Assembly: GCF_005434945.1 (NCBI RefSeq) | Contig: NZ_SKCH01000003.1 | Location: 124,001-188,000, forward strand | From: Prescottella subtropica | GTDB taxonomy: Bacteria > Actinomycetota > Actinomycetes > Mycobacteriales > Mycobacteriaceae | Direction: 5' to 3' | DNA length: 64,000 bases | In this document: positions 1 through 64,000 of the stretch, piece by piece | Position numbering within the stretch: the first letter of the stretch is position 1 | Layout of the letters: each line of letters opens with the position of its first letter | The notes under the pieces: model-generated | What the model was told of the DNA's origin: nothing | The model's database searches: none | Seen by the model: the letters and a program-made list of their open reading frames with translations, nothing else | Made by a program: the position numbers and the translations under genes

Positions 1-190
1 TGCCGGCTGCCTTGTCGAGCTGGCGGCTGGTGGCGACGAGGAGCTCGTTGGCCTTGTCCTTGTCACCGGTTGCCGCGGCCTCGCGGAAGGAACGGATCGC
101 CGTGCGCAGCGAGGACTTCACCGACTGGTTGCGGAGTCGGTTGCGCTCGTTGGTGCGGATCCGCTTCACCTGGGACTTGATGTTGGCCAC
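1..190 (-). CDS. rpsT: 30S ribosomal protein S20 (3' end outside window)
   Basis: The first 63 codons are visible. The N-terminus [18 protein letters not shown] and the later [13 protein letters not shown] segment are typical of S20, a small basic protein that binds 16S rRNA in the 30S subunit. Translation starts at GTG (188-190 on the plus strand), with AGGA about 10 nt upstream in the minus-strand transcript. The C-terminal portion runs off the left edge. A likely -10 (TAGTGT on the minus strand near 272) would leave an untranslated leader of about 70 nt, a length that could carry control, but no known S20 control element is recognisable. Confidence 0.95.
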
Positions 191-420
191 GCGTAAAATC
201 CTGTCGTCTTTTTTGCTGGTTTCTGTCGAAAAGCTCTGGGTGCACATGCACCGACCGACGACACTACCAGTACCCACGAGGTGATCTCAAACCGGTGGCC
301 GTCCAGGGCTTCCGCGGACTCTACCGCATTCCGGCGGACATCCCGATTCGGACTCGAACCCGCGCGGCATCCACGAAAACGGGCCTTGTTCCCTGGGCGA
401 CGACTTCACGGCACGACGAC
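191..420. other. Intergenic: rpsT leader and downstream of the PemK-like gene
   Basis: This 230-base gap holds the rpsT promoter and leader (minus strand) and the 3' flank of the next gene. It includes a short palindrome GTGCACATGCAC and, near 347-366, a minus-strand stretch that resembles a tRNA T-arm (GGGTTCGAGTCC) without any acceptor or anticodon stem. No further gene is supported. Confidence 0.5.
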
Positions 421-990
421 TCAGCGCCAGCTGTAGTCGGTGCGCAGCCGGGCGGCGACGGTGTCGAAGCGGTCGCGGTCGAGGATCGCGCCCTCGCGGC
501 GGATACCGGCCTCGGGGACGTCGAGGACCCGGTCCAGGCGCACCCAGCTCGGCCGGTTCCCGGCATCCCAGGGGCCGGCGCCGAGGGGCAGCCAGTCCGG
601 GTTGTCGTCGCGTCGCTCGTTGGACGACAGCATCAGCCCGAGCAGTGTGTCGCCGTCGCGTCCGACGACGAGGACGGGACGGTCCTTGCCCTGACCCGGG
701 TCCTCCTCGTAGGCGACCCACGTCCACACGATCTCGCCGGGATCGGCCTGCCCGTCGAGGTGGGGGGAGTACTCGATGCGACGCGCCCGGTGCGCGGTGG
801 GCACCGTGGTACGTGACGCCGGACGGCCGGGCGCCGCCGGTGGACGTGCCGGGGCCGACAGCATTCCCGACACGGTGTCGGCGACCCGCGTGACCGGGGC
901 GCTGCGGCGCAGTTGCCGCAGCAGTTTCGGGCCTTCCCGGGTCGCGTAGTCGCCGAGCCTTCTGCCGATGGTGCTCCACGTGCCCGCCAT
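421..990 (-). CDS. PemK/MazF-fold protein, Rv2405-like
   Basis: This is a 189-residue protein. After a basic, proline-rich N-terminal third, its C-terminal two thirds (from about residue 85) read as a PemK/MazF domain: GEIVWTWVAYEEDPGQGKDR, then PVLVVGRDG, then LMLSSNE. MazF-type proteins are small RNases or their non-toxic relatives. There is no small antitoxin gene beside it, so a stand-alone role is more likely than a classical toxin-antitoxin pair. I chose the ATG at 988-990 because upstream in-frame sequence is low complexity. Its length and its place next to lepA match M. tuberculosis Rv2405 from memory. Function is unproven. Confidence 0.75.
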   Translation of the reverse strand: MAGTWSTIGRRLGDYATREGPKLLRQLRRSAPVTRVADTVSGMLSAPARPPAAPGRPASRTTVPTAHRARRIEYSPHLDGQADPGEIVWTWVAYEEDPGQGKDRPVLVVGRDGDTLLGLMLSSNERRDDNPDWLPLGAGPWDAGNRPSWVRLDRVLDVPEAGIRREGAILDRDRFDTVAARLRTDYSWR

Positions 991-1154
991 GAGGCCCGAG
1001 CTTAACGGTGACCTCGGGCGCGCTCCGGTGACCCGCGGTGACCCTGGATGTGTACGCGGGCCCGCCCACAAGGGATGATGGGGGTTGCAACGGGACACGG
1101 GTGACGCCGGCCCGGGTCGATGAACGATGCGCGAGTGAGACGAGGGAATAGGGC
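991..1154. promoter_or_regulatory. Divergent promoter region between the PemK-like gene and lepA
   Basis: These 164 bases separate two divergent genes and must hold promoters for both. The sequence GAGGG at 1141-1145 is the likely ribosome-binding site for the TTG start of lepA. No strong palindromic operator is visible. Confidence 0.4.
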
Positions 1155-3017
<1,863 letters not shown>

Positions 3018-3035
3018 CAAGTAGGAGGAACACCG

Positions 3036-3968
3036 ATGATCGACACCTGGCTGACCCGTGAACTGGGACTGGAGGTGCCGATCATCGGTGCCCCGATGGG
3101 CGGGCGCGCCGGCGGCCGTCTCGCGGGGGAAGTGACCCGGGCCGGTGGTCTCGGCCTGCTCGGGGCGGCCCGCTACGCCACCCCCGAGTGGATCGCCACC
3201 GAATCGGCGGTCGCCCGGGACCTCGGGGGCGGGAGGCTCGGTGTCGGGCTGATGACGTGGTCGCTGTACGACGACGACACCCTCCTCGACGCCGCGATCG
3301 GGGAGAAGCCGGATCTCATCTCGCTGTCGTTCGGGGATCCAGCACCGTTCGTGCCGCGCGCGAAAGCCTGTGGCGCACTGGTGGGTTCGCAGATCAACAC
3401 GATCGAGGATCTGCGGGTCGTGGAGGCCGCGGGTGTGGACTTCGTGGTCGCGCAGGGCACCGAGGCCGGCGGCCACACCGGCCGGATCGGCACGTTGCCG
3501 CTGCTGCAGCAGATCCTCGAGGCCACCGACCTGCCGGTGATCGCGGCGGGCGGTATCGCCACCGGGCGCGGACTGGCGGCGGTGATCGCCGCCGGCGCGG
3601 CGGGCGGCTGGATCGGGACCGCGCTGCTCGCGAGCCCGGAGACCACCGGACCGGATTTCGCCCGGCAGCGACTCGTCGAGGCCGACTCCGCCGACACCGT
3701 CTACACGTCGATCTTCGATCAGGCCCGCGATCAGCCGTGGCCCGCCCGGTGGGGTGGGCGGGCACTGGTCAATGCCTACACGCAGCGGTGGCACGGCCAG
3801 GGCGCCGACAACGCCACTCTCGCCGCCGCCTACGACCCCGCCGACACCAGCGTCGGCGTCGTGTACGCGGGGGAGGCAGCCGGACTCGTCACCGCGGAAC
3901 GCCCCGCCGGTGACGTCGTCCGTGACATCGGTGCCGACGCGGAACGGTTGCTGCGCCGCACGTTCTGA
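3036..3968 (+). CDS. Nitronate monooxygenase / 2-nitropropane dioxygenase family flavoenzyme
   Basis: A 310-residue FMN-dependent TIM-barrel protein. The N-terminus VPIIGAPMGGRAGGRLAGEV is the family's phosphate/flavin region. GTEAGGHTGR (about residues 141-150) carries the family catalytic histidine, and PVIAAGGIATGRGLA binds the FMN phosphate. Such enzymes oxidise alkyl nitronates (for example propionate-3-nitronate) to carbonyl compounds, although some members act on other substrates. AGGAGG lies 7 nt before the ATG, and the gene starts 18 nt after lepA. Family is confident; the physiological substrate is unknown. Confidence 0.85.
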   Translation: MIDTWLTRELGLEVPIIGAPMGGRAGGRLAGEVTRAGGLGLLGAARYATPEWIATESAVARDLGGGRLGVGLMTWSLYDDDTLLDAAIGEKPDLISLSFGDPAPFVPRAKACGALVGSQINTIEDLRVVEAAGVDFVVAQGTEAGGHTGRIGTLPLLQQILEATDLPVIAAGGIATGRGLAAVIAAGAAGGWIGTALLASPETTGPDFARQRLVEADSADTVYTSIFDQARDQPWPARWGGRALVNAYTQRWHGQGADNATLAAAYDPADTSVGVVYAGEAAGLVTAERPAGDVVRDIGADAERLLRRTF

Positions 3969-3977
3969 GCGTCGCCC

Positions 3978-4352
3978 CTATTCGGGGCGGTGACAGACCG
4001 CCTCGACGTTGTTGCCGTCGGGATCCCGCACGAATGCGCCGTAGTAGCCGGGGTGGTACTCCGGCCACTCGCGCGGCTCGTGCAGGACCTCGGCGCCGGC
4101 CTCGACGGCGGCGGCGAAGAATGCGTCGACCACGGTGCGCGACGGCGCGGCGAACGCGATGTGGTTCTCCCGGAAGCCGGCGTCGGCGGGCACCCGCGGG
4201 CTGAGCCAGAAGTCGGGGTTCGGCGGGATCCCGTACCCGATGACCGGGCCGTGCTCCGCCATCCGGACGGCCCCGAGCGTGGCCAGCACCTTGTCGTAGA
4301 ACGCGGCGCTCACCGCGGTGTCGTCACATTGAATTCCCAGATGATCCAGCAT
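3978..4352 (-). CDS. VOC (glyoxalase/bleomycin resistance) superfamily protein
   Basis: A 124-residue single vicinal-oxygen-chelate protein. It opens MLDHLGIQCDD and closes with FVRDPDGNNVEAVCH, the usual metal-binding beta-alpha-beta-beta-beta ends (His near residue 4 and Glu in NNVEAV). Many members are small lyases, dioxygenases or drug-binding proteins, and the substrate cannot be read from sequence. The ATG at 4350-4352 gives the standard domain length. It converges with the nitronate monooxygenase-like gene, only 9 nt apart, and its start is 35 nt from the end of the GH15 gene on the same strand. Confidence 0.85.
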   Translation of the reverse strand: MLDHLGIQCDDTAVSAAFYDKVLATLGAVRMAEHGPVIGYGIPPNPDFWLSPRVPADAGFRENHIAFAAPSRTVVDAFFAAAVEAGAEVLHEPREWPEYHPGYYGAFVRDPDGNNVEAVCHRPE

Positions 4353-4387
4353 GATCCGATGGTGACACACGTCACCGACAATTCTGG

Positions 4388-6310
4388 TCAGATCGGTCCG
4401 TGCGCGGGTTGGAAGGTTCCGGTGTGCCCGTCCTCCTCGGCGCGGATGACGTGGACGACGGCGTTGATGAGCGCCAGGTGGGTGAACGCCTGCGGGAAGT
4501 TGCCGAGGTGCCGGCCGGTCTTGGGGTCGATTTCCTCGGCGTACAACTCGAGGGGGCTGGCGAACGCGAGCAGTCGTTCGCACAGGGCCTTGGCGCGGGG
4601 CAGTTCCCCGATCTCGACCAGCGCCGAGACGAGCCAGAACGAGCAGATCGTGAACGACCCCTCCTCGCCGGACAGGCCGTCGTCGGTGGAATCGACCCGG
4701 TAGCGCAGGACGAGTCCTTCCTCGGTGAGTTCGTCGGCGATCGCCAGGACGGTCGCCCGGATGCGGGGGTCGTCGGCGGGCAGGAACCGCAGCAGCGGCG
4801 CCAGCAGCAGCGACGCGTCCAGCGACGGGTGCCCGTACCGTTGGGTGAGGACACCGCGGTCGTCGACGCCGTGCTCGAGGACGTCGGCCCGCACCTCGTC
4901 GGCAAGTTCCGACCACTGCCGTGCGTAGCTCTTCTCCCCGTGCAGTGCAGCGAGTTTGGCGCCGCGGTCGAGCGCCACCCAGCACATGATCTTCGACGAC
5001 GTGAAGTGCTGCGGTTCGCCGCGGACCTCCCAGATGCCGCGGTCGGGTTGCTTCCAGTGTTTGACGACTTCCTCGACCTGGCGTTTGAGCAGCGGCCACA
5101 GGGTTTCGGGGACGTGGTCGCGGGAGCGGACGTGCAGGTACACCGAGTCGAGCATGGTGCCCCAGATGTCGTGCTGGTTCTGGTTGTAGGCGCCGTTGCC
5201 GATGCGGACGGGGCGGGCACCGTCGTAGCCGTGCAGGTGGTCGAGTTCCTCCTCGACGAGGGTGTGTTCGCCGCCGACGCCGTACATCACCTGCAGCGGC
5301 GCCGGATGGCCCTCCTCGCTGCGGCTCGAGTCGAAGATGAACGAGAAGAAGTCGTTCGCTTCCCGGTCGAGACCGAGGGTGTAGAGACCCCACAGTGCGA
5401 ACGTCGAGTCCCGGACCCACGCGTACCGGTAGTCCCAGTTGCGTTCGCCGCCCGGCGTTTCCGGCAGCGACGTGGTGGGGGCGGCGATCAGTGCGCCGGT
5501 CGGTGCGTACGTCAGGCCCTTGAGGGTCAGCGCGCTGCGCTGCAGGTGCCCGCGCCACGGATGGTCCGGGAACCGGCCGATCGTGACCCACTGCCGCCAG
5601 CACTCGGTGGTCTGCCACATCCGGTCGGCGGCCTCCTCGAAGGTGCGCGGCGCCGGCACGTCCGACCAGGACAGGGCGACGAACGCGTTGTCGCCCTCCA
5701 CCATCCGGGTGCGGGACCGGGCCTCGCGTCCCTCGATCCCGATCCGCAGGTTCGACGTGAGCCGCAGCGTCGGATGCTCGTCGCCGGGACCGGACCGGCA
5801 TGTGGCGGTCGCCTCCTCGTACACGGCGCCGGTGTACTCCCACTGTGCGGGCGCACGGTGGTAGTCGAAGGCGGGTTCGCAGCTCATCTCGAGCTCGACG
5901 GTGCCGTTCACGCATTTCACGGTGCGGAGCAGGATGTGCTCGGCATCCCAGTCCGACGGGGTGCGCCGGCGTGTCGACGAGCGCTGCTCGTTGGTGTGCC
6001 AGCGGCCCATCACCAGGGCGTCCCGCACGATCAGCCACCCGGTCTGCGTCTGCCACGTCGTCTCGAGGATGAGCCCGCCGGGCAGGTACCGGCGGGCGGC
6101 GGGGACGTTCTGGCCGTACGGGCCGATCCGGAAGTGTCCGGCGCTGCGGTCGAGGAGCGCACCGAAGATGCTGGGGGAGTCCGGTCGGGGCACACACATC
6201 CACTCGACGGACCCGTTGCGGGCGATCAGACAGTTCACTTCGCAGTCGGACAGGAACGCGTAGTCGTCGATCGGCGGAAAGACGCTGCGGTGCTCGGGCA
6301 GTGACGTCAT
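4388..6310 (-). CDS. Glycoside hydrolase family 15 protein (trehalase / glucoamylase type)
   Basis: A 640-residue cytosolic GH15 enzyme. An N-terminal beta-sandwich (starting PPIDDYAFLSDCEVNCLI) is followed by the (alpha/alpha)6 barrel with GGERNWDYRYAWVRDSTFAL, GIWEVRGEPQHFTSSKIM and, near the end, EEIDPKTGRHLGNFPQAFTH. The last two are the usual catalytic-glutamate neighbourhoods of the family. The mycobacterial counterpart in the same place (Rv2402, from memory) is a trehalase, so hydrolysis of trehalose to glucose is the best guess. Glucoamylase-like activity is the alternative. No signal peptide is seen. I chose the ATG at 6308-6310 because the conserved domain begins 12 residues later. 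The divergent sulfate locus starts 103 nt away. Confidence 0.88.
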   Translation of the reverse strand: MTSLPEHRSVFPPIDDYAFLSDCEVNCLIARNGSVEWMCVPRPDSPSIFGALLDRSAGHFRIGPYGQNVPAARRYLPGGLILETTWQTQTGWLIVRDALVMGRWHTNEQRSSTRRRTPSDWDAEHILLRTVKCVNGTVELEMSCEPAFDYHRAPAQWEYTGAVYEEATATCRSGPGDEHPTLRLTSNLRIGIEGREARSRTRMVEGDNAFVALSWSDVPAPRTFEEAADRMWQTTECWRQWVTIGRFPDHPWRGHLQRSALTLKGLTYAPTGALIAAPTTSLPETPGGERNWDYRYAWVRDSTFALWGLYTLGLDREANDFFSFIFDSSRSEEGHPAPLQVMYGVGGEHTLVEEELDHLHGYDGARPVRIGNGAYNQNQHDIWGTMLDSVYLHVRSRDHVPETLWPLLKRQVEEVVKHWKQPDRGIWEVRGEPQHFTSSKIMCWVALDRGAKLAALHGEKSYARQWSELADEVRADVLEHGVDDRGVLTQRYGHPSLDASLLLAPLLRFLPADDPRIRATVLAIADELTEEGLVLRYRVDSTDDGLSGEEGSFTICSFWLVSALVEIGELPRAKALCERLLAFASPLELYAEEIDPKTGRHLGNFPQAFTHLALINAVVHVIRAEEDGHTGTFQPAHGPI

Positions 6311-6399
6311 ATCTTCATCATCGACCCGCCGCGGAGTTCGCGTCCACGGTTCGCCGCGGACGTCCGATTTCAACCCTCGGCAACGTGTCCGGTCTCTGT

Positions 6400-6405
6400 T
6401 ACTGT
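6400..6405 (+). promoter_or_regulatory. -10 element TACTGT for leaderless leader peptide 1
   Basis: TACTGT ends 7 nt before the GTG start codon at 6413, the geometry of a leaderless transcript. It matches the actinobacterial TANNNT pattern. Confidence 0.6.
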
Positions 6406-6412
6406 CTGCCGC

Positions 6413-6505
6413 GTGTCCACCGCCGTCACCGCTCACCGCGTCCGCCACGAACTGGCGTTGATTGCTGTCGGTGACCTGGCGGTTGCCGACATTCTCTGTC
6501 GCTGA
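6413..6505 (+). CDS. Leader peptide 1 upstream of a sulfate-binding protein gene
   Basis: A 30-codon ORF from GTG, apparently leaderless (-10 TACTGT 7 nt upstream). It contains VRHELALIAVG (codons 10-20), then VADI, and ends with Leu-Cys-Arg and a stop, so its single Cys is codon 29. The same core recurs in a second ORF at 7979, before the second binding-protein gene. The repeat of sequence and position, and the late Cys, indicate a cis-acting leader peptide that senses cysteinyl-tRNA supply. Poly-cysteine leaderless short ORFs acting as cysteine-responsive attenuators are known in mycobacteria. The function here is inference; the ORF pair itself is directly visible. Confidence 0.75.
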   Translation: MSTAVTAHRVRHELALIAVGDLAVADILCR

Positions 6506-6527
6506 ACGCGATCCCACGCTCCGTCGT

Positions 6528-6545
6528 CCCGGCCCCCGGGCCGGG
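6528..6545 (+). promoter_or_regulatory. GC hairpin between leader 1 and the binding-protein start
   Basis: CCCGGCCC, 2 nt, GGGCCGGG forms an 8-bp inverted repeat (effectively 7 bp with a 4-nt loop). It lies 23 nt after the leader stop and 17 nt before the AGGAAGG ribosome-binding site at 6562-6568. It could act as part of an attenuator; no U-tract follows it. Confidence 0.4.
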
Positions 6546-6575
6546 TACTCGTTCAGTTGCCAGGAAGGCACACCC

Positions 6576-7616
6576 ATGAGACGTCGTTCCCCCCTGTTCC
6601 CGACCGCGCTGGTCGCGTTCGCCGCCACCGCCCTGACCACCCTGACCGCGTGCAGCGGCGGATCGAGTGACGTCGCCGGTGGTGGTGATCCGACGTCCGA
6701 CGGCAGCGGCGGCGCGATCAACCTGTTCGCGTACGCGGTCCCGAAGCCCGGATTCGACAAGGTCACCGCCGCGTTCGCCGAGACCGCGGACGGTGCCGGG
6801 GTGCAGTTCAACGCGTCGTACGGGCCGTCGGGCGACCAGTCCCGCAAGGTGCGCGACGGGGCTCGTGCCGACATCGTCGGTTTCTCGGTCGAACCCGACG
6901 TCACCCGTCTGGTGGACGCCGGTCTGGTCGACGAGGGCTGGAACCGGGACGCCTACGGCGGTGTCCCGTTCGGTTCGGTGGTGACGCTGGTGGTGCGCGA
7001 CGGCAATCCGAAGAACATCCGGGACTGGGACGATCTGCTGCGTCCCGGTGTCGAGGTGGTGACCCCGAACCCGTTCAGTTCCGGGTCCGCGAAGTGGAAC
7101 CTGTTGGCGCCGTATGCGGCCGCGAGTGACGGTGGGAAGAACCCGCAGGCCGGTATCGACTACGTCACGGCACTGGTGACCGACCATGTTCGGGTGCAGC
7201 CCAAGTCGGGACGGGAGGCCACCGAGACGTTCCTGCAGGGCACCGGGGACGTGCTGCTCAGCTACGAGAACGAGGCCCTGTTCACCGAACGCAAGGGCGA
7301 CCCCGTCGAACATGTCACCCCGCCCGTCACGTTCGCGATCGAGAACCCGGTCGCGGTGCTGACGAACAGCCCGAACCACGCGCAGGCCACCGCATTCCGG
7401 GACTACCTGTACACGACCGAGGCGCAGCGGTTGTGGGCCGGTGCCGGGTTCCGGCCCGTCGATCCGGGTGTCGCGGCCGAGTACGCGGCCGATTTCCCGG
7501 CGCCGCGGAAACTGTGGTCGATCGCCGACCTGGGCGGCTGGGACACCGTCGACACCGACCTGTTCCGGCCGGGCAGCGGCAGCATCGCCGTCGTCTACGA
7601 GAATGCGACGAAGTAG
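6576..7616 (+). CDS. subI: Sulfate ABC transporter substrate-binding lipoprotein, copy 1
   Basis: A 346-residue secreted lipoprotein. A basic start (MRRRSPLF), a hydrophobic stretch and the lipobox LTAC (Cys near residue 29) anchor it on the outer face of the membrane. The mature part shows SubI/Sbp features: INLFAYAVPKPGFDKVTAAF, NPSNPK-like DGNPKNIRDWDDL, TPNPFSSGSAKWN and SGREATETFLQGTGDVLL. It should bind sulfate or thiosulfate and deliver it to CysTW. AGGAAGG precedes the ATG by 7 nt. It is a close paralogue of the gene at 8291, with long identical stretches. It sits after leader peptide 1 but has no permease beside it; two small membrane ORFs follow. Confidence 0.92.
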   Translation: MRRRSPLFPTALVAFAATALTTLTACSGGSSDVAGGGDPTSDGSGGAINLFAYAVPKPGFDKVTAAFAETADGAGVQFNASYGPSGDQSRKVRDGARADIVGFSVEPDVTRLVDAGLVDEGWNRDAYGGVPFGSVVTLVVRDGNPKNIRDWDDLLRPGVEVVTPNPFSSGSAKWNLLAPYAAASDGGKNPQAGIDYVTALVTDHVRVQPKSGREATETFLQGTGDVLLSYENEALFTERKGDPVEHVTPPVTFAIENPVAVLTNSPNHAQATAFRDYLYTTEAQRLWAGAGFRPVDPGVAAEYAADFPAPRKLWSIADLGGWDTVDTDLFRPGSGSIAVVYENATK

Positions 7617-7619
7617 GCT
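7614..7619 (+). promoter_or_regulatory. -10 element TAGGCT overlapping the stop of subI copy 1
   Basis: TAGGCT includes the TAG stop codon (7614-7616) and lies 6 nt before the GTG at 7626, so the following small gene probably has its own leaderless transcript. Confidence 0.5.
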
Positions 7620-7625
7620 GCTCGG

Positions 7626-7847
7626 GTGGATCGAATCGCGAGCTGGTGGGACGGTACCGAACTGTGGGTCGCCGGCCTGCCGTTCGTCCCCCAGGTGATC
7701 CTGGTGCTCGCGGTGATGATTCCGGCCTGCTTCGGTATCGCATGGTTGCTCGACCGTGCCCTGTCGGCGGTGTTCACGCTGGTGGGGCGCGGCGAGCGCA
7801 TCGACGTCGCCGGCCCGACGGACAAGACGAAGGTGGAGGGTTCCTAG
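7626..7847 (+). CDS. Small membrane protein, unknown function
   Basis: A 73-residue protein with one clear hydrophobic segment (about residues 18-47, VPQVILVLAVMIPACFGIAW) and a short charged tail ending DKTKVEGS. It starts at GTG 6 nt after a -10-like TAGGCT. The tail suggests an N-out or N-in single-pass protein with a basic cytosolic side. A small membrane ORF in the same place near cysTWA exists in mycobacteria, from memory. It may accompany the transporter, but nothing in the sequence shows its role. Confidence 0.7.
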   Translation: MDRIASWWDGTELWVAGLPFVPQVILVLAVMIPACFGIAWLLDRALSAVFTLVGRGERIDVAGPTDKTKVEGS

Positions 7848-7925
7848 ATGCCGCGCTCCCGCGTGACCATTGCATTGATCGCGTTGATCGTTCTGGTCGT
7901 CGTCGCCTGGTTCTTCACCCGCTGA
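7848..7925 (+). CDS. 25-residue single-pass membrane peptide
   Basis: The ATG directly follows the TAG of the preceding gene (7845-7847), with GGAGG at 7835-7839 as a plausible ribosome-binding site. The product begins MPRSRVTIALIALIVLVVVA and ends WFFTR: a basic N-terminus, about 17 hydrophobic residues and a basic end. Its zero-gap coupling to the 73-residue membrane protein and the membrane-like composition argue for a real small protein. It is too short for a family assignment. Confidence 0.55.
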   Translation: MPRSRVTIALIALIVLVVVAWFFTR

Positions 7926-7965
7926 GCCGGTCCCGTCCGGATCGATGTCCGTGGCGTGGCTCTGC

Positions 7966-7971
7966 TAGAGT
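7966..7971 (+). promoter_or_regulatory. Extended -10 (TGC-TAGAGT) for leaderless leader peptide 2
   Basis: TAGAGT preceded by TGC is an extended -10, ending 7 nt before the GTG of leader peptide 2. The spacing is the same as for leader 1. Confidence 0.65.
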
Positions 7972-7978
7972 CGCCCAC

Positions 7979-8077
7979 GTGTCCCACGTCACCGCACCCC
8001 AGGTCCGCCACGAACTGGCGTTGATCGCGGTCGGTGGTTTAACGGTCGCCGACATCCACTGTTGTCGACAGCAGTAA
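7979..8077 (+). CDS. Leader peptide 2 (Cys-Cys) upstream of subI copy 2-cysTWA
   Basis: A 32-codon leaderless ORF from GTG. It shares VRHELALIAVG and VADI with leader 1 and ends HCCRQQ, so two adjacent Cys codons (28-29) come just before the stop. Codon 21 is TTA, a rare leucine codon in this GC-rich genome, which could add a pause. The 213-nt gap before subI copy 2 leaves room for alternative RNA structures. A cysteine-responsive attenuation role for the sulfate transporter operon is inferred from the pattern and from known mycobacterial poly-Cys leaders. Confidence 0.78.
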   Translation: MSHVTAPQVRHELALIAVGGLTVADIHCCRQQ

Positions 8078-8290
8078 CGGCGTTCGCCTCCTGCCGAGCC
8101 CGGTCCGTGTGACCGTCGCCCCGCTGTCCCGGATCGGGACGCGGATGTGCCCTGCGCTCGCCCCCGGACGTCGCTCACTCGGAGGTCCGCTCCGAGTTCC
8201 CCGTGCCCGAATCCCCGTGTGCGCACTCTCACGAGTACGCACTCCTGTGATCCACGGCCCGCACCGGCCCGGTAGGAAGGTTGCCCACCG

Positions 8291-9322
8291 ATGAAACACC
8301 GTTCCCGCACGTTGTCGACCGCTCTGGTCGCGATCGGAGCGGCCGCGCTGACCGCCTGTAGCGGCGGGTCGAGCGATGTCATGGGCGGCGGCGACATCGG
8401 CGCCGACGGCAGCGGCGGCACGATCAACCTGTTCGCGTTCGGTGTACCGAAGCCCGGCTACGACAAGGTCACCGCGGCGTTCGCCGAGACCGCGGACGGT
8501 GCCGGGGTGCGGTTCAACCCGTCGTACGGGCCGTCCGGGGACCAGTCCCGCAAGGTCGGGGACGGTGCGCAGGCCGATCTGGTGAGTTTCTCCGTCGAAC
8601 CGGAGATCACCCGTCTGGTGGACGCAGGTCTGGTCGACGAGAGCTGGAACCGGGACGCCTACCACGGTGTCCCGTTCGGTTCGGTCATCACGCTCGTCGT
8701 GCGGGAGGGCAACCCGAAGAACATCCGGGACTGGGACGACCTGCTGCGTCCCGGTGTCGAGGTGGTGACCCCGAACCCGTTCAGTTCCGGGTCCGCGAAG
8801 TGGAATCTGTTGGCGCCGTACGCCGTCGAGAGCGACGGTGGGGAGAACCCGCAGGCCGGACTCGACTACCTCCGCGAGCTGGTGACCGAACACGTGACGG
8901 TGCAGCCGAAGTCGGGGCGGGAGGCCACCGAGATGTTCCTGCAGGGCACCGGGGACGTGCTGCTCAGCTACGAGAACGAGGCCCTGTTCACCGAACGCAA
9001 GGGCGACCCGGTCGAGCACGTCACCCCGGCCGCGACGTTCAAGGTGGAGAGTCCCGTCGCGGTCGTCTCGACCGGACGCAACCGGGCCACCGCCGTCACG
9101 TTCCGGGACTTCCTGTACTCGGAGCCGGCGCAGCGTGGATTCGCCGAGGCCGGGTTCCGGCCCGTCGACCCGGCCGTGACGGCCGAGTACACGGCCGACT
9201 TCCCGGCACCGCAGAAGCTGTGGACCGTCGCCGATCTCGGCGGCTGGGACACCGTCGACCAGGATCTGTTCGACCAGAACTCGGGCACGATCGCCGCCAT
9301 CTACGAGAACGCCACGAAATGA
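8291..9322 (+). CDS. subI: Sulfate ABC transporter substrate-binding lipoprotein, copy 2
   Basis: A 343-residue lipoprotein with lipobox LTAC (Cys near residue 24). Its mature sequence is closely parallel to copy 1 (shared NLFAF/Y, KPGxDKVTAAFAETADGAG, NPFSSGSAKWNLLAPYA), and the divergence is mostly conservative. It binds periplasmic-side sulfate or thiosulfate for the CysTWA transporter. GGAAGG precedes the ATG by 11 nt. Its stop overlaps the cysT start (ATGA), so it heads the subI-cysT-cysW-cysA operon. It is preceded by leader peptide 2. Confidence 0.95.
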   Translation: MKHRSRTLSTALVAIGAAALTACSGGSSDVMGGGDIGADGSGGTINLFAFGVPKPGYDKVTAAFAETADGAGVRFNPSYGPSGDQSRKVGDGAQADLVSFSVEPEITRLVDAGLVDESWNRDAYHGVPFGSVITLVVREGNPKNIRDWDDLLRPGVEVVTPNPFSSGSAKWNLLAPYAVESDGGENPQAGLDYLRELVTEHVTVQPKSGREATEMFLQGTGDVLLSYENEALFTERKGDPVEHVTPAATFKVESPVAVVSTGRNRATAVTFRDFLYSEPAQRGFAEAGFRPVDPAVTAEYTADFPAPQKLWTVADLGGWDTVDQDLFDQNSGTIAAIYENATK

Positions 9323-10224
9323 CGACGACAGTGAGTGAACAGACGACAGACACGGCGCCGGCGGCCCCGCCCGCGCCGCCGACGCCCCCACCGCCGAGTC
9401 CGGCCGCACGCCTGCGTCGCCGGCTCGCGGTCACCGGCGCCGTCGGGCCGCTCGGTATCGGTATCGCCGCCGTGTGGCTGAGCATCATCGTGCTGCTGCC
9501 GCTCGCGGCGCTGCTGGTGGCGTCCCTCGACGACGGCTGGTCCGGATTCTGGAGTGCCGTCACCGCGCCGGGCGCGCTCGCCGCGCTGCGGGTGACGATC
9601 CTGGTGTCGGCGATCGTCGCGGTGATCAACGTGGTGATGGGCACGATGATCGCGTGGGTGCTGGTGCGTGACGAGTTCCCCGGCAAGCGGATCATAGGCG
9701 CGCTCATCGACCTGCCGTTCGCGCTGCCGACGATCGTGGCGAGTATCGTGCTGCTGTCGCTGTACGGGCCGCAGAGCCCGATCGGTGTGCACCTCAACGC
9801 CACCCAGCCCGGCCTGGTGATGGCGCTGGCGTTCGTGACGCTGCCGTTCGTGGTCCGCTCGGTGCAGCCCGTGCTCATCGAGGTCGACCGGGATGTCGAG
9901 GAGGCCGCGGCGTCGCTCGGCGCGAACAACTGGACGATCTTCCGCCGCGTCGTGCTGCCCACCCTGGCCCCGGCGATCATCGGCGGCGCCGGCCTCGCGT
10001 TCGCCCGCGCCATCGGCGAGTACGGGTCGGTGGTGCTGATCGGCGGCAACATTCCCCGGCAGACACAGGTGGCGTCGCAGTACATCCAGCAGCAGATCGA
10101 GATCGACCGGCAGACCAGCGCGGCCGCGGTGTCGGTGACACTGCTCGCGATCGCGTTCGTGACCCTGCTGGTGCTGCGCATGTTCGCGGCCCGCAACCAG
10201 CGCCGAGAGGAGCAGTCGCAGTGA
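9319..10224 (+). CDS. cysT: Sulfate ABC transporter permease CysT
   Basis: A 301-residue inner-membrane permease with a proline-rich cytosolic N-terminus (about residues 15-30) and six hydrophobic segments. The EAA loop reads [18 protein letters not shown], the contact site for the CysA ATPase. [14 protein letters not shown] is a CysT/CysU signature. It forms the channel with CysW. The start overlaps the stop of subI copy 2 by 4 nt and the stop overlaps the cysW start, indicating translational coupling. Confidence 0.95.
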
Positions 10225-11027
10225 AGATCTCCCCGTTCGCGCGGATTTCCCTGCGCACGATCGTCCTCGGCTACCTGGCGGTGCTGCTGCTCAGCCCGAT
10301 CGCGGTGATCCTCTACCGGGCGTTCGAACACGGCGCCGTCACCTTCTACCACGCGATCAGCACGCCGGCCGCGATCTCCGCGCTGAACCTGTCGATGATC
10401 ATCGTGGCGATCGTCGTCCCGCTCAACGTGGTGTTCGGGATCGTCACCGCGCTGGCCCTCGTGCGCGGCCGGTTCCCCGGACGCGGGCTGCTGCAGTCGG
10501 TGGTCGACCTGCCGTTCGCGGTGTCGCCCATCGTCGTCGGTGTCTCACTGATCCTGCTGTGGGGTGCCGGCGGCTGGTTCGGCGGCCTCGAATCCACCGG
10601 CTTCCGGGTGATCTTCGGGTTGCCCGGCATGGTGATCGCCACGATCTTCGTCACGCTCCCGTTCGTGGTCCGCGAGGTCGAACCCGTCCTGTACGAGATC
10701 GGGGAGGAACAGGAACAGGCCGCCGCGACGCTGGGTGCGTCGAAGTGGCAGACGTTCACCCGGATCACGTTGCCCGCCATCCGCTGGGGCCTCACCTACG
10801 GTGTCGTGCTCACCATCGCCCGCGCGCTCGGCGAGTTCGGCGCGGTCATCATGGTCTCGTCCGGCATCCCCGGACAGTCGCAGACCCTGACCCTGCTGGT
10901 GCATTCGCGCTACATCGACGACCACAACACCTTCGGCGCCTACGCGGCGGCCACCCTGCTGATGGGGATCGCCCTCATCGCCCTGCTGCTGATGACTCTG
11001 CTCGACCGCAAGAGGAGCACGACATGA
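10221..11027 (+). CDS. cysW: Sulfate ABC transporter permease CysW
   Basis: A 268-residue permease that starts at GTG inside the cysT stop (GTGA). It carries hydrophobic segments, the EAA loop [18 protein letters not shown], and [20 protein letters not shown], typical of CysW. It pairs with CysT to move sulfate inward at the cost of ATP hydrolysed by CysA. The stop overlaps the cysA start by 4 nt. Confidence 0.95.
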
Positions 11028-11971
11028 TCACCGTGACCGGAGCCCGCAAGAACTACGGCGACTTCGCCGCTCTCGACGACGTCACCCTCGACATCCCGTC
11101 CGGGTCGCTCACGGCGCTGCTCGGGCCGTCCGGCTCGGGCAAGTCGACGCTGCTGCGGTCGATCGCCGGCCTCGAGCATCCCGACTCGGGCACCATCACC
11201 ATCGCCGGCAAGGACGTCACCGGTGTGCCCCCGCAGAAGCGGGACATCGGCTTCGTGTTCCAGCACTATGCCGCGTTCAAGCACATGACGGTCCGCGACA
11301 ACGTCGCGTTCGGCCTGACGATCCGCAAACGCCCCAAGGCGGAGATCGCGAAGAAGGTCGACGACCTGCTGGAGATCGTCGGACTCGACGGCTTCCAGCA
11401 CCGCTACCCGGCGCAGCTGTCCGGCGGTCAGCGCCAGCGCATGGCCCTGGCCCGGGCTCTCGCCGTCGACCCGCAGGTGCTGCTGCTCGACGAGCCGTTC
11501 GGCGCCCTCGACGCGAAGGTACGTGACGACCTGCGCGCGTGGCTGCGCCGCCTGCACGACGAGGTCCACGTCACCACCGTCCTGGTCACCCACGACCAGG
11601 AGGAGGCCCTCGACATCGCCGACCGGATCGCGGTCCTCAACAAGGGGCGGATCGAGCAGGCCGGCACCCCGCAGGAGCTGTACGACACCCCGGCCAACGA
11701 TTTCGTGATGTCGTTCCTCGGCCCCGTCGCCCGGCTCAACGGGCAACTGGTGCGCCCGCACGATCTGCGCCTGGACCGCAGTCAGCTGCCGCAGTCGTTC
11801 GCCGCGACCGTCTCCCGCGTCGTGCATCTCGGCTTCGAGGTGCGGGTCGAGTTGCAGCCGAAGACCGGTGCCCAGCAGCTGTCCGCGCAGATCACCCGCG
11901 GCGACGCCGAATCCCTCGGCCTGCGTGAGGGCGAGACGGTGTACGTGCGGCCCACCGACATCGCCGGATAG
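11024..11971 (+). CDS. cysA: Sulfate ABC transporter ATP-binding protein CysA
   Basis: A 315-residue ABC ATPase. Walker [10 protein letters not shown] (about residues 35-43), Q-loop VFQHYAAF, signature LSGGQRQRM, Walker [10 protein letters not shown]-loop GALDAK and H-loop [11 protein letters not shown] are all present and intact. A short TOBE-like C-terminal domain (from about residue 240) may carry regulation. It energises CysTW. It ends the operon and is followed at once by a strong hairpin. Confidence 0.96.
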
Positions 11972-11982
11972 GCCGGCGGGCT

Positions 11983-12013
11983 CCCCGGGGGTGGTGACCG
12001 ACCACCCCCGGGG
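11983..12013 (+). terminator. Hairpin terminator after cysA
   Basis: A perfect 13-bp stem (CCCCGGGGGTGGT / ACCACCCCCGGGG) with a 5-nt loop starts 11 nt after the cysA stop. There is no U-tract, as is common for actinobacterial terminators. Confidence 0.75.
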
Positions 12014-12095
12014 TGGCTGGACGGCGGCCGTGGTCGGCCGCAATGCTGGATGTCGGGGGAAATACGGTACGACGGGTGCGATTCGAGGCCGACCG

Positions 12096-12686
12096 ATGGA
12101 CGACTGCGACCGGACGGAGGTTCGGGCCCGACGGTTCCACGACCGCCAGTGGACCGGTGAACTCAATGCGGCGATGATCGCCTTCGTCGAGCGGCGGGAC
12201 CTGATGTTCATCGGAACATCGGCCAGGGACGGCACCTGCGACGTGTCGTTGCGGGCCGGGCCCCGCGGCTTCGTCCGGGTGCTGTCCCCGACGCTGCTCG
12301 GCTTCCCCGACTACCGGGGCAACGGGGTGATGGCCAGCCTCGGCAACCTCCGGGAGAACCCGCACATCGGGTTGTTCCTCGTCGACTTCACCGACGATGT
12401 GATCGGCCTGCACATCAACGGCACGGCCACCGTCGTCGACCCCGACGACTGGCACAGCCGCCGTCCCGGGATCGTGGCCGACCGGGTCCGTCCGCGGGTG
12501 CCGCAGTGGTGGGTCCAGGTGTGCGTCGAGGAAGCATACATTCACTGCCGCAAGAACATTCCCCACCTGGTCACCGCACCAGCCGTGTCCGCGGGGGCCG
12601 ACCCGGGCGGACGGCCACCTGACGGCCGCGACTTCTTCGGGGTCGCTGCTGGACGCCGGGAGGTTCCGGGGTCAGGACCCGGTTGA
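12096..12686 (+). CDS. Pyridoxamine 5'-phosphate oxidase-like flavin/heme-binding family protein
   Basis: A 196-residue protein of the PNPOx-like split-barrel type. RRDLMFIGTSARDGTCDVSL, then GFVRVLSPTLLGFPDYRGNG and NPHIGLFLVDF are the family's strand pattern and flavin phosphate-binding area. C-terminal CVEEAYIHCRKNIPHL resembles the conserved end of this group. Such proteins bind FMN, F420 or heme and often have oxidoreductase roles. The ATG at 12096 is chosen because upstream residues are not conserved-looking. The 3' end overlaps the convergent serine hydrolase by 15 nt. The exact reaction is not assignable. Confidence 0.75.
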   Translation: MDDCDRTEVRARRFHDRQWTGELNAAMIAFVERRDLMFIGTSARDGTCDVSLRAGPRGFVRVLSPTLLGFPDYRGNGVMASLGNLRENPHIGLFLVDFTDDVIGLHINGTATVVDPDDWHSRRPGIVADRVRPRVPQWWVQVCVEEAYIHCRKNIPHLVTAPAVSAGADPGGRPPDGRDFFGVAAGRREVPGSGPG

Positions 12687-13916
12687 CCCGAACACCACCG
12701 ACCCGGTCGCGCCGGGGCCGGGTTCACCGGCGACGAGCGTCTGCATCAGCGTGGTGGTCGCCGAGCTGACGAAGTCCATGTTCGCGCCGTTGTTCAGGAC
12801 GGTGATCGCCCAGCCGTTCTCGGGGACGAGGACCGTCGCGCTCGTCGACCCGGCCGCGCCACCGTTCTTGAACGCGTACGCCGGTGTCGACCCGGAGGCG
12901 GGAAACAGCTGCCACGCCATCCCCATCGCCGTGCCGGGGTTCTTCGGGTCCGTCGGGCCGGGGATCTCGGTGAGCATCGACTGCAACACCGGAACCAGGG
13001 GGTTGTCGCCGTAGCCGAGGGTGGCGGCCGCCCAGATCGCCATGTCCGACGCGGTACTGATCAACCCGCCGCCACCGGCGAGGGCCGCGGTGTTGTCCCA
13101 CAGGTTCGCGGGCTTCCCGTGTGCATAGGGCTGCGCGAGATCCGGTGTGCGCGTCTCGAGTGTCGTCGACGTCATGCCGAGTGGACCGGTCAGTTCGTCC
13201 GCGACGACCTGCCCGAACGCCGGTTCCGGGTGTCCCGGTGCGAACGTGTCGGCCAGGAGGGTGCCCAGGGTGCCGAACCCGAAGTCCGAGTAAAGCCATT
13301 GCGTGCCGGGCGCCGCGAACAGGGCGTCCGGCTTCTCGAGGCCCTGCCACAGGTAGCCGCGGTCGTAGCGCGGCTTCGGATTGCAGCCGGGCACACCGCC
13401 ACACGGCGCGTCGAGGTTCGGTGGGTCGTCCGTCAGACCCGAGCGGTGCGTCACGAGGTCCCCGAGCGTGATCACGGCACCGTCCCGGGACGGGAGCGTG
13501 ACGCCGGACGCGTACGGCTGCGCCGGATCGTCGAGGTGCGCCTGCCCCTGCGCGATCCGTTTCGCGAGCAGCGCCGCGGTGAACGTCTTCGTCTCGGACG
13601 CGATCTCGAACTGCGTCTGCGGACCGACCCGCCGGCCCAGGGCCTTGTCCGCGTCACCGAAGTAGTACGACGTCGTCAGCGACGCCCCCGGATACGCGGG
13701 ATCGGGTTTCGTGACCGCGATCGCCAGCCCCGGACCGGAATGCGCGAGGATCTGCTGCGCCGTCGCCACCACCGCCGCCGACTCGGCCGCGTCGCCGGGC
13801 ACCGAACCCGGATTCGGGGTGGGTGCGACATCGGCGGCGGCCGGGGCAGCACCGACGGCAGACAGCGTCAGGAACGTCGCGACGGCGAGAGCCGAACGGC
13901 GGAGTGTGGTGGGCAC
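12672..13916 (-). CDS. Secreted serine hydrolase, beta-lactamase/penicillin-binding class C fold
   Basis: A 414-residue exported protein with a signal peptide (RRSALAVATFLTLSAVGAAP, cut near AAA-DV). The catalytic SxxK motif appears as SETK (about residue 108), with TYR/Ser neighbours in LYSDFGFGTLGTLLA as the second motif. GGGGLISTASDMAIWAAA and FKNGGAAGSTS are the late family blocks. The class includes esterases, D-Ala-D-Ala carboxypeptidases and beta-lactamases; substrate is unknown. The GTG start lies 7 nt after a -10-like TAGTCT, so it is probably leaderless. Its end overlaps the convergent gene by 15 nt. Confidence 0.85.
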   Translation of the reverse strand: MPTTLRRSALAVATFLTLSAVGAAPAAADVAPTPNPGSVPGDAAESAAVVATAQQILAHSGPGLAIAVTKPDPAYPGASLTTSYYFGDADKALGRRVGPQTQFEIASETKTFTAALLAKRIAQGQAHLDDPAQPYASGVTLPSRDGAVITLGDLVTHRSGLTDDPPNLDAPCGGVPGCNPKPRYDRGYLWQGLEKPDALFAAPGTQWLYSDFGFGTLGTLLADTFAPGHPEPAFGQVVADELTGPLGMTSTTLETRTPDLAQPYAHGKPANLWDNTAALAGGGGLISTASDMAIWAAATLGYGDNPLVPVLQSMLTEIPGPTDPKNPGTAMGMAWQLFPASGSTPAYAFKNGGAAGSTSATVLVPENGWAITVLNNGANMDFVSSATTTLMQTLVAGEPGPGATGSVVFGSTGS

Positions 13917-13980
13917 GCCGACGAGACTAACGGTGCAGTAAGGATTTTCGCGACACTTTCGCCGTAGTCGGGCGGGACGG

Positions 13981-14730
13981 TCAGGCGGAGAGTCGCGTTC
14001 CGGTGGTGGCGCGGACCGCCGCGGCGTACCGGTCGAACACGACCGCCGCCAGGTTCGGGTGCGCCCCGATCGGATCCGCGAACACCACGTCCGGGTCGGC
14101 GACGAGGGCTGCGTCGCCCAGCCGGTCGGTGAGCAGGCCCGGCGCCAGGAACCACGGGGCGATCACGACACGTCGCGCCCCCTGCGCGTGGAGTGACGAG
14201 ATCGCCTGCCCGACGGACGGCTGCGCGGCCGTCGCGAAGCACGCCGACGTCGACCACCGGGTACCGGCGCTCAGGACGGCCGTGAGCCGGTTCACCCGGC
14301 GGTTCGCCGCGGCATGCGACGAGCCGACCGCCGCGAGGACGACACCGGTCTCCGGATCGTCCACCGCGGCGCCGGCCGCGACGACCCGGTCACGGACCGC
14401 GCCGACCAGTCGCGGATCGCCACCGAGCACGTCCGCCTGGACGAGGGCCAGTCGCGGGTGTCGGGCCCGGGCGCCGGCAAGGATGCCCGGCAGGTCGACG
14501 CGGGCGTGGAAGGCACTGCCCAGCAGCAGCGGGACGACGACCGCCGCGGAATGCCCCTCGGCGGCCACCGCGTCGACGACCCGGTCCACCGACGGTGCCG
14601 TCAGATCGAGGAACGCGAGCCGGACGTCGAGATCCGGCCGCTGCGCGCGGATCGCCGCCACGGCAGCCACGACCACCCGAGCCGATCGGGGGTCACGGCT
14701 GCCGTGCGCGACGGCGATGAGCGGAGCCAC
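13981..14730 (-). CDS. che1: Sirohydrochlorin chelatase family protein (CbiX/SirB type)
   Basis: A 249-residue two-domain chelatase. The N-terminal AHGSRDPRSARVV contains the metal-binding His of CbiX/SirB. A second half with APWFLAPGLLTDRL repeats the fold, giving the length of a fused two-half enzyme. It would insert Fe into sirohydrochlorin to make siroheme, the cofactor of SirA in the same operon (or Co in cobalamin synthesis). It starts at GTG 4 nt after the cysN stop and is the last gene of the sirA-cysH-cysD-cysN operon. The position matches M. tuberculosis Rv2393 from memory. Confidence 0.85.
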   Translation of the reverse strand: MAPLIAVAHGSRDPRSARVVVAAVAAIRAQRPDLDVRLAFLDLTAPSVDRVVDAVAAEGHSAAVVVPLLLGSAFHARVDLPGILAGARARHPRLALVQADVLGGDPRLVGAVRDRVVAAGAAVDDPETGVVLAAVGSSHAAANRRVNRLTAVLSAGTRWSTSACFATAAQPSVGQAISSLHAQGARRVVIAPWFLAPGLLTDRLGDAALVADPDVVFADPIGAHPNLAAVVFDRYAAAVRATTGTRLSA

Positions 14731-14734
14731 GGTA

Positions 14735-16030
14735 CTAGACCCGGTCCCCGAGTTCGACGGCCGCGATCGCGTCCCCGACGAGACCGGCCGCGAGCGTGTT
14801 CCCGCCGGCCGGGTCGATCAGCAGGAAGCTGCCGGTGTGCCGGTTCACGGTGTAGTCGTCGGCGACGATCGGCTCGGCGACCCGCACCGCGATCTTGCCG
14901 ATCTCGTTGAGCGCGAGCGTGTCCGGGGACGCCTCGGACGTGAGCTCCTGATCGTCGAGCCGTTCGACGAGCGCCCCCACGATCGCCTGCGTGGTGCGGG
15001 TGCCGTGCTTGAGCAGCAGCCGCGCGCCCGGACGCAACGGCTTCTCGGCCAGCCAGCACACGGTGGCGTCGAACTCGCCGATCGGCTCCGGCGCATCCGA
15101 CGGCGCCGCGATGGTGTCACCGCGGGAGACGTCGACGTCGTCGGCGAGCACCAGCGTCACACTGCGGCCCGCGTGTGCGACGTCGAGTTCCCCGTCGTAC
15201 GTGTCGATCCGGGTGACCGTCGTGCGGGTACCGGACGGCAGCACCACGACCTCGTCGCCGGGGGAGACAGAGCCCGCCGCGACCTGACCGGCATAGCCGC
15301 GGTAGTCGGGGAACTCGGCCGTGCGCGGACGGATCACGTACTGCACCGGGAAGCGCAGACCGATCGAATGCGCCCCGGAACTGTCGCTGTCCACCGGCAC
15401 CGACTCGAGATGCTCGATGAGCGTCGGACCGTCGTAGTACGGCGTCTTGTCCGACGCCACCGCGACGTTGTCGCCGTGCAGCGCCGAGACGGGGATCGCG
15501 TGGACGTCCGTGTCGTCCCAGCCGAGGGAGGAGGTCAGCGAACGGAACTCGGCGGTGATGTCCGCGAACACCGTCGCCGGATCGTCGACGAGGTCGATCT
15601 TGTTGACCGCCAGCACCAGTCGCGGCACCCCGAGCAGCGCCAGCACGGCGGCGTGCTTGCGGGTTTGCGAGATGACGCCCTTGCGGGCGTCGACCAGCAG
15701 GATCACCAGTTGCGCGGTGGACGCCCCCGAGACGGTGTTGCGGGTGTACTGCACGTGCCCCGGTGTGTCGGCGAGCACGAAGCTGCGGTTCGGGGTGGCG
15801 AAGTAGCGGTACGCGACGTCGATGGTGATGCCCTGCTCGCGTTCGGCGCGCAGACCGTCGACGAGCAGCGACAGGTCCGGGGTGGACAGGCCCCGGTCGA
15901 CCGACGCGCGGGTGACGGCGTCGATCTGGTCGGCCAGAACGGATTTCGTGTCGTACAGCAGCCGGCCCACCAGGGTGGACTTGCCGTCGTCGACGCTGCC
16001 CGCGGTGGCGAGACGCAACAAATCGCTCAT
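14735..16030 (-). CDS. cysN: Sulfate adenylyltransferase large (GTPase) subunit CysN
   Basis: A 431-residue EF-Tu-like GTPase. G1 GSVDDGKSTL (about residues 11-20), REQGITIDVAYRYF, DTPGHVQYTRN, NKIDLVDD and the beta-barrel domains are intact. With CysD it makes APS from sulfate and ATP, driven by GTP. It stops after the translation-factor-like domains and carries no CysC (APS kinase) domain, unlike the CysNC fusion known in M. tuberculosis. That fits the APS-type CysH in this operon. The start codon overlaps the cysD stop (ATGA). Confidence 0.96.
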   Translation of the reverse strand: MSDLLRLATAGSVDDGKSTLVGRLLYDTKSVLADQIDAVTRASVDRGLSTPDLSLLVDGLRAEREQGITIDVAYRYFATPNRSFVLADTPGHVQYTRNTVSGASTAQLVILLVDARKGVISQTRKHAAVLALLGVPRLVLAVNKIDLVDDPATVFADITAEFRSLTSSLGWDDTDVHAIPVSALHGDNVAVASDKTPYYDGPTLIEHLESVPVDSDSSGAHSIGLRFPVQYVIRPRTAEFPDYRGYAGQVAAGSVSPGDEVVVLPSGTRTTVTRIDTYDGELDVAHAGRSVTLVLADDVDVSRGDTIAAPSDAPEPIGEFDATVCWLAEKPLRPGARLLLKHGTRTTQAIVGALVERLDDQELTSEASPDTLALNEIGKIAVRVAEPIVADDYTVNRHTGSFLLIDPAGGNTLAAGLVGDAIAAVELGDRV

Positions 16031-16965
16031 CAGAAGTAGCCCTCTCGCTTGCGGTCTTCCATGGCCGCCTCGGACACGCGGTCGTCGCCACGGGTGGCGC
16101 CGCGCTCGGTCAGTCGGGACGCCGCGACCTCGGCGAGGATGGCGTCGTTGTCGGCGGCGTCGGACAGGACCGCGCCGGTGGTGGAGCCGTCGCCGACGGT
16201 GCGGTAGCGCACCGAGAGTGTCTGCAGCTCTTCGCCTTCCGCCGGCCCGCCCCACACGCCCGGCGTCATCCACATGCCGTCCCGCTGGTACACCGGACGC
16301 TGGTGCGCGTAGTAGATGCTCGCCAGTTCCACGTCGTCGCGGGCGATGTAGCGCCAGATGTCGAGCTCGGTGAAATTGCTCAGCGGGAACACCCGCACCT
16401 GCTCGCCGGGCGAGTGCTTGCCGTTGTACAGATTCCACAGCTCGGGGCGCTGCTTCTTCGGATCCCAGCGGCCGAACGCGTCGCGCAGCGAGAAGATCCG
16501 CTCCTTGGCGCGGGCCCGTTCCTCGTCGCGGCGGGCCCCGCCGAACACTGCGTCGAACCGGTTCTCGGCGATCGCGTCGAGCAGCGGCACCGTCTGCAAT
16601 GGGTTGCGGATGCCGTCGGGACGCTCGGTGAGCCGGCCGTCGGCGAGATAGTCCTCCACACTCGCCACGTGCAGGCGCAGGTTGTACTTCGAGACGACGT
16701 GGTCCCGGAACGCGAGCACCTCGGGCAGGTTGTGCCCGGTGTCCACGTGCAGCAGCGCGAACGGTACCGGCGCCGGCCAGAAGGCCTTGATCGCCAGGTG
16801 CAGCAGCACCGTCGAGTCCTTGCCGCCCGAGAACAGGATCACCGGACGCTCGAACTCGCCGGCCACCTCCCGGAAGATGTGGATCGCCTCGGACTCGAGG
16901 GCGTCGAGCGTGTCGAACCTGGTGCCGTCGAGGAGTGTTCGTGAATCGTTCACTGATGTGGTCAT
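16030..16965 (-). CDS. cysD: Sulfate adenylyltransferase small subunit CysD
   Basis: A 311-residue ATP pyrophosphatase-fold protein. The PP-loop LFSGGKDST (about residues 40-48), VDTGHNLPEVLAFRD and the C-terminal AMEDRKREGYF are diagnostic of CysD. It adenylates sulfate in the CysDN complex. I chose the ATG at 16963-16965 because it overlaps the cysH stop by 4 nt, despite longer in-frame options upstream. The stop overlaps the cysN start. Expression is likely coupled through the operon. Confidence 0.96.
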   Translation of the reverse strand: MTTSVNDSRTLLDGTRFDTLDALESEAIHIFREVAGEFERPVILFSGGKDSTVLLHLAIKAFWPAPVPFALLHVDTGHNLPEVLAFRDHVVSKYNLRLHVASVEDYLADGRLTERPDGIRNPLQTVPLLDAIAENRFDAVFGGARRDEERARAKERIFSLRDAFGRWDPKKQRPELWNLYNGKHSPGEQVRVFPLSNFTELDIWRYIARDDVELASIYYAHQRPVYQRDGMWMTPGVWGGPAEGEELQTLSVRYRTVGDGSTTGAVLSDAADNDAILAEVAASRLTERGATRGDDRVSEAAMEDRKREGYF

Positions 16966-17738
16966 GACGCGTGCAACCCGCATTCTGTCTTGGCCGAACC
17001 GGCCCACCGACCGCTACGCGGATCGGCGCCGGGGAGAGGTTTGACGGTGCACGGAGCGCACCCGATGGACGGATACCCCTCGTCGACGAGCGGATTCACC
17101 AGGATCGAATGCTCGTCGATGTACGCCTGCACGTCGTCGTCCGACCACGCGGCGATGGGATTGATCTTCACGAGCCCGAACGCCTCGTCGAACGAGATCA
17201 GCGGGGCATTCGCCCGGGTGGGGGCCTCGACCCGGCGGATACCGGTGACCCACGCCCGGTAGCTGCGCAGTGTCGCCTTCAGCGGCACCACCTTCCGCAA
17301 CCGGCAGCACTCGGCGGCATCCCGCGAGAACAGATCCTTGCCGAGCAGGGCGTCCTGCTCGGCGACGCTGTTCTCGGCCATTGCGTTCACGACGTTCACG
17401 CCGTACACCTGCTCGACGGCGTCCCGGGTGCCGATGGTCTCCGGGAAGTGGTAGCCGGTGTCCAGAAACAGGATGTCCACACCCGGACGAGCCTGCGCCG
17501 CAAGATGAACGAGGACACCGTCCTGCATATTCGACGCCACGATGTAGCCGCTGCGCTCATTCCCCGTCGCCGCGCCCGCCCCGGCCCCGAAGGTGTCCTC
17601 CGTCCACTGCAGCAGTTCCTGCGCCGACGCCCCCGCGAGATCCGCCGCCCCCTGCGCGGCGATCCTCCGGAGCTCGTCGGTAGCCGCGGTGCTCAGATCC
17701 ACACTCATCGGTGTTGTCTGCTCTTCGCCGGAGCTCAT
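16962..17738 (-). CDS. cysH: Adenylyl-sulfate (APS) reductase, 4Fe-4S type
   Basis: A 258-residue reductase of the assimilatory APS type. The Cys pairs AECCRLRK and SIGCAPC coordinate the [4Fe-4S] cluster that separates APS reductases from cluster-free PAPS reductases. The C-terminal KTECGLH carries the nucleophilic Cys. It reduces APS to sulfite using thioredoxin. SNMQDGVLVHLA and LDTGYHFPET are the PP-loop relatives. The start ATG overlaps the sirA stop. An internal ATG (MSVDLST, 10 codons later) is an alternative start. Confidence 0.95.
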   Translation of the reverse strand: MSSGEEQTTPMSVDLSTAATDELRRIAAQGAADLAGASAQELLQWTEDTFGAGAGAATGNERSGYIVASNMQDGVLVHLAAQARPGVDILFLDTGYHFPETIGTRDAVEQVYGVNVVNAMAENSVAEQDALLGKDLFSRDAAECCRLRKVVPLKATLRSYRAWVTGIRRVEAPTRANAPLISFDEAFGLVKINPIAAWSDDDVQAYIDEHSILVNPLVDEGYPSIGCAPCTVKPLPGADPRSGRWAGSAKTECGLHAS

Positions 17739-19450
17739 CGCAAATCCTCTTCGTCAGCACGCACGACCCACTCCGCGAAGCGTTCGCCGTCGTTCTTGTT
17801 CTTGATGAAGTTGCGCACCAACCGGTCGATGTAGTCGGTGGCCTCGTGCGCGAAAATCTTGTGCTGCCGCAACTTTCGACCGAACGCGCTGTCGAAGCCG
17901 AGGCTGCCGCCGAGATGCACCTGGAACCCCTCGAGTGGGGTGCCGTTCTCGTCGGCGATCAACTGGCCCTTGAACCCGATGTCCGCGACCTGCACGCGGG
18001 CGCACGAGTTGGGGCAGCCGTTGAAGTTGATGGTGATCGGCACGTCCAGCTGTTCGTTGAGGTCCGCGAGCCGCTCCTCCAGGATCGGCACGAGTGCCTG
18101 TGAACGGCTGCGGGTTTCGGTGAACGACAGCTTGCAGTACTCGAGCCCGGTGCAGGCGATGAGGTTGCGACGCCAGCGCGACGGCCGCGAGTTGAGTCCG
18201 ACCGCCTCGAGGTCGGCGTCCAGTCCGGCGATCTTCTCGTCGGCGACGTCGACGACCACCAGCTTCTGGTACGGGGTGAACCGTAGATCGTCGGTGCCGG
18301 CCCGTTCCATGGCGTCGGCGAGCGCGAACAGGGTGTCGCCGGTCAGGCGTCCGGACACCGCGGAGTAGCCGACGGCGTTGAGCCCGTTGGTCAGTCGCGT
18401 CACACCGACGTGGTCGATCGGATGCTTCGGCGGCACCGGGGCCGGGCCGTCGATCAGCTTCCGGTGCAGGTACTCGGTCTCGAGAACCTCTCGGAATTTT
18501 TCCGTCCCCCAGTCCTTGACGAGGAACTTCAGCCGCGCCTTCGACCGCAGCCGCCGGTAGCCGTAGTCGCGGAAGATCGCGACGACCGCCTCCCACACGT
18601 CCGGGACCTCGTCGAGCGGAATCCACGCGCCGAGGCGCTGCGCCATCATCGGGTTCGTCGACAGGCCGCCGCCGACCCACAGATCCAGGCCGGGGCCGTG
18701 CTCGGGATGCTCGACGCCGACGAACGCGACGTCGTTGATCTCGTGCACCACGTCCTGCTGGCCGGAGATCGCGGTCTTGAACTTGCGCGGCAGGTTGGAG
18801 TACTCGGGGTTGCCGATGTACCGGCGCTTGATCTCCGCGAGTGCCGGGCTGGCGTCGAGCACCTCGTCGGGGGACAGGCCGGCGAGCGGGGAGCCGAGCA
18901 TGCCGCGGGGGCAGTCGCCGCACGCCTCGGTGGTCTCGAGACCGACCGCCGCGAGCCGACGCCAGATCTCCGGGACGTTCTCGATCTCGATCCAGTGGTA
19001 CTGGAGGTTCTGGCGATCGGAGATGTCGGCGGTGCCGCGGGCGAAGTCGTTGGAAATCCCTGCGAGAGTGCGGATCTGGTCGCGGTTCAGCCGGCCGCCG
19101 TCGGTGCGCACCCGCATCATGAAGTACGGCGCCTCGAGCAGATCGGCGTTGTCGTCGCCGGTGAAGGTGCCGTCGTAGCCCTGCTCCCGCTGCGTGTACA
19201 GGCCCATCCACCGGAATCGGCCGCGGAGATCGGACTTGTCGATGCTGTCGAAGCCGCCCTTCGAGTACTGGTCGATGATCCGGGCCCGGACGTTGAGCGG
19301 GTTGTCGTCCTTCTTGACCTGCTCGTTGGCGTTGAGGGGTTCGCGGTAGCCGAGCGCCCACTGGCCTTCGGAGGCGCGTTTCTTCGGGCGGGCCGCGCGA
19401 GTCGGGGCGGGCGTGGATGTGGTGGGAACGGCGTCGGTGGTCGACGTCAT
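17735..19450 (-). CDS. sirA: Ferredoxin-dependent sulfite reductase (siroheme, 4Fe-4S)
   Basis: A 571-residue nitrite/sulfite reductase family enzyme. Two halves each carry the siroheme-binding fold. ACTGLEYCK and NFNGCPNSCARV supply the four cluster Cys, one of which bridges to siroheme. The N-terminal part has GLYTQREQG and the ACGDCPRG site, the Tyr and Cys linked in mycobacterial SirA. It reduces sulfite to sulfide with ferredoxin. CAGGAG lies 5 nt before the ATG. It heads the operon and is preceded by a poly-Cys leader ORF and a 166-nt leader with an inverted repeat. Confidence 0.95.
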   Translation of the reverse strand: MTSTTDAVPTTSTPAPTRAARPKKRASEGQWALGYREPLNANEQVKKDDNPLNVRARIIDQYSKGGFDSIDKSDLRGRFRWMGLYTQREQGYDGTFTGDDNADLLEAPYFMMRVRTDGGRLNRDQIRTLAGISNDFARGTADISDRQNLQYHWIEIENVPEIWRRLAAVGLETTEACGDCPRGMLGSPLAGLSPDEVLDASPALAEIKRRYIGNPEYSNLPRKFKTAISGQQDVVHEINDVAFVGVEHPEHGPGLDLWVGGGLSTNPMMAQRLGAWIPLDEVPDVWEAVVAIFRDYGYRRLRSKARLKFLVKDWGTEKFREVLETEYLHRKLIDGPAPVPPKHPIDHVGVTRLTNGLNAVGYSAVSGRLTGDTLFALADAMERAGTDDLRFTPYQKLVVVDVADEKIAGLDADLEAVGLNSRPSRWRRNLIACTGLEYCKLSFTETRSRSQALVPILEERLADLNEQLDVPITINFNGCPNSCARVQVADIGFKGQLIADENGTPLEGFQVHLGGSLGFDSAFGRKLRQHKIFAHEATDYIDRLVRNFIKNKNDGERFAEWVVRADEEDLR

Positions 19451-19484
19451 GGGTGCTCCTGGAAGTCGTGAATCTCACGGGGCA

Positions 19485-19539
19485 CCGGTCGAAGACAGGA
19501 GAGGAGGGCTGCATCCTCGCGGGAATCGTCCTCGACCGG
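19485..19539 (-). promoter_or_regulatory. Inverted repeat in the sirA leader (attenuator candidate)
   Basis: Arms at 19485-19496 (CCGGTCGAAGAC) and 19528-19539 (GTCCTCGACCGG) pair over 12 bp with one G-U. They are separated by a loop of about 31 nt, between the poly-Cys leader and the sirA ribosome-binding site. A structure here could switch with ribosome stalling on the leader. Confidence 0.4.
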
Positions 19540-19616
19540 CCGGAAATACGGGCCGAAACGGGGGAGAAGAATGCAGACGCGCGTCGACTGCGCTCAGGGC
19601 AGGAGGACGCCGGCTG

Positions 19617-19706
19617 CTATACGCCGCAAGGCAGACAACAACAGCTGCAGACACGCTTGAGGTCGACGTGGCGCCTGGCCACCAATCGCACCCCGGTATC
19701 CGTCAT
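19617..19706 (-). CDS. Poly-cysteine leader peptide of the sirA operon
   Basis: A 29-codon ORF starting at ATG 7 nt after a CACAAT -10-like hexamer. Its C-terminus reads KRVCSCCCLPCGV followed by TAG, so Cys is encoded at codons 20, 22, 23, 24 and 27: five of the last ten residues. Cys is rare in proteins of this genome, so this run is highly improbable by chance. It lies 166 nt upstream of sirA on the same strand. Mycobacterial poly-Cys leaderless short ORFs are known to attenuate downstream sulfur genes when cysteine is plentiful. The same role is inferred here. Confidence 0.85.
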   Translation of the reverse strand: MTDTGVRLVARRHVDLKRVCSCCCLPCGV

Positions 19707-19713
19707 GGCGGCA

Positions 19714-19719
19714 ATTGTG
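19714..19719 (-). promoter_or_regulatory. -10-like element CACAAT of the poly-Cys leader
   Basis: On the minus strand, CACAAT ends 7 nt before the leader ATG, giving a leaderless start with the same spacing as the two other sulfur leaders in the window. The first base deviates from TANNNT. Confidence 0.45.
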
Positions 19720-19897
19720 CCACGGGATTTCGCCGGTGCCGACGGGTCCGCCGATATTTCCCGTGAATTCGCGGGAAATGTGCCGGGCCGGTCCGCGGGC
19801 GGTCACCTCCGCGTGACCCGGTACGGGTACCGCACGGGACGGATGGAGGTGGCCGATTCGACCGGCGCGCCGACCTGCGAGAGCCGTCACGGGCGGA

Positions 19898-19903
19898 TAC
19901 GGT
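19898..19903 (+). promoter_or_regulatory. -10 element TACGGT of the 50-residue gene
   Basis: TACGGT ends 6 nt before the ATG at 19910, consistent with a leaderless transcript. Confidence 0.4.
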
Positions 19904-19909
19904 TCGGGC

Positions 19910-20062
19910 ATGGGAAAGATCACAGAAACTGTCAGTCATCTGCTGAAACGACGGAAGGGCCGGCTGCCGGATCCGGCGTCGAAGCAACTCGACCGCTGGG
20001 CCGACGAGGGTGGTGCACTGCCGCCGAGCGACCCGCGCGACGACAAGGGCGACGCGAAGTAG
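19910..20062 (+). CDS. Small charged protein, 50 residues, unknown
   Basis: The ORF begins MGKITETVSHLLKRRKGRLP and ends DPRDDKGDAK: a basic N-terminal half, then an acidic, disordered-looking tail. It has no ribosome-binding site but a TACGGT hexamer 6 nt before the ATG, like other leaderless genes here. It is divergent from the sirA leader and lies 126 nt before hemW. GC-rich third codon positions support coding. I do not recognise a family. Confidence 0.55.
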   Translation: MGKITETVSHLLKRRKGRLPDPASKQLDRWADEGGALPPSDPRDDKGDAK

Positions 20063-20188
20063 GGGCCGATCCGGCTACCGATCGAAATGTGATGCAAACC
20101 ACACTTCGGGTCGGTGGCCGAGGTGCGGGTTTCGCCCCGTTCCGGGCGTGATCCGAGGGTCGGCGCGGTCGGCTGGAACACTGGTGGG

Positions 20189-21409
20189 GTGAGTGGTTCC
20201 CCCGTCTCGACCCCCGCCCCGGCTTCCTCGACCGATCCGGCGCCGTTCGTGCTGCCCGACACCGCACTGTCCGGGGTGGGCACACGGCCCTTCGGGGTGT
20301 ACGTCCACGTCCCGTTCTGCGCCACCCGCTGCGGCTACTGCGACTTCAACACCTACACGGCGGGCGAGTTGGGGACGTCGGCGTCGCCGCAGTCGTGGCT
20401 CGACGGCTTGAAGCGGGAACTCGCGCTGGCCGCGGAGGCGACCGGCGGCCCGGCCGCGGACACCGTGTTCGTCGGCGGGGGCACCCCGTCACTGCTCGGC
20501 GGCGACGGGCTGGCCGAGGTCCTCGGCGCCGTCCGGGACAGCTTCGGGCTCGCCGACGGTGCGGAGGTGACCACCGAATCGAATCCCGAGTCGACGTCAC
20601 CGCAGTTCTTCGCAGCCCTGCGGGACGCCGGCTACACCCGGATCTCCCTCGGCATGCAGTCCGCCGCCGAGCACGTCCTGAAAGTTCTCGACCGCACGCA
20701 CACCCCGGGCCGGGCCGTCGCCGCCGCCCGCGAGGCCCGCGACGCCGGTTTCGGGCACGTCAACCTCGACCTCATCTACGGCACCCCCGGCGAGACCGAC
20801 GCCGACCTGGACGCGTCCCTCGACGCGGTCCTGGGTGCCGGCGTCGACCACGTCTCCGCGTACTCGCTGATCGTCGAGGACGGGACCGCGATGGCCCGCA
20901 AGGTGCGCCGCGGGGAACTGCCGGCCCCCGACGACGACGTCCTCGCCGCCCGCTACGAACGGATCGACACGCGCCTGTCCGCCGCCGGCCTGCACTGGTA
21001 CGAGGTGTCGAACTGGGCGGCCGGTGACGACGCGAGCTGCCGGCACAACCTCGGCTACTGGGACGGCGGCGACTGGTGGGGTGCCGGGCCGGGCGCGCAC
21101 AGCCATGTCGGCGGCATCCGCTGGTGGAACGTCAAGCACCCGGCCCGGTACGCCGACCTGCTGTCGGCAGGGACGCTGCCGGTCGCCGGCAGTGAAACCC
21201 TCACCGCCGACGACGTCCACGTCGAACGCGTCATGCTGACGGTGCGACTGCGCACCGGGATTCCGCTGGCCGACCTGCGGGAGAGTGAACGGGAGGCGGC
21301 CGAGCAGGTCGTCGCGGACGGTCTCGCGGTCGTCGAGTCGGGGCATCTGGTGCTCACCGACCGGGGCCGGTTGCTGGCCGACGCCGTCGTCCGCGACCTG
21401 CTCGGGTGA
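20189..21409 (+). CDS. hemW: Heme chaperone HemW (radical SAM)
   Basis: A 406-residue radical SAM protein. The CX3CX2C cluster motif is CATRCGYC, preceded by YVHVPF. GGGTPSLL binds SAM, and HNLGYW (in CRHNLGYWDG) is the heme-binding motif that marks HemW rather than coproporphyrinogen dehydrogenase HemN. It delivers heme to respiratory enzymes. I chose GTG at 20189 because the first 25 upstream codons are unlike the family and a weak AACACT lies 6 nt before it. In mycobacteria hemW (annotated hemN) has the same neighbours. Confidence 0.93.
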   Translation: MSGSPVSTPAPASSTDPAPFVLPDTALSGVGTRPFGVYVHVPFCATRCGYCDFNTYTAGELGTSASPQSWLDGLKRELALAAEATGGPAADTVFVGGGTPSLLGGDGLAEVLGAVRDSFGLADGAEVTTESNPESTSPQFFAALRDAGYTRISLGMQSAAEHVLKVLDRTHTPGRAVAAAREARDAGFGHVNLDLIYGTPGETDADLDASLDAVLGAGVDHVSAYSLIVEDGTAMARKVRRGELPAPDDDVLAARYERIDTRLSAAGLHWYEVSNWAAGDDASCRHNLGYWDGGDWWGAGPGAHSHVGGIRWWNVKHPARYADLLSAGTLPVAGSETLTADDVHVERVMLTVRLRTGIPLADLRESEREAAEQVVADGLAVVESGHLVLTDRGRLLADAVVRDLLG

Positions 21410-21413
21410 GGCG

Positions 21414-21719
21414 TCAGTCCCCGGCGGCGTCGAAGTCGTAGACGCGGGCGTGCAGGACGACCCGGTTGCGCAGCGCCGAGCGGACCGCGTGGTGGACGCC
21501 GTCCTCGAGGTAGACGGTGCCCTGCCACAACACCGCGTGCGGGAACAGGTCCCCGTAGAAGGTGGAGTCCTCGGACAGCAGCCGGTCGAGTTCGAGGACC
21601 TTCGTCGTCGTGACGATCTCGTCGAGGCGCACCTGGCGGGGCGGGATCTGCGACCAGTCCCGCAGGGTCAATCCGTGATCGGGATACGGTTTGCCGTCCC
21701 GGACACCCTTGAAGATCAT
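21414..21719 (-). CDS. Conserved actinobacterial protein, Rv2375-like, unknown function
   Basis: A 101-residue soluble protein. It opens MIFKGVRDGKPYPDHGLTLR and has LLSEDSTFYGDLFPHAV and YLEDGVHHAVRSALRNR. A short ParB-N-like flavour (a D/E-rich turn before an aligned HHAVRSAL helix) is visible but weak. From memory an equivalent (Rv2375) sits next to hrcA in M. tuberculosis. GGAG is 5 nt before the ATG. It converges with hemW (4 nt between stops) and diverges from hrcA. No function is assigned. Confidence 0.75.
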   Translation of the reverse strand: MIFKGVRDGKPYPDHGLTLRDWSQIPPRQVRLDEIVTTTKVLELDRLLSEDSTFYGDLFPHAVLWQGTVYLEDGVHHAVRSALRNRVVLHARVYDFDAAGD

Positions 21720-21784
21720 CTACGCTCCGCCCGTGGTGCTCGTGTGCGGCCGGACGCCGCCCCCCAACCCTACGGCCACGGCCA

Positions 21785-21790
21785 TTAGAC
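21785..21790 (+). promoter_or_regulatory. Probable -10 TAGACT of the hrcA operon
   Basis: TAGACT lies 50 nt before the hrcA ATG, giving a short leader that contains the GGAGG site (21826-21830). No CIRCE element is present, so hrcA itself does not seem autoregulated through one here. Confidence 0.45.
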
Positions 21791-21839
21791 TCGGGTCGGG
21801 GTGAATCCGGCTCTCGTGGCGAAACGGAGGTGCACAGCG

Positions 21840-22883
21840 ATGTCGAGTACCGAGGAACGACGGTTCGAGGTTCTGCGGGCCATCGTCGCCGATTACGTCG
21901 CCACCCAGGAGCCGATCGGGTCGAAGGCGCTCGTCGAACGGCACAATCTCGGGGTGTCGAGTGCGACGATCCGCAACGACATGGCGGTGCTCGAGGCCGA
22001 GGGCTACATCGCGCAGCCGCACACCAGTTCCGGCCGGGTCCCCACCGACAAGGGCTACCGCCAGTTCGTCGACCGGATCGCCGACGTCAAACCGCTGTCG
22101 GCCGCCGAGCGGCGGGCCATCCTGCAGTTCCTCGAATCCGGTGTCGACCTCGACGACGTGCTGCGCCGCGGCGTCCGACTGCTGGCGCAGCTCACCCGGC
22201 AGGTCGCGGTCGTGCAGTACCCGACACTGTCGGCGTCGTCGGTGCGGCACCTCGAGGTGGTCGCCCTCACCCCGGCACGGCTGCTTCTGGTCCTCATCAC
22301 CGACTCCGGCCGCGTCGATCAGCGGATCGTCGAACTCGGCGACGTCCTGGGCGACGACGGCCTGTCCCAGCTGCGGAACCTGCTCGGCGGCGCCCTCGAG
22401 GGCAAACGACTCGCGGCGGCGTCGATCGCGGTGTCCGAACTGGCCGAGGACGCCCCCGAAAGCATCCGGGACGCCGTCGTCCGGTCGGCGACGGTGCTGG
22501 TCGAGACCCTCGTCGAACATCCCGAGGACCGGTTGGTGCTCGGCGGCACCGCCAACCTGACACGCAACGCCGCGGACTTCGCACCGCAGGCCGGGGTACC
22601 GGGGTCGCTGCGATCGGTTCTCGAGGCCCTCGAGGAGCAGGTGGTGGTCCTCAAACTGTTGGCTGCGGCACAGGACGCGGGCCGGGTCACCGTCCGGATC
22701 GGTGAGGAAACCCAGGTCGCGGAGATGCGGGGCACGTCGGTGATCTCCACCGGCTACGGCGCCGCCGGTACCATCTTCGGGGGAGTAGGGGTCCTCGGTC
22801 CCACCCGGATGGACTACCCGGGAACAATTGCCTCGGTGGCTGCCGTTGCCCGGTACATCGGCGAGGTTCTCGCCGAGCGCTGA
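21840..22883 (+). CDS. hrcA: Heat-inducible transcription repressor HrcA
   Basis: A 347-residue winged-helix repressor. N-terminal [20 protein letters not shown] and [15 protein letters not shown] form the DNA-binding domain. [15 protein letters not shown] and the C-terminal [20 protein letters not shown] are family blocks. HrcA binds CIRCE sites upstream of groES/groEL operons elsewhere in the genome, with GroEL as its corepressor. GGAGG lies 9 nt before the chosen ATG; an upstream GTG at 21801 is less likely. It heads hrcA-dnaJ-rsmE. Confidence 0.95.
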
Positions 22884-22949
22884 CCTGCGCCGCCGCCGGA
22901 TTGTTCACCGTGTGGTGCGAACGAAGTAGAGAAGGACGAGAAAACCGAA

Positions 22950-24107
22950 GTGGCACGGGATTACTACGGCATCCTCGGCGTGGCGCCGAAGGCGACCGAC
23001 CAGGAGATCAAGCGGGCATACCGGAAGCTGGCCCGGGAACTGCACCCCGACGTCAACCCGGACGAATCCGCGCAGGCCCGGTTCAAGGAGGTCTCCACCG
23101 CATACGAGGTGCTGTCCGACCCGGAGAAGCGTCGCATCGTCGACCTCGGCGGCGACCCGCTGCAGCAGGGTGGCGGCGGCGCGGGCGGAGGGTTCGGCGG
23201 CGCCGGCTTCGGTGGCGGTCTCGGCGACGTGTTCGAGGCGTTCTTCGGCGGGGGTGGCGGCGGCGCCGCACGAGGCCCACGGGGCCGCGTCCAACCCGGC
23301 GCGGACTCTCTGTTGCGCACCAAGCTGACGCTCGCCGAATGCGCCACCGGCGTCACCAAGACGATCACCGTCGACACCGCCATCCTGTGCGACGGCTGCA
23401 CCGGTTCCGGCACGCACGGCGACTCGAAGCCGATCCGCTGCGAGACGTGCGGCGGTGCGGGCGAGGTGCAGTCGATACAGCGCTCGTTCCTCGGGCAGGT
23501 CATGACGTCCCGCCCGTGCCCGACGTGCCGCGGTGCCGGCGAGACCATCCCCGACCCGTGCCACAAGTGCGGTGGCGACGGCCGGGTCCGTGCCCGCCGC
23601 GACATCACCGTCAAGGTTCCCGCCGGGGTGTCCGGCGGTATGCGGATCCGGCTGGCCGCGCAGGGTGAGGTCGGCCCCGGCGGCGGTCACGCCGGCGACC
23701 TGTACGTCGAGGTCGTCGAGCAGCCGCACGAGGTCTTCGTCCGCGACGGCGACGACCTGCACTGCACCATCCGGGTTCCGATGGTCGACGCCGCCCTCGG
23801 CACCACCGTCACCCTCGACACGATCCTCGACGGACCCACCGAGATCACCGTCGACGCGGGCACCCAGCCCGGTTCGGTGTCGGTGCTGCGCGGGCACGGC
23901 ATGCCGAAGCTGCGGTCGGGTGTGCGCGGCGACATCCACGCCCACCTCGAGGTCGTCATCCCCACCCGGCTCGACGGCAAGCAGACCAAGGTGCTGCAGG
24001 AGTTCAAGAACCACCGGGACCGGGATCAGGCCGAGGTCGTCTCGACCGGATCGCAGAACACCGGGGGCCTGTTCTCCCGGCTGCGTGACGCGTTCAGCGG
24101 CCGCTGA
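22950..24107 (+). CDS. dnaJ: Chaperone DnaJ (type I, DnaJ2)
   Basis: A 385-residue Hsp40. The J domain carries HPD (ELHPDVNP, about residue 33), followed by a Gly-rich linker, then four zinc-finger repeats [24 protein letters not shown] and CHKCGGDG, and a C-terminal substrate domain ending in [11 protein letters not shown]. It stimulates DnaK ATPase and delivers clients. The start is GTG. Linkage to hrcA rather than dnaK marks it as the DnaJ2 paralogue of actinobacteria. Confidence 0.96.
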
Positions 24108-24126
24108 CGGGCGCCGGGCGTAGCTG

Positions 24127-24888
24127 ATGGCCGCGACGGTCTTCTACCTCGATCCGCTGCCCGGTGTCGGGCAGCCCGCCGTGCTCGACGGGCCGGAGGG
24201 CCGGCACGCCGCGACGGTGCGCCGCATCAAGGCCGGTGAACGGTTGCTGCTCGCCGACGGCTGCGGCGGTATCGCCGACGCGGTCGTCGTCGCCGCCGGC
24301 AAGGACCGCCTCGACCTCGAGGTGATCGCCCGACGCGACCAGCAGCCGCCGGCCCCGACGGTGACCCTGGTGCAGGCGCTGCCGAAGGCGGAACGCTCCG
24401 AGCTGGCCGTCGAACTCGCCACCGAGGCGGGCATCGACGCGATCGTGCCGTGGCAGTCGTCCCGCTGCGTCGCCCGCTGGGAGGGCGCCAAGACCGTCAA
24501 GGGCGTCACCCGGTGGCGCAACGCGGCGATCGCCGCGGCCAAGCAGTCGCGGCGCTCGTTCGTGCCCGACGTCGCCGACCTGCACCACACCGCGCAGGTC
24601 CTCGGTCGGGTCCGGGACGTCGTCGCCCGCGGCGGTGTCGTGGCCGTCTTGCACGAGTCCGCGCCGGTGCCGCTGGCGTCACTGCCGCTGCGCGACGCCC
24701 CCGAGGTGATGCTCGTCGTCGGACCCGAGGGCGGGCTCTCCGACGACGAGGTCACCGCCCTCACCGGGGCGGGCGCCACCGCGGCCCTGCTCGGCCCGAC
24801 CGTGCTGCGCACCTCCACCGCGGCCGCCGTCGCCCTCGGCGCCATCGGTGTACTCACCGACCGCTGGTCCGCGGCACCGCTGCAATGA
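24127..24888 (+). CDS. rsmE: 16S rRNA m3U1498 methyltransferase RsmE
   Basis: A 253-residue SPOUT-family methyltransferase. An N-terminal PUA-like domain (GPEGRHAATVRRIKAGERLLL) precedes the knotted SAM-binding domain with ALPKAERSELAVELATEAG, VGPEGGLSDDE and the trefoil end LGPTVLRTSTAAAVAL. It methylates U1498 of 16S rRNA. It starts 19 nt after dnaJ and closes the hrcA-dnaJ-rsmE operon, whose end carries a long inverted repeat. Confidence 0.94.
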   Translation: MAATVFYLDPLPGVGQPAVLDGPEGRHAATVRRIKAGERLLLADGCGGIADAVVVAAGKDRLDLEVIARRDQQPPAPTVTLVQALPKAERSELAVELATEAGIDAIVPWQSSRCVARWEGAKTVKGVTRWRNAAIAAAKQSRRSFVPDVADLHHTAQVLGRVRDVVARGGVVAVLHESAPVPLASLPLRDAPEVMLVVGPEGGLSDDEVTALTGAGATAALLGPTVLRTSTAAAVALGAIGVLTDRWSAAPLQ

Positions 24889-24934
24889 GCTGTGCGCCTT
24901 TTTGGTAGCTGCTACTACCAAAAAGGCGCACAGC
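24889..24934 (+). terminator. Perfect 20-bp inverted repeat directly after rsmE
   Basis: Arms 24889-24908 and 24915-24934 are perfectly complementary over 20 bp, with a 6-nt loop, starting at the base after the rsmE stop. A run of five T (left arm) and five A (right arm) lies inside the stem, not after it. It probably acts as a terminator or mRNA 3' stabiliser. The form suggests it may also be a dispersed intergenic repeat. Confidence 0.6.
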
Positions 24935-24949
24935 ATCGAGGGGAGACAC

Positions 24950-25702
24950 ATGGCCAGGACACGGATCGAGTACGGCCCGGAGCCGCAGCAGTTCGGGCAC
25001 TTCTACGCCCCGGAGATCCCTGTCGCCGAACCGGTTCCGGTGGTGATGGTGATCCACGGCGGCTACTGGAGCGGCAAGTACCAGCTCAATCTGGGCACGT
25101 CGCTGTCGGTGGATCTGTCGCGCAGCGGGGTTGCGGTGTGGAACATCGAATACCGGCGCCTCGGCGCGGGCGGGCGGTGGCCGGAGATGTCGTCGGACAT
25201 CGTCGCGGCCCTCGACGCCCTCGCCGGCCCGGTCGCGGCCGCGTCGCCGGTGCCGCTCGACCTGGACCGGGTCCGGGTCGTCGGGCATTCGGCGGGCGGC
25301 CAGCTCGCGATCTGGCTTGCCGGGCAACACGATACGACGGTCCGGCCGGAGCTGTTCGTGTCGCAGGCCGGGGCTCTGGATCTGGCGTCGGCGGGAGAAC
25401 GCGGTCGGCGCATCGACTACATCGAGGACCTGTTCGGGCAGCCGTTCGACGCCGACCCCGACCTGTACCGGTCGGCGTCGCCGCAGCACCGACTCCCGGT
25501 GGGCGTGCCGGTCGTGGTCCTGCACGGCACCGACGACGTCCAGGTGCCGGCGAAGGTGGCGTCCCGCTACCATGCTGCGGCCGTCGCAGCCGGCGACCCG
25601 GTCCGCCTGCACCTGATCGAGGGAGAGGACCACTTCGCGTTCCTCGACCCGAACACGGTGTGCTGGAAGCTGTCCCGGGAGATCCTGCTCGATCAGTCCT
25701 GA
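24950..25702 (+). CDS. Alpha/beta hydrolase, kynurenine formamidase-like
   Basis: A 250-residue alpha/beta hydrolase. The oxyanion motif HGGYW (HGGYWSGKYQLNLG), the nucleophile elbow GHSAGG and the acid/base blocks GTDDVQVP and EDHFAFLD make a complete Ser-Asp-His triad. HGGYW is typical of arylformamidases, which open N-formylkynurenine in tryptophan breakdown, but no kyn genes are near. GGGGAG precedes the ATG by 5 nt. The end overlaps the convergent MFS gene by 10 nt. A general carboxylesterase role is the alternative. Confidence 0.8.
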   Translation: MARTRIEYGPEPQQFGHFYAPEIPVAEPVPVVMVIHGGYWSGKYQLNLGTSLSVDLSRSGVAVWNIEYRRLGAGGRWPEMSSDIVAALDALAGPVAAASPVPLDLDRVRVVGHSAGGQLAIWLAGQHDTTVRPELFVSQAGALDLASAGERGRRIDYIEDLFGQPFDADPDLYRSASPQHRLPVGVPVVVLHGTDDVQVPAKVASRYHAAAVAAGDPVRLHLIEGEDHFAFLDPNTVCWKLSREILLDQS

Positions 25703-27312
25703 CCGGTCGTGGCACGTCGCGGCAGGATCGCGGCGACCACCACCGCGCCGGCCGCGAGGGCGAGTCCGCCGACGAGTCCGGCCCGGACGATGGCGTCGGC
25801 GAACGCGGACGTCGCGGCCTCCATCAGCGGCTGCGCCCAGCTCTTGCCGAGGGGGTTGTTCGCCAGTTCCTGCGCGACGATCGCGGCACCGCCGACGGAT
25901 TCGCCGGACGCCTGCAGGCCCTGCGCCAGCAGATCCGCTTGCGGCCCGGCCAGGGTCGGCACCGGCAGCGTCGCGAGGAACCCGGCGATCCCGTCCTTGT
26001 AGGTGGCGGCCAGGACGGAGCCGAGGATCGCGATGCCGAGCGAGCCGCCGAGTTCGATCGCGGTGTCGTTGAGGCCACCCGCCGCCCCCAGATCGTTCTC
26101 CGGGAAGCTGCCCATGATCGCGTCGGTGGCGGGGGACACCGACAGGCCCACCCCGAGACCCAGCAGCACGAGGGTGGGCAGCACGTCGAGATAGCCGGAC
26201 GCGGCGTCCACCCGGACCAGCATCAGGACACCGGCCGCGGCGACGAGCATGCCTGACGCCACGATCACCCGCAGTCCCACCCGGGACGCCAGGCGCGCAC
26301 TGACCCCGGCGCCGACGGTGACCGCGGCCGCGAGTGGCAGCAACCGGACCCCGGTGTCGAGCGCCCCGAACCCGAGCACGAACTGCAGGTGCTGGGCGAG
26401 GAAGAACATCGCCCCGAACGCGGCGAGGAACACCAGCAGCACCGCGAGGGACGCCCCGCCGACGGCCCGGTCGGCGAGTCGGCGCACGTTCAGCAGCGGC
26501 TGCGGATGCCGCAACTCCCACCGGACGAACGCCACCAGCCCGACCGCCGACACCACGGCGGCGACGAGCGACCGTGCACCCCAACCGAAGTGGAAGCCGT
26601 CGATGATCGCGAACACGCCCGCGCCGATCGTGACGACCGACAGCAGCCCGCCGAGCCAGTCGATCCGGCCGAGCCCGTGCGCCTTCGACGGCGGCACCAG
26701 GGCGAGCGCCCCGACCGCCGCGACCGCGGCGATCGGCACGTTGATGAGGAACGTCGAATGCCACGACCGGCTGTCGAGGAGCCACCCGGCCAGCAGGGGC
26801 CCGAGCGCGATCGCGAGCCCGGACGTGGCCGCCCACGCCGCGACCGCCCGGGACCGTTCGGTGGCCGGGAACGTCGCGACCAGCAGCGACAGCGTCGCGG
26901 GCATGATGATCGCGGCACCGACACCCATGACGATGCGGGCCGCGACGACGGTCGTCGTGCTGTCGGCGAGACTGCCGAACACGGCGCCCGCACCGAACAC
27001 GAGCAGGCCGGTCAGCAGGGCGCCGCGCCGGCTGTATTTGTCGCCGATGACGCCGAACAGCAGCATCAGCGCCGCATACGGGACGGTGTAGCCGTCGATG
27101 ACCCACTGCAGATCCGCGCTGGTCAGCATCAGATCCCGGGTCATGTCCGGCGCGGCGACGATGAGCGCGGTGTTCGCCATGACGACGATGAGCAGGCTCA
27201 GACACAGCACACCCAGCGCCGCCCACCGGCGCGGGTACGGCCGGTCCATCCGGTCGACGGGGACGCGGGCGATCCCCGGTAGTTGCGTCAACGTCGTCAA
27301 AGTCACTGTCAT
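25693..27312 (-). CDS. MFS multidrug exporter, DHA2 (14-TMS) family
   Basis: A 539-residue membrane protein with about 14 hydrophobic segments. Motif A appears as GDKYSRRGAL, and the motif-C-like SGLAIALGPLLAGWLLD follows RSWHSTFLINVP, as in EmrB/QacA exporters. It likely expels drugs or toxic metabolites by proton antiport. It is divergent from a TetR regulator, and its promoter contains two inverted-repeat operators. The ATG at 27310-27312 has GAGGCG upstream. Confidence 0.9.
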   Translation of the reverse strand: MTVTLTTLTQLPGIARVPVDRMDRPYPRRWAALGVLCLSLLIVVMANTALIVAAPDMTRDLMLTSADLQWVIDGYTVPYAALMLLFGVIGDKYSRRGALLTGLLVFGAGAVFGSLADSTTTVVAARIVMGVGAAIIMPATLSLLVATFPATERSRAVAAWAATSGLAIALGPLLAGWLLDSRSWHSTFLINVPIAAVAAVGALALVPPSKAHGLGRIDWLGGLLSVVTIGAGVFAIIDGFHFGWGARSLVAAVVSAVGLVAFVRWELRHPQPLLNVRRLADRAVGGASLAVLLVFLAAFGAMFFLAQHLQFVLGFGALDTGVRLLPLAAAVTVGAGVSARLASRVGLRVIVASGMLVAAAGVLMLVRVDAASGYLDVLPTLVLLGLGVGLSVSPATDAIMGSFPENDLGAAGGLNDTAIELGGSLGIAILGSVLAATYKDGIAGFLATLPVPTLAGPQADLLAQGLQASGESVGGAAIVAQELANNPLGKSWAQPLMEAATSAFADAIVRAGLVGGLALAAGAVVVAAILPRRATTGQD

Positions 27313-27358
27313 GTCGCTCGCCTCTCGACGGGCCGCCGGATCGACCACCCCGCGGCTG

Positions 27359-27378
27359 TTTGCACACTGCTGTGCAAA
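27359..27378. promoter_or_regulatory. Operator 1 (TetR palindrome)
   Basis: TTTGCACA-CTGC-TGTGCAAA is a perfect 8+4+8 palindrome. It overlaps the 3' side of the MFS -10 (27376-27381). Confidence 0.7.
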
Positions 27379-27404
27379 TTAGTTTCCTGCACATCAGTGT
27401 GCAA
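27376..27404 (-). promoter_or_regulatory. Promoter of the MFS exporter
   Basis: On the minus strand, TTGCAC (27399-27404) and TAATTT (27376-27381) are separated by exactly 17 bp, an almost ideal housekeeping promoter. Both elements are embedded in the two palindromes, as expected for steric repression by the TetR protein. Confidence 0.7.
27388..27403. promoter_or_regulatory. Operator 2 (TetR palindrome)
   Basis: TGCACA-TCAG-TGTGCA repeats the same half-site as operator 1, centred 27 bp away, and covers the MFS -35. Confidence 0.7.
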
Positions 27405-27452
27405 GATGCGCGTGTCGCACGTCACACGATCGAGACCGGGAACAATGGACGG

Positions 27453-28100
27453 GTGACCGCCCGCACCGACAGGACCACCGAGACGCCCCCGCCCCTCCGC
27501 GCCCAGGCCCGCGCCAACCGCGCCCGCATCGTCGAGGCGGCGATCTCCGCGTTCGCGGGCGACCCGGACGCCAGCATGGGCGACGTCGCGAAGGCCGCCG
27601 GGGTGGTGCGGCGCACCGTGTACTCGCACTTCCCGAACCGGGAGGCGCTCATCGAGGGCCTGGTGACGGAGGCGTCGTCGGCGATCGCCGAATCGTTCGT
27701 CGCGGGATCCCCGGCACCGGAGTCACCCGACCTCGAGGTGGCGGTGCTGGCACTGCGGACCTGGCCGATCGGCGACCGGTTCCGGGTACTGCTGTCGTTC
27801 GCCCGCCGCGAACTCGGCGACGACCGCATCCGCGATCTCATCGCACCACTGCGGGTGAGCACGATCGCGGCCGTCGAACACGGGCAGCGCACCGGCGTCT
27901 TCTCGACATACCTGCCCGCGCACCTGCTGGTCGCGATGCACGAGAGCATGGCATTGACGATGCTCGAGCGCGCCAACCTCGGGGAGATCGCCGATCGCGG
28001 CGAGGGGTTCGCGACCGCCGGTCTGGTCCTGCTCGGGCTGTCGCCGGAGCGGGCCGGGACGGTCGTCGCGGAGGCGTCGGCCTGGCTGGCGGAGCGTTAG
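27453..28100 (+). CDS. TetR-family repressor of the divergent exporter
   Basis: A 215-residue regulator. The N-terminal helix-turn-helix is RIVEAAISAFAG then MGDVAKAAGVVRRTVYSHFP, and the rest is the ligand-binding helical domain. It faces the MFS gene, and two copies of a palindromic site lie in between. GTG at 27453 is chosen because AACAAT lies 6 nt before it (leaderless) and the sequence upstream is the operator region. The operators are far from its own start, so control is mainly of the exporter. Confidence 0.88.
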   Translation: MTARTDRTTETPPPLRAQARANRARIVEAAISAFAGDPDASMGDVAKAAGVVRRTVYSHFPNREALIEGLVTEASSAIAESFVAGSPAPESPDLEVAVLALRTWPIGDRFRVLLSFARRELGDDRIRDLIAPLRVSTIAAVEHGQRTGVFSTYLPAHLLVAMHESMALTMLERANLGEIADRGEGFATAGLVLLGLSPERAGTVVAEASAWLAER

Positions 28101-28177
28101 ACTTCGGGTATACGCGGCACCCGAGTCGTGGACCGTCAGAGAACCCGTCGGACCTGGAAGTAGGCCTGAACCCTCAC

Positions 28178-29236
28178 GTGAGTGAACAAGTCGAGAACCC
28201 GTCACAGCCGGTCGACCGCACGGTCCGCACGAGCCTGGAACTCCCGCCCGAGGCGGTGCCGGGACTGCTCGGGGCCTCCGACGAGAACCTGACCGCCCTC
28301 GAACGCGTCCTCGACGCCGACATCCACGTGCGCGGCAACGCGGTCACCCTCACCGGCACCCCGGCCGACGTGGCCCTCGCGGAGCGGGCGTTCGAGCAGC
28401 TCACGTCGCTGGTGCGACGCAAGCAGTCGATCACCCCGGACGCCGTCCGCCGCACCGTCGGGATGCTCACGCAGGGCCTGTCCGAGTCCCCGGCCGACGT
28501 GCTGAGCCTGGACATCCTGTCGCGGCGCGGCAAGACGATCCGCCCCAAGACGCTCAACCAGAAGCACTACGTCGACGCGATCGACGAGAACACCATCGTG
28601 TTCGGGGTCGGCCCGGCCGGCACCGGCAAGACGTACCTGGCGATGGCGAAAGCCGTGCAGGCGTTGCAGACCAAACAGGTCACCCGGATCATCCTCACCC
28701 GACCGGCCGTCGAAGCCGGTGAACGTCTCGGCTTCCTGCCGGGCACCCTGCACGAGAAGATCGACCCCTATCTGCGGCCGCTGCACGACGCCCTCCACGA
28801 CATGATGGATCCCGAGGCCATCCCGAAGCTCATGCAGGCCGGGGTCATCGAGGTCGCACCCCTGGCGTACATGCGTGGAAGAAGCCTGAATGATGCCTTC
28901 ATCATTCTCGACGAGGCACAGAACACCACGGCCGAGCAGATGAAGATGTTCCTGACCCGGCTCGGGTTCGGGTCGAAGATCGTGGTCACGGGTGACGTCA
29001 CCCAGGTGGACCTGCCGGGCGGTCAGCGGTCCGGTCTCGCTACCGTCACCGAGATCCTCGACGACATCGACGGCATCCACTTCGCGAAGCTCGACAGCAG
29101 CGACGTCGTGCGGCACCGGCTGGTCTCCGACATCGTCGACGCCTACGAGCGGTTCGAGGCGGACCGCGGCGACGGGCCGGTGTTCGGCAACCGGGCGCAG
29201 CGACGGGCCGGTTCGCCGCGTCCGCAGCGGCGGTAG
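28178..29236 (+). CDS. phoH: PhoH-like ATPase
   Basis: A 352-residue P-loop protein. Walker A GPAGTGKT (about residues 149-156), Walker B FIILDEAQN, and TGDVTQVDLP follow a short N-terminal KH-like region. PhoH proteins are RNA-related ATPases/helicases that occur beside ybeY, as here. It starts at GTG 77 nt after the TetR gene. It leads phoH-ybeY-CNNM-era-recO-uppS, a conserved order in actinobacteria. Confidence 0.93.
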   Translation: MSEQVENPSQPVDRTVRTSLELPPEAVPGLLGASDENLTALERVLDADIHVRGNAVTLTGTPADVALAERAFEQLTSLVRRKQSITPDAVRRTVGMLTQGLSESPADVLSLDILSRRGKTIRPKTLNQKHYVDAIDENTIVFGVGPAGTGKTYLAMAKAVQALQTKQVTRIILTRPAVEAGERLGFLPGTLHEKIDPYLRPLHDALHDMMDPEAIPKLMQAGVIEVAPLAYMRGRSLNDAFIILDEAQNTTAEQMKMFLTRLGFGSKIVVTGDVTQVDLPGGQRSGLATVTEILDDIDGIHFAKLDSSDVVRHRLVSDIVDAYERFEADRGDGPVFGNRAQRRAGSPRPQRR

Positions 29237-29320
29237 GGTTGTGTCCGACCTCTGTTTTCCCCTGTCCCCGGCCGTGATCGCGGCCGGGGTATGCCCGCGA
29301 GCAACGAAAGAGCGACGTAG

Positions 29321-29863
29321 ATGAGCATCGAGATCTCCAACGAATCGGGGATGGAAGTCTGCGACGAGGACCTGATCAGCGTCGCGAAGTTCGTGATCGC
29401 CAGCATGGACGTGCATCCGGCGGCGGAGCTGTCGATGGTGCTGGTGGATTCGGCGACGATGGCGGATCTGCACATGCGCTGGATGGACCTGCCCGGGCCG
29501 ACCGACGTCATGTCGTTCCCGATGGACGAGCTCGAGCCGGGCGGACGCCCCGACGCGCCGGCACCGGGTCCGTCGATGCTCGGCGACATCGTGCTGTGTC
29601 CGTCGTTCGCCGCCGACCAGGCGCAGACGGCCGGACACTCCCTCGACCACGAGCTGGCGCTGCTCACCGTGCACGGCTGCCTGCACCTCCTCGGCTACGA
29701 CCATGCCGAGCCGGAGGAGGAGAAGGAGATGTTCGGTCTGCAGAACCAGCTGCTCGCCGACTGGTACGAGGATCTGCGGCGCGCACAGCACGAGGCCGAT
29801 CTCGCGGCCCGTGACCAGCGGCTGCTCGGCAAGACCGGATTCGTCGATGGCCCCGACCAGTGA
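29321..29863 (+). CDS. ybeY: Endoribonuclease YbeY (rRNA maturation)
   Basis: A 180-residue metalloprotein with the zinc motif [11 protein letters not shown] (H-x3-H-x5-H). [10 protein letters not shown] and [11 protein letters not shown] are the other family blocks. It takes part in 16S rRNA 3'-end processing and ribosome quality control. A C-terminal extension of about 30 residues beyond the core is typical of actinobacteria. The gene follows phoH by 84 nt. Confidence 0.95.
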
Positions 29864-29902
29864 CGTGTGGCCGGTGACGTCCGCCCGACCGGTGGGTGAG
29901 CG

Positions 29903-31225
29903 GTGAACGACGCGATCGTGCTGGTCGTGCTCGCGGTCGTCCTGGTGCCGCTCGGTGGCCTGTTCGCGGCCCTCGACTCGGCCCTGAACGCGCTCTCCCC
30001 GGCCCGGGTCGAGGAGTTGGCGAAGGACGAGCGTCCCGGCGCCGACCGGCTGCTGCGGATCGTCTCGGACCGGCCCCGCTACGTCAATCTCATGGTCCTG
30101 CTGCGGATCCTGTGCGAGATCGCGGCGGCCGTGCTGCTCGCGGGGTCACTGATCGAGTGGATCGGACCGGTGTGGGGTGTCGTCGTCACGATCGTGGTGA
30201 TGGTGCTCGTCGACTACGTCGCGATCGGGGTCGGCCCGCGCACCCTGGGCCGCCAGCACGCCTACCCGCTGGCGTTGGCCGCCTCGCTGCCGCTGATCGC
30301 GCTCGGCGCACTGTTCGGTCCGCTGAGCCGGCTGCTGATCGTCGTCGGCAACGCGCTCACCCCGGGCCGCGGTTTCCGGGCCGGCCCGTTCGCGTCCGAG
30401 ATCGAACTACGTGAACTGGTCGATCTGGCGCAGGAGCGGGGTGTCGTCGCCGACGAGGAACGCCGCATGATCCAGTCGGTGTTCGAACTCGGCGACACCA
30501 ACGCCCGCGAGGTGATGGTGCCGCGTCCGGAGATGGTGTGGATCGAGGCCGACAAGACGGCCGGGCAGGCCACGTCGCTCGCGGTGCGCAGCGGGCATTC
30601 CCGCATCCCGGTGGTCGGGGAGAACGTCGACGACGTCCTCGGTGTCGTCTACCTCAAGGACCTCGTCCAGCAGACCTACTACTCGTCCGACGGTGGCCGC
30701 AGCGTCACGGTCGGCCAGGTGATGCGCCCGGCGGTGTTCGTGCCCGACTCGAAGCCGCTGGACAGCCTGCTCGCCGAGATGCAGCAGCAGCGCAACCACA
30801 TGGCGATCCTCGTCGACGAGTACGGCGGTATCGCCGGCCTGGTCACCATCGAGGACGTCATCGAGGAGATCGTCGGGGAGATCGCCGACGAATACGACAC
30901 CGACGAGACCCCGCCCGTCGAGGACCTGGGCGACGGCTCGTACCGGGTGTCGGCGCGGCTGCCCGTCGAGGATCTCGGGGAGTTGTTCGACGTCGACATC
31001 GACGACGACGAGGTGGAGACGGTCGGTGGACTGCTCGGCTACGAACTGGGCCGTGTCCCGCTGCCCGGCTCCGAGGTCGTCACCGCGGGCCTGCGGCTGC
31101 GCGGGGAGGGTGGCGCCGATGTGCGCGGCCGGGTGCGGATCAGCACCGTGTACGTCGAACGGGTGCCGAACGAGCAAGCGGCTGCAGACGCAGTCGACGA
31201 AGACGTGAACGAGGAGCAAGTATGA
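29903..31225 (+). CDS. CNNM/CorC-type transporter-associated protein (DUF21, CBS pair, CorC domain)
   Basis: A 440-residue membrane protein. The N-terminal DUF21 region has about four membrane segments (residues 1-150). Two CBS domains follow ([14 protein letters not shown] and the second around [15 protein letters not shown]), then a CorC/HlyC C-terminal domain ([14 protein letters not shown]). These proteins handle Mg2+/Co2+ transport or sensing. GTG starts at 29903, and the stop overlaps era by 4 nt. The neighbourhood phoH-ybeY-CNNM-era is conserved. Confidence 0.9.
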
Positions 31226-32139
31226 CCGACAACGAATTCCGTTCCGGCTTCGTGTGTTTCGTGGGCCGACCCAACACGGGCAAGTCGACGCTGACGAACG
31301 CGCTGGTGGGGGAGAAGATCGCGATCACGTCGTCGCGGCCGCAGACCACCCGGCACACCATCCGCGGCATCGTGCACCGCGACTTCGCGCAGCTGATCCT
31401 GGTGGACACGCCCGGCCTGCACCGGCCGCGGACCCTGCTCGGCCAGCGCCTCAACGACCTGGTGCGCGACACCTACTCCGAGGTCGACGTCATCTGCCTG
31501 TGCATTCCCGCGGACGAGAAGATCGGCCCCGGCGACCGGTGGATCCTCGAGCAGGTGCGGCAGATGGCGCCCAAGACCAAGCTGGTCGGCCTCGTCACCA
31601 AGATCGACAAGGTGGGCAAGGACGCGCTCATGGGGCAACTCCTGGCGGTCTCGAAGATCCTGGGTCCAGAGGCCGAGGTGATCCCGGTGTCCGCGGTATC
31701 CGGGGAACAGGTCGAGGTGCTCGTCAAGGTCCTCGCCGGCCTGGTCGAGCCGGGACCGGCGTTCTACCCGGACGGCGAACTGACGGACGAGCCCGAGGAA
31801 ACCCTCATGGCGGAACTGATCCGCGAGGCCGCCCTCGAGGGCCTCGGCGACGAGCTGCCGCACTCGCTGGCCGTCGTCATCGAGGAGATCCGCGAACGGG
31901 AGGGCCGCACCGAGAAGCAGGGCGAGATGCTCGACGTGCACGCCCTGCTGTACGTGGAACGCCCCAGCCAGAAGGGCATCGTCATCGGCAAGGGCGGCGC
32001 CCGCCTGCGCGAGGTCGGCACCGCAGCCCGCAAGCAGATCGAGAAACTGCTCGGCGTCAAAATCTTCCTGGAACTGCACGTCAAGGTCGCCAAGGACTGG
32101 CAGCGCGACCCGAAGCAGCTGGGCCGGCTCGGGTTCTAG
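31222..32139 (+). CDS. era: GTPase Era
   Basis: A 305-residue GTPase with G1 GRPNTGKST (about residues 15-23), DTPGLHRP, and VTKIDKV, followed by a KH domain ([20 protein letters not shown]). Era binds the 3' end of 16S rRNA for 30S assembly. GAGGAG precedes the ATG by 5 nt, and the start overlaps the previous stop (ATGA). The VTKID form of the G4 motif (TKxD) is normal for actinobacteria. Confidence 0.96.
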
Positions 32140-32179
32140 GGGCGCCGCCGGTGTCGGCGGGCAGTGGGAGAATCGCCTC

Positions 32180-32995
32180 GTGAGGTTGTACCGGGATCAT
32201 GCGGTGGTGCTGCGCCAGCACAAGCTGGGGGAGGCGGACCGCATCGTGACGCTGCTGACCCGGCAGTACGGGCTGGTGCGGGCGGTCGCGAAGGGAGTGC
32301 GGCGTACCAAGTCGAAGTTCGGGGCGCGGCTCGAGCCGTTCGCGCACGTCGACGTGCAGCTGCATCCCGGACGCAGTCTCGACGTCGTCACCCAGGTCCA
32401 CACCGTCGACGCGTTCGGTGCGGACATCGTCGACGACTACGGCCGCTACACCACCGCGTGCGCGATCCTCGAGACCGCCGAACGCCTCGCGGGGGAGGAG
32501 AAGGCCCCTGTCCCGCGGCTGCACCGGCTCACCGTCGGGGCGCTGCGGGCCGTCGCCGAACAGAATCGGCCACCCGAACTGATCCTCGACGCCTTCCTGC
32601 TGCGGGCGATGGGGTACGCGGGTTGGGCGCCGGCCCTGACGGACTGTGCCCGATGTGCGGCCCCCGGCCCGCACCGCGCATTCCACGTCGCCGCCGGTGG
32701 CGCGGTGTGTGTGCACTGCCGTCCGCCCGGCGCGGCCACCCCGTCGCCCGGGGTGCTGGATTTCATGAGCGCCCTCGACCACGGCCGCTGGCAGGACACC
32801 GAGGCCGCGACCCCGGCGATGCGCAGTCAGGCCAGCGGCCTGATCGCCGCGCACCTGCAGTGGCATCTCGAACGCCAACTGCGGACCCTGCCGCTGATCG
32901 AACGGCACCGGCCGCATGCGGCGGTCGGCGACGACGACGCGGTCGGGCAGGATGGAGGACGTGATTCGACGACGCGAGCCTCTAGCCCAGCCTGA
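32180..32995 (+). CDS. recO: DNA repair protein RecO
   Basis: A 271-residue protein. The N-terminal OB fold ([20 protein letters not shown]) is followed by a helical domain with a zinc site of CARC and CVHC. RecO mediates RecA loading in RecFOR gap repair. GTG starts 40 nt after era, with GAGAAT 6 nt upstream, a possible leaderless start. The C-terminal 20 residues are Asp/Gly-rich and overlap uppS by 44 nt. Confidence 0.93.
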
Positions 32996-33764
32996 TCGGG
33001 TGATCCGCCCGCCCGCCCCGCACCCGTCGGGAGCGAAGCCGCCCATCCTGCAGCCCGAACTGATCCCCCACCATGTCGCCCTCGTCATGGACGGCAACGG
33101 GCGCTGGGCGCAGGAGCAGGGACTGCCCCGGACTGCGGGCCACGAACGCGGTGAAGCGGTCCTCATGGACACACTCGAGGGGTGCATCGAGATCGGTGTG
33201 AAGTGGCTGTCGGCGTACGCGTTCTCCACCGAGAACTGGAAGCGCAGCCCCGACGAGGTCAAGTTCCTCATGGGCTTCAACCGGGATGTCATCCGGCGTC
33301 GCCGCGACGAGATGCACGAGATGGGTGTGCGGGTGCGGTGGGCGGGACGGCGGCCGCGGCTGTGGCGCAGCGTCATCAAGGAACTCGAGGTCGCCGAGGA
33401 ACTCACCAGGGACAACACCGTCATGACGTTGACGATGTGCGTCAACTACGGTGGCCGCGCCGAAATCGCCGACGCGGCACGGGAAATCGCGCGCCGGGTC
33501 GCGGCCGGGCAGATCGATCCGGAGAAGATCACCGAGTCCACGTTCGCGAAGTACCTCGACGAACCGGACATGCCCGACGTCGACCTGTTCCTGCGGCCGT
33601 CCGGGGAGATGCGGACGTCGAACTTCCTCATCTGGCAGGCGGCGTACGCGGAAATGGTGTTCCAGGAGAAGCTGTTCCCCGACTTCGATCGCCGCGACCT
33701 GTGGGCGGCGTGCGTCGAGTACGCGTCCCGGGACCGCAGGTTCGGTGGGGTGAAGTACCAGTGA
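32952..33764 (+). CDS. uppS: Isoprenyl (decaprenyl/undecaprenyl) diphosphate synthase
   Basis: A 270-residue cis-prenyltransferase. [16 protein letters not shown] with Asp of DGNGRW, ENWKRS and [15 protein letters not shown] are signature blocks. It makes the polyprenyl carrier of cell-wall and arabinogalactan synthesis, like mycobacterial Rv2361c. The start is uncertain: ATG 32952 or GTG 32961; both overlap the recO end, and GGAGG falls just before the GTG. Its stop overlaps the next gene (GTGA). Confidence 0.94.
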
Positions 33765-34156
33765 GCAGTCCCGCGGAGGAGTTGCAGGAGCGGGTGCGGG
33801 TGGCGCTGTCCGGGTTCGTCACCGTCGAGGTCGACGACGATTCGCTGCGGTTCGAGTACGGCGGTGCCCTGTGTTCGCTGCGGGCCGTCACCCTCGCCGA
33901 CGGCCTCGACGTCCTGTCGATCACCGCGGTCCTGGCATGGGACCGGACCCTGAAACCGGCGCTGCACAAGCGGGTCGCGCAGCGGAACGCGCACCTGCAG
34001 TTCGGGTCGATCGACATCGTCACGCGAGGCACACTCGCGGATGTGCTGCTGCGCTACACGTTCCCCGCCACCGGCCTCACGGACGCGCCGCTGACGACGA
34101 TGCTGCTGCTGGTGCTCTCCGGTGCGCAGGAGGCGCGTCAGGGGTTGCTGGGCTGA
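33761..34156 (+). CDS. Conserved small protein, Rv2360c-like, T3SS-chaperone/YbjN-like fold
   Basis: A 131-residue acidic-to-neutral protein with alternating strands ([20 protein letters not shown], then [20 protein letters not shown]) and a hydrophobic end [14 protein letters not shown]. The pattern resembles YbjN-like type III chaperone folds, an impression rather than proof. It is translationally coupled to uppS (GTGA). In mycobacteria a short gene sits at the same place, from memory. Function is unknown. Confidence 0.65.
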
Positions 34157-34207
34157 GTTCGGGCGAAGACAGGCCGCAGGTCCCCGGAGACACATTCACG
34201 TCGAGAC

Positions 34208-34241
34208 GAGTTTTGTACAAAACTCCAGGGTTTGTACGAAA
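34208..34241. promoter_or_regulatory. Unexplained AT-rich palindromes between convergent genes
   Basis: GAGTTTTGTACAAAACTC (34208-34225) is a perfect 18-bp palindrome. TTTGTAC recurs at 34231-34237 (19 bp period) in the variant TTTGTACGAAA. It lies in the 125-bp gap between the 131-residue gene and the 3' end of zur, where a promoter is not expected. It may be a terminator, an operator for an unannotated transcript, or a protein-binding site. Confidence 0.4.
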
Positions 34242-34281
34242 TTGCCGCGGACTCGAACTGTCTCTCCGGCAGGCGGATGCG

Positions 34282-34698
34282 CTATCCGGTGGTGGCGCAG
34301 TCCCGGCAGGTGCCGAAGATTTCGACGGTGTGGCTGACGTCGGTGAAGCCGTTGGCTTCGGCGATGGTGTGCGACCAGGCCTCGACCTCGGGGCCGTCGA
34401 CCTCGACGGTGAATCCGCAGCGCCGGCACACCAGGTGGTGGTGGTGCCCGGACGAGCAGCGGCGGTACACGGATTCGCCTGTGTCGGTGCGCAGCACGTC
34501 GACGGTCCCGGCCTCGGACAGGGCCTGCAGGGTCCGGTACACGGTGGTCAGGCCGATACCCTCGCCGCGGCGACGGAGCTCGTCGTGCAGTTCCTGCGCC
34601 GACCGGAACTCGGCGGTTTCGTCGAGCAGGGCGGAGATCGCGCTGCGCTGCTTGGTGGAGCGGACGCCGACGACGGCGCGGCCTCGGGGATCGGTCAC
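34282..34698 (-). CDS. zur: Zinc uptake regulator Zur (Fur family)
   Basis: A 138-residue Fur-family repressor. GLTTVYRTLQALSEAG is the recognition helix, HHHHLVCRRCG and the C-terminal FGTCRDC supply structural and regulatory zinc ligands. It represses zinc uptake genes when zinc is plentiful. GTG starts within the stop of smtB (GTGA overlap), so both regulators are co-expressed, as in mycobacteria (Rv2358-Rv2359). The gene has converged on the phoH-uppS strand. Confidence 0.95.
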   Translation of the reverse strand: MTDPRGRAVVGVRSTKQRSAISALLDETAEFRSAQELHDELRRRGEGIGLTTVYRTLQALSEAGTVDVLRTDTGESVYRRCSSGHHHHLVCRRCGFTVEVDGPEVEAWSHTIAEANGFTDVSHTVEIFGTCRDCATTG

Positions 34699-35036
34699 GG
34701 GGTCGGGCGTCCTTCCTGGGCGTGGGCGACGGCGTCGACGACGATGTGCGCGAGATGGTCGTCGACGAGCCGGTACATGACCTCGCGGCCGTGCCGTTCA
34801 CCGTGCACGACACCGGCCGCCTTGAGGATCCGCAGATGCTGACTGATCAGCGGCTGGGTGACGTCGAGGGCGCCGACCAGCTCGTGCACGCACCGCTGCG
34901 ACTCACGCAGTTGCAGCACGATCGCGATCCGGACGGGGGCGGCGAGGGCCCGCAGGATCTCGCCCGCGGCAGTCAACGTCTCCTTCGGGGGGAGCGGGGT
35001 GTCCGGCCCCTCCGTGCACGACTCGGTGACGCTCAC
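34695..35036 (-). CDS. smtB: ArsR/SmtB-family zinc-sensing repressor
   Basis: A 113-residue winged-helix repressor. ELVGALDVTQPLISQHLRIL is the helix-turn-helix, and DDHLAHIVVDAVAHAQE near the C-terminus is the alpha-5 zinc site (Asp-x-His, then His-x2-Glu). It derepresses when zinc binds. GAGGAG precedes the GTG start by 7 nt. The palindrome over its promoter indicates autorepression. It leads the smtB-zur operon; the divergent gene is glyS. Confidence 0.93.
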   Translation of the reverse strand: MSVTESCTEGPDTPLPPKETLTAAGEILRALAAPVRIAIVLQLRESQRCVHELVGALDVTQPLISQHLRILKAAGVVHGERHGREVMYRLVDDHLAHIVVDAVAHAQEGRPTP

Positions 35037-35075
35037 GGGCAGCTCCTCGCACGATCGTTATTGCAAACCGATCCC

Positions 35076-35104
35076 ATTTTGATATGCATGTATATGCATG
35101 TCAA
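35076..35104 (-). promoter_or_regulatory. smtB promoter with an overlapping 12-2-12 SmtB operator
   Basis: On the minus strand, TTGACA (35099-35104), 17 bp and CAAAAT (35076-35081) make the smtB promoter. The palindrome TTGATATGCATG-TA-TATGCATGTCAA spans 35079-35104 (arms of 12 with a 2-bp centre), the 12-2-12 layout of SmtB-family operators. It covers -35 through part of -10, so binding would block RNA polymerase. Confidence 0.75.
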
Positions 35105-35199
35105 CCGCGTGAGTGGACGTGGTTGCGTGTACGGATAGGCTGGACGCGCGAAATCCGCACGTCAACCACGCATCTATTACCCAGATGGAGAGCAGCCCA

Positions 35200-36591
35200 G
35201 TGGCACCCAAGTCCAAGATCGATACCGTCGCAAATCTCGCCAAGCGTCGGGGCCTCGTCTACCCATGCGGTGAGATCTACGGCGGTACCAAGTCGGCCTG
35301 GGACTACGGTCCGCTCGGCGTGGAACTGAAGGAGAACATCAAGAAGCAGTGGTGGCGCAACATGGTCACCGCCCGCGAGGACGTCGTCGGCCTCGACTCG
35401 TCGGTGATCCTGCCCCGCCAGGTGTGGGAGGCGTCCGGCCACGTCGACGTGTTCACCGACCCCCTCGTCGAATGCCTCAGCTGCCACAAGCGTCACCGCC
35501 AGGACCACCTGCAGGAGGCGTACGCGGAGAAGAAGGGCCTCGACAATCCCGACGCCGTCCCGATGGACGACATCGTGTGCGCCGACTGCGGCACCAAGGG
35601 CCAGTGGACCGAGCCCAAGGCGTTCTCCGGCCTGCTCAAGACGTTCCTCGGCCCCGTCGACAGCGAGACCGGACTGCACTACCTGCGCCCGGAGACCGCG
35701 CAGGGCATCTTCGTGAACTTCGCGAACGTGCTGACCACGTCGCGCAAGAAGCCGCCGTTCGGCATCGGCCAGATCGGCAAGAGCTTCCGCAACGAGATCA
35801 CCCCCGGCAACTTCATCTTCCGCACCCGCGAGTTCGAGCAGATGGAGATGGAATTCTTCGTCAAGCCGGGTGAGGACGAGGAGTGGCACCAGTACTGGAT
35901 CGACTACCGGATGGACTGGTACACCGGCCTCGGTATCGCCAAGGACAACCTGCGCCTGTACGAGCACGCGCAGGAGAAGCTGTCGCACTACTCCAAGCGC
36001 ACCGTCGACATCGAGTACCGCTTCGGCTTCCAGGGCAGCGAGTGGGGCGAACTCGAGGGCGTCGCCAACCGCACCGACTACGACCTGGCCACGCACGCCA
36101 AGGCGTCCGGCACCGACCTCAGCTACTTCGACCAGACGTCCGGTGAGCGCTACACGCCGTTCGTCATCGAACCGGCGGCCGGCCTGACCCGCTCGCTCAT
36201 GGCGTTCCTCGTCGACGCGTACGTCGAGGACGAGGCCCCCAACGCCAAGGGCGGTGTCGACAAGCGCACCGTGCTGCGGCTCGACCGTCGCCTCGCCCCC
36301 GTCAAGGCCGCGGTGCTGCCGCTGAGCCGCAACGCGGACCTGTCGCCCAAGGCGAAGGACCTCGCGACGACGCTGCGTCAGCACTGGAACGTCGAATTCG
36401 ACGACGCCGGCGCCATCGGCCGTCGCTACCGCCGCCAGGACGAGATCGGCACCCCGTTCTGCATCACTGTCGACTTCGACACTCTCGAAGACCACGCCGT
36501 GACCATCCGCGAGCGCGACACCATGGCGCAGGAGCGCGTCGCCCTCGACCAGGTCGAGGGCTACCTCGCGCAGCGCCTGATCGGCGCCTGA
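35200..36591 (+). CDS. glyS: Glycyl-tRNA synthetase (alpha2 type)
   Basis: A 463-residue class II synthetase. Motif 2 ([20 protein letters not shown]) and motif 3 ([17 protein letters not shown]) are intact. Inserted after the first strand region are two Cys pairs, CLSC (residues 92-95) and CADC (127-130), a likely zinc-binding insert. From memory the M. tuberculosis enzyme lacks these. I chose GTG at 35200 because GGAG lies 9 nt upstream and the length then equals that of mycobacterial GlyS; ATG at 35185 is an alternative. Confidence 0.94.
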
Positions 36592-36598
36592 TCTCCCC

Positions 36599-36649
36599 GG
36601 CCGAATGTCACACGCGTTCAGTCGAACTGAACGTGTGTGACATTCGGCC
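36599..36649. terminator. 23-bp bidirectional hairpin between glyS and the STM4011-like gene
   Basis: Arms 36599-36621 and 36627-36649 pair over 23 bp with one G-U. The hairpin begins 8 nt after the glyS stop and includes the last ten codons and stop of the opposing radical SAM gene. It probably ends transcription from both sides; the stop codon sits inside the stem. Confidence 0.65.
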
Positions 36650-37484
36650 ACGCGGCCGGGATCCGTTCGAGCACCCCGCCGGCGAACACGTCGTACAGCG
36701 GAAGTTGTTCGGTGTGCACGTACCCGATGTGGCAGTCGCACACCTCGAGCGGGCACGGACGCGGCCGCAACGCGCTGCGATACGAGCCGTCGTACAGGTT
36801 CCCCAGCACGGCGGGGACGAAATGGCAGCGCCGGACGGTGCCGTCACCGTCGACGGACACCACCGTCTCACCCGTCCGGCACGCCCGGCCCCCGGTCCGG
36901 TGCGGGTGCCGGCTGTAGGAGAAGAGCGGATCGATCCCGGCCCACTCGGACGCCTCGGCATCGGTATACGTGTGCCCCTCGGCGGCGTTGACCCACAGAT
37001 ACACCGACTCCGGCAGCTCCGTACGCAGCCGGCGGGCGGCCGCGAGATGCTCCGGTAGCCCGACGACCCCGACACTGAACCGCACCCCGAGCGCGGTCAA
37101 TTCGCTGGTCTTGGTGAGGAACCGGTCGTGCGGCGTCTGCCCGGGATGGTAGGTGCACCACAGGGCGACGGTGCCGAGGTCGGCGTCGGTCAGCCAGCCG
37201 GTGCGGCAACTCAGATTGGTCTGGATCGCCACCCGGCGCACGTGCGGCAGCCGCGACAACTCCACCAGGGCCCGCCGGTACCAGGACCGCACCAGCCCCT
37301 CACCCCACGGCGTGAACAGGATCGACACGTCGTGGTCCCGCTCCGCCACCCATGCGCAGAACCGTTCCAGCGCAGCCCGATCCGCGCGCAACTGCTCGGG
37401 GGTGTCGCGGCGTTTCGCGAACGGGCAGTACGGGCAGTCGTAGTCGCACGACGCCAACGGCCCCCGGTACAGGACGGTCAGCAT
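36618..37484 (-). CDS. STM4011-family radical SAM protein
   Basis: A 288-residue radical SAM protein. CDYDCPYC (CX3CX2C) near residue 13 binds the SAM-linked [4Fe-4S] cluster, and FTPWGEGLVRSWYRRAL follows. The C-terminal part has extra Cys residues (RACRTGE, RRCHFVP, CPLEVCDCH), as in SPASM-type auxiliary clusters. It is the last gene of the five-gene STM4011-STM4015-type operon. I recognise the family by its architecture and neighbours; the reaction is unknown. Its last codons lie in the terminator shared with glyS. Confidence 0.85.
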   Translation of the reverse strand: MLTVLYRGPLASCDYDCPYCPFAKRRDTPEQLRADRAALERFCAWVAERDHDVSILFTPWGEGLVRSWYRRALVELSRLPHVRRVAIQTNLSCRTGWLTDADLGTVALWCTYHPGQTPHDRFLTKTSELTALGVRFSVGVVGLPEHLAAARRLRTELPESVYLWVNAAEGHTYTDAEASEWAGIDPLFSYSRHPHRTGGRACRTGETVVSVDGDGTVRRCHFVPAVLGNLYDGSYRSALRPRPCPLEVCDCHIGYVHTEQLPLYDVFAGGVLERIPAAWPNVTHVQFD

Positions 37485-37486
37485 CG

Positions 37487-38851
37487 TCAGCGGCCCTCGT
37501 ACTCGGCCATCGCGGCGCGCACCCGCGGGGAGAACAACTCCGGTCCCAGCGCGTCGGAGTACGCCAGGCCCCGGTCGGTCAGCCGCAGCCGGTCACCGTC
37601 GACGTCGAGCCAGCCCCGGCCGGCCCACCGGTCCAGTTCGGTGCCGAAATGCTCGTGCGGGTCGGCCCCGAACCGGGAGCGGTAGTCCGCCACCGGCATC
37701 CCGGACGCCTGCAGCACCGACTGCAGCAGATGCCGGCGCCGCGACTCGTCGTCGGTCATGGTGTGACCCACCACGGCGCGACGGAACCCGTCGACCGGGG
37801 TGGCCACGTAGTCGTCGATGATGGCCCGCACCTCGTGCGCGCCCACCGCGTAGTCGAACGAGTAGTGCAGCCGACGCGTGTACGACCGTGCGCCGCAGCC
37901 GAGTCCGATCATGCCGTCGGTCTGGCAGGCGTAGTCGTTCGGGCCGGTGTCGGGGGCATCGGCGCGCCGGAACATGCGCATCGACTCCTGCACGTACCCG
38001 GCCGCGAGCAGGTGGTCGCGGCCGCGGCGGTACAGGTCCAGACGGTGGGCGTCCCACTGCGGATCCGGGCCGCCGCCGCGGCGGGCCAGCCCGGTCAGCG
38101 GCCGCACGTACAGCGGGTACAGGTACAGCTCTTCGGGTCGCCACGTCAGCGCGGCGTCCAGCGACGCCGCCCACGACTGCGGCGTCTGGCCGTCGATCCC
38201 GTAGATCAGGTCGATGTTGAGCACCGGGATCGCGACGTCCCGGACGCGTTGCAGAGCGGCCTCGACGTCCGTCCGGCGCTGCGGCCGGACCGCGGCGCGG
38301 GCCTCGGTGTCGTCGAAGCTCTGCACGCCGAGACTCAGACGGGTGGTACCGCGGTCGGCGAGGACCGCGAGCCGGTCGGCGGTGGCGGTCGACGGGGACG
38401 CCTCCACCGACAGCGGCACCGCCCGCAGATCGGTGCCCATGCCCTCGGCGATGTCGCACAGCCGGGTCAGTTCCGCCGCCGTCAGATAGGTGGGCGTCCC
38501 GCCCCCGAACGCGGCCGTCGCGAACCGGGCCGACGGGGGCAACGACTCGCGCACCGCCGCGGCCTGCCGCTCGAGCGCGTTGAGGTAGCGGGTGGTCAGC
38601 TCGTCCGGCGCCCCGACCCGGGTGAACAGATTGCAGAACCCGCAGCGCACCTCGCAGAACGGAATGTGCAGGTACAGCGACAGCGTGTCCTGCGGCTCGT
38701 CCGCCCACAGGTCGGTCAGGGCGGGGCGCGGATCCAGCGGCCGGTACGCCGTCTTGTGCGGATACGCGTACACGTAGTTCCGGTACGGCGCAACGTAATC
38801 CGCGGGCACCTCGGGCGTCGGCGCGAGCAGGGGTAGGTCGGTGGCGGTCAT
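37487..38851 (-). CDS. STM4012-family radical SAM protein (HemN/HemW-like)
   Basis: A 454-residue radical SAM protein of the HemN-type. LYLHIPFCEVRCGFCNLF holds CX3CX2C, and FGGGTPTYLTAAEL is the SAM-binding loop. LSLGVQSFDD and NIDLIYGIDGQ are HemN-family blocks. It lacks the HNxxYW heme motif of HemW; CQTDGMIGLGCGARSYTRRL occupies that region. So it is a distinct branch with an unknown substrate. The ATG overlaps the stop of the hydrolase gene (ATGA). Confidence 0.88.
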   Translation of the reverse strand: MTATDLPLLAPTPEVPADYVAPYRNYVYAYPHKTAYRPLDPRPALTDLWADEPQDTLSLYLHIPFCEVRCGFCNLFTRVGAPDELTTRYLNALERQAAAVRESLPPSARFATAAFGGGTPTYLTAAELTRLCDIAEGMGTDLRAVPLSVEASPSTATADRLAVLADRGTTRLSLGVQSFDDTEARAAVRPQRRTDVEAALQRVRDVAIPVLNIDLIYGIDGQTPQSWAASLDAALTWRPEELYLYPLYVRPLTGLARRGGGPDPQWDAHRLDLYRRGRDHLLAAGYVQESMRMFRRADAPDTGPNDYACQTDGMIGLGCGARSYTRRLHYSFDYAVGAHEVRAIIDDYVATPVDGFRRAVVGHTMTDDESRRRHLLQSVLQASGMPVADYRSRFGADPHEHFGTELDRWAGRGWLDVDGDRLRLTDRGLAYSDALGPELFSPRVRAAMAEYEGR

Positions 38852-39696
38852 GTCGGTCCCTCGAGGAAGAAGTGGGCGTACGGCACCGTCCACACCACGG
38901 GGTGGCCCAGCCGGTGCCCGGTGTAGCCGTCCTCGCCGTACGCGGTGCCGTGGTCGGAGCACACGATCGCGAAGCAGCGGCGCCGACGCGACACCGCGTC
39001 GAACAGTCGTCCGATGTGCCGGTCCACGTACTCCAACGCGGCCGCGTGCGTCGCCCGCGTGTCGCCGTCCTCGACGGTGGCGCCCTCGGCGTGGAACCAG
39101 TTCGGCTGGTGCAGCGCGGAGACGTTGACGAACAGGAACAGCCGACGCTCGGCCGGCAGCCGGTCCACCACCTGCGCCGCGAGATCCACCTGCGCCTCGA
39201 ACGACGTCGGCGACGTCACCCCGAACTCGGGGGACCAGTGCGCTTCGTCGAACAGAGCGGGCAGCACCGAGCCCAGCGCACCCCGGCGGTTGAAGAAGCC
39301 GACCCCGCCGATGCACGCCGTGTGATAGCCGACGGCGGCAAGGCCCGCAACGAGATTCGACTCCGCGAACACGAACGTCCCGGCCGCAGTGGACTCGCTG
39401 CCGCCGAACTCGGCCGCGAACAACCGCGGATGCGGACCCTGCCCGACGGGGGTGGGCAGGAACCCGGCGAACATCGCCTGGTGCGACGCGTAGGTGAAGC
39501 TGCCGGGGGAGTGCCGCTGCTCCCACCGACCGCCCGGCAGGTGCCGCGCCAGGTTCGGGATGCGGCCGGCGGCCGCGAGTTCGCAGGCCACGTCGTAGCG
39601 CAGGGTGTCGAGGGTGAGCAGCAGAATGTCGTCGGAACCGACGACGGTGCCCATGTCAGGGTTCATGTCAGGCTGTGTCGTCTCACACTGTGGCAT
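38848..39696 (-). CDS. STM4013/SEN3800-family hydrolase (alkaline phosphatase superfamily)
   Basis: A 282-residue protein of the sulfatase/alkaline phosphatase superfamily. ILLLTLDTLRYD holds the metal-binding Asp and nucleophile-like Thr; CSDHGTAYGEDG and HRLGHPV hold the later metal ligands. It likely cleaves a phosphate or sulfate ester, or phosphonate. ATG at 39696 is chosen because it follows the STM4014-like stop with 1 nt between. In-frame ATGs at 39711, 39666 and 39654 are alternatives. Confidence 0.8.
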   Translation of the reverse strand: MPQCETTQPDMNPDMGTVVGSDDILLLTLDTLRYDVACELAAAGRIPNLARHLPGGRWEQRHSPGSFTYASHQAMFAGFLPTPVGQGPHPRLFAAEFGGSESTAAGTFVFAESNLVAGLAAVGYHTACIGGVGFFNRRGALGSVLPALFDEAHWSPEFGVTSPTSFEAQVDLAAQVVDRLPAERRLFLFVNVSALHQPNWFHAEGATVEDGDTRATHAAALEYVDRHIGRLFDAVSRRRRCFAIVCSDHGTAYGEDGYTGHRLGHPVVWTVPYAHFFLEGPT

Positions 39697-39697
39697 T

Positions 39698-40792
39698 TCA
39701 CGCTGTGGCATTGTCGATCCATCCGTCGAGTGCGGCCAGTTGCGCCGCATACGTGTCGAGGCCGTCGGCGCGGCCCGCCAGTCCGCCCAGGCCGGGGAGC
39801 AGATCACCGAAGGCGTTCACCTCGCCGACCGCGGCGCCGCGCCAGTGCGCGGCGGGCAGCAGATCCACCCCGACACACAGGGTGCGCGGGAAGCAGGCGG
39901 CCGCAGACTCGGCCACGGCGAGCGCCCGGTCCCAGCCGAATCCGGCCGCGTCGAAACCGTTCTGTGCGACACCGAGATCGCCGCGCCGGCCGCCCAGGTG
40001 CAGGTTGGTCATGGGGTGGCCGCTGGTGCGCAGCACCGCGTGGGTGGCCCGCCCGGCGACCACCACGACGCGCAGGTCGGCGACACCGCCGTGGGTCGAC
40101 GGCTTCGGCAGCCACGCCTCGACATGCAGCCCCTCACCGGCCAGCGCGTCGATCAGGGCGCCGACCGCGGCGTCCCCGGTGTGCCGGCGGACGCGCAGCG
40201 AATTGTGGACGCCGTCCGCGGCGAGTTCCACACTGCTGCGGGCCTGCACCAGGCCGTCGGACGCCGTCTCCACCGCGACCACCCCGGCCGCCGACGACCC
40301 GTGCGCGGGTTTGACGAAGAACCGGCGCAGACCGGCCGCGTCCGCCAGCTCCCGCACCTGCCGCCAGTTCCGCGGCACCGGGGCACCGGGACCCGACGTG
40401 GGCGACACCGGTACCGGCACACCGGCCTGCGCGAGGACGCCGTGGCAGCGCCGCTTGTCGAACAGCACCGCCAGGTCCTCTGCGTCGGTCAGGTAGCGTC
40501 CGCCGCGCAACGTCCCGACCGCGTCGAGAAACGTTGTGTACCACCGCGGTCCGGACGCGATGCGGGTCGGGGCGCCGGGCCCGCGCAGCACCGCGTCCAC
40601 GTCGGGGTCCTCGCCGGGGGAGTCGAGACGCACCCACTCGTCGGACTCGAACCGGGCGCCGCCTGCGGCGAGGACATCACGCCAGGCCACCACCCGCGGG
40701 GTGGGCAGGCCCCGCCGCCGCGCCGCGTCCACGAACAACGCGACGCGCCGGTTGTCGGGATTGCCCACCACGGCCAGGCGGGGTGGGGTCAT
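39698..40792 (-). CDS. STM4014-family protein, ATP-grasp-like
   Basis: A 364-residue protein. LRRFFVKPAHGSSAAGVVAVE resembles the lysine and Gly-rich ATP-binding loop of ATP-grasp enzymes, and VGEVNAFGDLLPGL near the end resembles the metal-binding E-x-N. ATP-grasp enzymes ligate carboxylates to amines, so peptide or protein modification is possible. The ATG overlaps the stop of the LRR gene (ATGA). The substrate is unknown. Confidence 0.78.
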   Translation of the reverse strand: MTPPRLAVVGNPDNRRVALFVDAARRRGLPTPRVVAWRDVLAAGGARFESDEWVRLDSPGEDPDVDAVLRGPGAPTRIASGPRWYTTFLDAVGTLRGGRYLTDAEDLAVLFDKRRCHGVLAQAGVPVPVSPTSGPGAPVPRNWRQVRELADAAGLRRFFVKPAHGSSAAGVVAVETASDGLVQARSSVELAADGVHNSLRVRRHTGDAAVGALIDALAGEGLHVEAWLPKPSTHGGVADLRVVVVAGRATHAVLRTSGHPMTNLHLGGRRGDLGVAQNGFDAAGFGWDRALAVAESAAACFPRTLCVGVDLLPAAHWRGAAVGEVNAFGDLLPGLGGLAGRADGLDTYAAQLAALDGWIDNATA

Positions 40793-41745
40793 TCGCCGAC
40801 TGCGACGGACCGGTAGACGGTGCCGTCGTACTCGTCCTCGTCGGCGTCGCCACCGTCGAGGTCCAGCTGCACGCCGGACGGTTCGAGCGCCGCCCGCAGC
40901 CGCTCCCGCATCCCGCCGGTGAGGTAGTTGTGGTGCAGGTCCAGCGACTCGAGGTGGGTGAGCGGCTGCCCGGCCAGCAGGGCCTCGGCGCCCGCGTCGC
41001 CCAGGATGCCCTTGGACAGGTCCAGGACCCGCAACCGCGGCACGATCGTCGCCGACGCCACGGCGGCCGCGATGTCGTCCTGGTACTCGCTGTTGGCGAG
41101 CGCGAGTCGCGTCAGGTGGGGGAGTTTCCCGCCGGCGAGGATCGGGGCGAGGTCCTCGACGGACGAGTCGGCGCCGTAGTTCTCGTCGCCCAGCCACAAC
41201 TCCAGCTCGGTGAGGGCCGGAAGATCCGACGCGGCGACCGCCCGGACCACGTCACCGGACAGGCCACCCGATTCGATCACCAGGGTGCGCAGGTGCTCGT
41301 GCCGGACCGGGGTCAGCGCCAGTTGGTTGCCGCCGCGGACCGTCAGATGCTCGAGCCGCGGGAACGCGGTGAGCAGGGCGGTGACGTCGGACTGCACGAT
41401 CCACGAGATCTCGCAGTCCTCGAAGGTCATGTCTCCGAGGAACAGTGACCGCAACGCGGGGAGTTCGTCGGCGGCCGCGACGAGCGCTGCCATCACGTCG
41501 GCCGAACTGTTCTCGTACGGTTCGGACCAGCCGCCGACGACGATGGCCTGCACACTCGCCGGATCGACGGTGGCGCGGAACGTCTCGAACGCCTCCGGCC
41601 ACTCGACCTCCGCGTCGTACGTGGGGACGGCGATGCGCCACGCGACCGGCCCCGGCGGGGGCACGACCGGGGCGGTGTCGGTGTCGGTGGGGAATTCCAC
41701 GACGGGAAGGCCGTGGAACTCGTTCTGCAGCTCGCTGATCAGCAC
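40789..41745 (-). CDS. STM4015-family leucine-rich-repeat protein
   Basis: A 318-residue soluble protein. Several repeats of LRxLxLxxxxL type are visible (FPRLEHLTVRGGNQLAL, LPHLTRLALANSEYQ, VPRLRVLDLSKGILGD, LTHLESLDLHHNYLTGG), as in ribonuclease-inhibitor-like LRRs. An N-terminal non-LRR domain (about residues 1-95) and an acidic tail (DLDGGDADEDEYDG) flank them. It may recognise a partner or substrate for the radical SAM and ATP-grasp enzymes. GTG start, with CAGGAG 4 nt before. It is the first gene of the operon. Confidence 0.82.
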   Translation of the reverse strand: MLISELQNEFHGLPVVEFPTDTDTAPVVPPPGPVAWRIAVPTYDAEVEWPEAFETFRATVDPASVQAIVVGGWSEPYENSSADVMAALVAAADELPALRSLFLGDMTFEDCEISWIVQSDVTALLTAFPRLEHLTVRGGNQLALTPVRHEHLRTLVIESGGLSGDVVRAVAASDLPALTELELWLGDENYGADSSVEDLAPILAGGKLPHLTRLALANSEYQDDIAAAVASATIVPRLRVLDLSKGILGDAGAEALLAGQPLTHLESLDLHHNYLTGGMRERLRAALEPSGVQLDLDGGDADEDEYDGTVYRSVAVGE

Positions 41746-41818
41746 GGAACTCCTGCTCTCGGGTCGGTTCGGCGGGCGGTATGCCTGACTTCGGAAGTTC
41801 GGGTCGCGTTCGCCGGTC

Positions 41819-41827
41819 AACGTAGCA
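41819..41827 (-). promoter_or_regulatory. Extended -10 upstream of the STM4015-STM4011 operon
   Basis: TGC-TACGTT on the minus strand is an extended -10 about 74 nt before the GTG of the LRR gene, without a clear -35. It is the likely operon promoter. Confidence 0.5.
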
Positions 41828-41867
41828 ACGGACTCCGACAAGAGGGCTCCTGGCCGTGCACAGGCGA

Positions 41868-43886
41868 CTAGAACCGGCCCCCACCGCCGCGTCCGACGCG
41901 CCCCGAACTGCCGGAGCCGCCGAACGATCCGGGACGCGGACCACCCCGGCCGCCGCCGTACCCGCCCCGGCCGCCGCGCAGCATGCTGTCGATGAGGATG
42001 CCGCCGAGGATCGCGCCGGCCGCGTTCTCTCCGCGGGAGCCCCCGCTGATCCCGCCGCCGGGTGGACGCTGCTGGTCCTGATACCGGTTCACGTCGGCCT
42101 GTGCCGCCCACAGCGCCTTGGCGCCCAACTGGGTGGCGGCCTGCGCGTGCTGCAGGGCCTGCGACGGATCCGACTGCGCGAGTTGCCGTGCCGCCTCGAG
42201 ATGCCGCTGCGCCTCCGACAGCCGGGTGCGGGCCTCGGCGCCGACGGCCCCGCGCCGCGTGCCGATGAAGTCCGCGGCCGCGGACACCTGGGAGGTGGCG
42301 GCCGTCAGATCCTGGTCGAGACGGGCCCGCGCCCGGTCGGCCTGCTGCTGTGCCTCCTGCGCCTCGTCGAGGACGGCGTCGAGGGCGGCGTCCGCGTCGA
42401 CGACCTTCGTGAAGCTGCCCAGCGGATCGGAATCCTTGGCGGCGTGGGCGTCCCGCAGTGCGGCCTCGGCGGCGGCCCGCGCGTCGGCGAGCTTCTGCCC
42501 GCCCCGGGCGGCGAGCGCGGCGGCATCGTCGATGCCGCGCTGGACGTCCGCCATCGCCTCCGGCAACGTCGCGATCGCGTGCCGGATGTCGGTGTCCGCG
42601 CGGTCCAGGGCGTCGAGGAGGGTGCGGGCCTGATCGAGCGCACCCTCGGCGGCCCGGATCGCCGCCACCGCGGGCCCCTGCTTGCCGGCCGGCAGTGCCA
42701 CCGCGTCCCGGGCCGCCTCGATGTTCTGCTCCGCGAACACGATCCGGTCCCGCGCCATCGCCGGATTGTGTTCGACGGTCGCCAGCACCGGTGCCGGGAA
42801 CTCGGTGCGCAGCGCGGCCAGGGTGGCGTCGGACTGCGGCGCCCGCACCGTCAGCGCGACGACGGCCTGCGTCAGTGCGTCGAGGCGGGCCGGCGCGTCG
42901 ATCAGCAGGTCGCGCATCGCATCGAACTGCGTCACCCGGTCGTCGAGTTCCCTGTCGGCCCGCGCGCACGTCGTGACGAGTTCGACCAGCAGATCCCGCT
43001 GCTGCTGAGGGGTTTCGGGGATGTCGTCGTCGAGTCGCTGCCGGATCGTGAACGCCGACGCCAACGCGGCTCGGGCCTGCTCGAACGCGGCGGTGAACGC
43101 GGCGGTGGCGTCTGCACCGAACTCGCCGACCGCCAGGTCCAGCTCCTCGGCGGACGTGCGGATCGCGTTGTCGGTCTCGACGAGCACCTCCTTCGCGAGC
43201 GCATCGAGCGCCGGAATCGGAAGCGTCGCAAGCGCGGCGGGATCGGTCGGATCGACCCGGTGGGCGGCCGCCACATCCTGTTCCTGCTGCCGTGTCCGCT
43301 TGCGGCGCGTGGAGACGACCACCACACCGCCCACCACGACGAGCACGCCGAGCCCGATCCACAGCACCACCGTGCCGGTACTGCCCGGCGTCAGGGCGTC
43401 GTCGAGGCCGCCCGCCGCCGCGATCGCGGCACCCGACCAGTCGTCGTCGCGGAGCATCGGCTCCACCGAATCCTGTTGGATCGACGTCACTTCCGCATCG
43501 CTGACCTGCGACAGCGCCTGCGGGACGTCGAACCGGTAGGCGCTGTCGGCCGTCGCCACGGCGAGCAGCGCGTCCCGGTTCCCGAGCCCGCTGAGCGACA
43601 CCGTGCGGTCGGCCCACACCTGCGGGGTCAACCCGTCGAAGTCCGGCACGTACACCACCCACAGCGACACCTTGTGGTCGGCGTACAGCGTGTCGAGGGC
43701 GTCCTGCACGTCGGCGCGCTGACTGTCGTCGAGCACCCCGGAGGTGTCGGTGATGTGCCCGGGCAGCCGCAGCGGCGCCTCGGCCGCCGCGACCCCGGGG
43801 GAGAACGTAAGCACGAGCAGCGACAACAGCGTGCCGACGAGCGACGCGGCAAGTGCCCGGGGGACGGAACGAGGAGCGCGTGACAT
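41868..43886 (-). CDS. Membrane protein with an N-terminal TPM domain and long coiled region
   Basis: A 672-residue protein. A signal/anchor ([20 protein letters not shown]) precedes a TPM domain ([40 protein letters not shown]). A second membrane segment ([16 protein letters not shown], about residue 180) leads to a basic motif and a long Ala/Asp/Glu-rich helical region (about residues 200-600), then a Gly-rich tail. It equals M. tuberculosis Rv2345 by position, from memory. Its role is unknown; the domains suggest envelope stress or scaffolding. Confidence 0.82.
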
Positions 43887-43954
43887 GGCACGAATCTATC
43901 CGGTGGGGCGCGTCGTCACCCATGGCCCGTCCGGGCGACTGGCAGAATCGGGGC

Positions 43955-44650
43955 GTGAGTACCGCGCCCAACTACCAGCACACCGAACTGCCGTCCCGGC
44001 CCGCGCCGCGACGGTCGTTCGTCGCCGGTGTCGGCCGCTGGATCGGCAGGCTGATCGCGGGCGTCGTGGTGATCGGGGTGATTCTCGTCGCCGGCACCGC
44101 GACCCGGGTGTGGCAGGTGGCGCGCATCGACGACACCCGGCCCGCCGACGCGATCGTCGTGCTCGGTGCCGCCCAGTACGACGGCACCCCGTCGTCGGTG
44201 TTCGAGGCCCGACTCGACCAGGCACGCAAACTGTACGAGCGGGGGGTGGCGCCGACGATCGTCACCGTCGGCGGCAAACAGGTGGGCGACGAATACACCG
44301 AGGCCGCGTCCGGGAAGAACTTCCTGATCGACGAGGGTGTCCCGGCCGCCGCGATCCTCGCCGTCGAGGAGGGCTCGGACACCCTGCTCAGCGTCGAGGC
44401 GGTCAGCCGGGAAATGGGTGTGCGGGGCATGCATTCCGCGGTCCTCGTCAGCGATCCGTGGCATTCGCTGCGCACCCGCACGATGGCCCACGACGCCGGA
44501 CTCGACGCGTGGACCGCACCCACCCGTCAGGGTCCGGCCGTGATGACACGGGAGTCACAGATCCACGGAATCACCAGGGAGACAGGTGCTTTGTTGTGGT
44601 ACCAGCTGACCCATTTCTCGGCCGACTTCGAGTACACGGCCGGACAGTGA
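43955..44650 (+). CDS. YdcF/ElyC-like membrane protein (DUF218)
   Basis: A 231-residue protein with one membrane segment ([17 protein letters not shown]) followed by a DUF218 domain: [36 protein letters not shown]. The family acts on the envelope and may handle lipid-linked intermediates. GTG at 43955 is chosen because CAGAAT lies 6 nt upstream (leaderless). The stop overlaps dgt by 4 nt. Confidence 0.82.
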
Positions 44651-45930
44651 GCCCCACCGAACCGATGTACACCGGGCACGACCTGGAGCGTCGGGTGTCG
44701 GAGGCGCCGAAGACCGCGGGTCTGGTGCCGTCCGCGGAGTCGGTGCAGCACCGGACCGCGTTCGCCCGGGACCGCGCCCGCGTCCAGCATTCGGCGGCGC
44801 TGCGCCGACTCGCCGACAAGACGCAGGTCGTCGGGCCGCGGGACGGGGACACGCCCCGCACCCGGTTGACCCATTCGATCGAGGTCGCCCAGATCGGCCG
44901 CGGTATCGCCGAGGGGCTCGGACTGGACCCGGATCTCGTCGACCTCGCCGGACTTGCCCACGACATCGGGCACCCCCCGTACGGGCACAACGGGGAGAAG
45001 GCCCTCGACGAGGTCGCCGCACCGTGCGGCGGCTTCGAGGGCAACGCCCAGAACCTGCGGATCCTCACCAGCCTGGAACCGAAGATCCTCGACGCCGACG
45101 GCCGCAGCGTCGGACTGAATCTGACCCGGGCATCGCTCGACGCCGCGATCAAATATCCGTGGACACGGCCCGCGCCGGGCGCCAAGTTCGGCGCCTACGA
45201 CGACGACGCCGACGTCCTCGCCTGGGTGCGCGACGGCGCCCCCGACGGCCGCAAATGCATGGAAGCACAGGTCATGGACTGGGCCGACGACGTCGCCTAC
45301 TCGGTCCACGACGTCGAGGACGGGGTGATCGCCGGCCGCATCGACCTACGTGCCCTCGGCGACCCCACCGAGGTGCGGGCCCTCGCCGAACTCGGCGCCC
45401 GCCGGTTCCCCGGACTCGTCGTCGACGAACTCGTCGACGCCGCCACCCGGCTGTCCCGGCTCCCGGTGGTGGCGACCGCCCACGACTACGACGGCACCCT
45501 CACCAGCGCCGTCGCGTTGAAGAACCTCACCAGCGAACTCGTCGGCCGGTTCGCGTCCGCCGCCGTCGCCGGCACCCGCGAACTCGCCGGACCCGGACCG
45601 CTCACCCGCTACCGGGCCGACCTCGAGGTGCCGCCGATCGTGGCCGCCGAGGTGGCCCTCCTCAAGACCGTCGCTCTGCACTACGTGATGTCCGACGCCG
45701 GTCACCGCGCCCGCCAGGACCGGCAACGCGACCGCGTCCACCGGGTCGCGCACTGGCTGCTGCGGACCGCGCCCGCCGGGCTCGACCCCCTGTTCCTGCC
45801 CGACTGGACCGCCGCCGCCGACGACGCCGCCCGCATCCGGGTGGTCGTCGACCAGATCGCGTCGTGCACGGAAAGCCGGCTCGAACGGATCGACAAGCAG
45901 TCCCTCGGCGCCCAGGCCAGCTGGGGGTAG
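44647..45930 (+). CDS. dgt: Deoxyguanosinetriphosphate triphosphohydrolase-like HD protein
   Basis: A 427-residue HD-domain phosphohydrolase. [30 protein letters not shown] and [12 protein letters not shown] carry the H..HD..D metal ligands. It releases tripolyphosphate from dNTPs, lowering the pool. The GTG start is inside the previous stop (GTGA). In mycobacteria dgt stands next to dnaG, as here, with only the lipoprotein gene between. Confidence 0.93.
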
Positions 45931-45931
45931 G

Positions 45932-46804
45932 TCAGCACGTGATCCAGGTCGAGGGATCGGATGTGCCGTCGAGTCGTTTGCCGTAGGCGTCGCCACCGGC
46001 CGCTCGTACCGCTGCACACACCTCCGACGTCGTTCGGCCCGCCTCGCGGTAGACGGTGTAGATCGGATCGCCCGAGTCGCTCGCCTGCCGCAGCGACGGG
46101 CACGACCGGTCCGTGCGGAGGTAGCTCGCCCCGGGATACGTCGTCAGATACCGCTGGATCTCGGTGCGGTACGACGCCGGGTCGGTGGCGTTGGCGAGGA
46201 CGACGATCCCGGTCCCGTCGCACGCGGGCACGGTCATGGGTGTCGACAGTCCGAGATCACCGGCGACGGTGGCGGGCACACCGGGGACGGGCCCGGCCGC
46301 GGGGCGGGCGACGATCCGGAGTTGCCCGTCGGCGGTTTCGCACACCCCGGAATTCCCGGTCGCCTGGGCTCTCGCGGCCGTCGGACTGGAACAGCCCCAC
46401 CCGTCGAACGACGCGAACCAGGTGTTGCCACCGTGCTCGAGGGCAGGGTCGTGGAGGTACCGGCCGAACACGGCGTACGCGCCCGCACAGGTGATGGTGG
46501 TGCCCTTCTCGACGAAGATGTCGACGACACTGCCGGTCTGCGGATAGGCGGTCGTGCCGCACGACTCGCCCGGAAGGGGCGGCTTGGACAGGGGGTCGGG
46601 TTCACGTGTCGTCGGGGTCGCTGCTGCCGCGGACTCCGAGATGGAGGCCGTCGCGGTCGTCGTTTCGGCTCCGGACACGCCGACGGCGACACCGGACTCG
46701 GTGCGGTCCAGGGCGGAACACCCGGTGGCGGCGACTGCGGCCGCGATCACCGCCAGCGGCAGCAACGCGGTGCGTACGGCCGGTCGTCTCACAATCCCAC
46801 TCAT
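45932..46804 (-). CDS. Secreted lipoprotein, unknown function
   Basis: A 290-residue exported protein. A signal peptide (TALLPLAVIAAAVAATGC) ends in lipobox ATGC (Cys near residue 29). A Thr/Ala-rich linker of about 40 residues follows, then a folded domain with eight further Cys (for example SCGTTAYP, GWGCSSP, DRSCPSLR, TSEVCAAVR, ITC), which may form disulfides. GGGGGAG lies before the ATG. No family is recognised. It is squeezed between convergent dgt and divergent dnaG. Confidence 0.75.
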   Translation of the reverse strand: MSGIVRRPAVRTALLPLAVIAAAVAATGCSALDRTESGVAVGVSGAETTTATASISESAAAATPTTREPDPLSKPPLPGESCGTTAYPQTGSVVDIFVEKGTTITCAGAYAVFGRYLHDPALEHGGNTWFASFDGWGCSSPTAARAQATGNSGVCETADGQLRIVARPAAGPVPGVPATVAGDLGLSTPMTVPACDGTGIVVLANATDPASYRTEIQRYLTTYPGASYLRTDRSCPSLRQASDSGDPIYTVYREAGRTTSEVCAAVRAAGGDAYGKRLDGTSDPSTWITC

Positions 46805-46879
46805 CGTCGTCTCCCCCTCGCGTGGATCGTCCCGTCGGTCCGGACACGCGGCCGGTCGCCGACGACTCGACGATGAGAA

Positions 46880-46885
46880 TAAACT
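46880..46885 (+). promoter_or_regulatory. -10 element TAAACT of dnaG
   Basis: TAAACT ends 6 nt before the GTG of dnaG, indicating a leaderless dnaG transcript. Confidence 0.55.
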
Positions 46886-46891
46886 GGCTCC

Positions 46892-48811
46892 GTGGCCGGC
46901 CGAATTCCTGACAGAGACATCGCGGCCGTCCGCGACCGCACGCGCATCGAGGACGTCGTCGGCGAGTACGTCTCGCTCAAACGTGCGGGCGGCGACTCCA
47001 TGAAGGGGCTGTGCCCGTTCCACGACGAGAAGTCGCCGTCGTTCCACGTCCGCCCCAACCACGGGCACTACCACTGCTTCGGCTGCGGCGAGGGCGGCGA
47101 CGTCTACTCGTTCCTGCAGAAGATCGAGCACGTCAGCTTCGTCGAGGCCGTCGAGCAACTCGCGGACCGGGCCGGCTACCAGATCTCGTACGAGGGCGGC
47201 GGCCCGTCCGTGCAGAAGGATCGCGGCACCCGGGCCCGGTTGGTCGCTGCGAACGCGGCCGCGCAGGAGTTCTATGCCGCCCGGTTGACGGAACCGGAGG
47301 CGCAGGCCGCCCGCGACTATCTGACCGAACGGAACTTCGACGCGGCCGCCGCCGCGCAGTTCGGCTGCGGGTACGCGCCCGCCGGCTGGGACACCCTCAC
47401 CAAGCATTTGATGGCGAAGGGGTTCGACGCCAAGGAACTCGAGGCGGCCGGCCTGTCGAAGGAGGGCCGACGCGGCCCGATCGACCGCTTCCACCGCCGG
47501 CTGCTGTGGCCGATCCGCAACCTTTCGGGCGACGTCATCGGTTTCGGCGCCCGCAAACTGTTCGACGACGACACCATGCCCGGCAAGTACGTCAACACGC
47601 CCGAGACGATCCTGTACAAGAAGTCGCAGGTGCTGTTCGGCCTCGACCTGGCCAAGCGGGACATCGCCAAGGGGCACCAGGCGGTCGTCGTCGAGGGCTA
47701 CACCGACGTCATGGCCATGCACCTGGCCGGGGTGAAGACGGCGGTCGCGTCGTGCGGCACCGCGTTCGGTGACGAACACCTCGCGATGCTGCGCCGGCTC
47801 CTCATGGACGACAGCTACTTCCGCGGCGAGGTCATCTACACGTTCGACGGCGATGCCGCCGGGCAGGCCGCCGCGATGAAGGCGTTCGAGGGCGACCAGA
47901 AACTCGCCGGCAAGACGTACGTCGCGATCGCCCCCGACGGCATGGACCCGTGCGAGCTGCGTCAGCAGTCCGGTGACGCCGCGGTGCGTGATCTGGTCGC
48001 CCGGCGCACCCCGCTGTTCGAGTTCGTCGTCAAATCGATTCTCGCGGAACATGATCTGAACACCGCTGAGGGGCGGGTGGAAGCATTGCGCCGGGCTGTC
48101 CCGGTGGTGGCCCGGATCAAGGAGTCGACGCTGCGCGACGGCTACGCCGTCCAGTTGTCCGGCTGGGTCGGCTGGGACGACATCCCGGCCGTGCGCCGCA
48201 GGGTCAAGGAAGAGGCCCGCAAGTTCGCGCGCGGCGGAACCGGTGCCCCCGTCAAACGTCGTCCGACCGGGGAACCGTCACCCGACGCCCCGCCGCCGGG
48301 AGTGCCGCGGCCACGCCCCAACGATCCGACGCTGTGGCCGCAACGCGACGCACTCAAGGCCGCACTGCAGTACCCGGCGATCGCCGGCACCGTGTTCGAT
48401 TCGCTTCCGGCGGAGACGTTCACGCATCCCGCATACTCCGCGGTGCGGGCCGCGGTAGCCGCGGCCGGTGGCACGTCCGCGGGACTCGGCGGCGCCGAAT
48501 GGGTCGACGCCGTCGGCCGCAACGCCGGTGACCTCGTCGTGCAGTCGCTGGTGATGGAACTCGCGGTCGATCCGCTGCCCGCCGACGACGAGACCGCACC
48601 CCGCTACATCCGTGGCGTGCTCGCGCGCCTCCAGGAGGTGTGGGTGGGGGAGCAGGTCGCCGAACTGAAGTCGAAGTTGTCGCGCATCTCGGTGGAGGCC
48701 AACGCCGACGAATACTATTCGCTGTTCGGTGACCTCATGGCGCTCGAACAGTACCGACGCAGCCTGCGCGATCAGGCGATCGGCGACACCAGCGGCGCGG
48801 GCATCGCCTGA
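46892..48811 (+). CDS. dnaG: DNA primase DnaG
   Basis: A 639-residue primase. The N-terminal zinc finger is CPFH..CFGCGEGG (about residues 40-65). TOPRIM motifs VVVEGYTDVMAMH and FDGDAAGQ are intact, followed by a linker and a C-terminal DnaB-binding helical domain. It makes RNA primers for replication. Leaderless GTG start. The neighbours dgt and the small membrane protein repeat the mycobacterial order (Rv2344c-Rv2342). Confidence 0.96.
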   Translation: MAGRIPDRDIAAVRDRTRIEDVVGEYVSLKRAGGDSMKGLCPFHDEKSPSFHVRPNHGHYHCFGCGEGGDVYSFLQKIEHVSFVEAVEQLADRAGYQISYEGGGPSVQKDRGTRARLVAANAAAQEFYAARLTEPEAQAARDYLTERNFDAAAAAQFGCGYAPAGWDTLTKHLMAKGFDAKELEAAGLSKEGRRGPIDRFHRRLLWPIRNLSGDVIGFGARKLFDDDTMPGKYVNTPETILYKKSQVLFGLDLAKRDIAKGHQAVVVEGYTDVMAMHLAGVKTAVASCGTAFGDEHLAMLRRLLMDDSYFRGEVIYTFDGDAAGQAAAMKAFEGDQKLAGKTYVAIAPDGMDPCELRQQSGDAAVRDLVARRTPLFEFVVKSILAEHDLNTAEGRVEALRRAVPVVARIKESTLRDGYAVQLSGWVGWDDIPAVRRRVKEEARKFARGGTGAPVKRRPTGEPSPDAPPPGVPRPRPNDPTLWPQRDALKAALQYPAIAGTVFDSLPAETFTHPAYSAVRAAVAAAGGTSAGLGGAEWVDAVGRNAGDLVVQSLVMELAVDPLPADDETAPRYIRGVLARLQEVWVGEQVAELKSKLSRISVEANADEYYSLFGDLMALEQYRRSLRDQAIGDTSGAGIA

Positions 48812-48830
48812 CCGCCCGCCGGGCTGCCGG

Positions 48831-49079
48831 TCAGTTCTTCCGGAGCCGATCCTGCGGAACCAGGATCGTGGTCTTCTCGTCGATCGGTTTCATCGGCTCG
48901 AGCCGCGGCTGCGTGCTGAGGGTGTCCGACAGTTTCTGCCGGCCCACCTCGATGGCCTTCTTCGTGGCAGGGCTGGTGGCCACCGCCTTCGCGGCCTTGC
49001 TGATCTGCTCGTACCGGGCCCGCCCCGCCCGGGTGCCCAGGACGTAGCCCGCAGCGACGCCCACCAACAACCGCATCAT
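48831..49079 (-). CDS. Small membrane-associated protein, Rv2342-like
   Basis: An 82-residue protein. It begins MMRLLVGVAAGYVLGTRAGR, a short hydrophobic stretch followed by a YtxH-like RARYEQISKAAKAV helix, then a tail with EKTTILVPQDR. GGAGG is 9 nt before the first of two adjacent ATGs. A similar gene follows dnaG in mycobacteria, from memory. Envelope role likely; function unknown. Confidence 0.72.
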   Translation of the reverse strand: MMRLLVGVAAGYVLGTRAGRARYEQISKAAKAVATSPATKKAIEVGRQKLSDTLSTQPRLEPMKPIDEKTTILVPQDRLRKN

Positions 49080-49215
49080 TTCCGGATTCCTCCTTCTCGA
49101 AGAGCCTGCTCCCATCCTGCACGACCGGCCGCTGTTCAGGCGATTTGGTACTTGGGTGGGGGTATGGGCTACAGTTTCTCAGGCGCCGCCGGAAACGGCA
49201 GTGCCGCCAAGGTAA

Positions 49216-49288
49216 TCCCCTGTAGCTCAATTGGCAGAGCATTCGACTGTTAATCGAAGGGTTGCTGGTTCGAGTCCAGCCGGGGGAG
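49216..49288 (+). tRNA. tRNA-Asn (anticodon GTT)
   Basis: A 73-nt cloverleaf with acceptor TCCCCTG/CGGGGGA (one T-G), D-arm GCTCAATTGGCAGAGC, anticodon loop CTGTTAA (GTT), T-arm CTGGTTCGAGTCCAG and discriminator G. No CCA is encoded. A strong terminator follows. Confidence 0.97.
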
Positions 49289-49295
49289 CTCGGAG

Positions 49296-49328
49296 AAGGA
49301 CCCCCACCCGTTCCGGGTGGGGGTCCTT
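49296..49328 (+). terminator. Terminator after tRNA-Asn
   Basis: A perfect 15-bp stem (AAGGACCCCCACCCG / CGGGTGGGGGTCCTT) with a 3-nt loop, followed by TCTCGTTT. It also lies downstream of the convergent exonuclease, so it can work in both directions. Confidence 0.85.
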
Positions 49329-49356
49329 TCTCGTTTCCGGGGTCCGGTCCTGCCGC

Positions 49357-50043
49357 TCAGGCGGCCGTGCGGATCGGCCAGCGTCCGTCGACGTCCGAGG
49401 TGTCCCGGCCCTGACGGCGCAGATACTCGAGCAGATCGCGTTGCCGTTCGGCATGCCACGCGGCCTGGCTGGCCATCACGTCGTCGAGCTGCGCAAGCTG
49501 CGGGAAACGCCGGGGGAGCAGCCGGGCCAGTTCCGCGGCGGCCAGCGCGTCGGCCTGCGCCTCGTGGGCGGCCCCGAGATCGACACCGTAGTGCTCGCAC
49601 AGCGCCCCGAGGGTCCGCTTGCCGCGGCGGTACCGGTCCATCTCCCGGTCGATGACGTACGGGTCGACGACGAGACCGTAGTCGTCGAGCGGCGGCAGCC
49701 CGAGCCGGCGGGCCTCCGCGTCGAGCACCGTCAGGTCGTAGGCCGCATTGAACGCGACGACGGCGTACCCGGCATTCCAGGCGTCGGTGAGGGCTGCCCG
49801 GATCTCGGTGTACCCCTCGACATAGTCACGGCCGTGCTCCCGCGCATAGCTCGTGGAAATGCCGTGAATGGCAATCGCATCCTCCGGAATGGCGACACCC
49901 GGATCGAGAATCCAATTCCGGGTGGACGGCACCCCGTCGTCGACCGTGACGACACATGCCGTCACGATCCGCGCCGAAAGCGGATCGCGGCCCGTCGTTT
50001 CCAGATCGAACGCACAGATCGGTCGGGTCGTCCAGTCACTCAT
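49357..50043 (-). CDS. DEDDh-family 3'-5' exonuclease
   Basis: A 228-residue DnaQ-like exonuclease. ICAFDLETTGRDPLSARI is Exo I, FNAAYDLTVLDAEA is Exo II and HEAQADALAAAELARL is Exo III with the DEDDh His. It could proofread or trim DNA/RNA ends. The C-terminal half is Gln/Arg-rich and specific to actinobacteria. It faces tRNA-Asn across the shared terminator. Confidence 0.88.
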   Translation of the reverse strand: MSDWTTRPICAFDLETTGRDPLSARIVTACVVTVDDGVPSTRNWILDPGVAIPEDAIAIHGISTSYAREHGRDYVEGYTEIRAALTDAWNAGYAVVAFNAAYDLTVLDAEARRLGLPPLDDYGLVVDPYVIDREMDRYRRGKRTLGALCEHYGVDLGAAHEAQADALAAAELARLLPRRFPQLAQLDDVMASQAAWHAERQRDLLEYLRRQGRDTSDVDGRWPIRTAA

Positions 50044-50187
50044 CTACGGTCCTTCGACTCTTGCGGAGAGCCGAATGCTCGCCCACCATGCCGACGAGTC
50101 TCCCCGCACCCACCGACAAAACACGAGACAGTGCGACCCACACCACCCCGACCACCGAAACAGACACGTGCGGACGGTACGATTCCG

Positions 50188-50193
50188 ACGGCG
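50188..50193 (+). promoter_or_regulatory. -10 TACGAT of the CAT tRNA
   Basis: TACGAT lies 20 nt before the mature 5' end of the tRNA, in a 170-base gap that otherwise holds nothing recognisable. Confidence 0.4.
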
Positions 50194-50213
50194 GCGCGAG
50201 CACCACGCGCCAC

Positions 50214-50287
50214 GGGGCGGTAGCTCAGTCGGTTAGAGCCGTGGACTCATAATCCATTGGTCGCGGGTTCGAGCCCCGCCCGCCCCA
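50214..50287 (+). tRNA. tRNA with CAT anticodon (tRNA-Met, or tRNA-Ile2)
   Basis: A 74-nt cloverleaf with acceptor GGGGCGG/CCGCCCC, D-arm GCTCAGTCGGTTAGAGC, anticodon loop CTCATAA (CAT), T-arm GCGGGTTCGAGCCCCGC and discriminator A. No CCA is encoded. A fully paired acceptor excludes an initiator. It is either elongator Met or lysidine-modified Ile2; the sequence alone does not decide. Confidence 0.93.
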
Positions 50288-50339
50288 CCGTCACGTGTCG
50301 CCGCCCGACATTTCGGTCGATCCTGGCTACGATCCGATC

Positions 50340-51233
50340 GTGACGCTGCGACTGCGACCCGCCACCCGCTCTGCCCGGATACTGCTGCTCGCGGCCGTGC
50401 TCGCGGTGCCGACGACAGCGGCGGTGCCCGCGTTCGCCTCGGTACCCGAGACGGCGAACACGGCGCCACAAGAACACCAGTCCGTCAGCGACCGCTACGC
50501 CGCCCCCGGCTCCCATGCCGTCGAGTTCGTCGAGATCCCCGGATACCAGCTGTTCTATCCCGCCGACATCGCGACCGGCTCCGACCGGTTCCCGGTGGTC
50601 ACGTTCGGCAACGGCAGTTACGCGACGTACGAGCAGTACGAGGGATTGCTGCGGCACTTCGCGTCGTGGGGGTTCGTCGTGGTGGTCGCCGACAGCAGTG
50701 TCACCGGCGACGGCACCGAGATCCTCGCCGCGGCCCGCGACGTCGTCGCCCGGAACGGCAACCCCGCCAGCATCTTCCACAACCGCATCGACGTCGACCA
50801 CATCGCCGCGGTCGGGCATTCGCAGGGCGCAGGGGGAGCGATCAACGCCAGCACGAACTCCGGCGGTCTCATCGCCTCCACCGCCGTCCTCGACCTGCCC
50901 GACCCGTGGTGGGCGTCCCGGCCCGTCGACGTGATCGACGTGACCCGGCTGACCGGCCCCGTCTTCTACCTGACCGGCGCCGACGACCCCGTCTCGACCG
51001 CGATCCCACAGGCCGCCTACCACGCGATCAGCCCCGGACCCGCCGCCCGCGGACGGCTCCTCGGAGTGGGCCACAACTGGCCGTCCGACGGCGGCGGCTT
51101 CCGCGGCTACCTCACCGCGTGGCTGCGGTTCACCCTCACCGGCGACACCGACGCCGCCCGCGCCTTCACCGGCCCCACACCCGAACTGCTGTCCGACCCG
51201 GCCTGGGACGGCACCGCGGCCACCGGATGGTGA
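50340..51233 (+). CDS. Secreted alpha/beta hydrolase
   Basis: A 297-residue exported hydrolase. A signal peptide (SARILLLAAVLAVPTTAAVP) is followed by a domain with VVTFGNGSYATYEQ, the elbow AVGHSQGAGGAINAST and GHNWPSDGG (likely His). It resembles cutinase-like or dienelactone-hydrolase-like esterases. GTG at 50340 is chosen because TACGAT lies 6 nt upstream (leaderless). Its stop overlaps the next gene by a few bases. Substrate is unknown. Confidence 0.8.
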   Translation: MTLRLRPATRSARILLLAAVLAVPTTAAVPAFASVPETANTAPQEHQSVSDRYAAPGSHAVEFVEIPGYQLFYPADIATGSDRFPVVTFGNGSYATYEQYEGLLRHFASWGFVVVVADSSVTGDGTEILAAARDVVARNGNPASIFHNRIDVDHIAAVGHSQGAGGAINASTNSGGLIASTAVLDLPDPWWASRPVDVIDVTRLTGPVFYLTGADDPVSTAIPQAAYHAISPGPAARGRLLGVGHNWPSDGGGFRGYLTAWLRFTLTGDTDAARAFTGPTPELLSDPAWDGTAATGW

Positions 51234-52174
51234 CCACCCCGGCCGACGCGATCCTGGCCGGGCCCCGCGGCCGACGGCTGTGCCTGGAACTCGCGACGAG
51301 CTTCCCTGTTTCCGATCTGAAACACCTCGCCGCGGCCATCGACGCCCTCGACCTCACGCGCCTTACGCCCGCCCGGATCCAGGCCGCGCTGGGGCGCGCA
51401 GTGGATTCCGCGATGTACTGGCAAGAACCGGACGGGACCGATGTGCTCGCGGCCGAACCACTTCTCCGGACGGCGCTCCGAGGCGTCGCCGAACACGTGA
51501 CGGCGTCCCCGTCCACCGACTGGTTCACCGAGTCGCGTCGTCCCGAACAGTGGGCGATCGCCTGGCACGCCGACCGCACCTGGCCGCCGCTGCCGACGAA
51601 TCCGCAGCACACCCTGCAGCAGTGGGCGCGGGACACCCGCGTCGAGGAGGAACACGCGGCCCACAACCCCCATGCTTTCGATACCGGGCACTGGTGGTCG
51701 ATGCCGCTCGGACTCGTCACCACTGTCGGACACCTGCCGGAGACGTTGAACCTCGTCGAGGACGGTTTCGGGTGGGAGGGGGCGACGACGATCCCGGTCC
51801 GCGGATCGGGTCGGACGTTCGAGGTGCGCTCCCCGGACGATTGGATCGTCCTGTGCCGCACCTACCCGCTCGAGGTGACCGCGTCCCGCGGGCCGGACTG
51901 GTTCCGCGCCACCGGCCGGAGCGGACGCTGGGTGATCCCGGACTGGGAGCGCGTCGCCACCGAGTGGGACGCCGTGCATCTCACACCCCTGGCCTATCTG
52001 AGCGGCGCGACCCGCGCGCTCCCGGTCGACGCCGACACCGCCACGGTCATCGCCGGCTGGGATCCGGGCCGCACGATCTGGCTCACCGACGTCGTCACCG
52101 AGACGGACAGTCCGCGCCGGGAGTGGCGACTCGACCACGGGCCCGACGGTGAGGCGTGGGTGCCGGCGCGGTAG
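51227..52174 (+). CDS. Conserved protein of unknown function
   Basis: A 315-residue soluble protein. It begins ILAGPRGRRLCLELATSF, carries a mid block HWWSMPLGLVTTVGHLPETLN and later DDWIVLCRTYPLEVTASRGP and IPDWERVATEWDAVHLTPLA. No catalytic motif or membrane segment is evident. It starts at ATG 51227 or GTG 51230, inside the previous stop, so the two genes are coupled. I do not recognise a family. Confidence 0.65.
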   Translation: MVTTPADAILAGPRGRRLCLELATSFPVSDLKHLAAAIDALDLTRLTPARIQAALGRAVDSAMYWQEPDGTDVLAAEPLLRTALRGVAEHVTASPSTDWFTESRRPEQWAIAWHADRTWPPLPTNPQHTLQQWARDTRVEEEHAAHNPHAFDTGHWWSMPLGLVTTVGHLPETLNLVEDGFGWEGATTIPVRGSGRTFEVRSPDDWIVLCRTYPLEVTASRGPDWFRATGRSGRWVIPDWERVATEWDAVHLTPLAYLSGATRALPVDADTATVIAGWDPGRTIWLTDVVTETDSPRREWRLDHGPDGEAWVPAR

Positions 52175-52183
52175 CCCGCCGCA

Positions 52184-53251
52184 TCACCGTCCCCGCAGGT
52201 ACTCCAGGGCGTAGGCGATCTTGCCGGGCTTGTCGTCGCTGTACGGCCGGGACAGTTTCCCGAACTCGCCCTTGCCGGGGGCCTTGCCGTCGTTCCACTC
52301 GCCCAGGACACCGAGGTCGATGGCGGTGAACCCGGCCTCGACGACGGTGTTCCCGGCCAGCGTCGTCTGCGCCCGGGACACCTTCTCGATCGCCGCGAGA
52401 TAGCTCGCGGCGTCGGTGCGGTCCCAGCCGGTCAGGTCGACGCCCGACGCGTCGCGCAGCCACGCACCCCAGTAGAACTCCTGGAACGGGACCGTGCCCG
52501 ACGCGAACCCGATGTCGCGGGCGAAGTACAGCAGGCTCCGGTACGGGTCGTCGGCGAACTTCGCGAGCCCCACACCGTCCGGGAGTGCTTCCACCGCAAC
52601 GGGATCGCCGTCGACGTCCCGATCCCACACCCACTTGTTCCGCTTCATCGTCGCCCAGAAGTCGGCGTCGGACAGGCCCGCGATATTGTCGACCACCCGC
52701 AGGCGCACATGCAGGTCCGGGCCGCCGTCCGGCACCTCGTACAGCGCCGTGAGCGTGTGATGGCCGTCCGTGAGATACGGCCGGCCACCGGGACCGATCA
52801 CCACCGTCTTCATCGCCGCGACCGACGCGTCCGTCTCGGCGCCCAGCGGGATCGTGCACGCGAACGACGACGGATCCGACAGGACCGCATCGGGTCGGGC
52901 CGACGCCGCCTCACCCTGACCGTTCGCCTCGCACCAGTCGTCGAACCGCTTGTCGATCGCATCCTTGCCGAGCGTGTAGCGGCCCAGCTTGTAATAGACC
53001 TCGTCGTACCCGACGGACGACTGCGTCGCGTGCACGTCCCCGATCCGCACGTCCAGCAGATCGCCCGCCTCGGCACACCGATAGGGCGAACCGGCACCGA
53101 GTGAACCGAGATCGAGCGACCCGGCCGCGGACGTGACGCCGCACGACGGCGGTGCAGGAGCGGCGGAACTCGTGGACGCGGCTCCGGCGGCGACGGTTCC
53201 GGCGACGAGGGCGGTGAGCGCAGTCGAGGCGGCGCGGCGGAGAACGGTCAC
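52184..53251 (-). CDS. Secreted ParB/Srx-like domain protein
   Basis: A 355-residue exported protein. A signal peptide (VLRRAASTALTALVAGTVAA) ends near SSA-AP. The body has YYKLGRYTLGK, VVIGPGGRPYLTDGHHTLTA and ALYEVPDGG, the layout of ParB/sulfiredoxin-type N domains with their DGHH phosphate-binding turn. ParB is normally cytosolic, so export is unusual. GAGGAG is 7 nt before the GTG. It may be an extracellular enzyme of unknown substrate. Confidence 0.75.
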   Translation of the reverse strand: MTVLRRAASTALTALVAGTVAAGAASTSSAAPAPPSCGVTSAAGSLDLGSLGAGSPYRCAEAGDLLDVRIGDVHATQSSVGYDEVYYKLGRYTLGKDAIDKRFDDWCEANGQGEAASARPDAVLSDPSSFACTIPLGAETDASVAAMKTVVIGPGGRPYLTDGHHTLTALYEVPDGGPDLHVRLRVVDNIAGLSDADFWATMKRNKWVWDRDVDGDPVAVEALPDGVGLAKFADDPYRSLLYFARDIGFASGTVPFQEFYWGAWLRDASGVDLTGWDRTDAASYLAAIEKVSRAQTTLAGNTVVEAGFTAIDLGVLGEWNDGKAPGKGEFGKLSRPYSDDKPGKIAYALEYLRGR

Positions 53252-53522
53252 GGGGAGGCTCCTCGGGGGTGGGGCGGTGCGGGCCGCTCGATCGCACCCC
53301 GGCCCTGTGTCGGACACCCGTCCAGTAGGAGAACGGCCGTCGTCCGGGACGTGAACGCTCACCGGCCGACCCGACTTTCGGCGCGTTACATCCCCTCGAC
53401 CTGTGTAAATCTCCCGTTGGATGGGTCGTTTGACTACTCGGCACCTAGAACAGGTTCCAATTTCGTAGATTTGTGGTTATCGTCACAGCCAACCGGAAGT
53501 AAGCCAGGGAAGGGCGGTTGTC
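53252..53522. other. 271-base divergent region between the ParB-like gene and the alcohol dehydrogenase
   Basis: An AT-richer patch around 53455-53490 (including TAGATT at 53466-53471) and GGGAAGGGCGG just before the ATG at 53523 suggest the alcohol dehydrogenase promoter and ribosome-binding site. No palindrome is convincing. Confidence 0.4.
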
Positions 53523-54650
53523 ATGAAGACCAAGGGCGCGTTGTTGTGGGGCGTGAACGAGAAGTGGTCGGTCGAGGAGATCGAGCTCGGTGATCCGGTC
53601 GCCGGTGAGGTGCAGATCCGCATGGAAGCCGCGGGCATGTGCCACTCCGACCACCACATCGTCACCGGTGCGACCCCGATGCCGTCCTACCCGGCCATGG
53701 GTGGCCACGAGGGCTCCGGCGTCATCATCAAGGTCGGCGCGGGCGTCACGGGCGTCGAGGTGGGCGACCACGTCGTGCTCTCGTTCATCCCGGCGTGCGG
53801 CCGCTGTCCGTCGTGTTCCGAAGGCCACTCCAACCTGTGCGACCTCGGCATGGGGCTGCTCAGCGGACAGGCCATCTCCGACGGCACCTACCGCATCCAG
53901 GCCCGCGGGGAGAACGTCATCCCGATGTGCCTGCTCGGCACGTTCTCGCCGTACATGACGGTCCACGAGTCCCAGGTCGTCAAGATCGACAAGGACATCC
54001 CGTTCGAGCTCGCGGCCCTCGTCGGCTGCGGTGTCCCGACCGGTTGGGGTTCGGCCACCCACGTCGCCGACATCAAGCCCGGTGACTCGGTCGCGATCAT
54101 CGGCATCGGTGGCGTCGGCCTGAGCGCACTGCAGGGTGCGGTCGCCTCCGGTGCCCGCCACGTGTTCGCGATCGACCCGGTGGAGTTCAAGCGCGAGCAG
54201 GCCCTCAAGTTCGGTGCCACCCACGCCTTCGCCTCCATGGAGGAGGCGATCGTCCCGATCATGGAGATCACGTGGGGCCGCATGTGTCAGACGACGATCA
54301 TCACCGTCGGTGAGATGCGCGGCGAGTACATCGACCCGGCCCTGACGCTGACCGCGAAGAACGGCCGCTGCGTCGTCACCGCGATGGGCCACATGGCCGA
54401 CATGGACGTCAAGCTCAACTCGTTCCTGTTCGCGATGCTGCAGAAGGATCTGCAGGGCAACATCTTCGGCGGCTGCAACGCCCGCGTCGACATCCCGAAC
54501 CTGCTCAACCTGTACCGGGCGGGCCTGCTCAACCTCCAGGACATGGTCACCCGCACCTACTCGCTCGAGCAGGTCAACGAGGGCTACCAGGACATGCTCG
54601 ACGGCAAGAACCTGCGCGGCGTCGTCCGCTACACCGAGGCCGACTGGTAG
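53523..54650 (+). CDS. NDMA-dependent (zinc) alcohol dehydrogenase
   Basis: A 375-residue medium-chain dehydrogenase. MCHSDHHIVTG carries the catalytic zinc ligand Cys with GGHEGSGVI, and CGRCPSCSEGHSNLC the structural zinc Cys4. IGIGGVGLSALQGA is the Rossmann NAD motif. The sequence matches the actinobacterial NDMA-dependent alcohol dehydrogenases that keep NAD(H) bound and often use mycofactocin as partner. Codon choice is very biased to the preferred GC-ending set, suggesting high expression. No other mycofactocin genes are in the window. Confidence 0.88.
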   Translation: MKTKGALLWGVNEKWSVEEIELGDPVAGEVQIRMEAAGMCHSDHHIVTGATPMPSYPAMGGHEGSGVIIKVGAGVTGVEVGDHVVLSFIPACGRCPSCSEGHSNLCDLGMGLLSGQAISDGTYRIQARGENVIPMCLLGTFSPYMTVHESQVVKIDKDIPFELAALVGCGVPTGWGSATHVADIKPGDSVAIIGIGGVGLSALQGAVASGARHVFAIDPVEFKREQALKFGATHAFASMEEAIVPIMEITWGRMCQTTIITVGEMRGEYIDPALTLTAKNGRCVVTAMGHMADMDVKLNSFLFAMLQKDLQGNIFGGCNARVDIPNLLNLYRAGLLNLQDMVTRTYSLEQVNEGYQDMLDGKNLRGVVRYTEADW

Positions 54651-54672
54651 ATCGACCCGCACGGGCCCCTCG

Positions 54673-54678
54673 TACTCT
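54673..54678 (+). promoter_or_regulatory. -10 element TACTCT of the serine hydrolase
   Basis: TACTCT ends 6 nt before the GTG at 54685, implying a leaderless transcript. Confidence 0.5.
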
Positions 54679-54684
54679 GATCGG

Positions 54685-55503
54685 GTGCAGATTCTCGATC
54701 GGATCGGGCAATGGCCGGTGGACAATGCCTCGGCCGCCGTCGTCTACGACGGTGGCCGGGGCATTGCGCATGTCGGGGACCGGCGGCGGGTGTATCCGCT
54801 GGCGTCGGTGACGAAACTGTTGTGCGCCTACGCCGCACTCGTCGCCGTCGAGGAGGGGGCGATCGAACTCGATCAGCCCGCCGGCCCGCCCGGCGCCACG
54901 GTGCGGCACCTGCTCGCCCACGCGTCCGGGGTCGCGTTCGGTGACCGCGGCGCGGCGGCGGCGCCCGGCGTCAAACGCATCTACTCGAGCGCCGGTTTCG
55001 AGATCCTCGCCGACCTCATCGCCGCCGAGACGGGTATCGCGTTCGCCGACTATCTCGCCGATGCCGTCTTCGTGCCCCTCGGCATGAGGGACGCCGCCCT
55101 CGTCGGCCCGGCCGGGCACGGTGCGCAGGCGAGCCTCGACGACCTGGCCGCGTTCGCCGCCGAACTGCTCCGGCCCACCCTGATCTCGGTGCAGACCCAC
55201 GCCGATGCCACCGGTGTCCAGTTCCCGGGGCTTCCGGGACTGCTCCCCGGCTACGGGTCGCAGCGCCCCAACGACTGGGGGCTCGGCTTCGAGATCCGCG
55301 ACGGCAAGTATCCGCACTGGACCGGCACCGGCAACTCGCCGGCCACCTACGGGCACTTCGGTCAGTCCGGCACCTTCCTGTGGGTGGATCCGCAGATCGA
55401 CGCGGCGTGCGTCGTCCTCACCGATCGGGCCTTCGGTGACTGGGCCAAACCGTTGTGGACGGAGCTCGGCGACGGCGTACTCGACGAGCTCGCCCGACGC
55501 TGA
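54685..55503 (+). CDS. Serine hydrolase, beta-lactamase-related family
   Basis: A 272-residue cytosolic-type serine hydrolase. The SxxK motif is SVTK (residues 41-44), YSSAGFEILADLIAAE is the second motif, and HFGQSGTF is the KTG-like third. It resembles class C beta-lactamase-fold esterases rather than true resistance enzymes. There is no signal peptide. GTG starts 34 nt after the alcohol dehydrogenase, with its own -10. Substrate is unknown. Confidence 0.85.
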   Translation: MQILDRIGQWPVDNASAAVVYDGGRGIAHVGDRRRVYPLASVTKLLCAYAALVAVEEGAIELDQPAGPPGATVRHLLAHASGVAFGDRGAAAAPGVKRIYSSAGFEILADLIAAETGIAFADYLADAVFVPLGMRDAALVGPAGHGAQASLDDLAAFAAELLRPTLISVQTHADATGVQFPGLPGLLPGYGSQRPNDWGLGFEIRDGKYPHWTGTGNSPATYGHFGQSGTFLWVDPQIDAACVVLTDRAFGDWAKPLWTELGDGVLDELARR

Positions 55504-55683
55504 CCGGACGAAACCGACCAATTTCGCGCTTCGACTGGCGTAACAGGTGCATCACAGGGCACACTGATCACCGGCGTGTTGCAGTGTCGTACATCACATA
55601 TCGCGATACCGCGTGCGCCGGACTCTGAGCTCTGCACGAGGCCGTTGGGGAAGACGTCCCTCGTCGAAGTCGGAGGTGTAGCA

Positions 55684-56193
55684 GTGCGCTCGTTGAACCA
55701 GTTCGCGGATGCGACGACCGGAGTGATCTACGTCCACTCGTCGCCCGCGGCCCTGTGCCCGCACATCGACTGGGCACTGACGTCGATCCTCGGCGTCCGC
55801 CCCGAGCTGCACTGGACACCGCAGCCGGCCGCCGACGGCACACTGCGAGCAACCCTCGACTGGGACAGCCCCGTCGGCACCGGCGCCCGGATCGCCGATG
55901 CGCTGCGGGCGTGGCCGCTGCTGTACTTCGAGGTCACCGAGGACCCCAGCGCCGGCGTCGACGGTGAACGCTTCAGCCACGCCCCGGGACTGGGCCTGTG
56001 GCGGGGCAACACGAGCGCCAACGGCGATGTCGTGGTGGGGGAGATGCGACTGCGCGCACTGCTCACCCGCGGCGCCGACAGCGTCGCCGCCGCTCTCGAA
56101 CACACCCTCGGGACCGCGTGGGACGACGCCCTCGAACCGCTGCGCTGCGGCGGGGACACCGCCGTCACCTGGCTGCGCCGCGACGTCGGCTGA
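55684..56193 (+). CDS. DUF3145 domain protein
   Basis: A 169-residue protein whose start MRSLNQFADATTGVIYVHSS and CPHIDWALTSILG mark it as DUF3145, a conserved actinobacterial family. GDVVVGEMRLRALL and a C-terminal WDDALEPLRCGGDTAV follow. GGAGG lies 7 nt before the GTG. It has no known function in my memory. A 180-nt upstream gap has no clear operator. Confidence 0.82.
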   Translation: MRSLNQFADATTGVIYVHSSPAALCPHIDWALTSILGVRPELHWTPQPAADGTLRATLDWDSPVGTGARIADALRAWPLLYFEVTEDPSAGVDGERFSHAPGLGLWRGNTSANGDVVVGEMRLRALLTRGADSVAAALEHTLGTAWDDALEPLRCGGDTAVTWLRRDVG

Positions 56194-56219
56194 TCACCGG
56201 CGGTCCCACCGGCGAGAAA

Positions 56220-57125
56220 TCAGACCGTCAGCTTCGTGCGGAGCACCGCGAGGGTGTCGGCGGACAGGCCGAGACCCTCGGACAGGTAGGTGTCGACACT
56301 GCCGAACTGCGCGTCGATCTCGTCGAATCCGGCGGTGAGGAATGCGGGGGAGACACCCATGAGGACCCGCATCGCCTCGCCCGCCTGCGCGCCCTTCGCG
56401 GCCGACACCTGCGCGGCCTTCGCCTCGATCGACGCCTGCGAATACTCGTTCGTGAGCAGGTAGTTCTCCATCACGGTCGCCTCGTCGACCCCCGCGATCG
56501 TCAGCAGCATCGCACTGGTCCAGCCCGCCCGATCCTTACCGGCGGTGCAGTGGAACAGCAGCGGGCCGTCGGTCGACGCCATCTCCGTCAGCAGGGTGCC
56601 GAACTGGGCGCGCATCGCCGGATTGGACACGAACTGCCGGTTGGCGTCGACGAGCACGGCAGCGGCACTCTCCGGGGTGGACAGGTCGACGGACGAGGTC
56701 ACCGCACCGCTGGAGGCGTCCCCGAGAATGTTCACGTTCGTGTACTCCGCGCCGGCGGGAACCCGGTCGGCGGCCTTCGCGATCTCCGCGGTGGTCCGCA
56801 GATCGAAGATCCGGGCGATACCGAGCGTGTCCAGGACCGCGGCGTCCGCGTCGGTGGTGGTCAGGGCATTCGACCGGTAGACGACGCCCTCACGGATGCG
56901 GCGCCCGTCGACGGTGGTGTAGCCGCCGTCCGGACCGGCGAGATCGCGGAAATTGTCGATCGAGGCCAGCCGTGGCGCCGGTGCGGCCACACTCGCCGAC
57001 GTCGTGGCCGACGTCGTGGCGTCCGCGGACGGTGCGGCGGCGACGTCGCCCGTCGACTGGCCGCATCCGGTCAGGACGACGGTCAGGGCGGTGGCGACAC
57101 CGACGACGGCGAGGCGAGTGTTCAC
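56220..57125 (-). CDS. Secreted lipoprotein tyrosine phosphatase (CX5R)
   Basis: A 301-residue exported phosphatase. Signal peptide with lipobox LTGC (Cys near residue 21), then an Ala/Thr-rich linker. NFRDLAGPDG and VYRSNAL are early family blocks, and HCTAGKDRAGWTSAML is the catalytic P-loop (Cys-x5-Arg). It is like secreted dual-specificity or PtpB-type phosphatases. A lipid anchor places it on the outer face, where it may act on phosphoproteins or phospholipids. Confidence 0.85.
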   Translation of the reverse strand: MNTRLAVVGVATALTVVLTGCGQSTGDVAAAPSADATTSATTSASVAAPAPRLASIDNFRDLAGPDGGYTTVDGRRIREGVVYRSNALTTTDADAAVLDTLGIARIFDLRTTAEIAKAADRVPAGAEYTNVNILGDASSGAVTSSVDLSTPESAAAVLVDANRQFVSNPAMRAQFGTLLTEMASTDGPLLFHCTAGKDRAGWTSAMLLTIAGVDEATVMENYLLTNEYSQASIEAKAAQVSAAKGAQAGEAMRVLMGVSPAFLTAGFDEIDAQFGSVDTYLSEGLGLSADTLAVLRTKLTV

Positions 57126-57208
57126 GAATTCTCCTTCGAGCGATCACAACTGGTGCAGCGGATCGTGGACGAAGGACCTGACCGGAACATGTCCGGTCGG
57201 TGAACGAA

Positions 57209-57248
57209 CGAGGGGCCGCCTCCACACGACGGTGGAGGCGGCCCCTCG
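57209..57248 (-). terminator. Terminator of the FAS-II operon (after accD6)
   Basis: A perfect 17-bp stem with a 6-nt loop (arms 57209-57225 and 57232-57248) lies 22 nt past the accD6 stop (minus strand). A modest T-rich stretch follows on that strand. Confidence 0.8.
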
Positions 57249-57269
57249 GGGGTCGGGAGAACAGGCCCG

Positions 57270-58703
57270 TTACAGCGGAATGTTCTTGTGCCGGCCGCGG
57301 GCCGCGGGCGCCGCGGCGAGGGCCGCGGTGATGACGCTGCGGGTCTTGGCCGGGTCGATCGTCTCGTCGACGACACCGATCGAGATGGCGCGTCCGACAC
57401 CACCGGCGATGGCCTCGTGCTCGGCGGCGAGCTGCTCGTGCAGCGCCTCGCGCTCCTCCTCCGGGGCGGCCGCGAGGGCTCGCTTGTGCAGGATGCCGAC
57501 GGCCGCCTTGGCGCCCATGACCGCGACCTCCGACTCGGGCCACGCGTACACGGCGGTCGCGCCGAGGGCACGGGAGTTCATCGCGATGTAGGCGCCGCCG
57601 TAGATCTTGCGGGTCACCAGTGTGACGCGGGGGACGGACGCCTCGGCGAACGCGTGCAGCAGCTTCGCGCCGCGGCGCACGACACCCTCCCATTCCATGC
57701 TCACACCGGGCAGGTAGCCGGGAACGTCGACGATGACGACCAGCGGAATACCGAACGCGTCGCACAGGCGCACGAAGCGGGCCGACTTCTCGGCGCTCTC
57801 CGAGTTGAGGCAGCCGCCCAGGCGCAGCGGATTGTTCGCGATGACGCCGACCGTGCGGCCACCGAGACGACCGACACCGGTGACGATGCTGCGGGCCCAC
57901 CCGGCCTGCAGTTCCTCGAAGCTCGACTCGCCCTCGACGTTGTCCAGGAACTCGTGGACGATCGGGCGCACGTCGTAGGCGCGCTTGGCCGACGCGGGCA
58001 TCAGGGCCCGCAGATCGGTGTCGCCGCGTTCGGCGGCGGCCACGTCGAACGTGCCCTGCTCGCAGAACATCGACACCAGACGGCGGGCGCGGTGGTAGGC
58101 GTCGTCCTCGTCGCGGGCGATGACGTGTGCGACACCGGACTTCTTGCCGTGCGTCTCGGGGCCACCGAGGGTGGCCATGTCGACCTGCTCGCCGGTGACG
58201 GACTTGACCACGTCGGGGCCGGTGACGAACACGCGGCCCTCCGGCGCCATGATCACGACGTCGGTGAGGGCGGGCCCGTATGCGGCGCCGCCGGCGGCGA
58301 AACCGAGGACGACGGAGATCTGCGGGACGAGACCGGACGCGCGGACCATGGCCTCGAAGACCAGGCCGACGGCGTGCAGGGCCTCGACACCTTCGGCGAG
58401 CCGGGCGCCACCGGAATGCCACAGGCCGACGACAGGCGCCTGTTCGGCGATCGCGGTGTCGATGGCGGCGACGATGTGCTTGCAGCCGTCGACTCCCATT
58501 GCGCCACCCATGACGGTGGCGTCGGAGCAGTAGGCGATGGTGCGGACGCCGTCGATCTCACCGGCAGCGGCGAGGACACCGGACTTGTCGCGCTCGTGCA
58601 GCGGCGTGACGGTGCCGGCGTCGAACAGATTCGCGAGCCGGGCGAGCGGGTCGCGCGGATCGGTGGTTGCTTCGGAATGCGTCGCGGGAGCCGTGACGGT
58701 CAT
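57270..58703 (-). CDS. accD6: Acyl-CoA carboxylase beta subunit AccD6
   Basis: A 477-residue carboxyltransferase. GFAAGGAAYGPAL, GRVFVTGPDVVKSVTGE and PGYLPGVSMEWEG are AccD blocks. It transfers CO2 from biotin to acetyl/propionyl-CoA, feeding malonyl-CoA into FAS-II and mycolate elongation. It ends the operon that starts at fabD, like mycobacterial Rv2247. The start ATG is 101 nt after the kasA stop. The expected partner biotin subunit is not in the window. Confidence 0.94.
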   Translation of the reverse strand: MTVTAPATHSEATTDPRDPLARLANLFDAGTVTPLHERDKSGVLAAAGEIDGVRTIAYCSDATVMGGAMGVDGCKHIVAAIDTAIAEQAPVVGLWHSGGARLAEGVEALHAVGLVFEAMVRASGLVPQISVVLGFAAGGAAYGPALTDVVIMAPEGRVFVTGPDVVKSVTGEQVDMATLGGPETHGKKSGVAHVIARDEDDAYHRARRLVSMFCEQGTFDVAAAERGDTDLRALMPASAKRAYDVRPIVHEFLDNVEGESSFEELQAGWARSIVTGVGRLGGRTVGVIANNPLRLGGCLNSESAEKSARFVRLCDAFGIPLVVIVDVPGYLPGVSMEWEGVVRRGAKLLHAFAEASVPRVTLVTRKIYGGAYIAMNSRALGATAVYAWPESEVAVMGAKAAVGILHKRALAAAPEEEREALHEQLAAEHEAIAGGVGRAISIGVVDETIDPAKTRSVITAALAAAPAARGRHKNIPL

Positions 58704-58804
58704 CGTGTTCTCCTTGAACGAGAGCCCACGCAGGGGCGAGATTTCGTAGGTGGGGACCCCGTGTGCGGAGTCCCCACCCGGCGATCGAAGTGGGGTCGGG
58801 CCGG

Positions 58805-60052
58805 TTATGCCCGGCCGAAAGCGAGCGCGACGTTGTGCCCACCGAAACCGAACGAATTGTTGATCGCGAAATCGATGTCGCCGTACCGGGGTTCACCCTT
58901 CACGACGTCCAGATCGATCTCCGGATCCTGATTGTCGAGATTGAGCGTGGGGGGAATGACGCCCTCACGCACACTCAGGACCGTGAGCACTGCCTCGAGC
59001 GCGCCGACAGCGCCGATCGAGTGGCCCAGTGCCGACTTCGGCGCATACACCGCGGCATGCGTACCGACCGCGGCCGTGATGGCGGCGGCCTCGGCGAGAT
59101 CACCGATCGGGGTCGCAGTCGCATGCGCGTTGATGTGCTTGATGTCGGACTTGGTGAGACCTGCGGTCTCGATGGCCCGGGTCATCGCGCGCGCCGCCCC
59201 GGTCCCCGCCGGGTCCGGCGCCACGATGTGGAAACCGTCCGAGGTGATCCCGGCGCCCAGCAGGCGGGCATGGATCGTCGCCCCGCGCGCCTTCGCATGC
59301 TCCTCGGTCTCGAGGACCATGAGGGCGCCGGCCTCACCGAAGACGAAGCCGTCCCGGTCCTTGTCGAAGGGCCGCGAGGCCGCCTTCGGGTCGTCGTTGC
59401 GGGTACTGAGCGCGCGCATCATGGCGAAGCTCGCGATCGGAACGGCGTCGATGTTGCCCTCGACGCCGCCCGTGACGACGATGTCCGCGTCGCCCATCGC
59501 GATCATGCGGAACGCATGCGCAATGGCCTCCGACCCGGACGAACACGCCGACACCGGCGTGATGACACCGGCGCGTGCGCCGAGCTCGAGTCCCACGGTG
59601 GCCGACGGACCGTTCGGCATCACCATCTGGACTGCGAACGGCGACACCTTGCGGTAGCCGCCGCTGCGGAGCTTCTCGGACGCGTCGATGAGTGCCTCAC
59701 CGCCGCCGATCCCGGTGCCGATGACAACCCCGAGGCGATCCTTGTCGACCTCGGGGCTGCCGGCGTTCTGCCAGACCTGCCGACCCATCACCAGAGCGAG
59801 CCGCTCCACGAAACTCATCCGACGGCTCTCGACCCGGCTCAGTGCATCGTCGAACGGGACCTTCAACTGGCCACCGAAACGCACCGGCAGATCGAACTCC
59901 TCGACGAACGAGCCGTGGAGAACGTCGATCCCGCTCTCACCGGCCAGCAGGCCCTTCCATGTGCCATCCACATCACCAGCCACCGACGTCGTGGCCGCGA
60001 GGCTCGTGACGACGATGTTGGGAAAGCTCCCTCGGGTAGAAGCGGAAGTCAC
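58805..60052 (-). CDS. kasA: Beta-ketoacyl-ACP synthase KasA
   Basis: A 415-residue ketosynthase of the FabF/Kas type. The catalytic Cys is in [13 protein letters not shown], His in [11 protein letters not shown] and the second His in [10 protein letters not shown], with the Cys-His-His triad complete. It condenses malonyl-ACP with growing acyl-ACP, extending meromycolate-type chains. GTG start 60050-60052. In M. tuberculosis a second synthase KasB follows; here accD6 follows directly. Confidence 0.95.
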
Positions 60053-60059
60053 GGGTGGC

Positions 60060-60371
60060 CTACTCGTTGTCGTTCTTCGCGGCGTCGAGCTTGGCCTTGG
60101 CGGCCTCGGCAGCGTCGCCGCCCTGGGCCTCGAGCTTCTGGATGTAGGAGACGGCATCGCCGACGGTGCGCAGCCCGGCCAGATCCTCGTCCGGGATCTT
60201 CACGCCGTACTTGTCCTCGGTCTGCACCGCGATCTCGACCATCGACAGCGAGTCGATGTCCAGGTCGTCGACGAACGACTTGTCGATCGTCACCTCGGAC
60301 GGCTCGATGCCGGTGACCTCTTCGATGATCTCGGCGAGGCCGGAGATGATGTCTTCCTGGTTGGTTGCCAC
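60060..60371 (-). CDS. acpM: Meromycolate-extension acyl carrier protein
   Basis: A 103-residue acyl carrier protein. [14 protein letters not shown] contains the Ser that takes phosphopantetheine. The C-terminal [20 protein letters not shown] is the extended acidic/basic tail seen in AcpM-type proteins, here a little shorter. It carries the growing chain between FabD, KasA and the rest of FAS-II. GTG start 60369-60371 after AAGGGG. It lies 20 nt after fabD. Confidence 0.95.
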
Positions 60372-60391
60372 GTGGGTGGTCCCCTTCTTCG

Positions 60392-61300
60392 TCAGATGAA
60401 TTCCGCGAGTGCGGAAAGGTTGTCGGATTCCTTGAGCGCGACGGTCGGTGTGCCGCGCATCTCCCGCTTGGCGATCCCGATCAGGGTGCCGGCGGGAGGG
60501 AGTTCCGCGATCGCCGTGACCTGCGCGTCCCGCAGGCTCGCGGTGCACAGATCCCAGCGCACAGGTCGGGTCACCTGTGCGGCCAGCTTGGACAGGGCGT
60601 CCGCGCCGGAGGTCACCGGCGCGCCGTCCGCGTTGGAGAGCAACGTCCGGACCGGATCCTGCGGCGTGATCCGGGACGCGGCCTCGGCGACCGCGTCCTG
60701 GGCCGGGGCCATGAACCGGGTGTGGAACGCGCCCGCCACCGGCAGGGCCCGCACGCGGGCCTTCTCCGGCGGGTTCGCGGCGAGCTGCTCGAGCGCGTCG
60801 AGCCGGCCGGCCGCGACGATCTGCCCGACCGCGTTGCGGTTGGCCGGGGTGAGATCGAGTTCCTCGAGGCGGGCGAGGACGGCCGCCTCGTCGCCGCCGA
60901 GGACGGCGGACATTCCGGTGGGTTCGAGCGCGCACGCCTTGGCCATCTCGCCGCCGCGGATCGCGGCGAGCCGCACCGCGTCGTCGGCGGAGAGGACCCC
61001 GGCGACGGCCGCGGCCGCGAGTTCACCGACCGAATGGCCGGCGACGACGGTGTCGGCGGGGACGAGTCCCCGCCGCTCGAGCTCCTCGTAGGCGAGGAGG
61101 GCGGACGCCACCACGAGCGGCTGGGTCACGGCGGTGTCCGTGATCTCCTCGGCCGTGGCGGTGGTGCCCAGACGTACCAGGTCGAGGCCGGCGGCCTTCG
61201 ACCACAGTGCGACGCGATCGTGTGCGCCCGGCAGCTCCAGCCATGGGCTGAGCATGCCGGGGGTTTGTGAGCCCTGACCCGGGGCGAGCAACGAAATCAC
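60392..61300 (-). CDS. fabD: Malonyl-CoA:ACP transacylase FabD
   Basis: A 302-residue acyltransferase. LLAPGQGSQ at the N-terminus, the active-site GHSVGELAAAAVAG (Ser) and AFHTRFM (His) are complete. It loads malonyl onto AcpM. The GTG at 61298-61300 follows a weak SD. The upstream 128 nt contains a perfect palindrome for the mabR regulator. It is the first structural gene of the fabD-acpM-kasA-accD6 operon. Confidence 0.95.
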   Translation of the reverse strand: MISLLAPGQGSQTPGMLSPWLELPGAHDRVALWSKAAGLDLVRLGTTATAEEITDTAVTQPLVVASALLAYEELERRGLVPADTVVAGHSVGELAAAAVAGVLSADDAVRLAAIRGGEMAKACALEPTGMSAVLGGDEAAVLARLEELDLTPANRNAVGQIVAAGRLDALEQLAANPPEKARVRALPVAGAFHTRFMAPAQDAVAEAASRITPQDPVRTLLSNADGAPVTSGADALSKLAAQVTRPVRWDLCTASLRDAQVTAIAELPPAGTLIGIAKREMRGTPTVALKESDNLSALAEFI

Positions 61301-61366
61301 GCATTCCAGGGAACACCGTTGCGGTGGTGACGGGAGATGTTGCCGGGAATGAAACCTGGACACGTG

Positions 61367-61387
61367 TTTTGTAGGTTTCCCACAAAA
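61367..61387. promoter_or_regulatory. Palindromic operator upstream of fabD (MabR-type)
   Basis: TTTTGT-N9-ACAAAA is a perfect interrupted palindrome between mabR and fabD. From memory, mycobacterial MabR controls the fasII operon through a similar inverted repeat. The site is 67-87 nt before the fabD start. Confidence 0.7.
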
Positions 61388-61428
61388 TTCCACGTCGGCG
61401 CCGGCTATCGAATCCGAAGGCTTCCGTG

Positions 61429-62763
61429 TTACGTCCCGACGCTCCGGATTGTGAACTTTGCGCCGGATGGGCCGGAAGTCGATGTTTGAACAGGTGTTTG
61501 GCCAAGTCGCCCGACTGTCGCTGCGACGCGCAACACATAGGCGTCCCGAGGGTTCGTCGGGTCACGTCCGGTGATCTCCGCAATTCGCTTCAGCCGGTAC
61601 CGAACCGTATTTGGATGAACAAACAGCTGACGGGCACACGCCTCGACGGCGCCACCGGAGTCCAGGTAGGTGTCGAGGGTCTCGGCGAGCGCGGTGCCCG
61701 CGAGCGCCAGAGGATGAATCAAGCGTTCGTTCAGATCGGCCACCGCGGCGGTGTCGCCGAGCAGGGCCCGCTCGGGCAGCAGATCGGCGGCGGACACCGG
61801 ACGCGGCGCCCCGCGCCAGCCCGCGACCGCGTCCATCCCGGCCAGAGCCTCGACCGCACTCGAATGCGCGGCACTCAGGCTCGGCATGGTCGGACCGATC
61901 ACGACCGGTCCGGCGGAGAAACCGGCCATCAGCTCGGCCATGAACTCGAGGGCCTTCTTGCTGCCGCCGAGTTCGCCGCTGATCACCATCACCAGGCGCT
62001 CACCCTGCACCACCGCCAGCGCCGCCCGCCCGTGCTTACGGGCCGTCGTGTGGACGGTGCCGACCACCGCGACACTCTCCTCTGGTGGGGGAGTGCCGAC
62101 GATCACCGTCGCCGGGGCGGACGCGTTCCAGTTCAGTGTCGCGGCCCGCGACTGCAGATCGGTCCCGGTGTCGCCGCGCACCACCGCGTCCACCACCAGA
62201 GCCTCGAGCCGGGTGTCCCACGCGCCACGCGACTCGGCGGCGCTCGCGTACACCGCGGCCGCCGCGAACCCCAGCTCGCGGCCGTACCGCAGGATCGCCT
62301 CGGTCAGCGCCACCAGCTGGCGGTCGTTGCGGGCGAGAGCCGGCAGCCGCTGCTCGAAGAATTCCATCGCGACCCGCACCATGTCGACGGTCTGGCGCAG
62401 CGTCAACCGGCGCGCCAGATCCTGCGGGATCACCTGGAAGGCGTCGATGCTGAACCGGATGTCGGCGTCCGAGTCCGTCAGCCACTCGAGGAAACTCACC
62501 ACCGACCGCTGCACGATCATCTGCACGCTGGCCCGCTGCTCGGCATCCAGGTCGGTGAAGAACGGCAACTCGTCCTGCATCGAGGCGATCGCCTCGGTCG
62601 ACAACCGGCCCGAGAACTGCTTGACCCGGCGCAGCAGGGCATCCGGCAGCGAATCCCGGCTCGGGCGGCCCGACAGGGTCGGGGGCGGCGGCTGATACCG
62701 CGTCCGGCGCGGCGCCACCGGGGCGGGAGCGGTGTCCGGCGATTCCGGCGGTTCGATGGACAT
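61429..62763 (-). CDS. mabR: MabR-type transcriptional regulator of FAS-II (PucR/CdaR-like HTH)
   Basis: A 444-residue regulator. A Pro-rich N-terminus and a helical GGDEF-like/PucR-like core (RQLVALTEAILRYGRELGF, AVVGTVHTTARKHGRAALAV) end in the PucR helix-turn-helix with HPNTVRYRLKRIAEITGRD. By position (aceE-mabR-fabD) it matches mycobacterial Rv2242/MabR, a repressor of FAS-II genes sensing acyl-CoA. ATG 62763 is chosen because TATGTT lies 7 nt upstream (leaderless); the upstream ATG 62775 falls in that hexamer. Confidence 0.88.
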   Translation of the reverse strand: MSIEPPESPDTAPAPVAPRRTRYQPPPPTLSGRPSRDSLPDALLRRVKQFSGRLSTEAIASMQDELPFFTDLDAEQRASVQMIVQRSVVSFLEWLTDSDADIRFSIDAFQVIPQDLARRLTLRQTVDMVRVAMEFFEQRLPALARNDRQLVALTEAILRYGRELGFAAAAVYASAAESRGAWDTRLEALVVDAVVRGDTGTDLQSRAATLNWNASAPATVIVGTPPPEESVAVVGTVHTTARKHGRAALAVVQGERLVMVISGELGGSKKALEFMAELMAGFSAGPVVIGPTMPSLSAAHSSAVEALAGMDAVAGWRGAPRPVSAADLLPERALLGDTAAVADLNERLIHPLALAGTALAETLDTYLDSGGAVEACARQLFVHPNTVRYRLKRIAEITGRDPTNPRDAYVLRVAATVGRLGQTPVQTSTSGPSGAKFTIRSVGT

Positions 62764-62770
62764 GCAGAGG

Positions 62771-62776
62771 AACATA
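62771..62776 (-). promoter_or_regulatory. -10 element TATGTT of mabR
   Basis: On the minus strand TATGTT ends 7 nt before the mabR ATG. It sits directly beside the aceE hairpin (62777-62826), so termination and initiation are packed together. Confidence 0.55.
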
Positions 62777-62826
62777 CGCCCGCCGCCGGCACGAATGTCC
62801 GGGTGGACTCGTGCCGGCGGCGGGCG
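62777..62826 (-). terminator. Terminator of aceE
   Basis: A perfect 18-bp stem (arms 62777-62794 and 62809-62826) with a 14-nt loop, 40 nt past the aceE stop on the minus strand. There is no U-tract. It overlaps the mabR promoter -35 region. Confidence 0.75.
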
Positions 62827-62866
62827 GGTGGCTACTTCTCCGGGTGTCGGCGGTGCCGACTACCGG

Positions 62867-64000
62867 TTACGCGACGCCGGGATCCGACGTCTGCTCCGGA
62901 GCGGCGTCGACATCGTCGATCCGGTAGCGGGCGGCCGCCTCGACGGCCTTCGCACGGTCGAGCTTGCCGTCCTTCGCGAGCGCGGACAGGACCGCGACCG
63001 TGATCGACTCGGCGTCGACGTTGAAGAAGCGGCGCGCGGCCGGACGGGTGTCGGAGAAACCGAACCCGTCGGTGCCGAGCGTCGTGTAGGTGCCGGGCAC
63101 CCACTGGCGGATCTGGTCCGGCACCGCACGCATCCAGTCGGACGCCGCGACGAACGGGCCTTCGGCGCCGGCCAGCGCCCGGGCGACGTACGGTTGCGGC
63201 TCGTCCTCGCCCGGGTTGTGCAGCGCCTGACGCTCGCACTCGACGCCGTCGCGGCGCAGTTCGCCCCACGACGTCACCGACCACACGTCCGCGGCGACAC
63301 CCCAGTCGGCGGCGAGCATTTCCTGCGCGCGCACGGCGTCGGGCATGGTGACACCGGAGACCAGGATCTGGGCCTTCGGTCCCGTGGTCTCGGCACGCTT
63401 GTACAGGTAGATGCCCTTGAGCAGGCCCTCGACGTCGAGGTCCTCCGGCTCGGCGGGATGCGCGTACGGCTCGTTGTAGACGGTGAGGTAGTAGAAGACG
63501 TTCTCGCCACCGAACACATCCTGGCCGGGGGTGCCGCCGAACATGCGCCGCAGACCGTCCTTGACGATGTGTGCGATCTCGTACGCGAACGACGGGTCGT
63601 AGGTGACGGCCGCCGGGTTGGTCGACGCCAGCAGCAGCGAGTGACCGTCGGCGTGCTGTAGGCCCTCACCGGTGAGGGTGGTGCGGCCCGCGGTCGCGCC
63701 GAGCACGAAACCGCGTGCCATCTGATCGGCTGCCGCCCACAGGCCGTCGCCGGTCCGCTGGAAACCGAACATCGAGTAGAAGATGTAGATCGGGATCATC
63801 GGCAGACCCTGCGTCGCGTACGACGTGCCGACCGCAGTGAACGACGCCGTCGACCCGGCCTCGTTGATGCCCTCGTGCAGGATGTGCCCGACCGGGCTCT
63901 CCTTGTAGGCGAGCATCAGTTCCGCGTCGACCGACGTGTACAGCTGGCCGTTGCGGTTGTAGATCTTCAGCGACGGGAACCACGAGTCCATGCCGAACGT
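62867..64000 (-). CDS. aceE: Pyruvate dehydrogenase E1 component AceE (5' part outside window)
   Basis: The C-terminal 377 residues of a homodimeric E1. [37 protein letters not shown] and [16 protein letters not shown] are AceE blocks; [20 protein letters not shown] and FFNVDAESI follow near the end. It decarboxylates pyruvate with thiamine diphosphate. Its position before mabR and fabD equals mycobacterial Rv2241. The gene runs off the right edge on the minus strand. Confidence 0.95.

Follow-up and report, generated by a model that had tools for sequence, protein, structure and literature searches.

What five proteins might do together when the NCBIfam records of their families (STM4011-STM4015) state no function is the question raised by a minus-strand operon in the 64,000-nucleotide stretch of Prescottella subtropica DNA analyzed here (the window). 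The operon runs from 41745 to 36618 and encodes STM4015, STM4014, STM4013, STM4012 and STM4011, in that order. All five proteins score above the curated NCBIfam cut-offs and are therefore plain members of these families, as a sequence-only reading of the locus had proposed.

Organization and conservation of the five-gene operon

The first gene codes for the leucine-rich repeat (LRR) protein STM4015 (40789..41745, 318 aa, GTG start; NF038076, 383.8 bits against a cut-off of 275), and its start at 41745 corrects the upper end of 41868 given earlier, a position at which the adjacent upstream gene, coding for a TPM-domain protein (PF04536), has its stop. The 122-nt intergenic stretch between the two (41746..41867) presumably holds the operon promoter, unless the operon is co-transcribed with the TPM-domain gene; no sigma-70-type promoter match was obtained in 36300-42200. 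The STM4015/STM4014 and STM4013/STM4012 junctions are 4-nt overlaps and STM4012 and STM4011 are separated by a 2-nt gap, so that the tight spacing described by the sequence-only reading (overlaps of 4 nt, or 1-2 nt apart) holds for these three junctions, whereas the STM4014/STM4013 junction depends on which STM4013 start is chosen (39711 makes the two genes overlap by 14 nt, whereas 39696 leaves 1 nt and 39666 leaves 31 nt between them). Between the five genes the space is too small for a precursor peptide gene, a point on which the boundaries agree with the earlier reading; the largest gap is the 122 nt 5' of STM4015.

When Actinomycetota genomes were scanned with four of the five families (STM4012 was left out), STM4011, STM4013, STM4014 and STM4015 exceeded their cut-offs in an identical set of 6 out of 396 genomes; the families thus co-occur rather than lie scattered, the outcome on which the sequence-only reading had staked its grouping. 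The same five-gene order was found in Salmonella, E. coli, Paenibacillus, Methylobacterium and Deinococcus, and this recurrence across phyla indicates that the arrangement is more than chance.

The terminal glutamate of STM4015 and the STM4014 ligase

The STM4015 protein ends in ...DEDEYDGTVYRSVAVGE, an acidic tail of the RYVAVxE type whose last residue, Glu318, is encoded by the GAA codon that together with the TGA stop occupies 40789..40794 on the minus strand, the ATGA overlapping the STM4014 start. A C-terminal Glu was present in all 112 full-length STM4015 proteins, and unlinked STM4015 paralogs likewise end in Glu. Sampling of close relatives was rejected as the source of this invariance, since the residue is kept at the terminus in 26/26 clusters formed at <60% identity and in 8/8 at <45%; probabilities calculated from these counts are naive in that they disregard common ancestry. 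The coding overlap with STM4014 was rejected as its cause as well, because both Glu codons (GAG in 75 proteins, GAA in 37) and all three stops are used, and 47 of the 112 genes lack an overlapping ATGA/GTGA. The single exception among 115 matches was a 104-residue piece ending in S (locus L026, 6103-6417), which lies in another reading frame of an STM4015 gene whose companion piece (5754-6740) ends in E; this gene appears to be frameshifted. A motif built on the actinobacterial tail matched 100 of 15,898 ORFs of at least 60 residues, every one of them an STM4015 protein, but it is too narrow for the Salmonella, Bacteroides and Paenibacillus tails and informs on near relatives only. The invariance within the tail is limited to the extreme C-terminal residue.

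The adjacent gene (39698..40792, minus strand; NF038074, 394.2 bits, cut-off 175) codes for STM4014, for which a profile search of the PDB returned LysX and RimK as top matches. In agreement with this, the AlphaFold model of STM4014 (pLDDT 90), when compared with 998 aligned PDB chains (VIA-align), gave top ranks to ArgX-LysW, LysX and RimK, and the protein has an ATP-grasp fold with the catalytic residues of the RimK family ligases. What had been described as an ATP-grasp-like protein can thus be narrowed to a LysX/ArgX/RimK-like ligase. STM4014 falls below the cut-offs of the archaeal LysX equivalog (TIGR02144, 15.8 against 275.6 bits) and of the RimK subfamily (TIGR00768, 30.1 against 143.4 bits), and it is LysX-like, not LysX. 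ArgX, LysX and RimK ligate amines onto the C-terminal Glu of a protein.

Radical SAM enzymes and hydrolase of the operon

Both CX3CX2C motifs of the operon were confirmed to be intact (CDYDCPYC and CEVRCGFC). STM4012 (37487..38851, minus strand; NF006067, 639.7 bits, cut-off 380) is of the HemN/NocN type, with PDB matches to HemN (1olt, 4.4e-52) over most of its length and to NocN (9p2u, 4.4e-32) over profile residues 33-308. It misses the HemN, HemW and HutW cut-offs, and it differs from HemN, HutW/ChuW and NocN in forming an equivalog family of its own with fixed partner genes. STM4011 (36618..37484, minus strand; NF038073, 411 bits, cut-off 200) carries a Cys-rich, SPASM/twitch-like C-terminal part that matched SkfB (6efn, E 0.0012) over residues 190-262, and C13, C17 and C20 as well as C202, C220, C244, C249 and C251 were kept in 94 of 94 sequences. 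Its predicted model, of only moderate confidence, lies near BlsE, SkfB and SuiB at 12-21% identity, a likeness that extends to the Cys-rich C-terminal part; SkfB and SuiB differ in that the operon is without a precursor peptide gene.

STM4013/SEN3800 (38848..39711, minus strand, the start being unsure; NF038075, 418.4 bits, cut-off 250) matched the Pfam families PF00884 (Sulfatase, the best) and PF01663, its best PDB profile match was the NPP 2gsn, and D20, T58, D238, H239 and H255 were kept in 87-88 of 89 sequences. These matches mark it as a metallohydrolase of the NPP/sulfatase type, in which a Thr occupies the presumed nucleophile position. Such enzymes belong to the broad alkaline-phosphatase superfamily, to which the sequence-only reading had assigned this protein; the superfamily therefore stands and the specific type changes.

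A proposed role in loading the C-terminal glutamate

Because the Glu is invariant and STM4014 resembles ligases of C-terminal Glu, we infer that STM4014 loads the terminal Glu of STM4015, and the operon as a whole is probably a C-terminal-glutamate loading system. The gene set, the co-occurrence, the intact catalytic residues, the invariant Glu and the kinship of STM4014 are its basis; that STM4014 acts on STM4015, how the steps are ordered, what the load is and whether the product is released or kept are our proposals. STM4014 would use ATP to phosphorylate the carboxylate of the terminal Glu and would then join to it an amine, which might be an amino acid, an amino-sugar or a nucleoside-like compound. 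The LRR body of STM4015 would serve as a docking surface presenting the load to the other enzymes, among which STM4011 (SPASM/BlsE-like) and STM4012 (HemN/NocN-like) could make or remodel the load and STM4013 could take off a phospho- (or sulfo-) ester group; in enterobacteria and Bacteroides a HAD phosphatase might assist it. The sequence-only reading had likewise seen a modification or biosynthetic pathway, and the ATP-grasp ligase and the two radical SAM enzymes bear this out; its view of the LRR protein as a recognition part fares less well, as STM4015 is more likely to act as the carrier or substrate than to have a generic role in recognition. Its suggestion that the acidic LRR tail is a candidate substrate gains support and narrows to the terminal Glu.

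Among the closest relatives of such a scheme are the amino-group carrier protein pathways (LysW-LysX/ArgX; Vzb22 in Streptomyces). There, too, a protein devoted to this role, acidic in its tail and always ending in Glu, is encoded beside a LysX/ArgX-type ATP-grasp ligase, and the LysX/ArgX structures solved so far rank with the best STM4014 matches, tied with RimK. In contrast to the small zinc protein ending in EDWGE, however, the STM4015 carrier is an LRR protein of ~320 residues, and the five genes include no kinase, reductase, aminotransferase or releasing peptidase of the Lys/Arg route, in place of which they encode the radical SAM enzymes STM4011 and STM4012 and the NPP/sulfatase-type STM4013. 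Compared with glutamylation of ribosomal protein S6 by RimK, an LRR protein stands in the place of S6 and radical SAM partners are added. According to PMC9303977, pearlins are small molecules assembled at a carrier's C-terminus by a route that includes radical SAM chemistry, as proposed here for the STM4015 operon, whereas their loading as described there proceeds via aminoacyl-tRNA and the operon has an ATP-grasp ligase; no PEARL-type (aminoacyl-tRNA-dependent, LanB-like) domain was found among the five proteins.

It is improbable, although it ranks first among the rival explanations, that the terminal Glu and the tail are a non-covalent docking motif that recruits enzymes acting on a free small molecule or another protein, with STM4014 ligating small molecules like DcsG or glutathione synthetase. 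Covalent loading better accounts both for the restriction of the invariance to the last residue of the chain and for the best STM4014 matches, which are ligases of C-terminal Glu. Still less probable is a RiPP-like process in which STM4011 and STM4012 would crosslink or alter tail residues, such as the Tyr/Phe at -6 or the Trp/Tyr at -8 with the Glu, and STM4014 would cap or extend the tail. PqqE, which acts on residues of PqqA, is a precedent, and STM4011 has RiPP maturases among its SPASM relatives, namely SkfB and SuiB; position -6 is indeed Tyr or Phe in 23 of the 26 clusters. However, the aromatics vary (S or N at -6 in the other 3/26; W, Y or F at -8 in 16/26) while the Glu does not, and neither a protease nor an exporter is among the five genes. 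A Pup-like conjugation, in which the LRR terminal Glu would be attached to lysines on other proteins so as to tag or target them, is very unlikely: Pup also has a C-terminal Glu, activated at the side-chain carboxylate, but its ligase is glutamine-synthetase-like and not ATP-grasp, tagging offers no obvious task for two radical SAM enzymes and STM4015 has about 320 residues.

Within the loading scheme, copy numbers, which range from one STM4015 gene in some strains to four or five in others, make us lean towards a final product that stays on the LRR protein rather than being released. Since diverged LRR copies occur at 22 of 83 loci, the modified LRR proteins may themselves be the end products; we hold only tentatively that one enzyme set equips each of them, at its terminal Glu, with a prosthetic group made by radical SAM chemistry, which would turn an LRR repertoire differing in recognition surface into binding proteins of a new class, each carrying its cofactor on a tether.

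No published function for the operon was found in the literature searched, so the description of these families as uncharacterized holds, and neither the invariant Glu nor the LysX/RimK link to STM4011-STM4015 was found there; both are new here. Together they turn five families of unknown function into a hypothesis that mass spectrometry can address directly. If it is true, the logic of carrier proteins reaches beyond a tiny zinc protein to include LRR scaffolds and two steps of radical SAM chemistry, and the operon would represent a form of protein modification, or of biosynthesis on a carrier, that has gone unrecognized. A C-terminal tag on STM4015 would mask the proposed chemistry; the chain of the closest solved structure, 2ra8, extends 8 residues beyond the family end.

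As regards the genomic surroundings, DUF6745 was rejected as an obligate sixth part, as it had no match in the Prescottella subtropica genome and half of the 6 genomes with the operon (3) lack it. The idea of an anti-phage defence system found no support: a PADLOC scan of seven proteins gave only a weak partial match of STM4012 (25.4 bits). Among viral contigs a pattern search matched 22 stretches, none of them a relative. A search of the available operon-flanking stretches from seven relatives found none of six neighbor proteins of the window, all six of which were recovered when the window served as positive control. A tree of 23 rows, in which support is partly moderate and the outer branches are long, places the copies from Rhodococcus/Gordonia and those from Nocardia separately among the Streptomyces ones. 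The Bacteroides locus L017 is without STM4012 and most of STM4013, which may reflect a deletion or an assembly fault and is not taken as a minimal system. The operon is widespread: STM4011 relatives are encoded by at least 459 stretches (the best 80 of these at least 459 being all actinobacterial), the operon is also on plasmid records from several further phyla, and the STM4014-4011 part is carried by 154 of 5426 complete E. coli genomes.

Operon anatomy and distribution

Five contiguous minus-strand genes encode the LRR protein STM4015 (41745-40789), the ATP-grasp protein STM4014 (40792-39698), the hydrolase STM4013 (candidate starts at 39711, 39696 and 39666, ending at 38848) and the radical SAM enzymes STM4012 (38851-37487) and STM4011 (37484-36618), and all five products passed the NCBIfam cut-offs. 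The sequence-only reading of this operon, with two intact CX3CX2C motifs in the radical SAM proteins and no precursor-sized gap within it, was therefore borne out, except that its upper bound (41868) is actually the stop of the TPM-domain gene upstream. Residues C13, C17 and C20 of STM4011 are conserved in 94/94 members. On one side the operon adjoins the glycyl-tRNA synthetase gene and on the other the TPM-domain gene, the flanks considered being 34282-36591 and 41868-48052. None of the six neighbour proteins tested was found around the operon in the loci of seven relatives, and therefore its chromosomal site appears to differ between the window and these relatives.

A profile search of 396 Actinomycetota genomes, covering four of the five families (STM4011, STM4015, STM4014 and STM4013), revealed each family above cut-off in the same six genomes (G000, G023, G107, G161, G182 and G204). 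The low-scoring sub-cut-off matches in further genomes (7, 0, 76 and 72, respectively) were read as shared folds. When plasmid records were searched by tblastn, the same queries matched 13, 14, 12 and 16 records, respectively, and 12 records were shared by all four. A Bacteroides record was hit by STM4011, by STM4015 and, over a fragment, by STM4013, its annotated STM4014 being missed by that search, and a Calothrix plasmid matched STM4015 alone among the four queries.

The same gene order was observed in stretches from Salmonella (L016), E. coli (L145), Paenibacillus (L018), Methylobacterium (L019), Deinococcus (L020, L149 and L150) and Streptomyces (L021). A script applied to the window and 90 loci, 91 stretches altogether, recovered the plain order, with one or two STM4015 copies followed by STM4014-4013-4012-4011, in 68; these include the window, whose row also lists a HemW-like gene at 20093-21409. 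Among the others are stretches at contig ends, stretches with broken frames or additional copies, operon-less plasmid stretches and rows misordered by stop-to-stop-frame sorting. The Salmonella STM4014-4011 stretch was matched in 154 of 5426 complete E. coli genomes, and in the one inspected the operon, STM4015 included, sits between ompL and typA. Scattering of the families, named beforehand as the refuting outcome, was thus not borne out, and the shared genomes, shared plasmid records and recurring order support the reading of the five families as a unit. In the Salmonella "plasmid 3" record L016 (NZ_LN868945.1, 8415-33209), polA, glnA, typA and hemN adjoin the operon, and this plasmid-labelled record therefore appears to be part of a chromosome.

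No published function for STM4011-STM4015 was found in the openly accessible literature, subscription papers being mostly outside the search; two papers name single operon genes, in tables only (PMC3844500, PMC2784778). The operon is genuine and widespread.

The terminal glutamate of STM4015

Glutamate ends 114 of the 115 STM4015 matches in the collected loci, the sole exception being an out-of-frame piece of a gene that appears frameshifted, and 112/112 full-length proteins, no two of which are identical across their final 200 residues. Additional loci contributed 17 distinct full-length proteins, of which 2 were already counted and the other 15, E. coli included, all end in E. The residue, E318, is invariant in the 24 sequences of the diverse alignment A3, and it is the only one at least 97% conserved beyond residue 262 of the trimmed alignment of 112 sequences. 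Among 26 clusters below 60% identity, the tail shows E at -1 in 26, A/S at -4 in 24, Y/F at -6 in 23 and R at -7 in 22, and the E content of the 39 residues before the terminal Glu is 11%. The C-terminal residues of the other four proteins vary. The glutamate is also kept in unlinked STM4015 paralogs (stretches L022, L023, L114, L146 and L147), and the closest solved structure, 2ra8 from Bacteroides fragilis, reaches the family end with YPMITE followed by 8 extra residues, taken to be a tag. Coding overlap as the cause of this glutamate was excluded.

The make-up of the operon suggests that the LRR protein is ligated at its terminal Glu and that this is combined with radical chemistry. In working mode the operon may resemble the amino-group carrier or RimK systems, but membership tests placed it in neither.

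The putative modification may either be released from its carrier or stay on the LRR protein. Full-length STM4015 occurs in 83 loci, as one copy in 61, as two in 20, and as four and five in one locus each; all 36 within-locus pairs together show a median body identity of 59%, with the terminal Glu in every copy. A pathway releasing a small molecule needs one carrier, whereas a system decorating binding proteins is expected to have several. Because some loci hold diverged multiple copies of STM4015 and one carrier would be enough for release, we lean towards a modification retained on the LRR protein. A releasing peptidase is absent from the operon.

Accessory genes and related clusters

Among the best 80 of at least 459 stretches encoding an STM4011 relative, a DUF6745 (PF20530) protein lies beside the operon in 62 and a protein of about 100 residues in 63. 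The latter, of GEVTGHAH type, had no Pfam or NCBIfam match, and the two are paired by the operon in three phyla, i.e. in Methylobacterium (L019, 6316-7641), Deinococcus (L020, 12921-14230) and Streptomyces (L021, 5418-7040); DUF6745 is also annotated beside the operon in Deinococcus L149 and L150. As judged from profile matches, DUF6745 is an optional accessory, because only 3 of the 6 operon genomes match, as against 7 of 390 others (6 over cut-off, all 7 scoring weaker), and the profile search found none in the window's genome. Its C-terminal residue is T in 64 of 65 matches and A in the remaining one, and Y.P occupies positions -7/-5 in 64 of the 65.

STM4013-like genes without the other three queries were matched by tblastn on two Streptomyces albidoflavus plasmids and one Kitasatospora plasmid. 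In S. albidoflavus plasmid L024, a second cluster (5815-9261) encodes a MoaA-like radical SAM protein, a thymidylate-kinase-like protein, an unknown protein of about 160 residues, an STM4013-like hydrolase and a NUDIX hydrolase, and by eye Kitasatospora (L025, 6709-9292) has ORFs resembling those for the kinase-like, unknown, STM4013-like and NUDIX proteins. The Bacteroides finegoldii plasmid record L017 (9333-13530) has a fusion of STM4011 with a HAD-IIB phosphatase, lacks STM4012 and keeps only about 75 residues of STM4013; in its STM4015 frame, a WGR domain (7.8e-18) is present at the N-terminus.
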